Virus record (IMG/VR): IMGVR_UViG_3300037359_000042
Location: 1-43,368 of that record
Origin: a virus
Length of the DNA: 43,368 nt
Reading direction: 5' to 3' (one strand)
The position numbers were made by a program, and so were the translations under genes. The notes beneath the pieces were generated by a model. The model saw nothing but the letters and a program-made list of their open reading frames with translations, was not told the origin of the DNA and did no database searches. Shown in pieces: positions 1-43,368 of this stretch (the stretch's first letter is position 1; each line of letters opens with the position of its first letter).

Positions 1-3000
1 GTTGACAACGATATCTGTGATGGTTGCACTACTCCCACCAGCGGAGCAGCAGTACTAATCGACAATCAGGCCGCGTGCGGCATAACATTTTTCACGAGCC
101 ACAACGTAAAAGTTGAGATTAATACATCACTCACGTCGCCACTCGGAGCATTTACGTTGTATCAATGCCCCAGCACCGGAAATGGCATACAGGCACTTTT
201 CAATTTTGACAATACCTGGATAACTCCTCAATCGCGCTCTACGGCAGGGTTTAATTTATCATCTATATCCGTCTTTCCGGCGAATGATAAAGCTATAACT
301 ATTACAGCTAGCAATGTGGCTTTTGGATACGGCACCGGATCAAACACTTCACCTGCGTTTCTTGGTATCCCAAATCTAACGCGCACTTACTTAACTGGGT
401 CTAATGGCTGGATGCCGTTTCTGTCTTACGCGCCGTCGAATAAAAGTTCAGGCGCTAGTAATGCGGCAAACAGCGCACCAATGCAGATGGTGGGAGACGT
501 GCAGGTTAGTCAGCTTTGGCAAGATGGCGTTGCAGCTTCTCCTCTAATGTTCTCTGATACGGGCTACACCGCACTTCCAAACGGCACTACACTTTACAAA
601 GGCCAAGTTCTGGCTCCGCCTAGCTACTGGCTGGGCGCGAATGGCAAACGGTATGCGCTAGATGTCGTATATCAGAGCGGCACAACAGGTACGCCGAATG
701 GCGGCTCGACAACCTGCTCTGCGGCTGGCAGCGCCCTTATGACTTGCACTAGCGCGACAGACCTCTCTGTTGGGCAGTTCTTTACAATCAACGGAGTAAA
801 TTCACAGATCACTCTCGTGGATGCCACAAATTCTGGCGCGGTAGTTGTGACCGCCGCGAATGGACTTGGGACATTTTCTTCGCAGGCATTGAGCTTCAAT
901 GCTCCTGTCCTGGGTCTTGAAATGCAGATACCGACTAAATCTGCGGCGGTTCCTACGACTCTGGCGTGGTCGCAAGGAGATATGGAGCAGAACTCTGGCG
1001 CGACAGCAAACGGTGTGGCGGGGTGGGTGAATGTAAGCGCAGGCACGCCGGGTGTATGGGCAGGTATTCCACTGGGAGATAGCTCAGGCAAGATTAGCAT
1101 CTCTCAAGTGACAGGAACTCCAAGCACGTCCCCTGTTTGCCCAAATGGGACCAGTGGGGCTTTGACTACTTCTGGCTGCGTTGGCGCAGGAACTACGGCC
1201 AACTCTCTCACACTCACCAATACAGGCGGAGCATCGCCGGGAGCTACATTCAACGGCTCGGCAGCGGTTACGGCTGATGCCCATACGCTCGGCGCGGGTG
1301 GTTTGGCTACGACAAATTCGTGGACGTTGACGAACTACTACAGCAATCCCCAGTTCCTCTACAACGGAGCGGTATATCAAAGCTCCACCGCAGCCACGAA
1401 CGGGGCAAACGTATACAGCACAAGCCCCACTTACAGGGCTAATGTCTGGTCTACCACGAACTCCGCTTCTGAACTGGTTGATTTTAGCTGGCAAAATAAA
1501 TGCACAAACACAGCGCAGTCGCCGGTTTGCACGTTGACGTTGCTTACTAACAAAGCATCAGATTTAACGCCAACTTACAACATGGACTTATCTGCCGCCG
1601 CTGCTGGATTAGTTCTTCCCACTATTAATTTAGCCGGTACGACGACTCCTCTTTTGCTCAACGGCAGCGCTGGAACTGCCACACAATGTTTAATTTCAGG
1701 CGGTCCGGGAGTAACGCCGTCTTGGGGGTCGTGCGGGTCAGGTTCGAGTGGCTTATCAGGCATGACCGCGGGGCAGGTTCCGATAGCAGCAACTGCCAGC
1801 ACTGTGACCAGCAGCAAGCCTCTCGCTGGGTCCGGCGCGGGAATTGTTACAGGTCCGACGTCAGCCACAACAGCGGGCCATGTAGTAACTTATGTGGACA
1901 CAGTAGGAACAACGCAGGATGGCGGTGCCCTGCCTACCGGCACAGTGACTAGCGTCGGATGGACTGGCGGCATAGTCTCGGTGGCGACAGCGACTTCAAC
2001 TCCGGCATTTACCATCGCCGGAACCTCTGGTGGCATCCCCTACTTCAATAGCGGCACAACCTGGGCGTCCTCGGCGGCGCTAACGCACTACGGCGTGGTT
2101 TACGGAGGCGGTGCGGCAGGTGCTCCTGTATCAACGGCGGCTGACACTACTACGACACACGCACTCTTCGCAACGGCGACAGCCCCGGCCTTTCGTGCGA
2201 TTGCCACAACCGACATTCCCACGCTTAACCAAAACACCACCGGCACATCTGGCGGCGTGACGGGTACGGCAGGTACAGGCAACAGCTTGGTGCTTGCCAA
2301 TGCGACCAGCGGAACGATCACCATTCAGGCAACGACAGGGGCACTAGGAGCAGTAACACTAACAGCACCGGCAACGACAGGAACGATTGCACTGACTAGC
2401 CAGCTTCCCGCAGCGCAGGTCGCGGCGAACCTTGCAAGCTCTGGCTCTACGGGTGTGACGGGGCAGCTACCGATTGGGCAGGTAGGCAGTGCGGGGCTTT
2501 CCGCCAGCAACGGAGTTGGCATTGCTTCAACGGGCGCGATCACTCTAACCTACGGAACCACAGCGAATACCGTAGCACAGGGCAATGACTCGCGCATCAC
2601 AGGGGCGGTACAATCGGGCGGCGCGCTCGGCACTCCATCCAGCGGCGTGATAACCAACCTGACAGGAACCTGCACGTCCTGTACGGCGAATAGTGCAACG
2701 TCTGTGCCAGCAGCAAATGTGGCAAGCGGGGCATTGGCAAACGGAATGACTGCCACTACGCAGTCAGCAGGGGACAACAGCACGAAGTTGGCGACGACTG
2801 CTTATGTTGCCACGGCTGTAACTTATCCGGTGGCCAACACTACCTTTACAACCAGCACTGGCTCCGTAGGAGCTAACACCTGCAACTCGACCGTGCAGGT
2901 CGCTATGACCGGGGTCACCACAAGCATGACTTTTTTGATCACAGCAAGCGCGGATACGAGCGCAGCGACCGGTTGGGGAAGCACAGGCGGTCTTGTGCTG

Positions 3001-3102
3001 GATGTGTGGCCGACAGCAGGTTATGCGAACTATAAAATCTGCAATCAAACGGCTGCTTCAATCACACCCACAGCGGTGACCTTCAACATTGGAGCGAGAT
3101 AA
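1..3102 (+). CDS. Tail fibre protein, 5' end outside the window
   Basis: The reading frame is open from base 1, so this is a 1033-residue C-terminal part of a longer protein. A TTG at 157 is the first start-like codon but has no ribosome binding site and should not be taken as the start. The protein is rich in Gly, Ser, Thr and Ala and almost free of charge, as trimeric phage fibres are. It carries phrases typical of tail fibres and collars: LTNTGGASPGATFNG in the middle and GDNSTKLATTAYV about 80 residues before the end. This supports a host-recognition role at the virion surface. The extreme C-terminus is a short beta-type domain with paired Cys. Its receptor cannot be inferred. It ends with TAA one base before the ATG of the next gene. 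Confidence 0.85.
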   Translation, partial: VDNDICDGCTTPTSGAAVLIDNQAACGITFFTSHNVKVEINTSLTSPLGAFTLYQCPSTGNGIQALFNFDNTWITPQSRSTAGFNLSSISVFPANDKAITITASNVAFGYGTGSNTSPAFLGIPNLTRTYLTGSNGWMPFLSYAPSNKSSGASNAANSAPMQMVGDVQVSQLWQDGVAASPLMFSDTGYTALPNGTTLYKGQVLAPPSYWLGANGKRYALDVVYQSGTTGTPNGGSTTCSAAGSALMTCTSATDLSVGQFFTINGVNSQITLVDATNSGAVVVTAANGLGTFSSQALSFNAPVLGLEMQIPTKSAAVPTTLAWSQGDMEQNSGATANGVAGWVNVSAGTPGVWAGIPLGDSSGKISISQVTGTPSTSPVCPNGTSGALTTSGCVGAGTTANSLTLTNTGGASPGATFNGSAAVTADAHTLGAGGLATTNSWTLTNYYSNPQFLYNGAVYQSSTAATNGANVYSTSPTYRANVWSTTNSASELVDFSWQNKCTNTAQSPVCTLTLLTNKASDLTPTYNMDLSAAAAGLVLPTINLAGTTTPLLLNGSAGTATQCLISGGPGVTPSWGSCGSGSSGLSGMTAGQVPIAATASTVTSSKPLAGSGAGIVTGPTSATTAGHVVTYVDTVGTTQDGGALPTGTVTSVGWTGGIVSVATATSTPAFTIAGTSGGIPYFNSGTTWASSAALTHYGVVYGGGAAGAPVSTAADTTTTHALFATATAPAFRAIATTDIPTLNQNTTGTSGGVTGTAGTGNSLVLANATSGTITIQATTGALGAVTLTAPATTGTIALTSQLPAAQVAANLASSGSTGVTGQLPIGQVGSAGLSASNGVGIASTGAITLTYGTTANTVAQGNDSRITGAVQSGGALGTPSSGVITNLTGTCTSCTANSATSVPAANVASGALANGMTATTQSAGDNSTKLATTAYVATAVTYPVANTTFTTSTGSVGANTCNSTVQVAMTGVTTSMTFLITASADTSAATGWGSTGGLVLDVWPTAGYANYKICNQTAASITPTAVTFNIGAR

Positions 3103-3103
3103 C

Positions 3104-3865
3104 ATGAAAAGACTTATTGCATTGTTGACACTTCTTCCCTTGCTTGGCATGGGCGGGGGGCAATACACGATTCCTTGGCATACCGGAGCCACAGCAGCGG
3201 CGGCGGCTATTCCAACTCCGCTTAATTGGTGGAAGCTAAACGGGACTGTTACCGACGAGGAAGGCGCAAATAACGGAACATGGGCAGGTTCAGCCGGTTG
3301 CTCTGGCACTTATTATCAAGCAGGGGTCAATCAAACTTATGATGGTTGTTTTGTTAGTGTAAACTCTAATTATATATCTACGGCAAATGCAACAGGTTAT
3401 TCCACTGGTTCAGGAGCATGGACGGTAACAATGTGGGTTTATGAATCAAGCATGGAACCCGTTTTTGAGATGTTGTTTGGATACGGGACATTCTCCGATC
3501 ATGGTAATGTTCAAACAGCTATCGGAAATGGTAGTGGCAGCAACAATCACATCTGCTTTATTCCCGGCTCAGGGAATAATTATTGTGGAACCACAAATGT
3601 ATCTATTGGTGCGTGGCACTTCGTAGCAGTCACTTATGCGGCAGGGGCAACAAGCATAACAACTGACGTTGACGGTACGACGCAGAGTGTCTCGATAGTT
3701 TCCGCATTAAATGTCACCACGGCAGGAACCTATCCTCCGGTTATAGGCAACTTGACATCAAGTTATTACGACTTCTACAACGGGGCAATGGCTGACGTTA
3801 GGTATTATACGTCTGCTTTAACTATCACGCAGTTGAATGCAATTCAAGCTCAGAATTATTACTAA
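3104..3865 (+). CDS. LamG/concanavalin-like jellyroll protein with signal peptide
   Basis: The start is ATG 3104, preceded by GGAG at 3091; an in-frame TTG at 3089 lies inside the fibre gene and is rejected. The 253-residue product begins with MKRLIALLTLLPLLGMGGG, a basic end plus hydrophobic stretch that looks like a signal peptide. The rest resembles a LamG-like jellyroll domain: an early LNWWKLNGTVTDEEGANNGTW, a central WTVTMWVY strand, WHFVAVTY, and a late YNGAMADVRYYTSALT, which is the usual order for this fold. Such domains bind sugars or adhesins. It follows the tail fibre directly, so an accessory receptor-binding or decoration role is likely. A signal peptide on a virion protein is unusual; the stretch may instead be a membrane-inserting end. 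Confidence 0.7.
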   Translation: MKRLIALLTLLPLLGMGGGQYTIPWHTGATAAAAAIPTPLNWWKLNGTVTDEEGANNGTWAGSAGCSGTYYQAGVNQTYDGCFVSVNSNYISTANATGYSTGSGAWTVTMWVYESSMEPVFEMLFGYGTFSDHGNVQTAIGNGSGSNNHICFIPGSGNNYCGTTNVSIGAWHFVAVTYAAGATSITTDVDGTTQSVSIVSALNVTTAGTYPPVIGNLTSSYYDFYNGAMADVRYYTSALTITQLNAIQAQNYY

Positions 3866-3901
3866 CGGGTGGAGCAGGGCGAACGGAAAGACAGGGAGCG
3901 T

Positions 3902-4009
3902 ATGACCAAGCAGGGCGGCAAGCCGAAGCAATCAACGCTGTACAAGGGTAAGCAGCACCGGCAAGCTCCAGTAATCGGAAGCCGGGTGAACGTGTCCAAG
4001 AAAATATAG
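3902..4009 (+). CDS. Small basic protein, 35 residues
   Basis: ATG 3902 follows GGGAG at 3894 with short spacing and runs 35 codons to TAG 4007. The product is strongly basic and rich in Lys, Gln and Arg (MTKQGGKPKQSTLYKGKQHR at its start) with almost no acidic residues. It occupies most of the gap between the LamG-like gene and the adaptor-like gene, on the same strand. I do not recognise the family. A nucleic-acid-binding or virion-packaged peptide is possible but is only a guess from charge. The main doubt is its size. Confidence 0.5.
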   Translation: MTKQGGKPKQSTLYKGKQHRQAPVIGSRVNVSKKI

Positions 4010-4020
4010 AATCATAAACA

Positions 4021-4035
4021 GTCCATTATCCGGAC
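4021..4035 (-). repeat. 15-bp element copy, GTCCGGATAATGGAC on minus strand
   Basis: Exact copy. Intergenic, immediately before the GGAGG ribosome binding site of the adaptor-like gene at 4045 and opposite to the local direction of transcription. Confidence 0.9.
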
Positions 4036-4044
4036 GGAGGAACG

Positions 4045-5133
4045 ATGCCAGTATTACCGGGCAATTCACAAAATTCGCCGACTCTCCAGCAGTTGGCCAA
4101 TCAGCTAAAATCGCGGCCCGAGTTCTTCAACGTCCTCGGGGGTGCGGCTGGGTATTCTACAGAGCCTTTTCTCACAGTTGCAAATGAAGTTTTAAGCCGC
4201 GTCCTGGCTGAGAACATGCCGTGGAAATGGAATCGAAAAGTAATACCCCCATTCATCACAGTTAGCTTGCAGCAGGACTACGTTACCAACATCACGGACA
4301 TTGGATGGTTGGAAGACGGCTGGCGGATTGACATCAACAACTCCACTTCCAACAACAATGGAGCCCCCAAGCCAATCTTTCCCCTAGAGACGGTTCGAGA
4401 CCTTCAGCAAACAGCCCAACAGTCCGTACCCTTCAACGTTAGTTACGTTCCCAACGACCAGGCGTTCCTCGGGCTGTGGCAGGCGAATACCGCATACGGT
4501 TGTGGGTATGGTCAAGCACAGACTCCGAGAACCCCGATTCAACAATTCCGGGACGAAAACGGAAACATTTTGTTTATTGACTCGTCGCAGCTAGGGCTGA
4601 ATATCGAATCTCCCGGGTACGCTGGGACCACAATTCTTCCCCCAGGTTTTTATCCATACGGAATTTCCGGAAGCACACAACCCTCTGCCCCGCCAAACGC
4701 AACTCCCGGAACGATGATTACGGATGGGACGATTACATGGACAGTTGCCGATCCGGAGGGGTACGCGATACGTCTTTCACCGACTCCGGCCCTCAACGGT
4801 CTCTGCTGGATGTTGATCGTGAACTACCAGGTAGTTCCAAAACAGTTGATGCGTCTGCAAGATACGGTTGACCAGATACCGTTCTTCATGGCTTATTTAT
4901 TCCGCCAAGGTCTTCGGGCCGCTTTATCACGCGAGAATGGAAGCCCCAATGGACCACAAATGTACGCAGAGTGGGAAGAGACGTTGATGAAGGCGTGCCG
5001 GGCCGCAGACCGACAGCAGGACGACTATGCGCTAACTCCGATTCGCCCTATTATGGGAGCGGAAAATCCCTGGCTCAATCCTTTCAACGTGGGTGCTGCG
5101 TGGCCCTTCAGCCCCTCTCCTTTGGGATATTAA
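4045..5133 (+). CDS. Putative head-tail adaptor / tail tubular A-like protein with inserted surface module
   Basis: The start ATG 4045 has GGAGG 4 bases upstream. The 362-residue protein sits just before the large nozzle-like tail gene, the position held by the tail tube/adaptor gene in podoviruses; this is inference from order. Residues about 1-140 and 250-362 look like one helical structural unit (LTVANEVLSRVLAENMPWKW early, FFMAYLFRQGLRAALSREN late). Between them, about 142-240, is a module starting LWQANTAYG, with DENGNILF and ending TDGTITWTV. The same phrases recur in the next gene (5154-8819), so a small repeated module seems to have been inserted in both. Confidence in the exact tail role is moderate. 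Confidence 0.55.
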   Translation: MPVLPGNSQNSPTLQQLANQLKSRPEFFNVLGGAAGYSTEPFLTVANEVLSRVLAENMPWKWNRKVIPPFITVSLQQDYVTNITDIGWLEDGWRIDINNSTSNNNGAPKPIFPLETVRDLQQTAQQSVPFNVSYVPNDQAFLGLWQANTAYGCGYGQAQTPRTPIQQFRDENGNILFIDSSQLGLNIESPGYAGTTILPPGFYPYGISGSTQPSAPPNATPGTMITDGTITWTVADPEGYAIRLSPTPALNGLCWMLIVNYQVVPKQLMRLQDTVDQIPFFMAYLFRQGLRAALSRENGSPNGPQMYAEWEETLMKACRAADRQQDDYALTPIRPIMGAENPWLNPFNVGAAWPFSPSPLGY

Positions 5134-5153
5134 GTTTTTGATAGGACTAGATT

Positions 5154-8100
5154 ATGAGCAATTGGCTATCTAAATTCGGGGCACAACCTTCCAAACAGCC
5201 GAAGTACGGCATTCTTTGGCAGGGTAGATGGAGCACGGGAATTTGGACGCAGAGAAGTCCTCTGCGGGACGCGGCAAGCACAAGAATCGAAGAAGAATTC
5301 TACGGCGCGCGCGGAGACGCGCTCATCGACGGTCTGAACTGTGAAATAAGCTCCAAGCTAACTCTCATCCGCCGCCCGGGCACGAGTGTCTATAATTCTA
5401 ACACCTACCCCTACGTCAACAGGTTCTACGAATACCGGCTGTTTAACTCGGCCTCTGAACAGATAAAAGTTTTGGCTGACACGGCCTCTGCTATCTACGA
5501 TGTGACTGGGCCCGGAGCCGGAAATCCAACCCCGGCAGCGTTGTTCACAAAATCAGCAGGAGCGGGCTCCACGTATTTTCAGAGCGTGGGAAACAACTTG
5601 TATTTTTCCGACGGCGTGGACTCGGTGAAGTTCCTGACCTCCACGGAATCGTGGGGGGCACACAAAACATTCAGCATCGGCGATTTCATCGTTGACACAA
5701 ATGGGAACATTCAGAGTTTCCAGTCACAGCCGGTGTCCCTCACTATAAATGGAATTGAAGTCCGGAGCGTAGCTCCAACTAAAATAGCAAACGCCCAGAC
5801 TTTTCTAATCGTTTCTCTGACTGATGTTCCTCCGACGATTCCGCCTCTGCAACCCGTGAGTTTCTCCGGGGTAGCAACGTATACGGCGCTGAACGGGAAG
5901 ACTCTGACGTATCAAAACATTTCTTCGGGGTGGGGACTGAATCTTGCTCCGCAGCAAATTGCTTTCAAATACGTGGCCACGCCCGTAGCGTTTGCTTCTG
6001 ATACCGGAACCGCTGCTACTTACATTCAGAATGACCAGTACGGAAGTCCATTATCCGGACAAACCGGGGCGACGGCCCCCACGTGGAATGCCACGCAGTA
6101 CGGAACAACTACGGATGGCACCGTTCTCTGGACCAATTTTGGACCGCCTGTCCAGGACTGGCAGGTAGCTGCCCCTTCTTCTTCCCCAACAGTTTCCCCA
6201 ACCCTTTACAATCTTCCCTCTGGCCTAAGCCAAGTTGTAAACTATTGGCAGCCTAACACGAAGATCGTAGCTGGGGTTGGTCAGACGTATAACATCTATG
6301 ACTCCAACGGAAACATCCAGACAATCCAAGGAACTATCGGCGGAACCCCAAGTACAACATACAGACCCACAGCATATTCAGGGGTAACCGGGTCCGTAAT
6401 TGATCCTACAGGGGCTTTCACCGGAGCGATGCCTGCCCAAATTTCTGGCTACTCAGGTAACCCGGGCCACTGCATGTGGAACGGGATACCCGGGGGGGCG
6501 ACAGCAAATCCCGGAGTTCTTTTCGTGGTGGCTGAAGTTGATGTAAATGACCCCGGCCCCACCGGAGTGGCGACGGTTCAGGCCAGCCTCGATGGCGGTA
6601 CAACATGGACCCTTCTTGTTTCCTCCACGTCAAGCGTCGGAAAAACTTCGTACACGCTGACAGTCCCCGCCACGACAAACCCGGCTTTAATTCAAGTTCA
6701 GGCGAACGCAACATTCTCCGGTCAAAGCCCGGTTGTGCTTATTTATAACATCAATCTAGTCGTGAGCGGAACTGTCACTCCCCCAGCGAACGGCTACACC
6801 GGAGAAAATCAGCCGCAGTGGTCAACGACTCTTGGCGGGTTGACAAGCGACAACCAAATCACATGGGAGAACCTTGGTCAGCTATCCACTTGGTTGCCCT
6901 CATATCAGTACCCGTTGAGCATCACGATAATTATTGACTCCAACGGAAACCTACAATACACAAATCAGTTGTTCACCACACAAACGATTTGGACGGCTGG
7001 TGTTGCCAACACCACAGGGCAGACAAACATAACAGGATCAACCGCCCCTACCGCTGGAGGAATAGGCACAAACCCGTGGTCCACCACCCTTGGCGGAACA
7101 ACAACCGATGGGGCCTACACGTGGATTAACCTGGGTCCGGCCTCACAACTCACCGCCGGAACCTTGGACTATGCTTATTCTTACCATAGCGTTGACGGAA
7201 GCGTCACGACAGCATCCCCGGTAAGTTATGTTTACAATTCAGTGGCAGGAAGTCCGGGATTATTTGAGATTCAAATCATCGTTCCTCCGTCTACAAACAA
7301 GCAGGTAGACCAAGTCTGGTTTTGGCGTACTGTGGGCGGCGGATCAACTTTGTTTTACCTCGACGAGGTCCCAAATAATCCGAATAATGGACAAATTATA
7401 TACATCGACGACATCCCCGATACGAGCTTGAATGAATTGATTGAAGCGCCGATTGCGGACGCCAACGATCCTCCTCCTACTGGTTTGACCACGCTGGTCT
7501 ACTACCTTCAGAGGCTATGGGGAGCCGTAGGCAATTATGTATATTATTCCGCAGGTCCTGACGTTACCGCTGGAAGTGGAGATACGGCGTGGCCTCCGGC
7601 CAACGTCTTTGTATTCCCGTCGTCTGTAACGAGGCTGTACCCGACCATAAACGGATTGTTTGTCTTCACTGTCTCTGACATCTACCTCATACAAGGAACA
7701 GGAACAACCTCTAGTCCGTTCTTCTCGGCACCATTCCTGTCCGACATCGGTTTGGTGTCTTATGACGCCTTCTCCGTCAATGGAAGCCTCGTCTACATGT
7801 ACACTTCAGACAACCAGTGCCTAAGCCTGGACCTGAATGCGGGAGTGTCCGAAGTTGGCTTCCCGACTGGAGATCAGTTTGGACCCGGGTACGGGACCAA
7901 GACCTTCACCCCATCATCCACACAAGTGACCTGGCATATCGCCGGATCGCAGGATAAGGGGCTGTACGTCTCCGACGGAGGAAATCGTGCGACGAATTCT
8001 TCGATCATCCCCAACCCCGGAAATTGGTGGAGATTATGCCCGACGCCGGTCCCCGAGTCTGGTATGACGTGGAGTCCGAAGGCCCAAATAACGGGAGGGT

Positions 8101-8819
8101 TCTCGGCTGTCCAGTCGGTGGAAACTGTTCCCGGAACGCATACGCTGCTCATTGGCCCCAAAACCAGCGGGGTTATCTTGCAACGCGATGACACTGTCTA
8201 CGCCGACAACGGAACCCCGTACAAAGCGTGGGCCGTGCTCGGCAGCATGGTTATCGCTCAGCCGGGCCAGGTGGCAAACGTTGCCTTCTTTACCACGGAT
8301 TCAATAGCTATCGGAACCCCGATTACTCTGGGTGTGCAAATAGACGAAATTTCGTCCTACACCGGGCTCGCCACAATCGTACCCAATAATCCCGGCACGG
8401 GTTACACGGTCGGAGACGTTACCACGATTCTCTACACCGGGGCTGTACTGGGCACAGCAGTAGTGACCAGCATCTCCGGCGTAAACCCGACGGGTCCGGT
8501 TACTGGGCTGTCGCTGCTGACCTACGGATCAAATTACCCAGGCACAGGAACTGGTTTGTCTACCTCGGGTGGCACTGGAAGCAACTTGACCGTCAACACA
8601 ACATATGGCGGGTTGTTTGAATATCTGACCAATTACAAGTCCGACCCGCCGCAAACGACAAGTTCTTTAACAACGTACGCGCAGCGATTCTACTTGTCGC
8701 AGACGCAGCAACCGGCAGTGGGCCGTCACCTACAACTGCTCATCAATTGGGGGTCTGATACGGTAGCGAATGAGCTTCTTTCTGTATCTTTGTATGGGTC
8801 TTTCGAGCAGGAGAATTAA
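5154..8819 (+). CDS. Large tail protein, probable tail nozzle / tubular B-like
   Basis: 1221 residues, start ATG 5154 after an AGGA, 20 bases behind the adaptor-like gene. The N-terminus (RSPLRDAASTRIEEEFYG then GDALIDGLNCEISSKLTLIR) has the layout of podovirus nozzle proteins, which begin with a segment listing the genes' product as one of many identical subunits with an R-P-G turn. The middle holds at least three copies of a module ending W..T..G.TTDG...W.N.G (about residues 309-330, 552-575 and 640-663) and three copies of D(S/T)NGN(I/L)Q (about 179, 381 and 593). These are probable Ig-like or sugar-binding decorations. The later part (PTINGLFVFTVSDIYLIQG) looks like a beta-propeller or platform domain. 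Function assigned by position and overall look. Confidence 0.6.
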   Translation: MSNWLSKFGAQPSKQPKYGILWQGRWSTGIWTQRSPLRDAASTRIEEEFYGARGDALIDGLNCEISSKLTLIRRPGTSVYNSNTYPYVNRFYEYRLFNSASEQIKVLADTASAIYDVTGPGAGNPTPAALFTKSAGAGSTYFQSVGNNLYFSDGVDSVKFLTSTESWGAHKTFSIGDFIVDTNGNIQSFQSQPVSLTINGIEVRSVAPTKIANAQTFLIVSLTDVPPTIPPLQPVSFSGVATYTALNGKTLTYQNISSGWGLNLAPQQIAFKYVATPVAFASDTGTAATYIQNDQYGSPLSGQTGATAPTWNATQYGTTTDGTVLWTNFGPPVQDWQVAAPSSSPTVSPTLYNLPSGLSQVVNYWQPNTKIVAGVGQTYNIYDSNGNIQTIQGTIGGTPSTTYRPTAYSGVTGSVIDPTGAFTGAMPAQISGYSGNPGHCMWNGIPGGATANPGVLFVVAEVDVNDPGPTGVATVQASLDGGTTWTLLVSSTSSVGKTSYTLTVPATTNPALIQVQANATFSGQSPVVLIYNINLVVSGTVTPPANGYTGENQPQWSTTLGGLTSDNQITWENLGQLSTWLPSYQYPLSITIIIDSNGNLQYTNQLFTTQTIWTAGVANTTGQTNITGSTAPTAGGIGTNPWSTTLGGTTTDGAYTWINLGPASQLTAGTLDYAYSYHSVDGSVTTASPVSYVYNSVAGSPGLFEIQIIVPPSTNKQVDQVWFWRTVGGGSTLFYLDEVPNNPNNGQIIYIDDIPDTSLNELIEAPIADANDPPPTGLTTLVYYLQRLWGAVGNYVYYSAGPDVTAGSGDTAWPPANVFVFPSSVTRLYPTINGLFVFTVSDIYLIQGTGTTSSPFFSAPFLSDIGLVSYDAFSVNGSLVYMYTSDNQCLSLDLNAGVSEVGFPTGDQFGPGYGTKTFTPSSTQVTWHIAGSQDKGLYVSDGGNRATNSSIIPNPGNWWRLCPTPVPESGMTWSPKAQITGGFSAVQSVETVPGTHTLLIGPKTSGVILQRDDTVYADNGTPYKAWAVLGSMVIAQPGQVANVAFFTTDSIAIGTPITLGVQIDEISSYTGLATIVPNNPGTGYTVGDVTTILYTGAVLGTAVVTSISGVNPTGPVTGLSLLTYGSNYPGTGTGLSTSGGTGSNLTVNTTYGGLFEYLTNYKSDPPQTTSSLTTYAQRFYLSQTQQPAVGRHLQLLINWGSDTVANELLSVSLYGSFEQEN
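6046..6060 (-). repeat. 15-bp element copy inside the nozzle-like gene
   Basis: Exact GTCCGGATAATGGAC on the minus strand. On the coding strand it encodes SPLSGQ. Confidence 0.9.
7378..7392 (+). repeat. 15-bp element copy, one mismatch
   Basis: ATCCGAATAATGGAC on the plus strand, inside the nozzle-like gene, encoding NPNNGQ. Confidence 0.75.
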
Positions 8820-8894
8820 GAAAATAAAGTACTTAAATAATTGTTGGACGGGTATTTGAGGACCAACCCGCACACAAGAAATAGAAGGTTCGTA

Positions 8895-9125
8895 ATGCCT
8901 AGCATCGCTTCAAGGATCGTGACCAGCCCGAGGCCAGTAGCCGCCACAGCCTCGCCGACTCCGCGTCCTATCCCCCCACTTGAAGGGCCAACGCCGGTAC
9001 AAAACACCATGCTCCGGTGTCCGCTTCCCTACGTTGTATCATCATCTCCCGATAGCCTTCGCCAGTTTTACGGCGGAGGAACAATTCCCCAATACAGAAT
9101 CACTCCTCCATCCTCTTTGAAATAA
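8895..9125 (+). CDS. Small proline-rich phage protein of unknown function
   Basis: The start chosen is ATG 8895, with GAAGG about ten bases upstream; an upstream TTG at 8841 has no support. The product is 76 residues, rich in Pro, Ser and Thr in its first half (ASPTPRPIPPLEGPTPVQN) and ends with a Gly/Tyr-rich stretch. There is no membrane segment. It lies between the nozzle-like gene and the small membrane proteins, on the same strand. I do not recognise the family; a minor virion component is possible by context. Confidence 0.6.
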   Translation: MPSIASRIVTSPRPVAATASPTPRPIPPLEGPTPVQNTMLRCPLPYVVSSSPDSLRQFYGGGTIPQYRITPPSSLK

Positions 9126-9128
9126 ACC

Positions 9129-9143
9129 GTCCGTATAATGGAC
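9129..9143 (+). repeat. 15-bp element copy with TATAAT core
   Basis: GTCCGTATAATGGAC, intergenic, 3 bases after the stop of the preceding gene. The core is a perfect TATAAT, but no -35 box lies at the usual spacing. Confidence 0.85.
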
Positions 9144-9189
9144 CGTCGAACTATCGTCTTACAATTGATCCCTCGAACAAGGTTGACGA

Positions 9190-9495
9190 ATGCAATTATT
9201 CTTTAGTTGGGTAGCCGAGCATTGGCAGCTAGTATGTGGTTGGGTAACAGGGTTGTATATTCTTTACCGGGTAGGTCTTGTCTTCACCGGACTGATTTCT
9301 TTCATGACTTCAGCATCAGGTCGGGTAAAGAATTCGGAAGATACTCTACAGGGGGTCGCCTCCACATTGAGTTTAGTTGTGGGTAACCACCTCCCTCACA
9401 TCCAAGCAGAGCTTGAAAACGTGAATAAAACTCTCCTGGATATGAGAGGAGACTTTCGCGCTGTTTTGGCAGAAAAATTTGCAACGGTGTACTAA
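9190..9495 (+). CDS. Small membrane protein, holin-like candidate
   Basis: 101 residues from ATG 9190, preceded by an AAGG. One strong hydrophobic segment covers about residues 17-40 (WVTGLYILYRVGLVFTGLIS), followed by a hydrophilic tail with helix-forming pattern (HIQAELENVNKTLLDMRGDF). Its stop overlaps the start of the next gene by one base (TAATG), so the two are translationally coupled. A small membrane protein paired with a tail-anchored one in the late region fits a lysis pair or spanin-like role, but no catalytic or diagnostic motif is present. It could also be an ejection-apparatus membrane factor. Confidence 0.6.
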   Translation: MQLFFSWVAEHWQLVCGWVTGLYILYRVGLVFTGLISFMTSASGRVKNSEDTLQGVASTLSLVVGNHLPHIQAELENVNKTLLDMRGDFRAVLAEKFATVY

Positions 9496-9815
9496 TGGCT
9501 AAGTCGCCCAAAGAACGTATATCCGCACTGGAAACATGGACGAAATTACATCCAGAAGCGCATCGTTTGGAATCGTCGGCGCTAGATATAGCGAGTTCCG
9601 CTCTAGCCCGTAGACTCGAAGAGCTTAACGATGTTCGGATGCGCTTCGTGTCCAAAGAAGTTTTTGAAAAATCGCATGAGATTTTGGCTAGTCGTGTTGA
9701 AAAACTAGAAAGAACCCGCGAGGCACAGACCGGCGAACGCGGGATTCTCAAATATCTTTGGCAGACCGCGTTAGTCGCCATAGGATGGTTGATACATCAA
9801 TTTATGTGGAAGTAG
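9495..9815 (+). CDS. Coiled-coil protein with C-terminal membrane anchor
   Basis: 106 residues, start ATG 9495 overlapping the preceding stop by one base. Residues about 20-80 are charged and helical with heptad-like spacing (ALARRLEELNDVRMRF, LASRVEKLERTREA). The last 20 residues (LWQTALVAIGWLIHQFMW) form a tail anchor. Together with the upstream membrane protein this may form a lysis or membrane complex; the topology recalls spanin-type or holin-partner proteins without proving either. No family recognised. Confidence 0.6.
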   Translation: MAKSPKERISALETWTKLHPEAHRLESSALDIASSALARRLEELNDVRMRFVSKEVFEKSHEILASRVEKLERTREAQTGERGILKYLWQTALVAIGWLIHQFMWK

Positions 9816-9820
9816 GAATA

Positions 9821-10240
9821 ATGAAAAATTGGGTTTTAGTTCGACCACTAGACAACTCCAGGCACCCTAAAGACGGAGAGATGTTCCACTCATGGGGAAA
9901 GGAGAACGAGCATGGAGAATTTGATCCAGCCGTTGCCCTGTTCCCGTCCAGCTTTACGTGGTGCGCGTATGATGCAGAGGGGCCTCTGGCCTTCCAGACG
10001 ATTCAGCAGCCGTTCATGCTGGAGACGCTCGCTTTCCGTCCGGGAGCAACACACCGGCAGAAGACAATCGCCATCCGTGAGCTAACCCACAACGCTATCG
10101 CCCAGGCGTCTCTTAAAGGCGCAGGCGAAGTGTATTTCATTGCAACAGACCCGGGCACGAACGATCTCGCCGAGAGTGAGATGTTTGAGGAGCTACCGTG
10201 GAAGCTATACAGGACGAAACTGAAAGATTTAGAGGGGTAG
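9821..10240 (+). CDS. Putative GNAT-like acetyltransferase-fold protein
   Basis: The start is ATG 9821 (MKNWVLVRPL) with AGGA just upstream; a longer frame from 9758 overlaps the previous gene in another frame and is rejected. 139 residues. The C-terminal half runs helix (RQKTIAIRELTHNAIAQA), strand (GEVYFIATD), then an acidic helix and LPWKLYRTKL, resembling the last third of GNAT acetyltransferases where the acyl-CoA partner helix and the final aromatic strand lie. Such proteins often sit near ejection genes in podoviruses. The canonical R/QxxGxG/A loop is not evident, so activity is uncertain. Confidence 0.45.
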   Translation: MKNWVLVRPLDNSRHPKDGEMFHSWGKENEHGEFDPAVALFPSSFTWCAYDAEGPLAFQTIQQPFMLETLAFRPGATHRQKTIAIRELTHNAIAQASLKGAGEVYFIATDPGTNDLAESEMFEELPWKLYRTKLKDLEG

Positions 10241-10241
10241 C

Positions 10242-11210
10242 ATGAGAATTATAACTTCAGCAACTTATGTTTGGAGTGACAAGCAGTCGCGCCCTCTCCT
10301 GGTGAGTGAATCGTCCATTATCTGGACTGGACCGGTTTGCTTAGCTAAAGGCGCGTCGGCGGCGCAAAACGAATTAGCCGGCCAGCAATCTCAGTTTTAT
10401 CAAACGATGACTCAGGACTACAATCAGCAGTTCGCCAACCAGAATTCTATTCTAAACTCTCTAACTAAATCCCTGAGTCCTGCTATCTCTGCCGGTGTGA
10501 ATCAATTCGGGTATAGCGGTGCAGAAGTATCTAATCTAAATGCACAAGCAATACAAGGAACGGGGCAGGAATACGCAAAGGCCGCTAAGTCTTTGAGACA
10601 AAATCAGGCAGCACGAGGGGGAGGAATGCAGTTTCTTCCTTCGGGGGCTAATGAGCAGATAAACGCAGAACTTGGATCAGCCGCAGCCAATCAAGCCTCT
10701 TCAGAGTTATCCGGAATTCAACAAAAGGGTTACGCGGCAGGAAGAGAAAATTATAATAATGCTGTCGGTCAGCTTGGCAGTGCTGCTGCAATGTACAACC
10801 CGACCGGATACTCTAACTCAGCTACTGGGGCGGGATCAGCAGCCGAATCCACTATGAATCAGATTCAGCAAGAAAACCAAGCGGCTGACCCGTTTAATGC
10901 CATACTTGGGGCTGCGGGTGGGGTGGCTAGTTCTTACTTAAGCGGCAAGTGCTGGGTTGCTGCTGAGCTTTACGGTGGTTGGAAAGATCATCGTACCATC
11001 ACTTTGCGTCGGTACATCTTCGGAGATTTATCCAAGACATTCTTTGGAAATATCTTTGCTAAGCTATACCACAGGTTTGGACAACGGGTCGCTAAGCACA
11101 TCAAGACCCATCCGATTTCTCGTTGGTTTGCTCAGAAAATTTTTGATCGTTTACTACTCGCTGCTACGAATAAAGATAAGCAGGTGAAACATGTCAGTCT
11201 TGCGCATTGA
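10242..11210 (+). CDS. Putative internal virion protein with CFI-box-like C-terminus
   Basis: 322 residues from ATG 10242, after AGAGGGG. Residues 40-235 are Ala, Gly, Gln and Asn rich and predicted helical, typical of ejection proteins that form the channel after infection. The C-terminus from Cys237 (CWVAAELYGGWKDHRT, then a basic, aromatic amphipathic tail) matches the pattern of the CFIATAxYG..DHP CFI-box C-terminal domain found at the ends of unrelated bacterial and phage proteins. That module's job is unknown to me. A 15-bp element lies in the first 30 codons, so the N-terminus reads SSIIWTGPV. The 3' end overlaps the next gene by 20 bases. Confidence 0.6.
   Translation: MRIITSATYVWSDKQSRPLLVSESSIIWTGPVCLAKGASAAQNELAGQQSQFYQTMTQDYNQQFANQNSILNSLTKSLSPAISAGVNQFGYSGAEVSNLNAQAIQGTGQEYAKAAKSLRQNQAARGGGMQFLPSGANEQINAELGSAAANQASSELSGIQQKGYAAGRENYNNAVGQLGSAAAMYNPTGYSNSATGAGSAAESTMNQIQQENQAADPFNAILGAAGGVASSYLSGKCWVAAELYGGWKDHRTITLRRYIFGDLSKTFFGNIFAKLYHRFGQRVAKHIKTHPISRWFAQKIFDRLLLAATNKDKQVKHVSLAH
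10313..10327 (-). repeat. 15-bp element copy near the 5' end of the internal virion gene
   Basis: Exact GTCCAGATAATGGAC on the minus strand, in a reading frame different from the copies in neighbouring structural genes. Confidence 0.9.
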
Positions 11211-11583
11211 GGCGCTACTTGATTCAATTTCCAGCCTCAAAGGTTGGAATAATCCGGACTCAGAAGCCTATCAACTGCGAAATCCTTTGTTGGTAAAGAG
11301 CTACTCCCGACCCGGTAAAAATAATATATCAGACGACGGAACGAGGGTGTTCTCGTCCGCTCTCGCGGGTCTGCGTGCCTGCTTATTTGATCTGACTATC
11401 AAAGCCAAGGGAGAATCTCGCGCTGGTTTGAAGAAGGATGACCTGCTTGAGAATCTGCTCCGAGTATATGGAGTAACCGAGCTTGGTGGACAGAAATCAG
11501 CCGTTAAATTTTTGAAGCGCGCGCTCAAGGACGAAAACATTTCAATCACAACCCCGCTAACATATTTTGTTGAGGAGAACTAA
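11191..11583 (+). CDS. Phage protein of unknown function in the ejection cluster
   Basis: 130 residues, ATG 11191 with AGCAGG upstream, overlapping the previous gene by 20 bases and separated from the next by two bases. The sequence is soluble, mixed helix and strand, with a basic central part (KAKGESRAGLKKDDLLENLL) and an acidic end. No motif recognised. Tight placement between two putative ejection proteins suggests a virion or assembly role. Confidence 0.65.
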   Translation: MSVLRIEALLDSISSLKGWNNPDSEAYQLRNPLLVKSYSRPGKNNISDDGTRVFSSALAGLRACLFDLTIKAKGESRAGLKKDDLLENLLRVYGVTELGGQKSAVKFLKRALKDENISITTPLTYFVEEN

Positions 11584-11585
11584 AC

Positions 11586-13202
11586 ATGGCTGGAATGCCC
11601 GGCGACACCCCTAATATGGTAACACAGCCGGAGCCATCGGGCTCCACAGTACCTCCCGAGTACGCACCAAGCACCAGCTATGGGCAGGAACCTCAGCCTT
11701 CGCCTGGTCAAAATGTGCCTAATCCTGTTGCAGCGGAGGTGTCTTCTTTCCCCCCACCCCAATCAAATTCAGGAACCGGCGCTGACTTAAACAACGAAGA
11801 CATGGCAGCCAACTATGGTCACGGGCGCGGGGCGACAGTACCGGGTGTTGCAGGCGGAGGTATGCCCTTCGCCGACCCGAGCCAGTTATCTGCTCCGCAC
11901 AAACGCGCCCACTCTCTGGGTACAATTTTCTCAGCGATTTCCGGTCCGCAGGGAACCCCTGGGTCTTTCTGGAGGAATATACTGGCTGGTGCTTTAACAG
12001 GCGCTGCGGCGGGAGCCGAAGCCAAGATGGGCGGGGGTGTAGGGTCGTTCGCTGTCGGAGCCGGGGCTCAGATAAAAGAGATGCAAGCGCAAAAGGAACG
12101 GGATCAAAAGCAACAGCAGCAGGAGTTTGAGAACCAACTGAAGACGAAGGAAGAGCAAAGAGCAGAGTCCGCTGAGACCCGCGCCGACACCTTGAGCAAA
12201 GCTCAGGTAGGCATGTATAATGCTCAGGTAGCCAACCTGATTTTGGACACACAAGGAAAGAGCTTCACGCAGCACCAGCAGATAGCCGATTTCTTCAAGC
12301 CCGTCAAGGCTACGTTCGAAGGCGCTGGAATCAAACCCATACCTGACAAGGACCACATATTTGAATCCGATATGCAGAAGTTTGTAGAAAGCAACCCAGG
12401 AGCCGCTTCGAGTATGTTCTGGGTGGCTAATGACCCAGTAGCGTATGTGGACAAATCCGGAAACCTGAACTATCAATACACGTTCTCCGCCTACAACAAA
12501 GCGGAAAAGATTCCGGTAACTGCCGACTTGAGAAAACAGTGGGAAGATTCCGGTTTGATGCGCAACACGCCCGGATTGAAAGAAAATTTGGACAAGAATC
12601 CGTCGTTGGACTTCGACACATTCACTAACCTATCTACAAAAAATTTGATGATGAAGAAAAATAATCAGGCGGAAGAGGACAGGAAATTCCAGACTGAAAA
12701 GAATTCAGCAGAACTTACGGAACTACGCGACCGCGACCTTGCGGCCAAAGCGTCCGCGCGCGCCTCTGGAGATGAAGCCACTCTCCGCGAAATGGCGATA
12801 ACCGACACAAGACTTCAGAAGTCAGCCAAAGCCAAAATGAACGCAAATCCGGACGCTTGGACACTGGACCCAAAGAAGGGTGGTTTGACACCGCAAGAGA
12901 AGGTAGCATATCAATCTTTGTATGAACAGCAATTGAAAGATGTTCGGGCAGAGCTTGCGGACCCGGTATTAAAATCAGAATTAGGGAGTGAAGACCCGGC
13001 GATAAAAGCGGCGGCTCAAAAACACGCGGCAGACCTGTGGACTCAAGGGGATGAAGCCTCTTCTCGGTTGTTCCCTAAGACCTCAAAGATGTCTCCCTAC
13101 GCCGGTTCCGCGTATGGCTTAGTGGAGGGTACACCGGCAGCGATTGCTTTCGACGCAGTTTCTTCAACGCAACCCGACTTGAACGCGTATGGCACTAGCT
13201 AG
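11586..13202 (+). CDS. Putative ejection (internal virion) protein
   Basis: 538 residues from ATG 11586. The first 75 residues are a Pro, Ser and Gln rich disordered region. A Gly/Ala segment follows at about 130-165 (ILAGALTGAAAGAEAKMGGG), which could insert in or cross a membrane. A long charged coiled coil follows at 165-210 (ERDQKQQQQEFENQLKTKEEQ), and a mainly helical C-terminal half. Disordered start, glycine-rich amphipathic segment and long helix are common in podovirus ejection proteins. It overlaps the next gene by 14 bases and precedes the giant protein, matching the usual order of internal proteins. No enzymatic motif seen. Confidence 0.55.
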   Translation: MAGMPGDTPNMVTQPEPSGSTVPPEYAPSTSYGQEPQPSPGQNVPNPVAAEVSSFPPPQSNSGTGADLNNEDMAANYGHGRGATVPGVAGGGMPFADPSQLSAPHKRAHSLGTIFSAISGPQGTPGSFWRNILAGALTGAAAGAEAKMGGGVGSFAVGAGAQIKEMQAQKERDQKQQQQEFENQLKTKEEQRAESAETRADTLSKAQVGMYNAQVANLILDTQGKSFTQHQQIADFFKPVKATFEGAGIKPIPDKDHIFESDMQKFVESNPGAASSMFWVANDPVAYVDKSGNLNYQYTFSAYNKAEKIPVTADLRKQWEDSGLMRNTPGLKENLDKNPSLDFDTFTNLSTKNLMMKKNNQAEEDRKFQTEKNSAELTELRDRDLAAKASARASGDEATLREMAITDTRLQKSAKAKMNANPDAWTLDPKKGGLTPQEKVAYQSLYEQQLKDVRAELADPVLKSELGSEDPAIKAAAQKHAADLWTQGDEASSRLFPKTSKMSPYAGSAYGLVEGTPAAIAFDAVSSTQPDLNAYGTS

Positions 13203-13380
13203 GATTCCGCCCAGCAAACTTTCTCAGGAGAACAGAGAGAAAGCAAACAGGGCTTTGGTTGCACACTACGGGAAAGCCGGAGAAGAAAAGGAAGCTATAA
13301 CAAATCAAACACAACAAGCAGCGGCGGAAAACCAAGGACTTTCTGCTCCTGTACCGAATGTTCCTTACCAACCTATGTAA
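13189..13380 (+). CDS. Small hypothetical protein between ejection genes
   Basis: 63 residues from ATG 13189, overlapping the preceding stop by 14 bases. The first half is a helix rich in Lys, Ala and Asn (LSQENREKANRALVAHYGKA), the second is Gln and Pro rich and disordered. Unrecognised. It may be a small packaged protein or a chaperone of the neighbours. Confidence 0.55.
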   Translation: MALARIPPSKLSQENREKANRALVAHYGKAGEEKEAITNQTQQAAAENQGLSAPVPNVPYQPM

Positions 13381-13432
13381 GATTTTTACTTTTAACAATA
13401 AGCAGCAATAACCGGGCACAAAGAGATAATAA

Positions 13433-16400
13433 ATGGCTGACAATCCTTTTCTCCAATACGTTGCCCCTGGGGGTAGTTCGGCCTCCGGGGAACAAGGAGG
13501 AAATCCTTTTCTTTCGTACGTTTTGGGAGCATCCAACCCTCCACCCACCGCAGCGGGTAGTCCGAATAATGGACAACCTGCTCCTCCGGGCAGCGACAAT
13601 GACTCTTGGATGAAGAAGGCGTGGGCCTGGGCGAACACCCCGTTGACCACGTCCCTCTTCGGCCTGCCCGAAGAGCGCGCGGGCGCGGGTGGATTTGAGC
13701 GGGGCGTCGAGCACATCGTTGCCGGATTGACCTCGCCGTTGTCGGTGGCTTTGACCGCTGCCACATTCGGAACGGGAGGATTTATAGAAAGCGCGGGCAC
13801 AACTGCGCTCAAAGAATCCGGAGAATTTACCGCCGAAGAAATCGCGCAGATCGCCAAAGGCTCGAAGATAGCCCTCGACACGATGAAGGCTCAGACACCG
13901 ATAGAGCCGGTAATTGCCGATGCTCTGAAGGCAGCGCATACTCCCGAAGAACTCGATCTGCTGAAACTCGCTAAAGCGAAGGTGGACCCGGCGGGGCTCA
14001 ATCCTGAATTTCAATTTGGAAAGGATTCGTACCAGGGGTTACCCGGAAAACCTGGAATCCTGGAAAAAGTCGGACTATCTCCTAAGCAAGTAGACGATTT
14101 TGCCGAGGGAAAACTGTCGCCCGCAGAGCGAGAAGCTATCGCAGTTAAAAATGGAGGGTTCTCCGACAAAGAAATCTCGACGTTGGGGAACATCGGAGAA
14201 ACTGTCCGCAAAGCGGAAACCGAGTTCGACCCGATTGCTGAAGCGGTAAAAAACGAGGGAATAGACCCCTCTCTGCTGAAGCGGGGAGAAAAAGTTTTAT
14301 ATGACAACGGGCTAAATCAAACCGACCTCCTGGGTCGGGACCTTGCCGAACGCGGAGCCTTCCAAATCATCCGCAATGCCGTTCCCTCCCTGCCTATCAA
14401 GGTAGCCGCGCGCGCCGCCCGCACCGCCCACGTCCTGATGACTGGCGGGTTCACCTTACAGCAGCTTGAAATGGCGTCTCAGATGTCACCCCGGTTCCTT
14501 GACGCACTCAAGGAGGGGGACTATGACCATGCCTGGGAATATGGTACTGAAGCCTTCGCCGGAGCGGCGATGGGAATCCTTGGAGCACCACACGTCCTAC
14601 ACTCAGCGGGCGAACTATTTCATCCTCTGATCGAAGAAGGTGGATTCCGACCCTCAGACAACTGGGTGGCCGCCGACCGCATCAACAAGCAGCGGGAAGT
14701 AGTTCACGCCGTTGCCGAGCAGCAAGCCATCAACATCCATAAAGCAATTATGGACTCCGCTGGGCTCCCGACCGAACCCGGACTTCTGGGGTGGTCAAAA
14801 GACCAGTTAGCGGCTCTGGACCACGCCAAGAAAATGATTACAATCGGCCACCAGTTTGAACCGGAGGAGCTACAGAAACTACGGACAACATTGGAACAGG
14901 CTTTGATTGCCAAAGGGATGGAACCCCCCGGCGGTCCATTATCCGGACTTCCGCCGGTTGGGACGCCAATTATTCCGGAAGAAATACCCACCAAAGCCGG
15001 ACAAACTAAGCAGGTGTTTTCCACCCCCTCCGGAGAGGTACGTGTCGGGTCTAACGGGCAGCCTATCATTTTTGTGGGGGAGGACGCTTGGGGGGCATTC
15101 AAGGCCATCACCAAGGTAGATGGTCCTGGGGTAAGCTACTCCCCGAGAGAGGCCGACGAAATTCTCGACAGGTTTAGCCCTGATAGCTCCATTGGTCAGT
15201 TAATAGCCCACGCCCGGAAATGGTCAGACTCTCTGGCGGTAGTCAAAGCCCCCGGAGATAACTCTGAATTTTCAATCAAAGTTGTGGCCGAAGAGTTACA
15301 CCACTCTCTGGATCGCTGGCTGACGACCAAAATAGAGGGAAAACCAAGCGGAGAAATACAAGACCACCTAAATCCTTCCGACTGGGACCATTTATATGAT
15401 ATACTACCAGAGAGGCAACACTCGTACTTAGACGCGAACAACTACGTCCAAGACCCGGTCGTCCGGGTAGCGGAGACCGCCGCCAAGTACAGGGCCGGAA
15501 TCATCCCCGAGGAAGTAACCGACGAAGAAGCGGCTCGGTGGTTGAACGAGTATCGGAAAGCAGTTGAAGCGAAGCACGGCCCACAAACTCCGGGGGAAAT
15601 GAACCGGATTAACGAAATCGCAGCACAACACGTAAAGGACATTTATGAAGCCAGAGGAACAGGACAAGTACCTTCAGATGGTCGGGTGGCCGACAACGAA
15701 ACAGGTCCGGGAAAGCTACCAGGCTTGGGAAAAGGGGCCCGAGGACCTGCTGGCCTGGGTGAAGAAGAACCGGGCGGAGTACGAGGCGAAACACCCGAAG
15801 GTCTCGGAGCCCACGAAGTAACTGGAAGGTATCGCGCCCGCGAAAAGGGAGAACTTTTTGATTACAACCGAGCCAAGGAACTCTTTAGGGCCGTTCTCCC
15901 CTCAGAAATAGCAAAAGATGCCATAGGAAAACTGTACTCCTACACGGGAGGAAATAAGTGGGTTACGCAGAAGGAATTAGACTGGATCGCGGACCGGGCC
16001 CAACGAGGACTTCGTGGTCTAGCTTCCAAGGAACTTGACAAAGAACCCGTAGGCTTCGCTTCCCCCAGCGTTCACAACCTGAGCCTGGCTGACGTTGCCC
16101 TGCGCCTAAACTCGCGCCCTCAGAAGCTCATTGAAAGATTATCGAACGACTTCGCCCAGGCCCTTCCCGGGGTCCGGGCACAGGTGCGTCCGGCTATAGG
16201 GCACTGGGAAGGCGGCGCGGAAAACACTACCGTTCATAGGTTTGCGCCGGGCACCAACCCAGACGCAGTCGAGTACCACAACGCCTTCGTCGCCAAAGTC
16301 GGTTACCAAAACATGGGCATGGGTTTCATCCCCGGCGAGGGCAACGACGTGTTGTTCCAGTTCCGGGTTCCGGGACGGTTCACGCCCAATGAAATCGCCG

Positions 16401-19400
16401 GAGTTTTAGAAGCACATGGAATCCCGGGCGACACCATCGAACCCATCCCGGGCGGAAACCTCATCCATATTGTCAGCGAAGGCGGAAAGCTCCAGCCGCA
16501 GGTTAGCGAAATTGCCTCACGCCTCGACGCAGAAAAGGTAGAACAAACTTATGGCAGAAAATTTGAGCACGGGAGCTACGACTCCCGGGACGCCGCCCAG
16601 GCCGTCCTTGAAAACAGACTTTCCGAAATTGAAGAACGGCATCCTGAATGGCGTGCAATTCGAAACTCGTTCGAATCTCGGCCCGATCACGTGGAGCTTT
16701 CAAGGCTCACAAGGGAAACCAAACAGCCATTCCTAGAGGCAACACATGGCTCCCGGACCCCCGGACTCGAAACTATTACTCCTGAGATGTTCGGTAAGGG
16801 ACCGCAGAAAGGTGCGGAGCAGGCGCGCGCGAAAGCATATCCTGAAGACTTCCCGAAACGGTCGTATTTCCAGGTCAACGATACCCGTGGAGAGCCATTC
16901 TACACTCACCAGGCATACCAGTACAAAGCCCGGTTCAATTCCGAAAACCTGTATGACTTGGCGCGTGACCCCGACGGGTTGCTATCTAAAGCGCAGCAGG
17001 AAGCTGCTGCCCGCAAGATGCCGGGACCGGACGCTCTGTGGACTATTTACGAACGGTTGATTAAAGACTCCGGGTACGAGGGTGGCTACAAACCCGATGG
17101 AACTCTGATGGCGTTCAAGGATACTCCGGTCGAGAGTATTCTGAAGAAAGACGGAGTCGAAGGACTGTTCGCCAAAGAACGTCAGCCAGCCGAATGGGAT
17201 GACGTAAAGCAGCACCTCACCCCCGAAGAACTCAAGAAGCACGACACACCCGAAAAGCAGCGTATGCTGACCGCCGCGTTCAACGCAATGCCGAACGTCG
17301 TTGAATGGTCTGCAGCGGTGCGCGCAGGTGCGTCTGGCCGCTTATGGTACGAAAGAAGCTCAAGGGCATTCGACGCTCTGCTCGACTCGGGTGCCGATTG
17401 GATCAAACCCAAGGACAAACCGAAGTTCCTGAACCTGGTTGCCGCTTTAAGTCCAGTTCAGCCCGTAAAAGCAAACCTGCTCATGGCCCTGAACCTGTGG
17501 GCAAAATGGGATAAGGCTGGGAGACCAACAGACGTAACCTGGGATGGAAAACAAGTCCAGAACAAGAACGCCTCGCTCTACCGCATCCTCAAAGGACGGG
17601 GACAGACGCAGGGCGTGGATTTGCCCGCCCGGATGAACAACTCAATCCGCGCGCTGCAAGGCGAACCATTGTCCGGACCCAAGGTATCGGCCTTCACCAC
17701 GAACCTGGGCCGGGACGTGAATCGCGTCACAAACGACACGTGGATGGCGGTATTCGGGGATCAAGACCCCAACACCATCAACAAGCCGCACCTGTATGAC
17801 GCTTTGAGTGCGCACAGTAGAGAAGCGGGAAAAGCAGAAGGAATTCCTCCGCGTCAAGCGCAAGCGGCTGTGTGGAGCTTCATCAAGTCTCTGGCCGAAT
17901 TGTCTGGCTGGGGAAATGACCGATGGATACCACCCCAAGAAATCATCAAGCAAGGACTGCTGACCCCGGACCTGGTGTCGGCCCACGCCTCGGACTTCGC
18001 AGATTTATTGTCGCACGATCCTGAAATTCGTGGTAGAATACAATCACTAGGAGGAGACCTCAATGCCCTCGATGCAAAACTCAAAGCCAGAGTCCCCGAA
18101 CGCCCTGCCGCCGGAGAAGCTCAAACCGCTGCTCTTGAACTTCTTGGACCGGCTGGCCGCCTCGAAGCCGCCCGTAGCAACGCCAGAACCCAAGCGCACT
18201 TAGCTCGGAAACAGGAAGGCGGGCTGTTCGATACGAACTTCCGTCCAGATAATGGACTGTTCGCCAAAGAACGGGAGAACCGCGCGCCGCAGTGGTACTT
18301 GAAATCCAACCAACTCGTAGACTCTCGGATGTCTGGTCCAATGCCCGCCGAGACCGTCCTGAAGATGCTGGAGAACAACGGCGTAAAACCGGACGAACTA
18401 AAATACACCGGGCTCTCAGACTTCCTTAAGGAAAAGGGAAAGGAACCGGTACGCCCCGAGGAAGTCAAGCAGTTCTTGGATGCTAATAACCTACAGATAC
18501 ATGAGGTTATGAAGGGCGGGGAGAATTACCGAGTTTACAATCCGTCTAGGCCAGACAAAAGCATAGCTGAATTCCCCACAGAGCAAGAAGCTCACGCTTT
18601 TGTTATGTCTAATTTGGGGAAAGACGGACTACCAAAATATGACGTTACTGCTGATCCAGAGCCCTCTACCAAATTCAGCGGGTACGTAACCCCCGGTGCA
18701 AATCCCGGTAGCTACCGAGAGATGTTGTTGACGTTGCCCGGAGAAAGTGAAAGGGGACGCCCCGCTCCTCTTTCCGAACTTCCGAAAGGCTACCAGACAG
18801 GAGTTGATTATTCTCAAACCTCCGACCAAAAATACCATATTATTCCTCCGGGACAAGTACACGCCCGTCCATTTTCTGGACGACACGCTACCCCGGAGGC
18901 CGCGCAACAGGCTGCTCTTCAAAGACTGAATGACGAGCAAACTTACAACTGGAGAACAAAGCAGGGAGATAGCATATTCCGTGGTCCCCACTGGGACGAA
19001 CCCGACGTAGTAGGCCATGTCCGCTTCAACGACCGCACAGGTCCAAACGGTGAGAAACTCCTGCACCTGGAAGAACTGCAATCAGACTGGCACCAGAAGG
19101 GGAGGACACAGGGGTATCAGGGAAAAACCGCTAAAGTTGTCCGCACTCCAAAGGAAGACGAAGGCGGATATGCTCCCTCTTGGGAAATCCGGTACGCGGA
19201 CGGTAATCTAGAAACAGTGTATGCCCCCGACGAAGCAGGCGCACTGCGAATCGCTGAGGCACATGGAGCTTCTTCAACTGGAGGAGTCCCCGACGCCCCC
19301 TTCAAGAAAACCTGGCCCGAACTCCTGATGAAGCGCATGATCCGCTACGCAGCCGAAAACGGCTACGACGGAGTATCGTGGACACCGGGGGAAGAGCAAG

Positions 19401-26147: not shown

Positions 26148-26977
26148 TTAGACACCCCCATGAAGTAGGCGAAGGAGAACGGTACTTTGAACCCCGCCGC
26201 GTGTTTGTGGCCACCACCGCCGTACTGTTTGGCGATCTCTGATACGTCTACACCGTCCTCGTCAGACCGCAAGCTGAATATCGCACTCTGACCGTCCAGA
26301 TAAAATGTAGAAGAGAAAGGCTCTCCTTGGGCTAAGATGTTTCCCGCTTCCGAGCATAAGGTATACGGAAGATTTGCCGTCCACACCTCTGTTCCGCCGA
26401 GTACGATCTTGAATTTGTTCTGAAGAAGTTCGTCGATGTCCTTGGCCTGCTTCAGAAGAATAACACACCCATACCCAGCCATTTCATCCAAATCGTGTTC
26501 GTCTGTGGACAGCCTCATCATATAATCCCAGGTCTCGAACTCGTAGTTTTGGCTGAAGAGGTAAGCCGACACGTCTTTTGTATCCTCGTACCGAAATCTC
26601 CACAGGTCCCTGTCTTCGACTCTCAGCAAAAGAGGAGGAGCTTTCTCGCTAGAGTGGAAGTGCTCCCAGGCCAGACGCGCTCCGGACTTGTTCGTGTCGA
26701 AATGGACGAACACGTTTGATGGTAGGTCAACCAGATCGGCTTCCGCAGATTTGTGGTGGTCCAGGATTGTGATGTCCTGTGCCTTCTTCGCCATCTCCAA
26801 TATCACAGGTCGTTTGTAAGAGAAGTCTACGAAGTAGACAACCCGATCTGTTACATCAGGAGGGTCTTCCTGATACTTTCCTGGGTAGAAATCCCAGTCC
26901 GGATGAACCTTCCAAATGGCCCAAGCCGCTGTGAATCCGTCTTGACAGTTTCCGTGATAAATTACAATTGGTTTCAT
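26144..26977 (-). CDS. DHH/DHHA1-family phosphoesterase
   Basis: 277 residues from ATG 26977, behind a strong GGAGGAGAGG. Motifs appear in order: YHGNCQDGFTAAWAIW near the N-terminus (metal-binding D), VDFSYKR, ITILDHHKSAEAD (the DHH motif itself), RVEDRDLWRF, and YGGGGHKHAAGF close to the C-terminus (the DHHA1 substrate-binding GGGH). Length fits the short NrnA-like class, which hydrolyses short RNA/DNA oligonucleotides or cyclic dinucleotides. A phage copy could recycle nucleotides or remove signalling nucleotides; which substrate cannot be told. It overlaps both neighbours by ATGA. Confidence 0.85.
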   Translation of the reverse strand: MKPIVIYHGNCQDGFTAAWAIWKVHPDWDFYPGKYQEDPPDVTDRVVYFVDFSYKRPVILEMAKKAQDITILDHHKSAEADLVDLPSNVFVHFDTNKSGARLAWEHFHSSEKAPPLLLRVEDRDLWRFRYEDTKDVSAYLFSQNYEFETWDYMMRLSTDEHDLDEMAGYGCVILLKQAKDIDELLQNKFKIVLGGTEVWTANLPYTLCSEAGNILAQGEPFSSTFYLDGQSAIFSLRSDEDGVDVSEIAKQYGGGGHKHAAGFKVPFSFAYFMGVSK

Positions 26978-27438
26978 ATCCTCTCCTCCAGAGAGCGGGT
27001 TATACTCCCCTCGCTAAACTCGTCGAGGTACAAAGCGGCTTTTCTGAAAATCTCTGGACAGTCTCGGTAGAATCTTAGGCCACGGTTACAGGACGCGCAC
27101 AGTAGGCCACGGACCGACGCACGCTTCATCTTCCGAAGGAGAGATTGTTTGGCTTCTGACTTCTTCTTTCCAAACCCGTCAAAGGTCTGGCCGTTGTAAA
27201 TTGTCCACAGCGTCCAGCCATCCCCAGAACGCTCAGAAATTATCCTGGATTTTTTGTAGGCGTGGTCGTGGTCAACATGCAGTCTTCGGGTACCGGGCTC
27301 CGTTGAGCAAATCCAACATTTTCCGCCGCCGTCTTCGAGTAGACGGTTGTACTCTTCGAGCGTGATCCCATACGACTTCTGAAGCCGCAGGTCCGTCGCC
27401 CGATCTAGTTGTGCTTGAGTCTTCGGTTTCTTGGTCAT
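26974..27438 (-). CDS. Endonuclease VII-like HNH nuclease
   Basis: 154 residues from ATG 27438, with AAGGAG seven bases upstream; a longer frame from 27504 would run through the upstream zinc-ribbon gene. KCWICSTEPG, LHVDHDHAYK, VRGLLCASCNRGLRFYRD and AALYLDEF match the recombination endonuclease VII family: two Cys pairs that hold zinc and the catalytic His/Asp in VDHDH. A segment of about 35 residues (WTIYNGQTFDGFGKKKS) is inserted between the catalytic and second zinc parts. The family resolves branched DNA during phage replication and packaging. It could alternatively be a free-standing mobile nuclease. Confidence 0.8.
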   Translation of the reverse strand: MTKKPKTQAQLDRATDLRLQKSYGITLEEYNRLLEDGGGKCWICSTEPGTRRLHVDHDHAYKKSRIISERSGDGWTLWTIYNGQTFDGFGKKKSEAKQSLLRKMKRASVRGLLCASCNRGLRFYRDCPEIFRKAALYLDEFSEGSITRSLEERI

Positions 27439-27608
27439 AATGTACTCCTTGAACACGCCCACTGCGCTGGACTCGGGGCGCTGATGAGCCGGATCATAAA
27501 GCATTCACCGCACTTAGGGCAAGCGGGCGGGCGCTCCTCGTCCATTTTCCGGACAAGTTTTTCTACCTTGTGCTGGCAAGATGGGCATTGGTACTCAAAA
27601 ATTGCCAT
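27435..27608 (-). CDS. FmdB-like zinc-ribbon protein
   Basis: 57 residues from ATG 27608, with GGAG upstream in the GGAGAAACTCTGATG leader. The sequence starts MAIFEYQCPSCQHKVEKLV, continues with CPKCGECF and then RLISAPSPAQW. Two C-x2-C pairs and the following R-L-I-S-A-P are hallmarks of the FmdB putative regulatory zinc-ribbon family. Its last codon overlaps the Endo VII-like start by ATGA. The 15-bp element at 27540 encodes VRKMD between the two Cys pairs. Function of the family is poorly known; protein or nucleic-acid binding is likely. Confidence 0.8.
   Translation of the reverse strand: MAIFEYQCPSCQHKVEKLVRKMDEERPPACPKCGECFMIRLISAPSPAQWACSRSTL
27540..27554 (-). repeat. 15-bp element copy in the zinc-ribbon gene
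   Basis: GTCCGGAAAATGGAC in transcription sense, one change from consensus, encoding VRKMD. Confidence 0.8.
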
Positions 27609-27700
27609 CAGAGTTTCTCCAAAAGGCTGAAAAGAGTTTCGAGGGTTGCTCCCACCATTACCCCGAGGAGGAATTCAAACCACTGGAATTTTTCGTTCAC
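27608..27700 (-). CDS. Very small membrane peptide (30 residues)
   Basis: GTG 27700 follows GGGGG and runs to a TGA that overlaps the zinc-ribbon start (TGATG). The product has one hydrophobic helix (FEFLLGVMVGATLETLFSLL) with Lys at the end. The overlap on one side and 7-base spacing on the other make it fit the gene train. It is short enough that chance cannot be excluded. Confidence 0.45.
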   Translation of the reverse strand: MNEKFQWFEFLLGVMVGATLETLFSLLEKL

Positions 27701-27707
27701 AGGCCCC

Positions 27708-28205
27708 CTACCTTCCGATAGCTTGCTTAACTTGACGAAGAACACTCTCTGCTCCAAGGTATACCCCGTTAATCCACTGTTTGGCGATCTTCCCGGACCT
27801 TGAATCTTGAATCCACTTTTCTTGCTCAGCAACGAAACGGTTGACGGCTGAATAATCCTCGTAACAAGACAAAACGGCGAAGGACACCGTGTTTTCTGCT
27901 GGGAAAATGTTAATGGTTTTAAGTTGATGACCATCATACCCTATCCCAAGTTTAACAACGTACAGAGTGTTTTGATTGCTGCGGACACAAAAGTATTCTC
28001 CGTTACTGTATGAGGAGTAGGTTTTTTCGGTGTCCGTGGGTTTTCTCACTTGCTCAACGAACACAAATTTACCGGCATATTTGCCGAGATCAATCCGCTC
28101 CTCGCCCGGAGTCTTGGTCTCGTATTTGAAAACGTTGACGACATCCTGTGGGAAGAAATCATCGGGCAGCGTAACGGTTCCGTTAAACTGAATTGTTTTG
28201 CTCAT
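27708..28205 (-). CDS. Hypothetical protein, 165 residues
   Basis: Two ATGs lie near the 5' end; ATG 28205 (MSKTIQFNG) is preferred because AGGAG is 8 bases away, versus 2 for 28211. The first two thirds look like beta strands (YFCVRSNQNTLYVVKLGIG, TVSFAVLSCYEDY), the end like a helix (VNRFVAEQEKWIQD, SVLRQVKQAI). No motif recognised. Confidence 0.65.
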   Translation of the reverse strand: MSKTIQFNGTVTLPDDFFPQDVVNVFKYETKTPGEERIDLGKYAGKFVFVEQVRKPTDTEKTYSSYSNGEYFCVRSNQNTLYVVKLGIGYDGHQLKTINIFPAENTVSFAVLSCYEDYSAVNRFVAEQEKWIQDSRSGKIAKQWINGVYLGAESVLRQVKQAIGR

Positions 28206-28215
28206 TTCCATTCTC

Positions 28216-28587
28216 CTATTTGAGTTTCAGGAACACAAGGTTCCCGATGGTTGAAGTGATTGTGAATGTTTCTGGAACCACCGTCAGGTTTTCTTTCGGG
28301 AAGAACCACATCGCGCCTCCCGTCTTGTCCGGAACTTCCCCGCTCAGCACCAGGTCGAGCTTCGACAGCATCTGCTGAAACTGAGGATCGCGGGGGTCCG
28401 GGAATTCTCCTGGGTTCTCAACCAACCAGTGCGTGGCGTTGGCATACAAATCTTCATCGAACCATCCGGCTTCCGCACGATTCTTGAAAACCATACCTAC
28501 TGACAGCATGACTGCCGGGAGTTCAGTACGAGCCGCGCGCCAACAAGCCAGAGCCACGATGTTGTTGCGGAAATCATTAGAGTTCAT
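28216..28587 (-). CDS. SleB/CwlJ-like cell-wall hydrolase homologue with lost catalytic Glu
   Basis: 123 residues from ATG 28587, overlapping the upstream stop. The order WRAARTE (16-22), AVMLSVGMVFKNRAEAGWF, FPDPRDP, LDLVLSGEVPDKTGGAMWFF matches SleB-type hydrolases, whose motifs are Y-R-E-A-R-G-E, VxxVxxNR and DPTxGAxxF. The Glu of the first motif, considered catalytic, appears as Ala18. The homologue may therefore be a binding protein, or the alignment may shift. Family members cleave peptidoglycan; here lysis activity is doubtful and its location in the early arm, away from late genes, is odd. Confidence 0.6.
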   Translation of the reverse strand: MNSNDFRNNIVALACWRAARTELPAVMLSVGMVFKNRAEAGWFDEDLYANATHWLVENPGEFPDPRDPQFQQMLSKLDLVLSGEVPDKTGGAMWFFPKENLTVVPETFTITSTIGNLVFLKLK

Positions 28588-28928
28588 GCGGCGTCCCCCC
28601 CTAGTCCATCATCTGGACTTTTTTCCGACCGCGCCACCATCGGCTTGTCTGGTTTGTGCTCCCATTTGTTTTTCGGTTCCTCGGGATTTGAAGGAAACTC
28701 AATAACCTGCTTCTGCTTCGCCTCATACCCGGGGGGCAGGAAGTACTCAGCAGCGTGCAACTGGCAGCAAAATGATTTGTTAGTCCCGTTACTGGTTACA
28801 AGGACGAGGTACAGAGACTCTTCCGGTGGTTGCTGACAACCGGCGGCTGCCTCGGTCTCGCTCCAGGTCAGAACGTTATTGCACCCCTTTAAGTCGCAGG
28901 CTACCGTGATAGTCTTCGATACTCCCAT
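28584..28928 (-). CDS. Small Cys-rich protein of unknown function
   Basis: 114 residues, ATG 28928 inside TAATG shared with the sigma gene's stop, with GGAGGG upstream. CDLKGC near the start and SFCCQLHAAEYF at about 53-64 form a C..C / C..H layout that may bind zinc, as in small phage FCS.xH proteins. The C-terminal third is charged and disordered. The 15-bp element at 28604 encodes SPDDGL. Confidence 0.6.
   Translation of the reverse strand: MGVSKTITVACDLKGCNNVLTWSETEAAAGCQQPPEESLYLVLVTSNGTNKSFCCQLHAAEYFLPPGYEAKQKQVIEFPSNPEEPKNKWEHKPDKPMVARSEKSPDDGLGGDAA
28604..28618 (-). repeat. 15-bp element copy, one mismatch
   Basis: GTCCAGATGATGGAC in transcription sense, close to the 3' end of the Cys-rich gene and just upstream of the SleB-like gene's start. 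Confidence 0.8.
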
Positions 28929-29434
28929 TATCCCTCCGTCTCAAAATACTTCTTCAGCTTCTTGATTACCTGATCCCGGCGGCGGCGAACTGCCGACTCG
29001 CTTATTCCCATGTCAGAGGCGGTCTGCTCCCGGGTCCTTCCCTGAATGTACAAGCTCTCGGCCACGAGCTTCTCATCCCCGGACAAAGTCGCTATCGCTT
29101 TGTGTACCTGGTCTTCTGCCCGGTCTTCCGATTCCTTGGAGGCAACCAGCATCGCCTGGTGCATGACTTTGGCATCAGACAACGAGAAGAGTTTTACGTT
29201 CAACGGAGACTTCTGTCCCACGCGCTGCTGCGTGTCTTTTCTCCGAACATCTGCTATCCGGGTTTGGCATATCACTGTAGCCCCGGCCTCGTCATAGTCC
29301 CCCTTGAGGTAGTTCTGCTTTTCGAGCAGAGCGACATAGCATTCTTGGGCCATGTCTTCTCGCTGGTACCTTGGCACCAACTGCTTGGCCAAAACTCGTT
29401 TGATTATAGGTTTGTAAACGGTAACGTCCATCAT
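28928..29434 (-). CDS. Small sigma-70 family (ECF-like) sigma factor
   Basis: 168 residues. ATG 29434 or ATG 29431 follows GAAGGACA; the longer frame from 29473 overlaps the previous gene by 40 bases and is less likely. Region 2 features appear at about 25-75 (YQREDMAQECYVALLEKQ, ARRKD-like RIADVRRKDTQQR), region 4 at about 110-160 (LSGDEKLVAESLYIQGRTREQTASDMGISESAVRRRR), a clear helix-turn-helix. Region 3 is absent, as in ECF factors. A phage sigma factor would redirect host RNA polymerase to phage promoters, plausibly those of the structural arm. I do not see its target promoters with certainty. Confidence 0.8.
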   Translation of the reverse strand: MMDVTVYKPIIKRVLAKQLVPRYQREDMAQECYVALLEKQNYLKGDYDEAGATVICQTRIADVRRKDTQQRVGQKSPLNVKLFSLSDAKVMHQAMLVASKESEDRAEDQVHKAIATLSGDEKLVAESLYIQGRTREQTASDMGISESAVRRRRDQVIKKLKKYFETEG

Positions 29435-29829
29435 TGTCCTTCTGGACTGACTGGTAATTTTGCTGTGTGCCATCTCCGATTCCCGTGTGCGGAATCTTTA
29501 TTTCCCTGATGGCACGAAGGGCATAACGCTTCACAATTCGTCAAGGAGACCTCTCCGCCGGTCTTACCTCCTCCGGCTCCTTTCGGACGCTTCTCGTTCA
29601 TTTCCATCGTCTCCCACTTTATTTCTCGTCCGCATTTCTCACATTCATGATACCCGTCTTCGTTCCTGGTTCGAGAGTAGACCTGATACCGTATCTCACC
29701 CACGGCCTCCGCCCTGTCCATTATCCGGACAAACTCCGGGTCGTAGTTCAGCCACGAGTGATCTCGGAATATCCGGACGACGTTTCCTATTCCGTCGAGT
29801 TCAACGCGGACGGATTTGGTTTTGCTCAT
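29431..29829 (-). CDS. HNH endonuclease
   Basis: 132 residues from ATG 29829, behind GGAG. The N-terminal 50 residues are unrelated to nucleases; then CEKCGREIKWETMEMNEKRP and SLTNCEALCPSCHQGNKDSAH, NRRWH give the two zinc Cys pairs and the H/N/H residues of an HNH enzyme. It overlaps the upstream gene by 28 bases and the sigma gene by ATGA, so it is embedded in the operon rather than free-standing. The 15-bp element at 29716 encodes VRIMD. Confidence 0.75.
   Translation of the reverse strand: MSKTKSVRVELDGIGNVVRIFRDHSWLNYDPEFVRIMDRAEAVGEIRYQVYSRTRNEDGYHECEKCGREIKWETMEMNEKRPKGAGGGKTGGEVSLTNCEALCPSCHQGNKDSAHGNRRWHTAKLPVSPEGQ
29716..29730 (-). repeat. 15-bp element copy in the HNH gene
   Basis: Exact GTCCGGATAATGGAC in sense, encoding VRIMD. 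Confidence 0.9.
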
Positions 29830-30529
29830 GCTCCATCTCCAACCAGGTGCTTCTGCACTCTCGTGTTGCGGCTAAGAAAACCTCTTTGTGAATCTCGTAC
29901 TCTTTTTCCGAAGCGATCTGTAACACCTTTCGACCAAGTTCCCAGAACGCCGATATTTCTTTCCTCTCGTCTGGTGTCGCGTAGAATCCTGGCAGTTCAA
30001 ACCACAATCCAGATGGAGTCTCGTGGATGTGGAGAAGCTCATTGACCTTCACCCGGAGTTGGGCAGCCGTTACCTTGGGGTCGGAAGCGTAGTCCATTAT
30101 TCGGACGGTCCCGCAATGACCCTCTGTTTGGTTGTTGGGGTCTAGGTCTAACAACTCTGCTTGTACGCTGCCCCCGCCAAGCACCAACCTCCGAAGCTCG
30201 TGGGATTTTGTAATTCCAATTTGCTCCATCTGCTCTTCGGACATCAATGGGAGCAAAGCCTCGGCCACGGACAGGATCGCGTACATTTGGCTACGTTGTC
30301 TGTCTATCTTCCCCCGAATGGCCTCCAGATATGAGGAGAACCTATCGTAACCCAATGCTATCCAGTACTGCTGGAACTTGACTTCCCGCAGCAAGCCACC
30401 GAGCCTAGCGTAGCTCGAAGCCAGGCGCATCTCATGCGACGAAATCTGCCCAAGCAGCACGTCGATCTCCGCCTGCTTCTGAATCGCAGCTTCCGGGTTG
30501 AGCGGGGGGAGGATGGTTATTTCGGTCAT
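29801..30529 (-). CDS. Hypothetical helical protein, possible DNA-binding
   Basis: 242 residues from ATG 30529, overlapping the clamp stop by ATGA. The N-terminal half is helical: YARLGGLLREVKFQQYW, ALGYDRFSSYLEAIRG, then DRQRSQMYAILSVAEALLPL and ITKSHELRRLVLGG, which has the feel of plasmid ParB-like or methyltransferase-associated helical DNA-binding regions. No certain match. The C-terminal part is mixed. The 15-bp element at 30092 encodes VRIMD. Placement next to clamp and sigma suggests an early regulatory or replication role. Confidence 0.6.
   Translation of the reverse strand: MTEITILPPLNPEAAIQKQAEIDVLLGQISSHEMRLASSYARLGGLLREVKFQQYWIALGYDRFSSYLEAIRGKIDRQRSQMYAILSVAEALLPLMSEEQMEQIGITKSHELRRLVLGGGSVQAELLDLDPNNQTEGHCGTVRIMDYASDPKVTAAQLRVKVNELLHIHETPSGLWFELPGFYATPDERKEISAFWELGRKVLQIASEKEYEIHKEVFLAATRECRSTWLEMEHEQNQIRPR
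30092..30106 (-). repeat. 15-bp element copy, exact
   Basis: GTCCGAATAATGGAC in sense, encoding VRIMD in the 242-residue protein. Confidence 0.9.
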
Positions 30530-31596
30530 TTCTTTTCCTTAGCCACCATAGTTTTCATCATCACCACAACCCCGTCTGACTCCAACCGCACTGGATCGTC
30601 TTTCGTTCGGTATCCGAATGTTGAGTTTTCCCCGGCCTTGGACAGGAAACTGGACAGGTACTTCCCGCTGAGTCTGATACCCAGGTCTTGTGGATCGAAG
30701 ACCGGGTCCGGGTCTAGTTGCTCGCACGCGGATTCGTCCCGCGCCGTGCTCCCAACTCCCACTGAAGTACATTGTATCACACTTGGGGTGAAATGTAAAC
30801 CCACCGCCCCCTGGTCCAGGGATTCGTCGATCAGGGGCTCGACCGTGCGCAGTGCGGCCAGCAGTTCCTCGGACTTAAAGCCAAATTTCACCACGGGGGA
30901 AGCCGTGAGATGGGCGTCAAAATTCGGGTATTTCTTCTCTGGTTTCGAGGCATAAACCGTTGTATCTCCTGATTTTAACTGGAGGCAGGTGTCGGAATCC
31001 CCGAACTCGATCACATCTCCGTCCATTATCTGGACAACCCCGGCGGCGGTCAGGTTGAGCAGGGATAGAAACTCGAAGGGCACCAACTCATGAACTTCAG
31101 CGACGGTCAGGACCAAGGAGTCAGTCCCAGCCACCCTGTATCCCGGCGGGAGCCCGGACTCCAACCCCGGGGGCAACGAACGAAGCTGAACCACACCCCC
31201 GAAAGCAGCGGACTTCGCGGGGGAGGCCGAGGCTGCGGCGACGGCCAACGCGCGCCTCAGACTCTTGGCGTCCAGCGTCATAATCTTGTCCGGGGATTCG
31301 GGGAATACCTTGGGTTTCACGGTCTGGACCTCAAGCTCGACCCGGGCCTTAGCCGAGGCCAGTATCAGCTTGTTCCCCTGGCGGGCGATGTCGATGTCCC
31401 CGGACATACGCGACACGGTCCCGGCCAGCTTCTTGCTCGCCACGGAGAATGTCTCTGAAAACCACGGGCCATCTACTATGACGATCACGTCCGAATCCTG
31501 AGCACAAATCCCGAAGGTGTTAAAGACGTATGTCTCCGTCTTAACCGGGGTCAGCTTCTTTAGCTTGTGCTTCAAATCAGATGCTTGGATAATCAT
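30526..31596 (-). CDS. DNA polymerase sliding clamp (DnaN-like)
   Basis: 356 residues from ATG 31596 after AAGGAG, close to the length of bacterial beta clamps (about 366). The order of three clamp-fold repeats can be traced: MIIQASDLKHKLKKL at the start, FPESPDKIMTLDAKSLRRAL at about 115-135, KYPNFDAHL before the third repeat, and IRLSGKYLSSFLSKAG with VVVMMKTMV at the end, which is where DnaN has its R-Y-L-D-L and V-M-P-M-R-L. A clamp raises the processivity of a polymerase; the phage polymerase is not in the window, so it may use one elsewhere or the host enzyme. Confidence 0.75.
   Translation of the reverse strand: MIIQASDLKHKLKKLTPVKTETYVFNTFGICAQDSDVIVIVDGPWFSETFSVASKKLAGTVSRMSGDIDIARQGNKLILASAKARVELEVQTVKPKVFPESPDKIMTLDAKSLRRALAVAAASASPAKSAAFGGVVQLRSLPPGLESGLPPGYRVAGTDSLVLTVAEVHELVPFEFLSLLNLTAAGVVQIMDGDVIEFGDSDTCLQLKSGDTTVYASKPEKKYPNFDAHLTASPVVKFGFKSEELLAALRTVEPLIDESLDQGAVGLHFTPSVIQCTSVGVGSTARDESACEQLDPDPVFDPQDLGIRLSGKYLSSFLSKAGENSTFGYRTKDDPVRLESDGVVVMMKTMVAKEKK
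31021..31035 (-). repeat. 15-bp element copy in the clamp gene
   Basis: Exact GTCCAGATAATGGAC in sense, encoding VQIMD. Confidence 0.9.
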
Positions 31597-31627
31597 TGTT
31601 CTCCTTCAATCCACTTGCTTTGGCGAT

Positions 31628-31642
31628 GTTCATTATCTGGAT
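31628..31642 (-). repeat. 15-bp element copy, degenerate
   Basis: ATCCAGATAATGAAC (two changes) in sense, overlapping the TGA of the 71-residue gene and 30 bases before the clamp start. Confidence 0.6.
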
Positions 31643-31857
31643 CAGACATTGGCTACATCCCCTTTTAGAGCAGAGATGGCTTTCTGAATGAGGTCGTAGC
31701 GGGAAAAGTAATAGGCTTGTTCTCTTTCTCTTTCCCTGCTTTTTCGGTCTCTCTTGCACACCCAGCATTCAGAGGAAAGAACGCTATTTTTCATCTCGAA
31801 ATGCTTCAGACAATACCCGTTCCACAACAGCGTAATTTTGGCTAAAAGTTTGTTCAT
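31642..31857 (-). CDS. Small Cys/His protein
   Basis: 71 residues, ATG 31857 overlapping the upstream stop by ATGA. YCLKHFEMK and ECWVCKRDRKSREREREQ give a C..H / C-x2-C arrangement that could hold one zinc, followed by a very basic-acidic helix. Unrecognised. It stops in the degenerate element upstream of the clamp gene. Confidence 0.65.
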   Translation of the reverse strand: MNKLLAKITLLWNGYCLKHFEMKNSVLSSECWVCKRDRKSREREREQAYYFSRYDLIQKAISALKGDVANV

Positions 31858-32111
31858 TTCTTCACCTCTCGTGCTGTGAAGTGCGGGACAACTTCTCGGT
31901 CCACTTCATAGGTTCCTATTTCAGAACCGTTTTCGTCCCGAATAACCAGAACCAAAGGCCATAAGGACTCCCATCCATCGTGGCGGTCGTGGTAATTCTC
32001 GGCGGCGGCTTCAGCCAGCCATTCTCCATCCTCTTTGTCGAAATTGGATTGGAACTCATGGTAGCCATCCAACTCCATAGTTTCTGGGCGGGTGTAGCGG
32101 TACTTGGTCAT
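31854..32111 (-). CDS. Hypothetical protein, 85 residues
   Basis: ATG 32111 overlaps the primase-helicase stop by ATGA. The sequence is acidic and beta-rich, with DGEWLAEAAAENYHDRHDGWES and WPLVLVIRDENGSEIGTYEVDREV, the latter like a small beta-meander found in many phage early proteins of unknown function. No motif recognised. Confidence 0.65.
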   Translation of the reverse strand: MTKYRYTRPETMELDGYHEFQSNFDKEDGEWLAEAAAENYHDRHDGWESLWPLVLVIRDENGSEIGTYEVDREVVPHFTAREVKK

Positions 32112-33973
32112 TCCGGTGCCTCCTCATAATTGTGTTCGATTGCAGAAAACTCAGCGAACTCACCAAAAAACTGGAGGAACGCACTGGATTTTCCAAGACC
32201 TTTGGACCTGGTCTTCAGCATCTCCACCAGCGTCTTTTCTTCGTACGGATCGTCAACTCCCTCCCCGGTCGTGTCCTTGGACAACTCTCGGTGTATGGCC
32301 ATGAAACTATCGCAGGTGTCGCCGAGGGACGCCGATCCTTTTGCGTCGGCTATTACGGTCTTCTTCCCCCTGGACTGAGCGTTGGCTTTTCTTGGCTGAG
32401 ACACAACAATAAACTTCAGTCCGTACTGCACAGCCATCTGCTTGATACGCTTCATCGCGGCGGCCTGCACGCGGACCTCATCATCAATTCCCGTCGTATA
32501 AAAATGCAGGTTGTCCAGGACACAGACCGTAGCCCCGCACCTACGGACGGCGGCTTCCATCAAGTCGAGAACGTCCATGACATTATTGATGGTGGGATTG
32601 TTCCCCACGTAGTAGCTCACGCCGTCCAGTTCGTCAGCAGCTTCCTTCAGGTCTTCCTTCTTCAGAAAATTCCTGTTCTTGTGCAGGACCTGAGCCGCAA
32701 CCATCGTGGCGATTTCAGAGGGTGACAACTCACACTGCCAGTTCACGACCGTCTCATTGTATTTGCGCGCGCCGAACAAACTGAATTGCAGGGAGTAGCA
32801 AGTCTTGCCCTGACCGGTGGACGTAGACATCACACCTAGCACGGACCCGGGGAGCAAGATGGCCATTTCATCCACAGACTTCCACGGGAACCTGAGACGG
32901 TCCTGCCTGTCAACAAGGCTTGTGTCCTCGCCCGTACGCATGACTTCCTGGATGGAGTAGATGTCGGGCATGGGTGTGGACTTAGCCTTAGCCGTCAACT
33001 CCTCGACAAGAGTCCGTAATTTGTCAATGTTCCGTCCACAGTGCTCAATGAATGTCTGGTTAGCATCCTTCATTCCACCAGGCCACGCCAATAAGAATGT
33101 CCTCTCGGATAATTCCCTCCAAAGTTTGGCCATACTGCTGGTGCCCGCCGCATCCGCATCTCCAGATAATATCACCATCGACGACTTCATAAGGATGTCC
33201 TTCTGCACCGGAGTCAGCTTCGCTCCAGCGGAAGGGACACTCACTGCCCGAAATCCCGCTTGTTCCAAAACACATGTGTCAAACTCTCCTTCCGTAACAT
33301 ACAACGGTTCAAAAACGTCGATGGTCTCGGTGTTGAACAACGCGGTTGCCATGCCCGGCTGGCGCGCGAAGCCCCCCGGCTTTTTCCGGATAATGGACCG
33401 ATATTTCACGGACAGGACTTTGTCACCCTCGATGCACGGAAAAGCTATCCAGCCTTTGTCGGCGATGTCGGCACCGGACTCGCCCGCGAGTTGTCCGATG
33501 TTCTGCGCGAAGCCCAAGTGCAAACGCTGTGCTGTTTCAAGCGTTATCCCGCGCTCATTGAGCAGCCAGTCCTGAGCGGCCTTGGACGAAGCCAGGGCGT
33601 CCTCAAGTTTGGAGTATTGTTCAAGCGAGAGGGTCTTGTAAATTTTGGGCTCGGCGACGGACTTGAACGTGGACTCTACTTTTTCCTTGGTCGATGCCCA
33701 ATCCGATTGCCCGAGTTCTCTCTTTACCTTTTCCACAGCTTCTCCAAAACTGATTCCGTCCCGGCGCTCAACTAGCTGCATGATATTTCCACCGCCGCAC
33801 CCGGAGTGGCAAAACCAAAGCATATCCGAGTGGACGGCGAACGAGGGGGTCTTGTCGGCGTGGAATGGGCAGCACCCCATGTACACGTTCCCCTGCTTCT
33901 TCAGCCCCTTGATATATTGGCCGTAGATTCTCAGGACCCCGGGATCGGATTTCAGCGCGTTAAGGTCTTCCAC
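32108..33973 (-). CDS. Primase-helicase (DnaG zinc finger, TOPRIM, DnaB-like helicase)
   Basis: 621 residues. The start is GTG 33973 with AAAGGAG about ten bases upstream. The N-terminal zinc finger is CCPFHADKTPSFAVHSDMLWFCHSGC (shown here in two parts in the protein, about 35-60). The TOPRIM part has VTEGEFDTCVLEQAG (about 227) and LSGDADAAG (about 271). The RecA-type helicase has Walker A STSTGQGKTCYS (about 386), Walker B VCVLDNLHF (about 490) and a later FIVVSQPRKA. This is the bifunctional T7 gp4-like layout: primes lagging strand synthesis and unwinds the fork. It is the core of the replication module, after the initiator genes and before the clamp. Confidence 0.9.
   Translation of the reverse strand: MEDLNALKSDPGVLRIYGQYIKGLKKQGNVYMGCCPFHADKTPSFAVHSDMLWFCHSGCGGGNIMQLVERRDGISFGEAVEKVKRELGQSDWASTKEKVESTFKSVAEPKIYKTLSLEQYSKLEDALASSKAAQDWLLNERGITLETAQRLHLGFAQNIGQLAGESGADIADKGWIAFPCIEGDKVLSVKYRSIIRKKPGGFARQPGMATALFNTETIDVFEPLYVTEGEFDTCVLEQAGFRAVSVPSAGAKLTPVQKDILMKSSMVILSGDADAAGTSSMAKLWRELSERTFLLAWPGGMKDANQTFIEHCGRNIDKLRTLVEELTAKAKSTPMPDIYSIQEVMRTGEDTSLVDRQDRLRFPWKSVDEMAILLPGSVLGVMSTSTGQGKTCYSLQFSLFGARKYNETVVNWQCELSPSEIATMVAAQVLHKNRNFLKKEDLKEAADELDGVSYYVGNNPTINNVMDVLDLMEAAVRRCGATVCVLDNLHFYTTGIDDEVRVQAAAMKRIKQMAVQYGLKFIVVSQPRKANAQSRGKKTVIADAKGSASLGDTCDSFMAIHRELSKDTTGEGVDDPYEEKTLVEMLKTRSKGLGKSSAFLQFFGEFAEFSAIEHNYEEAPE
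33384..33398 (+). repeat. 15-bp element copy, one mismatch, reverse to transcription
   Basis: TTCCGGATAATGGAC on the plus strand inside the primase-helicase gene; one of only two copies in the leftward arm that oppose transcription. Confidence 0.7.
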
Positions 33974-33975
33974 TT

Positions 33976-34098
33976 TTACTTTGCTCCTTTGTGCTCCGGC
34001 CCTACAAATTTAGCCATCGTCCTTGGTCTTAGCCCCCACAGTACCGCAGCCGCCGCCCCGTTACACGTCTCGGTTAGCTGTCGTCCTCCGCCAATCAT
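33976..34098 (-). CDS. Small protein, 40 residues
   Basis: ATG 34098 overlaps the stop of the upstream 60-residue gene by ATGA and its own stop lies two bases before the primase-helicase GTG, so it exactly fills the gap. The product is glycine and alanine rich in its centre (CNGAAAAVLWGLRPRT) with a basic end (KFVGPEHKGAK). Its last codons carry the AAAGGAG used by the next gene. Unrecognised. Confidence 0.55.
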   Translation of the reverse strand: MIGGGRQLTETCNGAAAAVLWGLRPRTMAKFVGPEHKGAK

Positions 34099-34277
34099 TC
34101 GAACCTCTTGAATCCGGCGTCATACGCCCAGGTTTCGAGTTGCTTTTGTGTGAACACGTCTTCCGGCGTCAGGTTGTCCTGAATCCAGATTACCGCGCTG
34201 TCCAGTGGGTAGCTGGGCAGTCCGAGGGCTTCTTCCATGAAGTTTTCTTGCTGTGTCGAGTTGAAATCAATTTTCAT
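34095..34277 (-). CDS. Hypothetical protein, 60 residues
   Basis: ATG 34277, ATGA overlaps on both sides. Acidic, helical (PLDSAVIWIQDNLTPEDVF, QLETWAYDAGF). Unrecognised. Confidence 0.7.
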   Translation of the reverse strand: MKIDFNSTQQENFMEEALGLPSYPLDSAVIWIQDNLTPEDVFTQKQLETWAYDAGFKRFE

Positions 34278-34561
34278 GGTTTATCCTCAGTAACGTATGC
34301 CAAAGAGTGTGTCAAGATGAATTCCAGTTCTAGTTCCGGCCCCGAGCACTCATTGACCAAGTACTTAGCTCTGAATCCTCCGGACTCAAGCACTGCTCCA
34401 TTCTCTTTTCTTACCTCTGTGAGAAGACTCCTAGCCGTTTCCTTCAACCGTGCGATGGTTGGAGTTTGAAGATTGTCAAAGTACGTCCACCCCACCCGGC
34501 ACATGTAGTCATAGACCAACTCGAATTTGAACTTCTCAAGAATTTCTTCGATTGCGTTCAT
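34274..34561 (-). CDS. Hypothetical protein, 95 residues
   Basis: Start at ATG 34561 because GAGAGGA lies just before it; an in-frame ATG at 34579 would overlap the upstream gene. Two helices (AIEEILEKFKFELVYDYM, ARLKETARSLLTEVRKEN) and a beta-like end. Unrecognised. Confidence 0.65.
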   Translation of the reverse strand: MNAIEEILEKFKFELVYDYMCRVGWTYFDNLQTPTIARLKETARSLLTEVRKENGAVLESGGFRAKYLVNECSGPELELEFILTHSLAYVTEDKP

Positions 34562-34569
34562 TTTTCCTC

Positions 34570-34971
34570 TCAATTCCAAAGACTTCCAAAGTGTCGGGCA
34601 AACAATTTCAACCCGACTTCTTCTTGTTTCTTGAGTTGACTTTCTTCATCAGTGGACGAATCATATTCCATGTTAGAGAGCAGGTAGGCAGCTTTGAACC
34701 CCTCTACCATTTTATCGAGAATCTCGTCCCATCTCTTAGAGGTCATTCCCCTCCGGATCGGATAAGGGCCACCCTTCATAGAATTCAGAGCCGACGGAAG
34801 CCACTGACTCAGGTACATATCCAGGCTCCAAATATCACAGTCTGCGTACCCCCGAGTTCCCCTCTGCCAGAAGTACACAAATGCGTTCCAGTACCGAAGG
34901 GGGTTGAAGGAGTGCTTCCACCAACTCCAACAAAAAACACGCCACGGATTTTTGACCCCAAAGTAAAGCAT
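34570..34971 (-). CDS. Conserved-looking phage protein of unknown function
   Basis: 133 residues from ATG 34971 behind AGAGGGA. Tryptophan-rich start (WRVFCWSWWKH), then RGYADCDIWSLDMYLSQWLP and SKRWDEILDKMVEGFKAAY; the D.D.WS.D.YL..WLP phrase recurs in many phage early proteins without known role. A candidate promoter and a 15-bp element lie directly upstream, so it may head a sub-operon. Confidence 0.65.
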   Translation of the reverse strand: MLYFGVKNPWRVFCWSWWKHSFNPLRYWNAFVYFWQRGTRGYADCDIWSLDMYLSQWLPSALNSMKGGPYPIRRGMTSKRWDEILDKMVEGFKAAYLLSNMEYDSSTDEESQLKKQEEVGLKLFARHFGSLWN

Positions 34972-34988
34972 GGTTCCCTCTCAATTCT

Positions 34989-35003
34989 GTCCATTAACCG
35001 GAC
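34989..35003 (-). repeat. 15-bp element copy at a predicted transcription start
   Basis: GTCCGGTTAATGGAC in sense, one change, lying 9 bases after a TATAAT, so it would cover the first transcribed bases. Confidence 0.8.
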
Positions 35004-35011
35004 ATGTTTGC

Positions 35012-35023
35012 ATTATACCACAG
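35012..35023 (-). promoter_or_regulatory. Extended -10 promoter candidate
   Basis: CTGTGGTATAAT on the minus strand, a perfect -10 with an upstream TGG (extended -10). There is no good -35 box. It is in a 56-base gap before the gene at 34971. The identical 12-mer occurs at 41525-41536. Confidence 0.55.
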
Positions 35024-35027
35024 ATTC

Positions 35028-35660
35028 TCACCCAAAAACCGCGTCCACCAAATTATTTTCTTGGGTTTTGTCCGCTTCTCGTTTTAAGCGGTCGGCCTCC
35101 GCTTCGGCCTGAAGCCGAGCGACGGCTGTGTCCCGGTCCTTTTGGGCCTGCTTAGCCTCCTCAGCCTTACGCCGGGCCGTGTAGGCTAGGCCGTCCACTT
35201 TCTGGACAAAGTTCCCAGGTAGATACCCCAGGTTCTTGGGGTCAGTCAGGTCTTGATCCTGGAGCCAGGAGCGGAACACCGACTGGATTTCTAGAGCCGT
35301 GAACTCCTTCAGCACCTCTGCTAGTCTCACCCGATGCTTGTCCCCGAAGCTGATTTGCCCGTCTGAGAGGTAGGTAAGCTCCCGGGCAAGGGAAACTACC
35401 TCCGGGTCTCTAAACGCCGCAGCAGCGCCCGGTGTGTCAGCGGACAGCCTATCAGGAGCCACGTGTAGGTACTTCGAAACGGCTCCTTGAGGGAAATCGT
35501 CCCCCTGGCACTCTTCGAGGTACGCGGTGAAGTCTCGGACAACCGCGCCGGACTTGTGAATAACGGACAGAGCTTGAAGCTCTTCCCATGTACTTTGGTA
35601 CCCACCAGCCTTAACCCCGTACTTTACGCACACCGCTTGAATTTCTTTCTTGATCTTCAT
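35028..35660 (-). CDS. Putative replication-associated protein (helicase-loader/replisome organiser candidate)
   Basis: 210 residues from ATG 35660 after AGGAG. The N-terminal 70 residues look like a mixed domain; the middle (VRLAEVLKEFTALEIQSVFRSWL) is helical and is followed by PGNFVQKVDGLAYTARRK and a long charged coiled coil (ARLQAEAEADRLKREADK). It sits with the DUF1376-like gene, the 126-residue gene and an iteron region, the usual company of replication initiators. No catalytic motif. Role by context only. The 15-bp element at 35193 encodes VQKVD. Confidence 0.5.
   Translation of the reverse strand: MKIKKEIQAVCVKYGVKAGGYQSTWEELQALSVIHKSGAVVRDFTAYLEECQGDDFPQGAVSKYLHVAPDRLSADTPGAAAAFRDPEVVSLARELTYLSDGQISFGDKHRVRLAEVLKEFTALEIQSVFRSWLQDQDLTDPKNLGYLPGNFVQKVDGLAYTARRKAEEAKQAQKDRDTAVARLQAEAEADRLKREADKTQENNLVDAVFG
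35193..35207 (-). repeat. 15-bp element copy, degenerate centre
   Basis: GTCCAGAAAGTGGAC in sense. The five-base arms are intact and two loop positions differ. Encodes VQKVD. Confidence 0.65.
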
Positions 35661-35671
35661 TTCGTTCTCCT

Positions 35672-35686
35672 GTCCATTAACCAGAA
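35672..35686 (-). repeat. 15-bp element copy, degenerate
   Basis: TTCTGGTTAATGGAC in sense, followed directly by AGGAG, the ribosome binding site of the gene at 35660. Confidence 0.5.
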
Positions 35687-35714
35687 TTTTTGAGAGAGTC
35701 CAGCGTCGCAGACT

Positions 35715-35777
35715 CCAATCCTATCCATACCAATCCATACCAATCCTAGCGGGATAATCCCGGATTGGTCCCGGATT
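35715..35777. repeat. Iteron-like cluster, candidate replication origin
   Basis: The 116-base gap between two replication genes holds three direct CCAATCC (35715, 35730, 35740) and one inverted GGATTGG (35762). It also has two tandem ATCCATACCA units (35723-35742), two CCCGGATT units 11 bases apart (35759, 35770), and the palindrome CGGGAT-A-ATCCCG (35750-35762). A similar CCCGGA pair with the same spacing lies 200 bases on, inside the next gene (35959, 35970). Such clusters beside initiator genes commonly mark origins, as in lambda O. The position and repeats are seen; origin function is inferred. Confidence 0.5.
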
Positions 35778-36157
35778 CATCCCACATCATCGGAAGTTAC
35801 TGAAATAGGAGGACTTGGGGGTAGATTCTTGTATCGTTCCCAATGTTTCTTGGACGGCAGCCTTCCTGCTTTGTCAATTCCCGTCCAAAACCCCCAAACC
35901 TTGCCGTTTTCGTCCCAGGTGCGGAGTAAATCTACCCGCACGAAGTCCGCGAGCAAATCCCGGACCCATCCCGGACTGGTCCCATCTCGGTGGAACGAGT
36001 ACGCCTTCGACCAAATTCGATCAGGGTCTGCCTCGAACACACCGTTTGCCTCTGCCAGAGGAATCAGGTATGAGTACTCGGCACGGTGCTCCGGCTTCAG
36101 GGCTTTGACTTTTCCGGAGAGGTAAATTGCGTCTCCGTCAACTACTCGTGCAGGCAC
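35777..36157 (-). CDS. Putative replication protein (winged-helix-like)
   Basis: 126 residues. GTG 36157 is the start, behind AGGAGAACGCCT, and overlaps the upstream gene by 20 bases. YSYLIPLAEANGVFEADPDRI, VRDLLADFVRVDLLRTW and KVWGFWTGIDKAGRLPSKK follow the pattern of phage replication proteins with a small helical domain and a G.W.GI.K.GRLP tail, as seen next to DnaC/DnaT-like loaders. The DNA of its C-terminal third contains iteron-like repeats. Function inferred from similarity of pattern and context. Confidence 0.55.
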   Translation of the reverse strand: MPARVVDGDAIYLSGKVKALKPEHRAEYSYLIPLAEANGVFEADPDRIWSKAYSFHRDGTSPGWVRDLLADFVRVDLLRTWDENGKVWGFWTGIDKAGRLPSKKHWERYKNLPPSPPISVTSDDVG

Positions 36158-36716
36158 AGGCGTTCTCCTGGATAAACTTTAGAAGCTCTGGGGATTCGTT
36201 GTACCACTCTCCGTGGGAGTGATTTTCTTTCCAATCCATTTGAGTGCATAATTCTGTAAATTTTCCTCCATGAAGATGGCCCAAAATGTTAAGTTTTTCT
36301 GGACTCCCCACCTGCAACTGAGACCGTCGAATCCTTAAATCCCGATCAGTCTGCCCAATTTTTATTCTTTTTGAAATTTCTCCTTGGATGAAATAAACAA
36401 GACCTCGGCACTCCTTCTCGTACAAGTCTCTCAAATAGGGGCTAGACAAAACTATCTTTCCGTCCACTTCTATTTTGTCGAACATTCCTAAAACGGCATC
36501 CTTTATGGAATCCCACTCTCTTCGATCCGCACAGTACGCCATCAGGTATAGTTCTTCTTCGTCGTCTGGGAGGTTAGGACGTGTTGAGCAGATGAAAGCC
36601 TCGTGCAGGAGCATCATATAAGTTTTGGCTTCCGTGGTGCTCATCCGACGCACCTTTCTGTCGGCCATAAATTCTTCGTGGCTCCACGGTTGATATATGC
36701 CTTTTTGCTCTGCCAC
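36138..36716 (-). CDS. DUF1376-like replication domain fused to a GIY-YIG nuclease domain
   Basis: 192 residues; the start is GTG 36716, AGGAG being seven bases upstream. Residues 8-105 (PWSHEEFMADRKVRRMS, MMLLHEAF, LPDDEEELYLMAYC, SIKDAVLGMFDKI, PYLRDLYEKE) fit the DUF1376-type phage replication domain. Residues about 106-188 (GLVYFIQGEISKRIKIGQT, RIRRSQLQVGSPEKLNILG, GEWYNESPELLKFIQ) fit the T5orf172/GIY-YIG nuclease family: VYFIQ/IKIG replaces GIY/YIG, and R and E are in the expected order. This is an unusual fusion and may be a homing nuclease that invaded the gene, replacing its C-terminus. It lies immediately before the next replication gene. Confidence 0.7.
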   Translation of the reverse strand: MAEQKGIYQPWSHEEFMADRKVRRMSTTEAKTYMMLLHEAFICSTRPNLPDDEEELYLMAYCADRREWDSIKDAVLGMFDKIEVDGKIVLSSPYLRDLYEKECRGLVYFIQGEISKRIKIGQTDRDLRIRRSQLQVGSPEKLNILGHLHGGKFTELCTQMDWKENHSHGEWYNESPELLKFIQENACACTSS

Positions 36717-36728
36717 CTAGCTTCTCCT

Positions 36729-36743
36729 GTCCATTATTCGGAC
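36729..36743 (-). repeat. 15-bp element copy at a gene end
   Basis: Exact GTCCGAATAATGGAC in sense, holding the TAA stop of the phosphoesterase gene and followed by AGGAGA, the ribosome binding site of the next gene. Confidence 0.95.
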
Positions 36744-37243
36744 AACCTTTTCTTCAAATCTTCCAATGAAACCGGCGTGTAATCAATCACTTCCACGCTT
36801 ACGTTGAAATACCGAGGACCAAAGAATCCAGCCGGAGTATTGTTATGAACGTGTCCATGTACATTAGCACGGAATCTTCCCAAGCTCTCTGGGTGGATCG
36901 GTATGTGTGTAAAAATCAAACCATCCAAAACCCGTGAGGCGTAGATTTCATCAAAGTATTTCAGATAGTCCTTGGTCCGAAATATATCATGGTTTCCGCG
37001 TACGAGCCTCTTATGCCCGTTGCAACGGGACACCGTCTCCAAATCGGGGCGCTTCATGGAAACATCTCCTAGATGGTAGACGTGGTCTTGTGGGCGAATC
37101 ACAGAGTTCCATTTGTCTACTATGTATTGATCCATTTCTTCCACGCAGGAGAAGTTTCGGACCGGGGACCCATCTTGTTTCTTAAAAGACAAGATGTTTG
37201 CGTGCCCAAAATGGGTGTCGGAGATTACAAACAAATTTGCCAT
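36734..37243 (-). CDS. Metallophosphoesterase (calcineurin-like, short)
   Basis: 169 residues from ATG 37243, overlapping the preceding stop by TAATG. All metal-binding motifs are present: ISDTHFGH (D.H), HLGDVS (GD), RGNHD (GNHD), FTHIPIHP and NVHGHVHNN (GH.H). The compact length and order fit YfcE/MJ0936-type enzymes, which hydrolyse phosphodiesters or phosphomonoesters. Common in large phages beside replication genes, substrate unknown. Its stop lies in a 15-bp element. Confidence 0.85.
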   Translation of the reverse strand: MANLFVISDTHFGHANILSFKKQDGSPVRNFSCVEEMDQYIVDKWNSVIRPQDHVYHLGDVSMKRPDLETVSRCNGHKRLVRGNHDIFRTKDYLKYFDEIYASRVLDGLIFTHIPIHPESLGRFRANVHGHVHNNTPAGFFGPRYFNVSVEVIDYTPVSLEDLKKRLSE

Positions 37244-37252
37244 TAACTGGAC
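37238..37252 (-). repeat. 15-bp element copy at a stop-start junction, degenerate
   Basis: GTCCAGTTAATGGCA in sense, containing the stop of one phosphoesterase gene and the ATG of the next. Confidence 0.55.
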
Positions 37253-38013
37253 AACTTTCCACCTAAAATTTTCGGCTCTTCTTTGAGCATGTCAACTAAC
37301 AGTGCAAGCTCCCGGCCAGTAAGTTCCTTCTTCCGGGGTAGGGGAAACTCTGGGAGTTCGGCTACCAAGTCTTTTTCACTTTGAAAGTCTACTACAATTG
37401 GTGCATTCACCGGCTTGTACGCTTCATTCAAGAGGGAAGCGTTTACAAACTGAGTAGGTCCTTCTTTGAATGACCCGTACCCGCCGTGGATGTGCCCGAA
37501 GACGTGCAGCTTAGGTTTAACTCTTCGCACGGCTTTGAGAAGCTCTCCACACCCCAGGTGCTCGACTTCCCGTCCCGGTTTGATTTGATCTAAGAGGCCC
37601 CAGGGAGGCCCGTGCGTGATGAGCACATCTGTGTCGTCAGGTATCATGTCCCAGTACTTCCTGATGTTAGGTCCGCGTTTGACGTTGAAGGCCCAATTGC
37701 AGAATTCTGGTTGTACGGGCGATCCCCAGAATTTTACTCCATCAATTTCAACACCCGAGTTTTCCAGGTAGGTCGCGTTGGTCAAGAAACTTCGTGCGAG
37801 TCTCCTGTCTTCCTCAAACATTCGGTCGTGATTACCAGCTACAACAATTATTCGAGGATGAGGTAGAGTCCCTAGCCAGGCATTGAAGTCTAGCACGTCA
37901 GCGGCGCTGTTTCCGTTGCACATGAAGTCCCCGGAGTGAATTAGCACGTCTCCTTCCGGAATCGTGAACCGGCGGTGCATACCATGTGTGTCTGAAATTA
38001 GAACCAACCGCAT
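37243..38013 (-). CDS. Metallophosphoesterase (second, 256 residues)
   Basis: Start at ATG 38013, with GGAGG five bases upstream; an earlier GTG at 38025 is in-frame but has no separate site. The motifs LISDTHGMH, HSGDFM, VVAGNHDR, DVLITHGPPWG and HVFGHIHGGYG give the full set of metal ligands. A C-terminal extension of about 50 residues is Glu, Lys and Leu rich (ELTGRELALLVDMLKEE) and may bind a partner. Similar phage and bacterial proteins act on nucleic acids or nucleotides. A TACAAT-type promoter candidate is just upstream. Overlaps the next gene by one base. Confidence 0.85.
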   Translation of the reverse strand: MRLVLISDTHGMHRRFTIPEGDVLIHSGDFMCNGNSAADVLDFNAWLGTLPHPRIIVVAGNHDRMFEEDRRLARSFLTNATYLENSGVEIDGVKFWGSPVQPEFCNWAFNVKRGPNIRKYWDMIPDDTDVLITHGPPWGLLDQIKPGREVEHLGCGELLKAVRRVKPKLHVFGHIHGGYGSFKEGPTQFVNASLLNEAYKPVNAPIVVDFQSEKDLVAELPEFPLPRKKELTGRELALLVDMLKEEPKILGGKLSS

Positions 38014-38252
38014 ATTTTCCTCCACAGCTTATTGTACCACGGAACTTTCTGTCGGAGTTCAAAAACTCGTTCGTCAGTGCAGACATAGAGGCTATCGCCT
38101 AACCGGACCAGGCCAGTAATGATCTCACGGGGCCGCAGAGGAAGCTTGAGAAACTTTGCTTCCGGGAAATCAACAGAAGCCGCACAAGGTCCATCATGCC
38201 CTTGCTCGCGGGAGCACATCCAACCTTCGGGTGGTATACGACATCCGTTCAT
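37998..38252 (-). CDS. Hypothetical protein, 84 residues
   Basis: ATG 38252 overlaps the nuclease stop by ATGA. CRIPPEGWMCSREQGHDGPCAAS has three Cys and one His, possibly zinc-binding as in small phage proteins that begin C..P.GW.C.R..GH.GPCA. The C-terminus is basic and aromatic. The role is unknown. Confidence 0.65.
   Translation of the reverse strand: MNGCRIPPEGWMCSREQGHDGPCAASVDFPEAKFLKLPLRPREIITGLVRLGDSLYVCTDERVFELRQKVPWYNKLWRKICGWF
38031..38042 (-). promoter_or_regulatory. Weaker extended -10 promoter candidate
   Basis: CCGTGGTACAAT on the minus strand, sharing GTGGTAYAAT with the sites at 35012 and 41525. It lies 18 bases before the phosphoesterase start, inside the 3' part of the previous gene. 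Confidence 0.35.
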
Positions 38253-39418
38253 TCCGTTTCCTCCAGGTCCGCCAGGAAGTCTTCTTCCGGTTTCTGTGGC
38301 TTGATTTGGATTAGTAACTCGTCACGCAGCTTGTCATCTTTCAGGCAAATTCCACGGAAATTGCACCACGAGCAGATCGCATTTGGAAATCTTACTCCAC
38401 CGTCCTGGGGAAAGCGGCCAGTTTCTGCTGCGGTCTTGACGGCGATCATGTCGTCGCCTATTTGCTGACCTACTTCGCTCATCTCTTCTTCCGGAATTAT
38501 GGTCTGGATATATTGCAGGAGAGTCCGGGTGACCTCCTCACGTCCCACAGAGCAAAGTCCTCCTTTAGCCAGGAACTCTGTCACTACTTGTTCTTTTCTC
38601 TCGGCAGCACCTTTTCCGCCAATTAACTTCAGAGCCTCGTCCATTATCCGGACCGTTTCAGCATCCCCCAAGTACAAGTATTCTTTCTCTTCTTCGGACT
38701 TAGCTTCTATGACTTTTGCAACGACTAGCTCTTGCCCTGCTTTCCAGTCGCGGGTGTCGGCCAGCAACGTAACAGACGCTCCTTTTTTGAACTCGTCCGG
38801 GTGCCCGGCCTTTACAAAGTTCAGGAACCCCACGTCGCGGATTCCAGAGACCCAGGCGTACTTTCTAAGCTGCCCATCCATCGACAACATCCCGGGAGTG
38901 GCGTCGAGCGCGGTCTTCGCCGTCTTCACGTCGATGATGACCCGGCTGCCATCCTCCAGCGTTGACAGGATGTCGATGTACCCAAGGAAGGTAAGCTCCC
39001 CAAGGTTCGTCCCCGGCCACAGGGGCTTCGAGAACTGAAGCTGGAATTTTGGGCTCTTGATGGGCAGGGAGGGCAACATGATCTCGTAGAGCTTCAGCAT
39101 CTCTTTGCCCATTGTGTACAAGTCGAAAAAGTTGTTCTCCTGAGCGGTGTAAACCAGTTCTTTGTTCTCGGACCACTTCAGCCACAGCCGCTCGAATTCA
39201 GAGACAGCTTCACCCGACTTCAGGCCATTCTCGTGATAGAACTGAATCGCGGATTCTACGCACTTTCCGAATTCCAAACTGGCCTTCTTGTCCTTCTCCC
39301 TCCAGCCGTCGATCTTTGACAGCCGGAACTTGCGGCGGCAGAATCTGAATTGATCCAAGGAACTGGACGAGGCGTGCTGTATTTCTTTTCCTGTTGAAGA
39401 TTTGTAAATGTAGGTCAT
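38249..39418 (-). CDS. RecB-like PD-(D/E)XK exonuclease with Fe-S cysteines
   Basis: 389 residues from ATG 39418, ATGA overlap upstream. SSSSLDQFRFCRRKFRL opens the domain, GYIDILSTLEDGSRVIIDVKTAK carries the catalytic D...D-x-K, and QLRKYAW follows as the usual QxxxY motif. One Cys near the start (FRFC) with three near the C-terminus (CSWCNFRGIC) form the four-Cys iron-sulfur cluster pattern of AddB/Cas4/RecB-like nucleases. Such enzymes digest DNA ends during recombination and in phages support replication or degrade host DNA. The 15-bp element at 38639 encodes VRIMD. Confidence 0.85.
   Translation of the reverse strand: MTYIYKSSTGKEIQHASSSSLDQFRFCRRKFRLSKIDGWREKDKKASLEFGKCVESAIQFYHENGLKSGEAVSEFERLWLKWSENKELVYTAQENNFFDLYTMGKEMLKLYEIMLPSLPIKSPKFQLQFSKPLWPGTNLGELTFLGYIDILSTLEDGSRVIIDVKTAKTALDATPGMLSMDGQLRKYAWVSGIRDVGFLNFVKAGHPDEFKKGASVTLLADTRDWKAGQELVVAKVIEAKSEEEKEYLYLGDAETVRIMDEALKLIGGKGAAERKEQVVTEFLAKGGLCSVGREEVTRTLLQYIQTIIPEEEMSEVGQQIGDDMIAVKTAAETGRFPQDGGVRFPNAICSWCNFRGICLKDDKLRDELLIQIKPQKPEEDFLADLEETE
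38639..38653 (-). repeat. 15-bp element copy in the nuclease gene
   Basis: Exact GTCCGGATAATGGAC in sense, encoding VRIMD. Confidence 0.9.
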
Positions 39419-39624
39419 TTCTTACACTCCTCAAGTACCTGATTCAAAGTCTCGGTCATTCGCTTAATAAAAATCTGGGCCAGTTCCTCAATTTCGGTTT
39501 TGTATTCTTCTGCCCAGAGGTCCCCATATTCTTTGAGGATCATAAGGTGTGCGGGGGACCCGTCAGGCCACGTACAGTGCCCCCACCAACAATCCTGACC
39601 CAGAGGAATTCCGATGGCGGTCAT
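39415..39624 (-). CDS. Hypothetical protein, 69 residues
   Basis: ATG 39624, ATGA overlaps with both neighbours. CWWGHCTWPDGSPAHLM has two Cys and two His close together; the rest is a long acidic helix (EEYKTEIEELAQIFIKRM). Unrecognised. Confidence 0.65.
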   Translation of the reverse strand: MTAIGIPLGQDCWWGHCTWPDGSPAHLMILKEYGDLWAEEYKTEIEELAQIFIKRMTETLNQVLEECKK

Positions 39625-39803
39625 TCCTTTACCTCCTTGGCGAGACGGACTAAAATTTTTAGTTGCTCGATTCCGGTTTTTACCAAGTCAAAGAGAGTCT
39701 GATCCACTGTTTCTGGGTATTCTTCCATCCACTTTCTCCACAGGTCGTCCAGTTGCGCCCGGGCGGAGTGGCACGCTTTTTCTACTGATTCTTCTTCCTT
39801 CAT
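39621..39803 (-). CDS. Hypothetical protein, 60 residues
   Basis: ATG 39803, ATGA overlaps both sides. All-helical, acidic (LDDLWRKWMEEYPETVDQ, GIEQLKILVRLAKEVKE). Unrecognised. Confidence 0.65.
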   Translation of the reverse strand: MKEEESVEKACHSARAQLDDLWRKWMEEYPETVDQTLFDLVKTGIEQLKILVRLAKEVKE

Positions 39804-40054
39804 TTCTTCTCCTCAAACCAGCTATCGGTCCATCCAGCCACACCATATCCGTCGATGGATACAATCCAAAGTTCTTTCCATCCCCGGCTCGGGTCTCCTC
39901 CCGGGATAGCTATTTTTGCGCGAAGATTATCAAAATTCACATCCACATAGAATCTCCAGAGTTTCTCGCGTAGATACTCTCCGAGTTCGAAGGGGGATTT
40001 GAACTCTCGTATTACTTCCTCAGTACCCCCGCCGTGGTGGTCGCAGTATTTCAT
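39800..40054 (-). CDS. Hypothetical protein, 84 residues
   Basis: ATG 40054, ATGA overlaps both sides. A CDHHGGG start is followed by a helix and a beta sheet (FYVDVNFDNLRAKIAIPGG, ELWIVSIDGYGVAGW). No family recognised. Confidence 0.65.
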   Translation of the reverse strand: MKYCDHHGGGTEEVIREFKSPFELGEYLREKLWRFYVDVNFDNLRAKIAIPGGDPSRGWKELWIVSIDGYGVAGWTDSWFEEKK

Positions 40055-40383
40055 TTCTTCCTCCGGGGCTTAGGCGTGTCCAGGTAACGGACGAATTCGT
40101 AGACAGTGCTGGACCACAACTCCCCGGAGAAAGGAGAAAAGTAATAGAACACCCAATACGCATCTATCCCTCTAAAAGCCTGGTCTCTTCGAAGCAGTAG
40201 GGACGGTTTCATGGTTTTCCCGCATGTTGTACACATCCCGGATAAAGGAAGAATTGTTCCTGGTTTAGATGGGATTAAATGATGGTTTGGGCACGACAAG
40301 CCGAACACCTCTCTAGTCCGATCTTCTGGTTTCGTCGGTGGATCGACTGGCTCCTCAACTGCTTTGCGTGGCCAAAACCTCAT
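40051..40383 (-). CDS. Small zinc-finger-like protein
   Basis: 110 residues. Start ATG 40383, GAAGGAG seven bases upstream and overlapping the previous stop by ATGA; a longer frame from 40506 is rejected. LSCPNHHLIPSKPGTILPL and MCTTCGKTM place one Cys plus two His and two Cys as probable zinc ligands; the C-terminus is basic (TPKPRRKK). Function unknown. Confidence 0.65.
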   Translation of the reverse strand: MRFWPRKAVEEPVDPPTKPEDRTREVFGLSCPNHHLIPSKPGTILPLSGMCTTCGKTMKPSLLLRRDQAFRGIDAYWVFYYFSPFSGELWSSTVYEFVRYLDTPKPRRKK

Positions 40384-40637
40384 AGGGTCTCCTTCGATAC
40401 GATCTGGAAGTACACGGGTTGGAAAGGACGCCCGAAAGTAAATTGCGAGAAAAGTAGGCTTCCCCCGTTGGCAATTGTTGCCCGCTCCTCGTCTGTGAAC
40501 TCCCACCGGCTGGACATCCGTTTATCATCACCATCAGTGAGAACGGTGGGTATAGGAAGGTACTCTGGTTGATCCTTTGCCAAGAGGAATTCGTAGGGCT
40601 CGGAAAATCCAGGCATGACCGGCGATACAGGTTTCAT
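40380..40637 (-). CDS. Hypothetical protein, 85 residues
   Basis: ATG 40637 with GAAGGAG upstream, rather than the long frame from 40943. The product has a Pro-rich start and RWEFTDEERATIANGGSLLF, a phrase met in small phage proteins that begin a gene with a 'E-R..I..G..L' helix. Overlaps both neighbours by ATGA. Confidence 0.65.
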   Translation of the reverse strand: MKPVSPVMPGFSEPYEFLLAKDQPEYLPIPTVLTDGDDKRMSSRWEFTDEERATIANGGSLLFSQFTFGRPFQPVYFQIVSKETL

Positions 40638-40966
40638 ATTTTCTCCTTCACTATGTAGATCGGATTGGTTTGGAGCGCGACGAGGTCCTCTGCGAGTTTC
40701 ATGTAGACATTCACCATCTTTTCCGTGTCTCCGCAGAGCCGTTCGCCGAAGACCCAAAGGGTATCTTGAAGCTCCTTCGCGTTGGCGGGGAGGTCGTTGT
40801 CCAGATAATGGACAAACGCTTCCGCGTAGTATCTGATAGGTTCGCACTGGATACGGAACATTCCATCGCCGGGCGTCCACGTCGGCTCCGACTTCTTTGG
40901 CATGAGCTTCTCCAGCTTGCTCATCAATGGGTACTTGTACCAAATGCTGTCTTGTTCAGGAAACAT
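40634..40966 (-). CDS. Hypothetical protein, 110 residues
   Basis: ATG 40966 with GGAG upstream; the longer frame from 40999 overlaps the previous gene. Mostly helical (YYAEAFVHYLDNDLPANAKELQ, EKMVNVYMKLAEDLVAL). The 15-bp element at 40799 encodes VHYLD. Unrecognised. Confidence 0.65.
   Translation of the reverse strand: MFPEQDSIWYKYPLMSKLEKLMPKKSEPTWTPGDGMFRIQCEPIRYYAEAFVHYLDNDLPANAKELQDTLWVFGERLCGDTEKMVNVYMKLAEDLVALQTNPIYIVKEKI
40799..40813 (+). repeat. 15-bp element copy opposing transcription
   Basis: Exact GTCCAGATAATGGAC on the plus strand. The coding strand reads VHYLD. Confidence 0.9.
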
Positions 40967-41507
40967 TTTTCTCCTCTTTGACGTGCTTTTTTGCGGCATT
41001 CAATTGTAGAGTCACTCGTTCGATTGTTTCTTGTGCTTCTCGAATCTGACTTTGGTAGTAGCGGACGTTCCAAACCCACGATTTGTCGGGCTTGGTTTTG
41101 GAGAGGAGTCTTTCCGTTTCTTCGGCGTCCCGTTCCTGTTTCAGAACTTCTGCTCGGGCAAGAGCCTCCTCTTTCGTGGCGAAAACGTCTGGTTCCTTCA
41201 AGCACCAACAGCTATTGCTCCCGGCGGAGATTCGATACTCGAAATCCCACGGTTCGGAGGTTTGCTTTTCCACCCCGCAAATTGGCCCTTCTCTGGTTGC
41301 CGGTTCGTAAACGTACCCGCTTCTGCTCCCGTTCGATCCTTCGTACCCTCGTTTACAGTCTTCGCAGTCAATTGTGAAGGTCTCGCCTTCAAGGATAATG
41401 GTCACATATCCTTTACCAGAGCAGCTTATGCAGGGCACCCACTTCGTAGAGGATTGGAGGTAGGCGTGGAAGACATAGTCTCCGAAATTGAATTTTGGCT
41501 TGTTCAT
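40956..41507 (-). CDS. DnaJ-type zinc-finger-like phage protein
   Basis: 183 residues from ATG 41507 with GAGGAG upstream. CISCSGKGYVTI and CEDCKRGYEG near residues 25-57 give two C-x2-C pairs, the first in CxxCxGxG form as in DnaJ zinc ribbons. The C-terminus is a long coiled coil (EALARAEVLKQERDAEETERL, IREAQETIERVTLQL). Probably binds nucleic acid or protein; unknown function. The TATAAT candidate at 41525 lies just before it. Confidence 0.65.
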   Translation of the reverse strand: MNKPKFNFGDYVFHAYLQSSTKWVPCISCSGKGYVTIILEGETFTIDCEDCKRGYEGSNGSRSGYVYEPATREGPICGVEKQTSEPWDFEYRISAGSNSCWCLKEPDVFATKEEALARAEVLKQERDAEETERLLSKTKPDKSWVWNVRYYQSQIREAQETIERVTLQLNAAKKHVKEEKNVS

Positions 41508-41524
41508 TTTGTCTCCTCAGATTC

Positions 41525-41536
41525 ATTATACCACAG
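41525..41536 (-). promoter_or_regulatory. Extended -10 promoter candidate
   Basis: CTGTGGTATAAT, identical to the site at 35012, overlapping the stop of the helicase gene and 18 bases before the next start. No clear -35. Confidence 0.5.
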
Positions 41537-42347
41537 TTTCCGGTTTCTTGCTCTGAAAATCTTTTAGGAACGGAGACGGCTGTCCGCTGTAACTCAGAAT
41601 AAGCCGCTTCTCGGCTCTTGACGCGCCGACAAAGAAAATTGCCCTCTCTTCGCCCAGGTCCGTTGATTTTGCATGGGGCATCAAACCTTCCTGCACGCCC
41701 ACCAGGAAAACCGTGTGGAACTCCAGACCTTTTGCCCCATGCACGGTGGCCAGGGCGACCCCCTTTTTACTCTTCGAGGCCGCAGTTACCTTCCGACAAT
41801 AATCCAAAAACTCTTTGACCGTCTGGTGTTTCGCGGCCAGCTTGCAAAGCTCGACGAGGTTGGCGACAGGATCATTGTCCAGCCCACTGCTTTCCTCCTC
41901 AGCATAGTAATCCCACGCGCGTAAAGACTCCAGAATTTTCTTGAGGGCGTCACCCGGGGGAAGATCGCGGTACCGGCTGAGTGCGTGAATGAACTGGACA
42001 AAGTTGTTAAGAGCTTCCAGGTTCTTGTTCTCGACGAGCGAGTGCGGTTCTTGTGTGAGCAGGTTCCAATACGAAGTATCCTCATCCTTCAATTCCTTGA
42101 GACGTGCCGCGAGCTTCGTCTTGGGCAAGAACTTAGTGACCGCGAACGGTGCTCGAATCGCCTGGGAGAGGAGGTAGTCAGACGGGTACAAGGAACAACC
42201 CAGAAAAGCGAGACTTGTGCGAACCTCATTTTGTGCCCAGAAACCAGCGCGCCCAAGAAGGTGGTAGGGGACGTTAGCTTCTGTCAACGCCTGCTCGAAC
42301 GGTCGGAGCCCGAGATTGGTCCTCGACAAGATTGCCGTCGTGTCCAT
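41526..42347 (-). CDS. C-terminal half of a UvrD/PcrA-type helicase
   Basis: 273 residues from ATG 42347, in TAATG with the upstream stop. The protein starts at helicase motif IV (TAILSRTNLGLRPFEQAL), continues with a 2B-like insert, then motif V (VALATVHGAKGLEFHTVFLVG) and VI (ERAIFFVGASRAEKRLIL). The N-terminal half with Walker A (GxGKT) and DExx box is missing, and the small genes to the right do not contain it. The usual length is 600-700 residues. It may be a split gene whose N-terminal half lies outside, a truncated relic, or a stand-alone modulatory subunit. Clear homology, uncertain activity. Confidence 0.8.
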   Translation of the reverse strand: MDTTAILSRTNLGLRPFEQALTEANVPYHLLGRAGFWAQNEVRTSLAFLGCSLYPSDYLLSQAIRAPFAVTKFLPKTKLAARLKELKDEDTSYWNLLTQEPHSLVENKNLEALNNFVQFIHALSRYRDLPPGDALKKILESLRAWDYYAEEESSGLDNDPVANLVELCKLAAKHQTVKEFLDYCRKVTAASKSKKGVALATVHGAKGLEFHTVFLVGVQEGLMPHAKSTDLGEERAIFFVGASRAEKRLILSYSGQPSPFLKDFQSKKPETVV

Positions 42348-42356
42348 TATCGTTCT
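42342..42356 (-). repeat. Half copy of the 15-bp element at a stop-start junction
   Basis: AGAACGATAATGGAC: only the GATAATGGAC half is kept. It contains the TAA and ATG of two genes. Confidence 0.45.
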
Positions 42357-42532
42357 CCCGGAATCCAGACAATCTTATCGTCTTTTCGCAGGTAGACAGC
42401 CCCACCGCTGACCCACAAGAAGTCTTTGAGTTGTCTGATGGTGAGGTCCTCCGGAGCGACGATTCCCCCTTTTTCCATCGACCACAGGCCGGTGTCCAGG
42501 TAGTCGGCGTACTGCCCAATCGTAATGTCCAT
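42347..42532 (-). CDS. Hypothetical protein, 61 residues
   Basis: ATG 42532 lies in the 15-bp element at 42527, GGAG directly before it. The product is a small alpha/beta protein (TIRQLKDFLWVSGGAVYLRK). TAATG overlap with the helicase. Unrecognised. Confidence 0.65.
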   Translation of the reverse strand: MDITIGQYADYLDTGLWSMEKGGIVAPEDLTIRQLKDFLWVSGGAVYLRKDDKIVWIPGER

Positions 42533-42541
42533 TATCTGGAC
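42527..42541 (-). repeat. 15-bp element copy at a stop-start junction
   Basis: Exact GTCCAGATAATGGAC in sense: upstream gene ends ESR-stop within it, downstream ATG starts in it, and GGAG overlaps its first base. Confidence 0.95.
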
Positions 42542-42936
42542 TCCTTCCCCTCATGCTCTATCGGGAGACTGATGGCGGCCCAGTGGGTCACCTTTATCGG
42601 TTTGCAGTTGCTGCACCACTCCGGCTCAAGAACTTTGGGGTTTTCCGGACGCCACACGAACCCATCCTCTGTCCATTCGCCGGTTGCGGTTCCTATGCTG
42701 GGGTAATAGACTCGGTCGGTCTTAATCAGAACTTGGTCGGTGTCCGGACCTACCGGGCTATTCCGAGGATATCCGTTTTCGACCGGAATCCAGTTTAGTT
42801 CGCCGAGGTGCTGGTACTGCTCGAAGTATCCGCCGCCCTCGAAGTGGTAGCGGACGTATGGGTCGGCCATAGTCACCTTCTCTAGTTTCTTCCCGACAAA
42901 CCACTTCGTGTGAATTTCTTGTATCGTTTCGTTCAT
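42532..42936 (-). CDS. Hypothetical protein, 134 residues
   Basis: The start is ATG 42936 (MNETIQEIHTKWF) with AAGGAG 5-6 bases upstream; a frame from 43062 runs through a real upstream gene and is rejected. Beta-rich with VRYHFEGGGYFEQYQHL and YPSIGTATGEWTEDGFVWRPE; CSNC near the C-terminus. No recognised family. Confidence 0.65.
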   Translation of the reverse strand: MNETIQEIHTKWFVGKKLEKVTMADPYVRYHFEGGGYFEQYQHLGELNWIPVENGYPRNSPVGPDTDQVLIKTDRVYYPSIGTATGEWTEDGFVWRPENPKVLEPEWCSNCKPIKVTHWAAISLPIEHEGKESR

Positions 42937-42958
42937 TCGGACTCCTTGAGTTGATAGG

Positions 42959-43102
42959 TTACAAAGTGGATGGCGGGGGCCCCACAACTGGTTGACACAG
43001 GCGGCAATTGGCAAGTTCTTTCTTCCACCGTTGGTAAAAATCATAAAGAGTTTCTCGCTCAAGCCAAACCTTTGTTATTTCCGGTACAGTTGATTTGTCC
43101 AT
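42959..43102 (-). CDS. Small protein, 47 residues
   Basis: ATG 43102 lies inside the 15-bp element at 43097 with GAGGAG upstream, and the gene runs 47 codons to TAA 42959. The product is helical and charged (VWLERETLYDFYQRWKKEL) and ends NCRLCQP with one C-x2-C pair. Start context and one-base overlap with the gene before it argue for a real gene. Unrecognised. Confidence 0.65.
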   Translation of the reverse strand: MDKSTVPEITKVWLERETLYDFYQRWKKELANCRLCQPVVGPPPSTL

Positions 43103-43111
43103 TATCTGGAC
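43097..43111 (-). repeat. 15-bp element copy at a stop-start junction
   Basis: Exact GTCCAGATAATGGAC in sense: the partial gene ends EESR-stop in it and the 47-residue gene starts in it. Confidence 0.95.
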
Positions 43112-43368
43112 TCCTCTATCGATCCGGCGTCGGAAATGCAGTCCCCAACCTCGCCTAACACACCGAGCAAATTTGACATAAAGCTGCCCATTTGTACGGA
43201 CTCGTTATACACATTCATTTGTTGGTAAGCTGTGCGGACCGGACGAGACTCAAGATACATCCTTCCGATCCCTGTCAGTCTCCAGTACAAGCTGTAGATA
43301 TTAAGCTCCGGGCGGCAGTCTTCTCTTTTAGCGAGGGAGGGCTCCTCCCATTCCTCTCTGCATATCTG
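43102..43368 (-). CDS. Hypothetical protein, 5' end beyond the right edge
   Basis: The frame stays open from the stop at 43102 to the window edge, giving at least 88 residues without an obvious start; a TTG at 43290 has no ribosome binding site. The visible part begins acidic and Cys-containing, then helical (YWRLTGIGRMYLESR, NLLGVLGEVGDCISDAG). Unrecognised. It is not the missing N-terminal half of the helicase: no GxGKT is seen in the visible part. Confidence 0.6.
   Translation of the reverse strand, partial: QICREEWEEPSLAKREDCRPELNIYSLYWRLTGIGRMYLESRPVRTAYQQMNVYNESVQMGSFMSNLLGVLGEVGDCISDAGSIEESR

Follow-up and report, generated by a model that had tools for sequence, protein, structure and literature searches.

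A dispersed near-palindromic DNA element and the pentapeptide shared by unrelated proteins in a clade of soil phages

Dispersed sites in temperate phages and the element in the window

The cluster A mycobacteriophages, among them L5, Bxb1 and TipsytheTRex, carry 20–30 similar short stoperators over their temperate genomes; each phage has its own variant of the motif, and most sites lie away from promoters (PMC6550527, PMC9283540). These stoperators are 13-bp asymmetric sequences, each recognised by a monomer; they follow the direction of transcription and are located mostly in short intergenic spaces (PMC6550527, PMC9283540). In the large temperate phage SPbeta, a repeated 15-bp motif, SPBRE, has been described at intergenic regions and is recognised by one master repressor, MrpR, a protein with the tyrosine-recombinase fold whose recombinase function has been lost (PMC10516654). 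Phage P1 possesses 22 C1 operators, which are 17-bp asymmetric, AT-rich sequences widely dispersed over its genome (PMC8546580).

Here we describe a repeated site in a linear IMG/VR virus record of 43,368 bp, a fragment, the whole of which is referred to as the window. The 15-letter near-palindromic element GTCCATTATCYGGAC is present in 14 exact and 10 one-mismatch copies, with several weaker copies besides, and occupies about 30 places within and between unrelated genes. It is found in both arms of the window and in five of the six frames. Markov-1 simulations of the window yielded no copies of GTCCATTATCYGGAC at 0–2 mismatches, and a reversed-pattern control gave no matches in the window. 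Rfam and tRNA searches of the element returned no hits, and a reading as an RNA family or tRNA was dropped on these grounds. The copies are as follows (coordinates in the window, strand, description).

4021–4035, +: intergenic element, preceding a conserved 362-aa structural gene (4045–5133, +)
6046–6060, +: element, PLSG frame, 1221-aa protein
7378–7392, −: two-mismatch element, PNNG frame, 1221-aa protein
9129–9143, −: intergenic element, one mismatch
10313–10327, +: element, SIIWT frame, 322-aa protein
13560–13574, −: element, PNNG frame, 3082-aa protein
14934–14948, +: element, PLSG frame, 3082-aa protein
18243–18257, −: element, PDNG frame, 3082-aa protein
18867–18881, +: element, PFSG frame, 3082-aa protein
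20019–20033, −: element, PDNG frame, 3082-aa protein
22836–22850, +: element close to where the two arms converge
23880–23894, +: intergenic element
25957–25971, +: element between the HTH-phosphoesterase gene and a DHH gene
27540–27554, +: GTCCATTTTCCGGAC, VRKMD in a zinc-ribbon ORF (start near 27608, −)
28604–28618, +: element, PDDG frame, 114-aa protein
29716–29730, +: GTCCATTATCCGGAC, VRIMD on the coding strand, residue 34 of a 132-aa HNH protein (29431–29829, −)
30092–30106, +: GTCCATTATTCGGAC, VRIMD, residue 142 of a 242-aa protein (29801–30529, −), in a variable linker
31021–31035, +: GTCCATTATCTGGAC, VQIMD, residue 188 of the sliding clamp (30526–31596, −)
31628–31642, +: two-mismatch element overlapping the end of a 71-aa gene
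33384–33398, −: element, SIIRK frame, primase-helicase
34989–35003, +: intergenic element
35193–35207, +: GTCCACTTTCTGGAC, two mismatches, VQKVD, residue 152 of a 210-aa protein (35028–35660, −)
36729–36743, +: element at a gene end, LSE followed by a TAA stop within the element
38639–38653, +: GTCCATTATCCGGAC, VRIMD, residue 256 of a RecB-like exonuclease (38249–39418, −)
40078–40092, −: two-mismatch element, VRYLD in a 151-aa protein (40051–40506, −)
40799–40813, −: element, sense frame 0, VHYLD in a 121-aa protein (40634–40999, −)
42527–42541, +: element at a gene end, ESR followed by a TAA stop within the element
43097–43111, +: element at a gene end, ESR followed by a TAA stop within the element

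The 3082-aa protein (13433–22681), which holds five elements, has relatives throughout the clade at 52–63% identity, and its sole match is to DUF7178 (residues 1297–1485). The repeated-site system recurs in many IMG/VR contigs, with about 30–80 sites in each of the larger relatives of 75–110 kb, and contigs bearing the element supplied a comparison set of about 2.4 Mb of DNA.

Anatomy, placement and variants of the site

Over 541 sites from 12 contigs, the information is confined to a 19-bp dyad, TTGTCCATTATCTGGACAA, coding and boundary sites being alike, and the consensus of the dispersed sites is the near-dyad TTGTCC-ATTATCY-GGACAA. No −35 box, second box or T-run was found within 45 bp of these sites, and in the absence of such flanking boxes a reading of the element as a promoter or terminator was dropped. 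The density is about one site per 1.4 kb, with a mean spacing of 1.3–1.7 kb in most large contigs; in most contigs the intervals are more regular than chance would give, and pairs less than 250 bp apart are rare. Approximately two thirds of the sites are intragenic, and 177 of 525 lie at gene edges where 53 were expected, in counts that include homologous sites common to several phages and are hence not independent. The gene's stop codon is contained in 34 boundary sites. Orientation bias is only mild: in counts that are likewise not independent, 183 sites are antisense and 85 sense at edges, a bias due in part to the stop codon in the element, and the corresponding antisense-to-sense numbers are 108:68 in early genes and 71:72 in late genes; for all sites inside genes, 178 are sense and 204 antisense. 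Site-free gaps were also considered as markers of lysogeny genes and rejected, as they fall mostly in long structural genes and have no clear lysogeny signature.

The preferred variant of the site differs phage by phage. GTCCATTATTCGGAC is preferred in contigs G001 and G008, GTCCATTATCTGGAC in G003 and G015, GTCCATTACCYGGAC and GTCCATTATCCGGAC in G029, GTCCATTTTCTGGAC in G038, and TTCCATTATCTGGAA in G011 and G018, the last with both ends altered together, as a dimeric site predicts. Homologous coding sites fit the genome-wide motif of their own phage better than the motifs of related phages, with a log-likelihood of −176.4 compared with −204.5 ± 6.3 under within-gene shuffling of the motifs; the observed value was not attained in any of 2000 shuffles (P<0.0005). 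A more distant relative, G050 (loci L270–L272), with a portal protein 50% identical, contains 30 perfect palindromes TTCCATTAATGGAA in 60 kb, and its 15 coding copies are all in the two stop-free frames; this set represents a system of the same type, independently and in cleaner form. The site set of a phage contig in a Candidatus Sulfotelmatobacter metagenome-assembled genome (MAG) is loose, with 15 KTCC-N7-GGAM sites compared with 4.5 expected and a maximum of 10 in 30 simulations.

Similar to the cluster A stoperators, tens of short sites (about 30–80 in the larger contigs) are dispersed beyond promoters, and each phage has a cognate variant that its homologous sites match. In contrast to the asymmetric, oriented stoperators, the element is a near-dyad with weak orientation, and while stoperators are mainly intergenic, only the 177 edge sites described above are at gene edges, even though this is a 3.3-fold enrichment. 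Also, no repressor homologous to those of the cluster A phages was found here. The element resembles SPBRE as a short motif repeated through a temperate phage; however, the sites here fall mostly within genes, and the recombinase-type family seen in these phages is an integrase that, unlike MrpR, appears to retain catalytic-type R..HxxR..Y residues (read by eye). The P1 C1 operators share the genome-wide dispersal and are unrelated in sequence. The phages Tunturi_3 and Tunturi_4 have Acidobacteriota hosts, as the present clade probably does, but the element is absent from both. We file the element set with dispersed operators, from whose stoperator members it departs in two features, asymmetry with strict orientation and intergenic placement.

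The shared pentapeptide and selection on DNA

An earlier note on this DNA had pointed to VRIMD at 29716, 30092 and 38639 and VQIMD at 31021, and position, frame and peptide are correct in each case, as are VRKMD in the zinc-ribbon protein and VQKVD at 35193. Copies in the rightward arm do read P(D/N)NG or PLSG (frame 1), and the copy at 10313 is read in another frame as SIIWT (frame 2). Further readings extend this list, namely VHYLD (40799) and VRYLD (40078) in frame 0, SIIRK (33384) in frame 2, and the gene ends at 36729, 42527 and 43097, at which the element supplies the TAA stop after LSE or ESR.

Homologues of each window protein were aligned, which gave 68 homologous positions in six protein families; the DNA element is kept at 46 of these and lost at 22. 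As to whether the pentapeptide is an insertion or a substitution, the columns are mostly gap-free and hence indicate substitution, with small indels confined to the neighbourhood of variable stretches in the HNH and 242-aa proteins; in the latter, the pentapeptide sits in a poorly conserved linker. The earlier note would have been contradicted by element-less homologues that conserve the pentapeptide, and just one of the 22, by hand count, keeps the exact peptide of the window (VQKVD in L197). Element-less homologues read YPLWE, ITLSE, VLTMS, VKTRE and similar, and L196, which is 87% identical in the 242-aa protein, has YPLWE at the element position.

The codons are also fixed. GTC CRG ATA ATG GAC spells 36 of the 37 V(R/Q)IMD occurrences in ORFs of about 18 related contigs, and the 37th ends in GAT; from codon usage in the group (GTC 0.26, CGG+CGA 0.36 or CAG 0.55, ATA 0.17, GAC 0.59), the chance of this spelling is 1–1.5% per copy by our own arithmetic. 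The TAA-containing frame holds 18 of 382 coding sites (14 contigs). Moreover, the peptide tracks the motif of its own phage, with VQIME or VQLME in a TTCC..GGAA phage and VQFLD in the GTCCATTTTCTGGAC phage.

The conclusion that selection acts at the DNA level stands on the pattern of loss among homologues, the codon fixation, the fit to each phage's own motif and the frame avoidance. The view put forward in the earlier note, that selection is on nucleic acid and not on peptide, is thus supported by the homologue alignment, the fixed codons and the phage-specific motif match. These comparisons support the shared pentapeptide being a by-product of a preserved dispersed DNA site: what evolution keeps is the DNA site and not the protein, and unrelated proteins thereby come to share five identical residues. 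For the clamp and the 210-aa protein this holds with less certainty: some peptide-level constraint or recent decay may be at work there, since their element-less homologues keep the related VQ..D-like peptides VQLMD, VQSLD, VQMAD and VQIAD.

Host, candidate binding proteins and proposed function

The related contigs reach 110 kb, and genes of the clade encode a portal, a terminase, DNA polymerase A, a clamp loader, SSB, a UvrD-type helicase, a RecT-like annealing protein and a tyrosine integrase. The integrase is encoded in seven related contigs and was not seen in the window, a 43,368-bp fragment. As the tyrosine integrase occurs alongside the portal, terminase and DNA polymerase A families, this clade of tailed phages looks temperate. 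The nearest cultured relatives are the Tunturiibacter phages Tunturi_3 and Tunturi_4 (structural protein 30% and primase 24% identity). Based on these phages and on the MAG contig, of a kind that can be misbinned, the host is probably a member of the Acidobacteriota. A portal search of 396 Acidobacteriota genomes gave one positive, itself metagenome-assembled; no integrated prophage with the exact element was found, and Megablast of the structural region against cultured phages gave no match. Tunturi_4 (L200–L201), which has been cultured, bears an integrase and has two genes annotated as repressors, contains 12 copies of a different dispersed dyad, CTGCA-N5-TGCAG, with a GCACASTGTGCA core; this Acidobacteriota phage is a possible laboratory model. 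Among the other genes of the clade, a variable region of G001 encodes a TROVE/Ro60-like protein with a von Willebrand A domain (L117:7370–8752), and a small basic protein family (L116:16869–17195 in G001 and homologues) is found near the integrase in several phages.

No recognisable repressor gene was found near the integrase or in the arms. Protein divergence was compared with motif divergence, and the correlation was highest for the 242-aa protein (r=0.70); it was 0.65 for the late-arm family fam25, 0.64 for the clamp, 0.62 for a 123-aa protein and 0.51 for the sigma-like protein. Two window proteins are candidate binders.

29801–30529, −: 242-aa protein, candidate binder with the strongest statistical co-variation with the motif
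28928–29473, −: ECF-type sigma factor family protein, a weak candidate binder because its divergence tracks the motif

The latter scores above the cut-off for TIGR02937 and is conserved throughout the clade. As co-variation is shared by linked genes and the comparison took in nearly 40 families, the region of 28.2–31.6 kb counts as a lead to the binder and not as a result. The structure predicted for the 242-aa protein was of too low confidence to be usable (mean pLDDT 54), and a fold search with it gave no meaningful hit. The HTH of the HTH-phosphoesterase was rejected as the binder, as it does not co-vary with the motif (r=−0.06). This protein (24579–25754) and its homologues have a conserved N-terminal HTH (MPKTTPVPE...HHKTVNRIL) and metallophosphoesterase-like C-terminal domains that differ clearly between phages, a case of domain swapping behind one HTH.

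We consider it moderately likely that the dispersed sites bind a putative phage-encoded dimeric lysogeny repressor that blocks elongation in a stoperator-like manner. A dimeric DNA-binding protein is suggested by the two-fold symmetry of the site and by the way its two ends change as a pair; this protein would be encoded by the phage and would most likely be the lysogeny repressor of the integrase-bearing members. Bound at gene boundaries and inside genes, it would halt transcript elongation throughout the prophage in the manner of the cluster A stoperators, and differences between site variants would set immunity groups apart. Such an elongation-blocking or master repressor fits the temperate lifestyle, the boundary enrichment, the lack of a promoter signature and the phage-specific variants; classic operator function was not seen, as the edge sites have no promoter signature. 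More tentatively, the sites may tile the genome of this soil phage clade from end to end, every ~1.4 kb and for the most part in coding sequence; a phage protein of a novel kind would read them and so silence or organise the genome, and drift in its specificity would rewrite peptides in unrelated essential proteins.

The main rival to the repressor is a genome-organising protein, involved in partition, nucleoid structure or segregation in the manner of matS or Noc, which would condense, segregate or protect phage DNA with no repression. The even, nearly orientation-free spread over both arms and within genes would suit such a protein, and the 242-aa family, the best motif tracker, has very weak partition-like matches (NCBIfam borfam_49, E=0.12; one member to a ParB-like PHROG, E=0.2). 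However, these matches are below significance, enrichment at boundaries would sooner be expected of a transcription regulator, and an integrase is encoded by the phages; we regard this explanation as rather unlikely. Somewhat less probable still is that a phage nuclease, methylase or packaging/recombination enzyme, such as the HTH-phosphoesterase fusion, acts on the sites: several HNH nucleases are encoded and the conserved HTH is fused to differing phosphoesterase domains, but boundary enrichment is not predicted and the HTH sequence does not co-vary with the motif. A role as promoters or promoter operators recognised by the ECF-type protein is very improbable, for while the coding strand of the element contains GATAAT and the divergence of this sigma factor family member tracks the motif, two thirds of the sites are intragenic and in both orientations, a second conserved box is missing at every spacing up to 45 bp, and the site is a near-palindrome. 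Finally, a conserved protein motif for clamp binding or another interaction, acquired in parallel and with DNA identity secondary, is scarcely credible: the same peptide does occur in several replication proteins, and VQ..D-like peptides are kept in element-less clamp and 210-aa homologues, yet codon fixation is far beyond usage, the element also lies in other frames, on the opposite strand and between genes, and the peptide is lost with the DNA site, as in the YPLWE of L196.

In unrelated genes, including those for a clamp, nucleases and a zinc-ribbon protein, the element shows cleanly how selection on DNA can override protein sequence in nature. It also hints at immunity or genome silencing through dispersed operators among the phages of a dominant soil group, for which, to our knowledge, no repressor of this sort has been described, and the motif variants lead to testable predictions on immunity groups.
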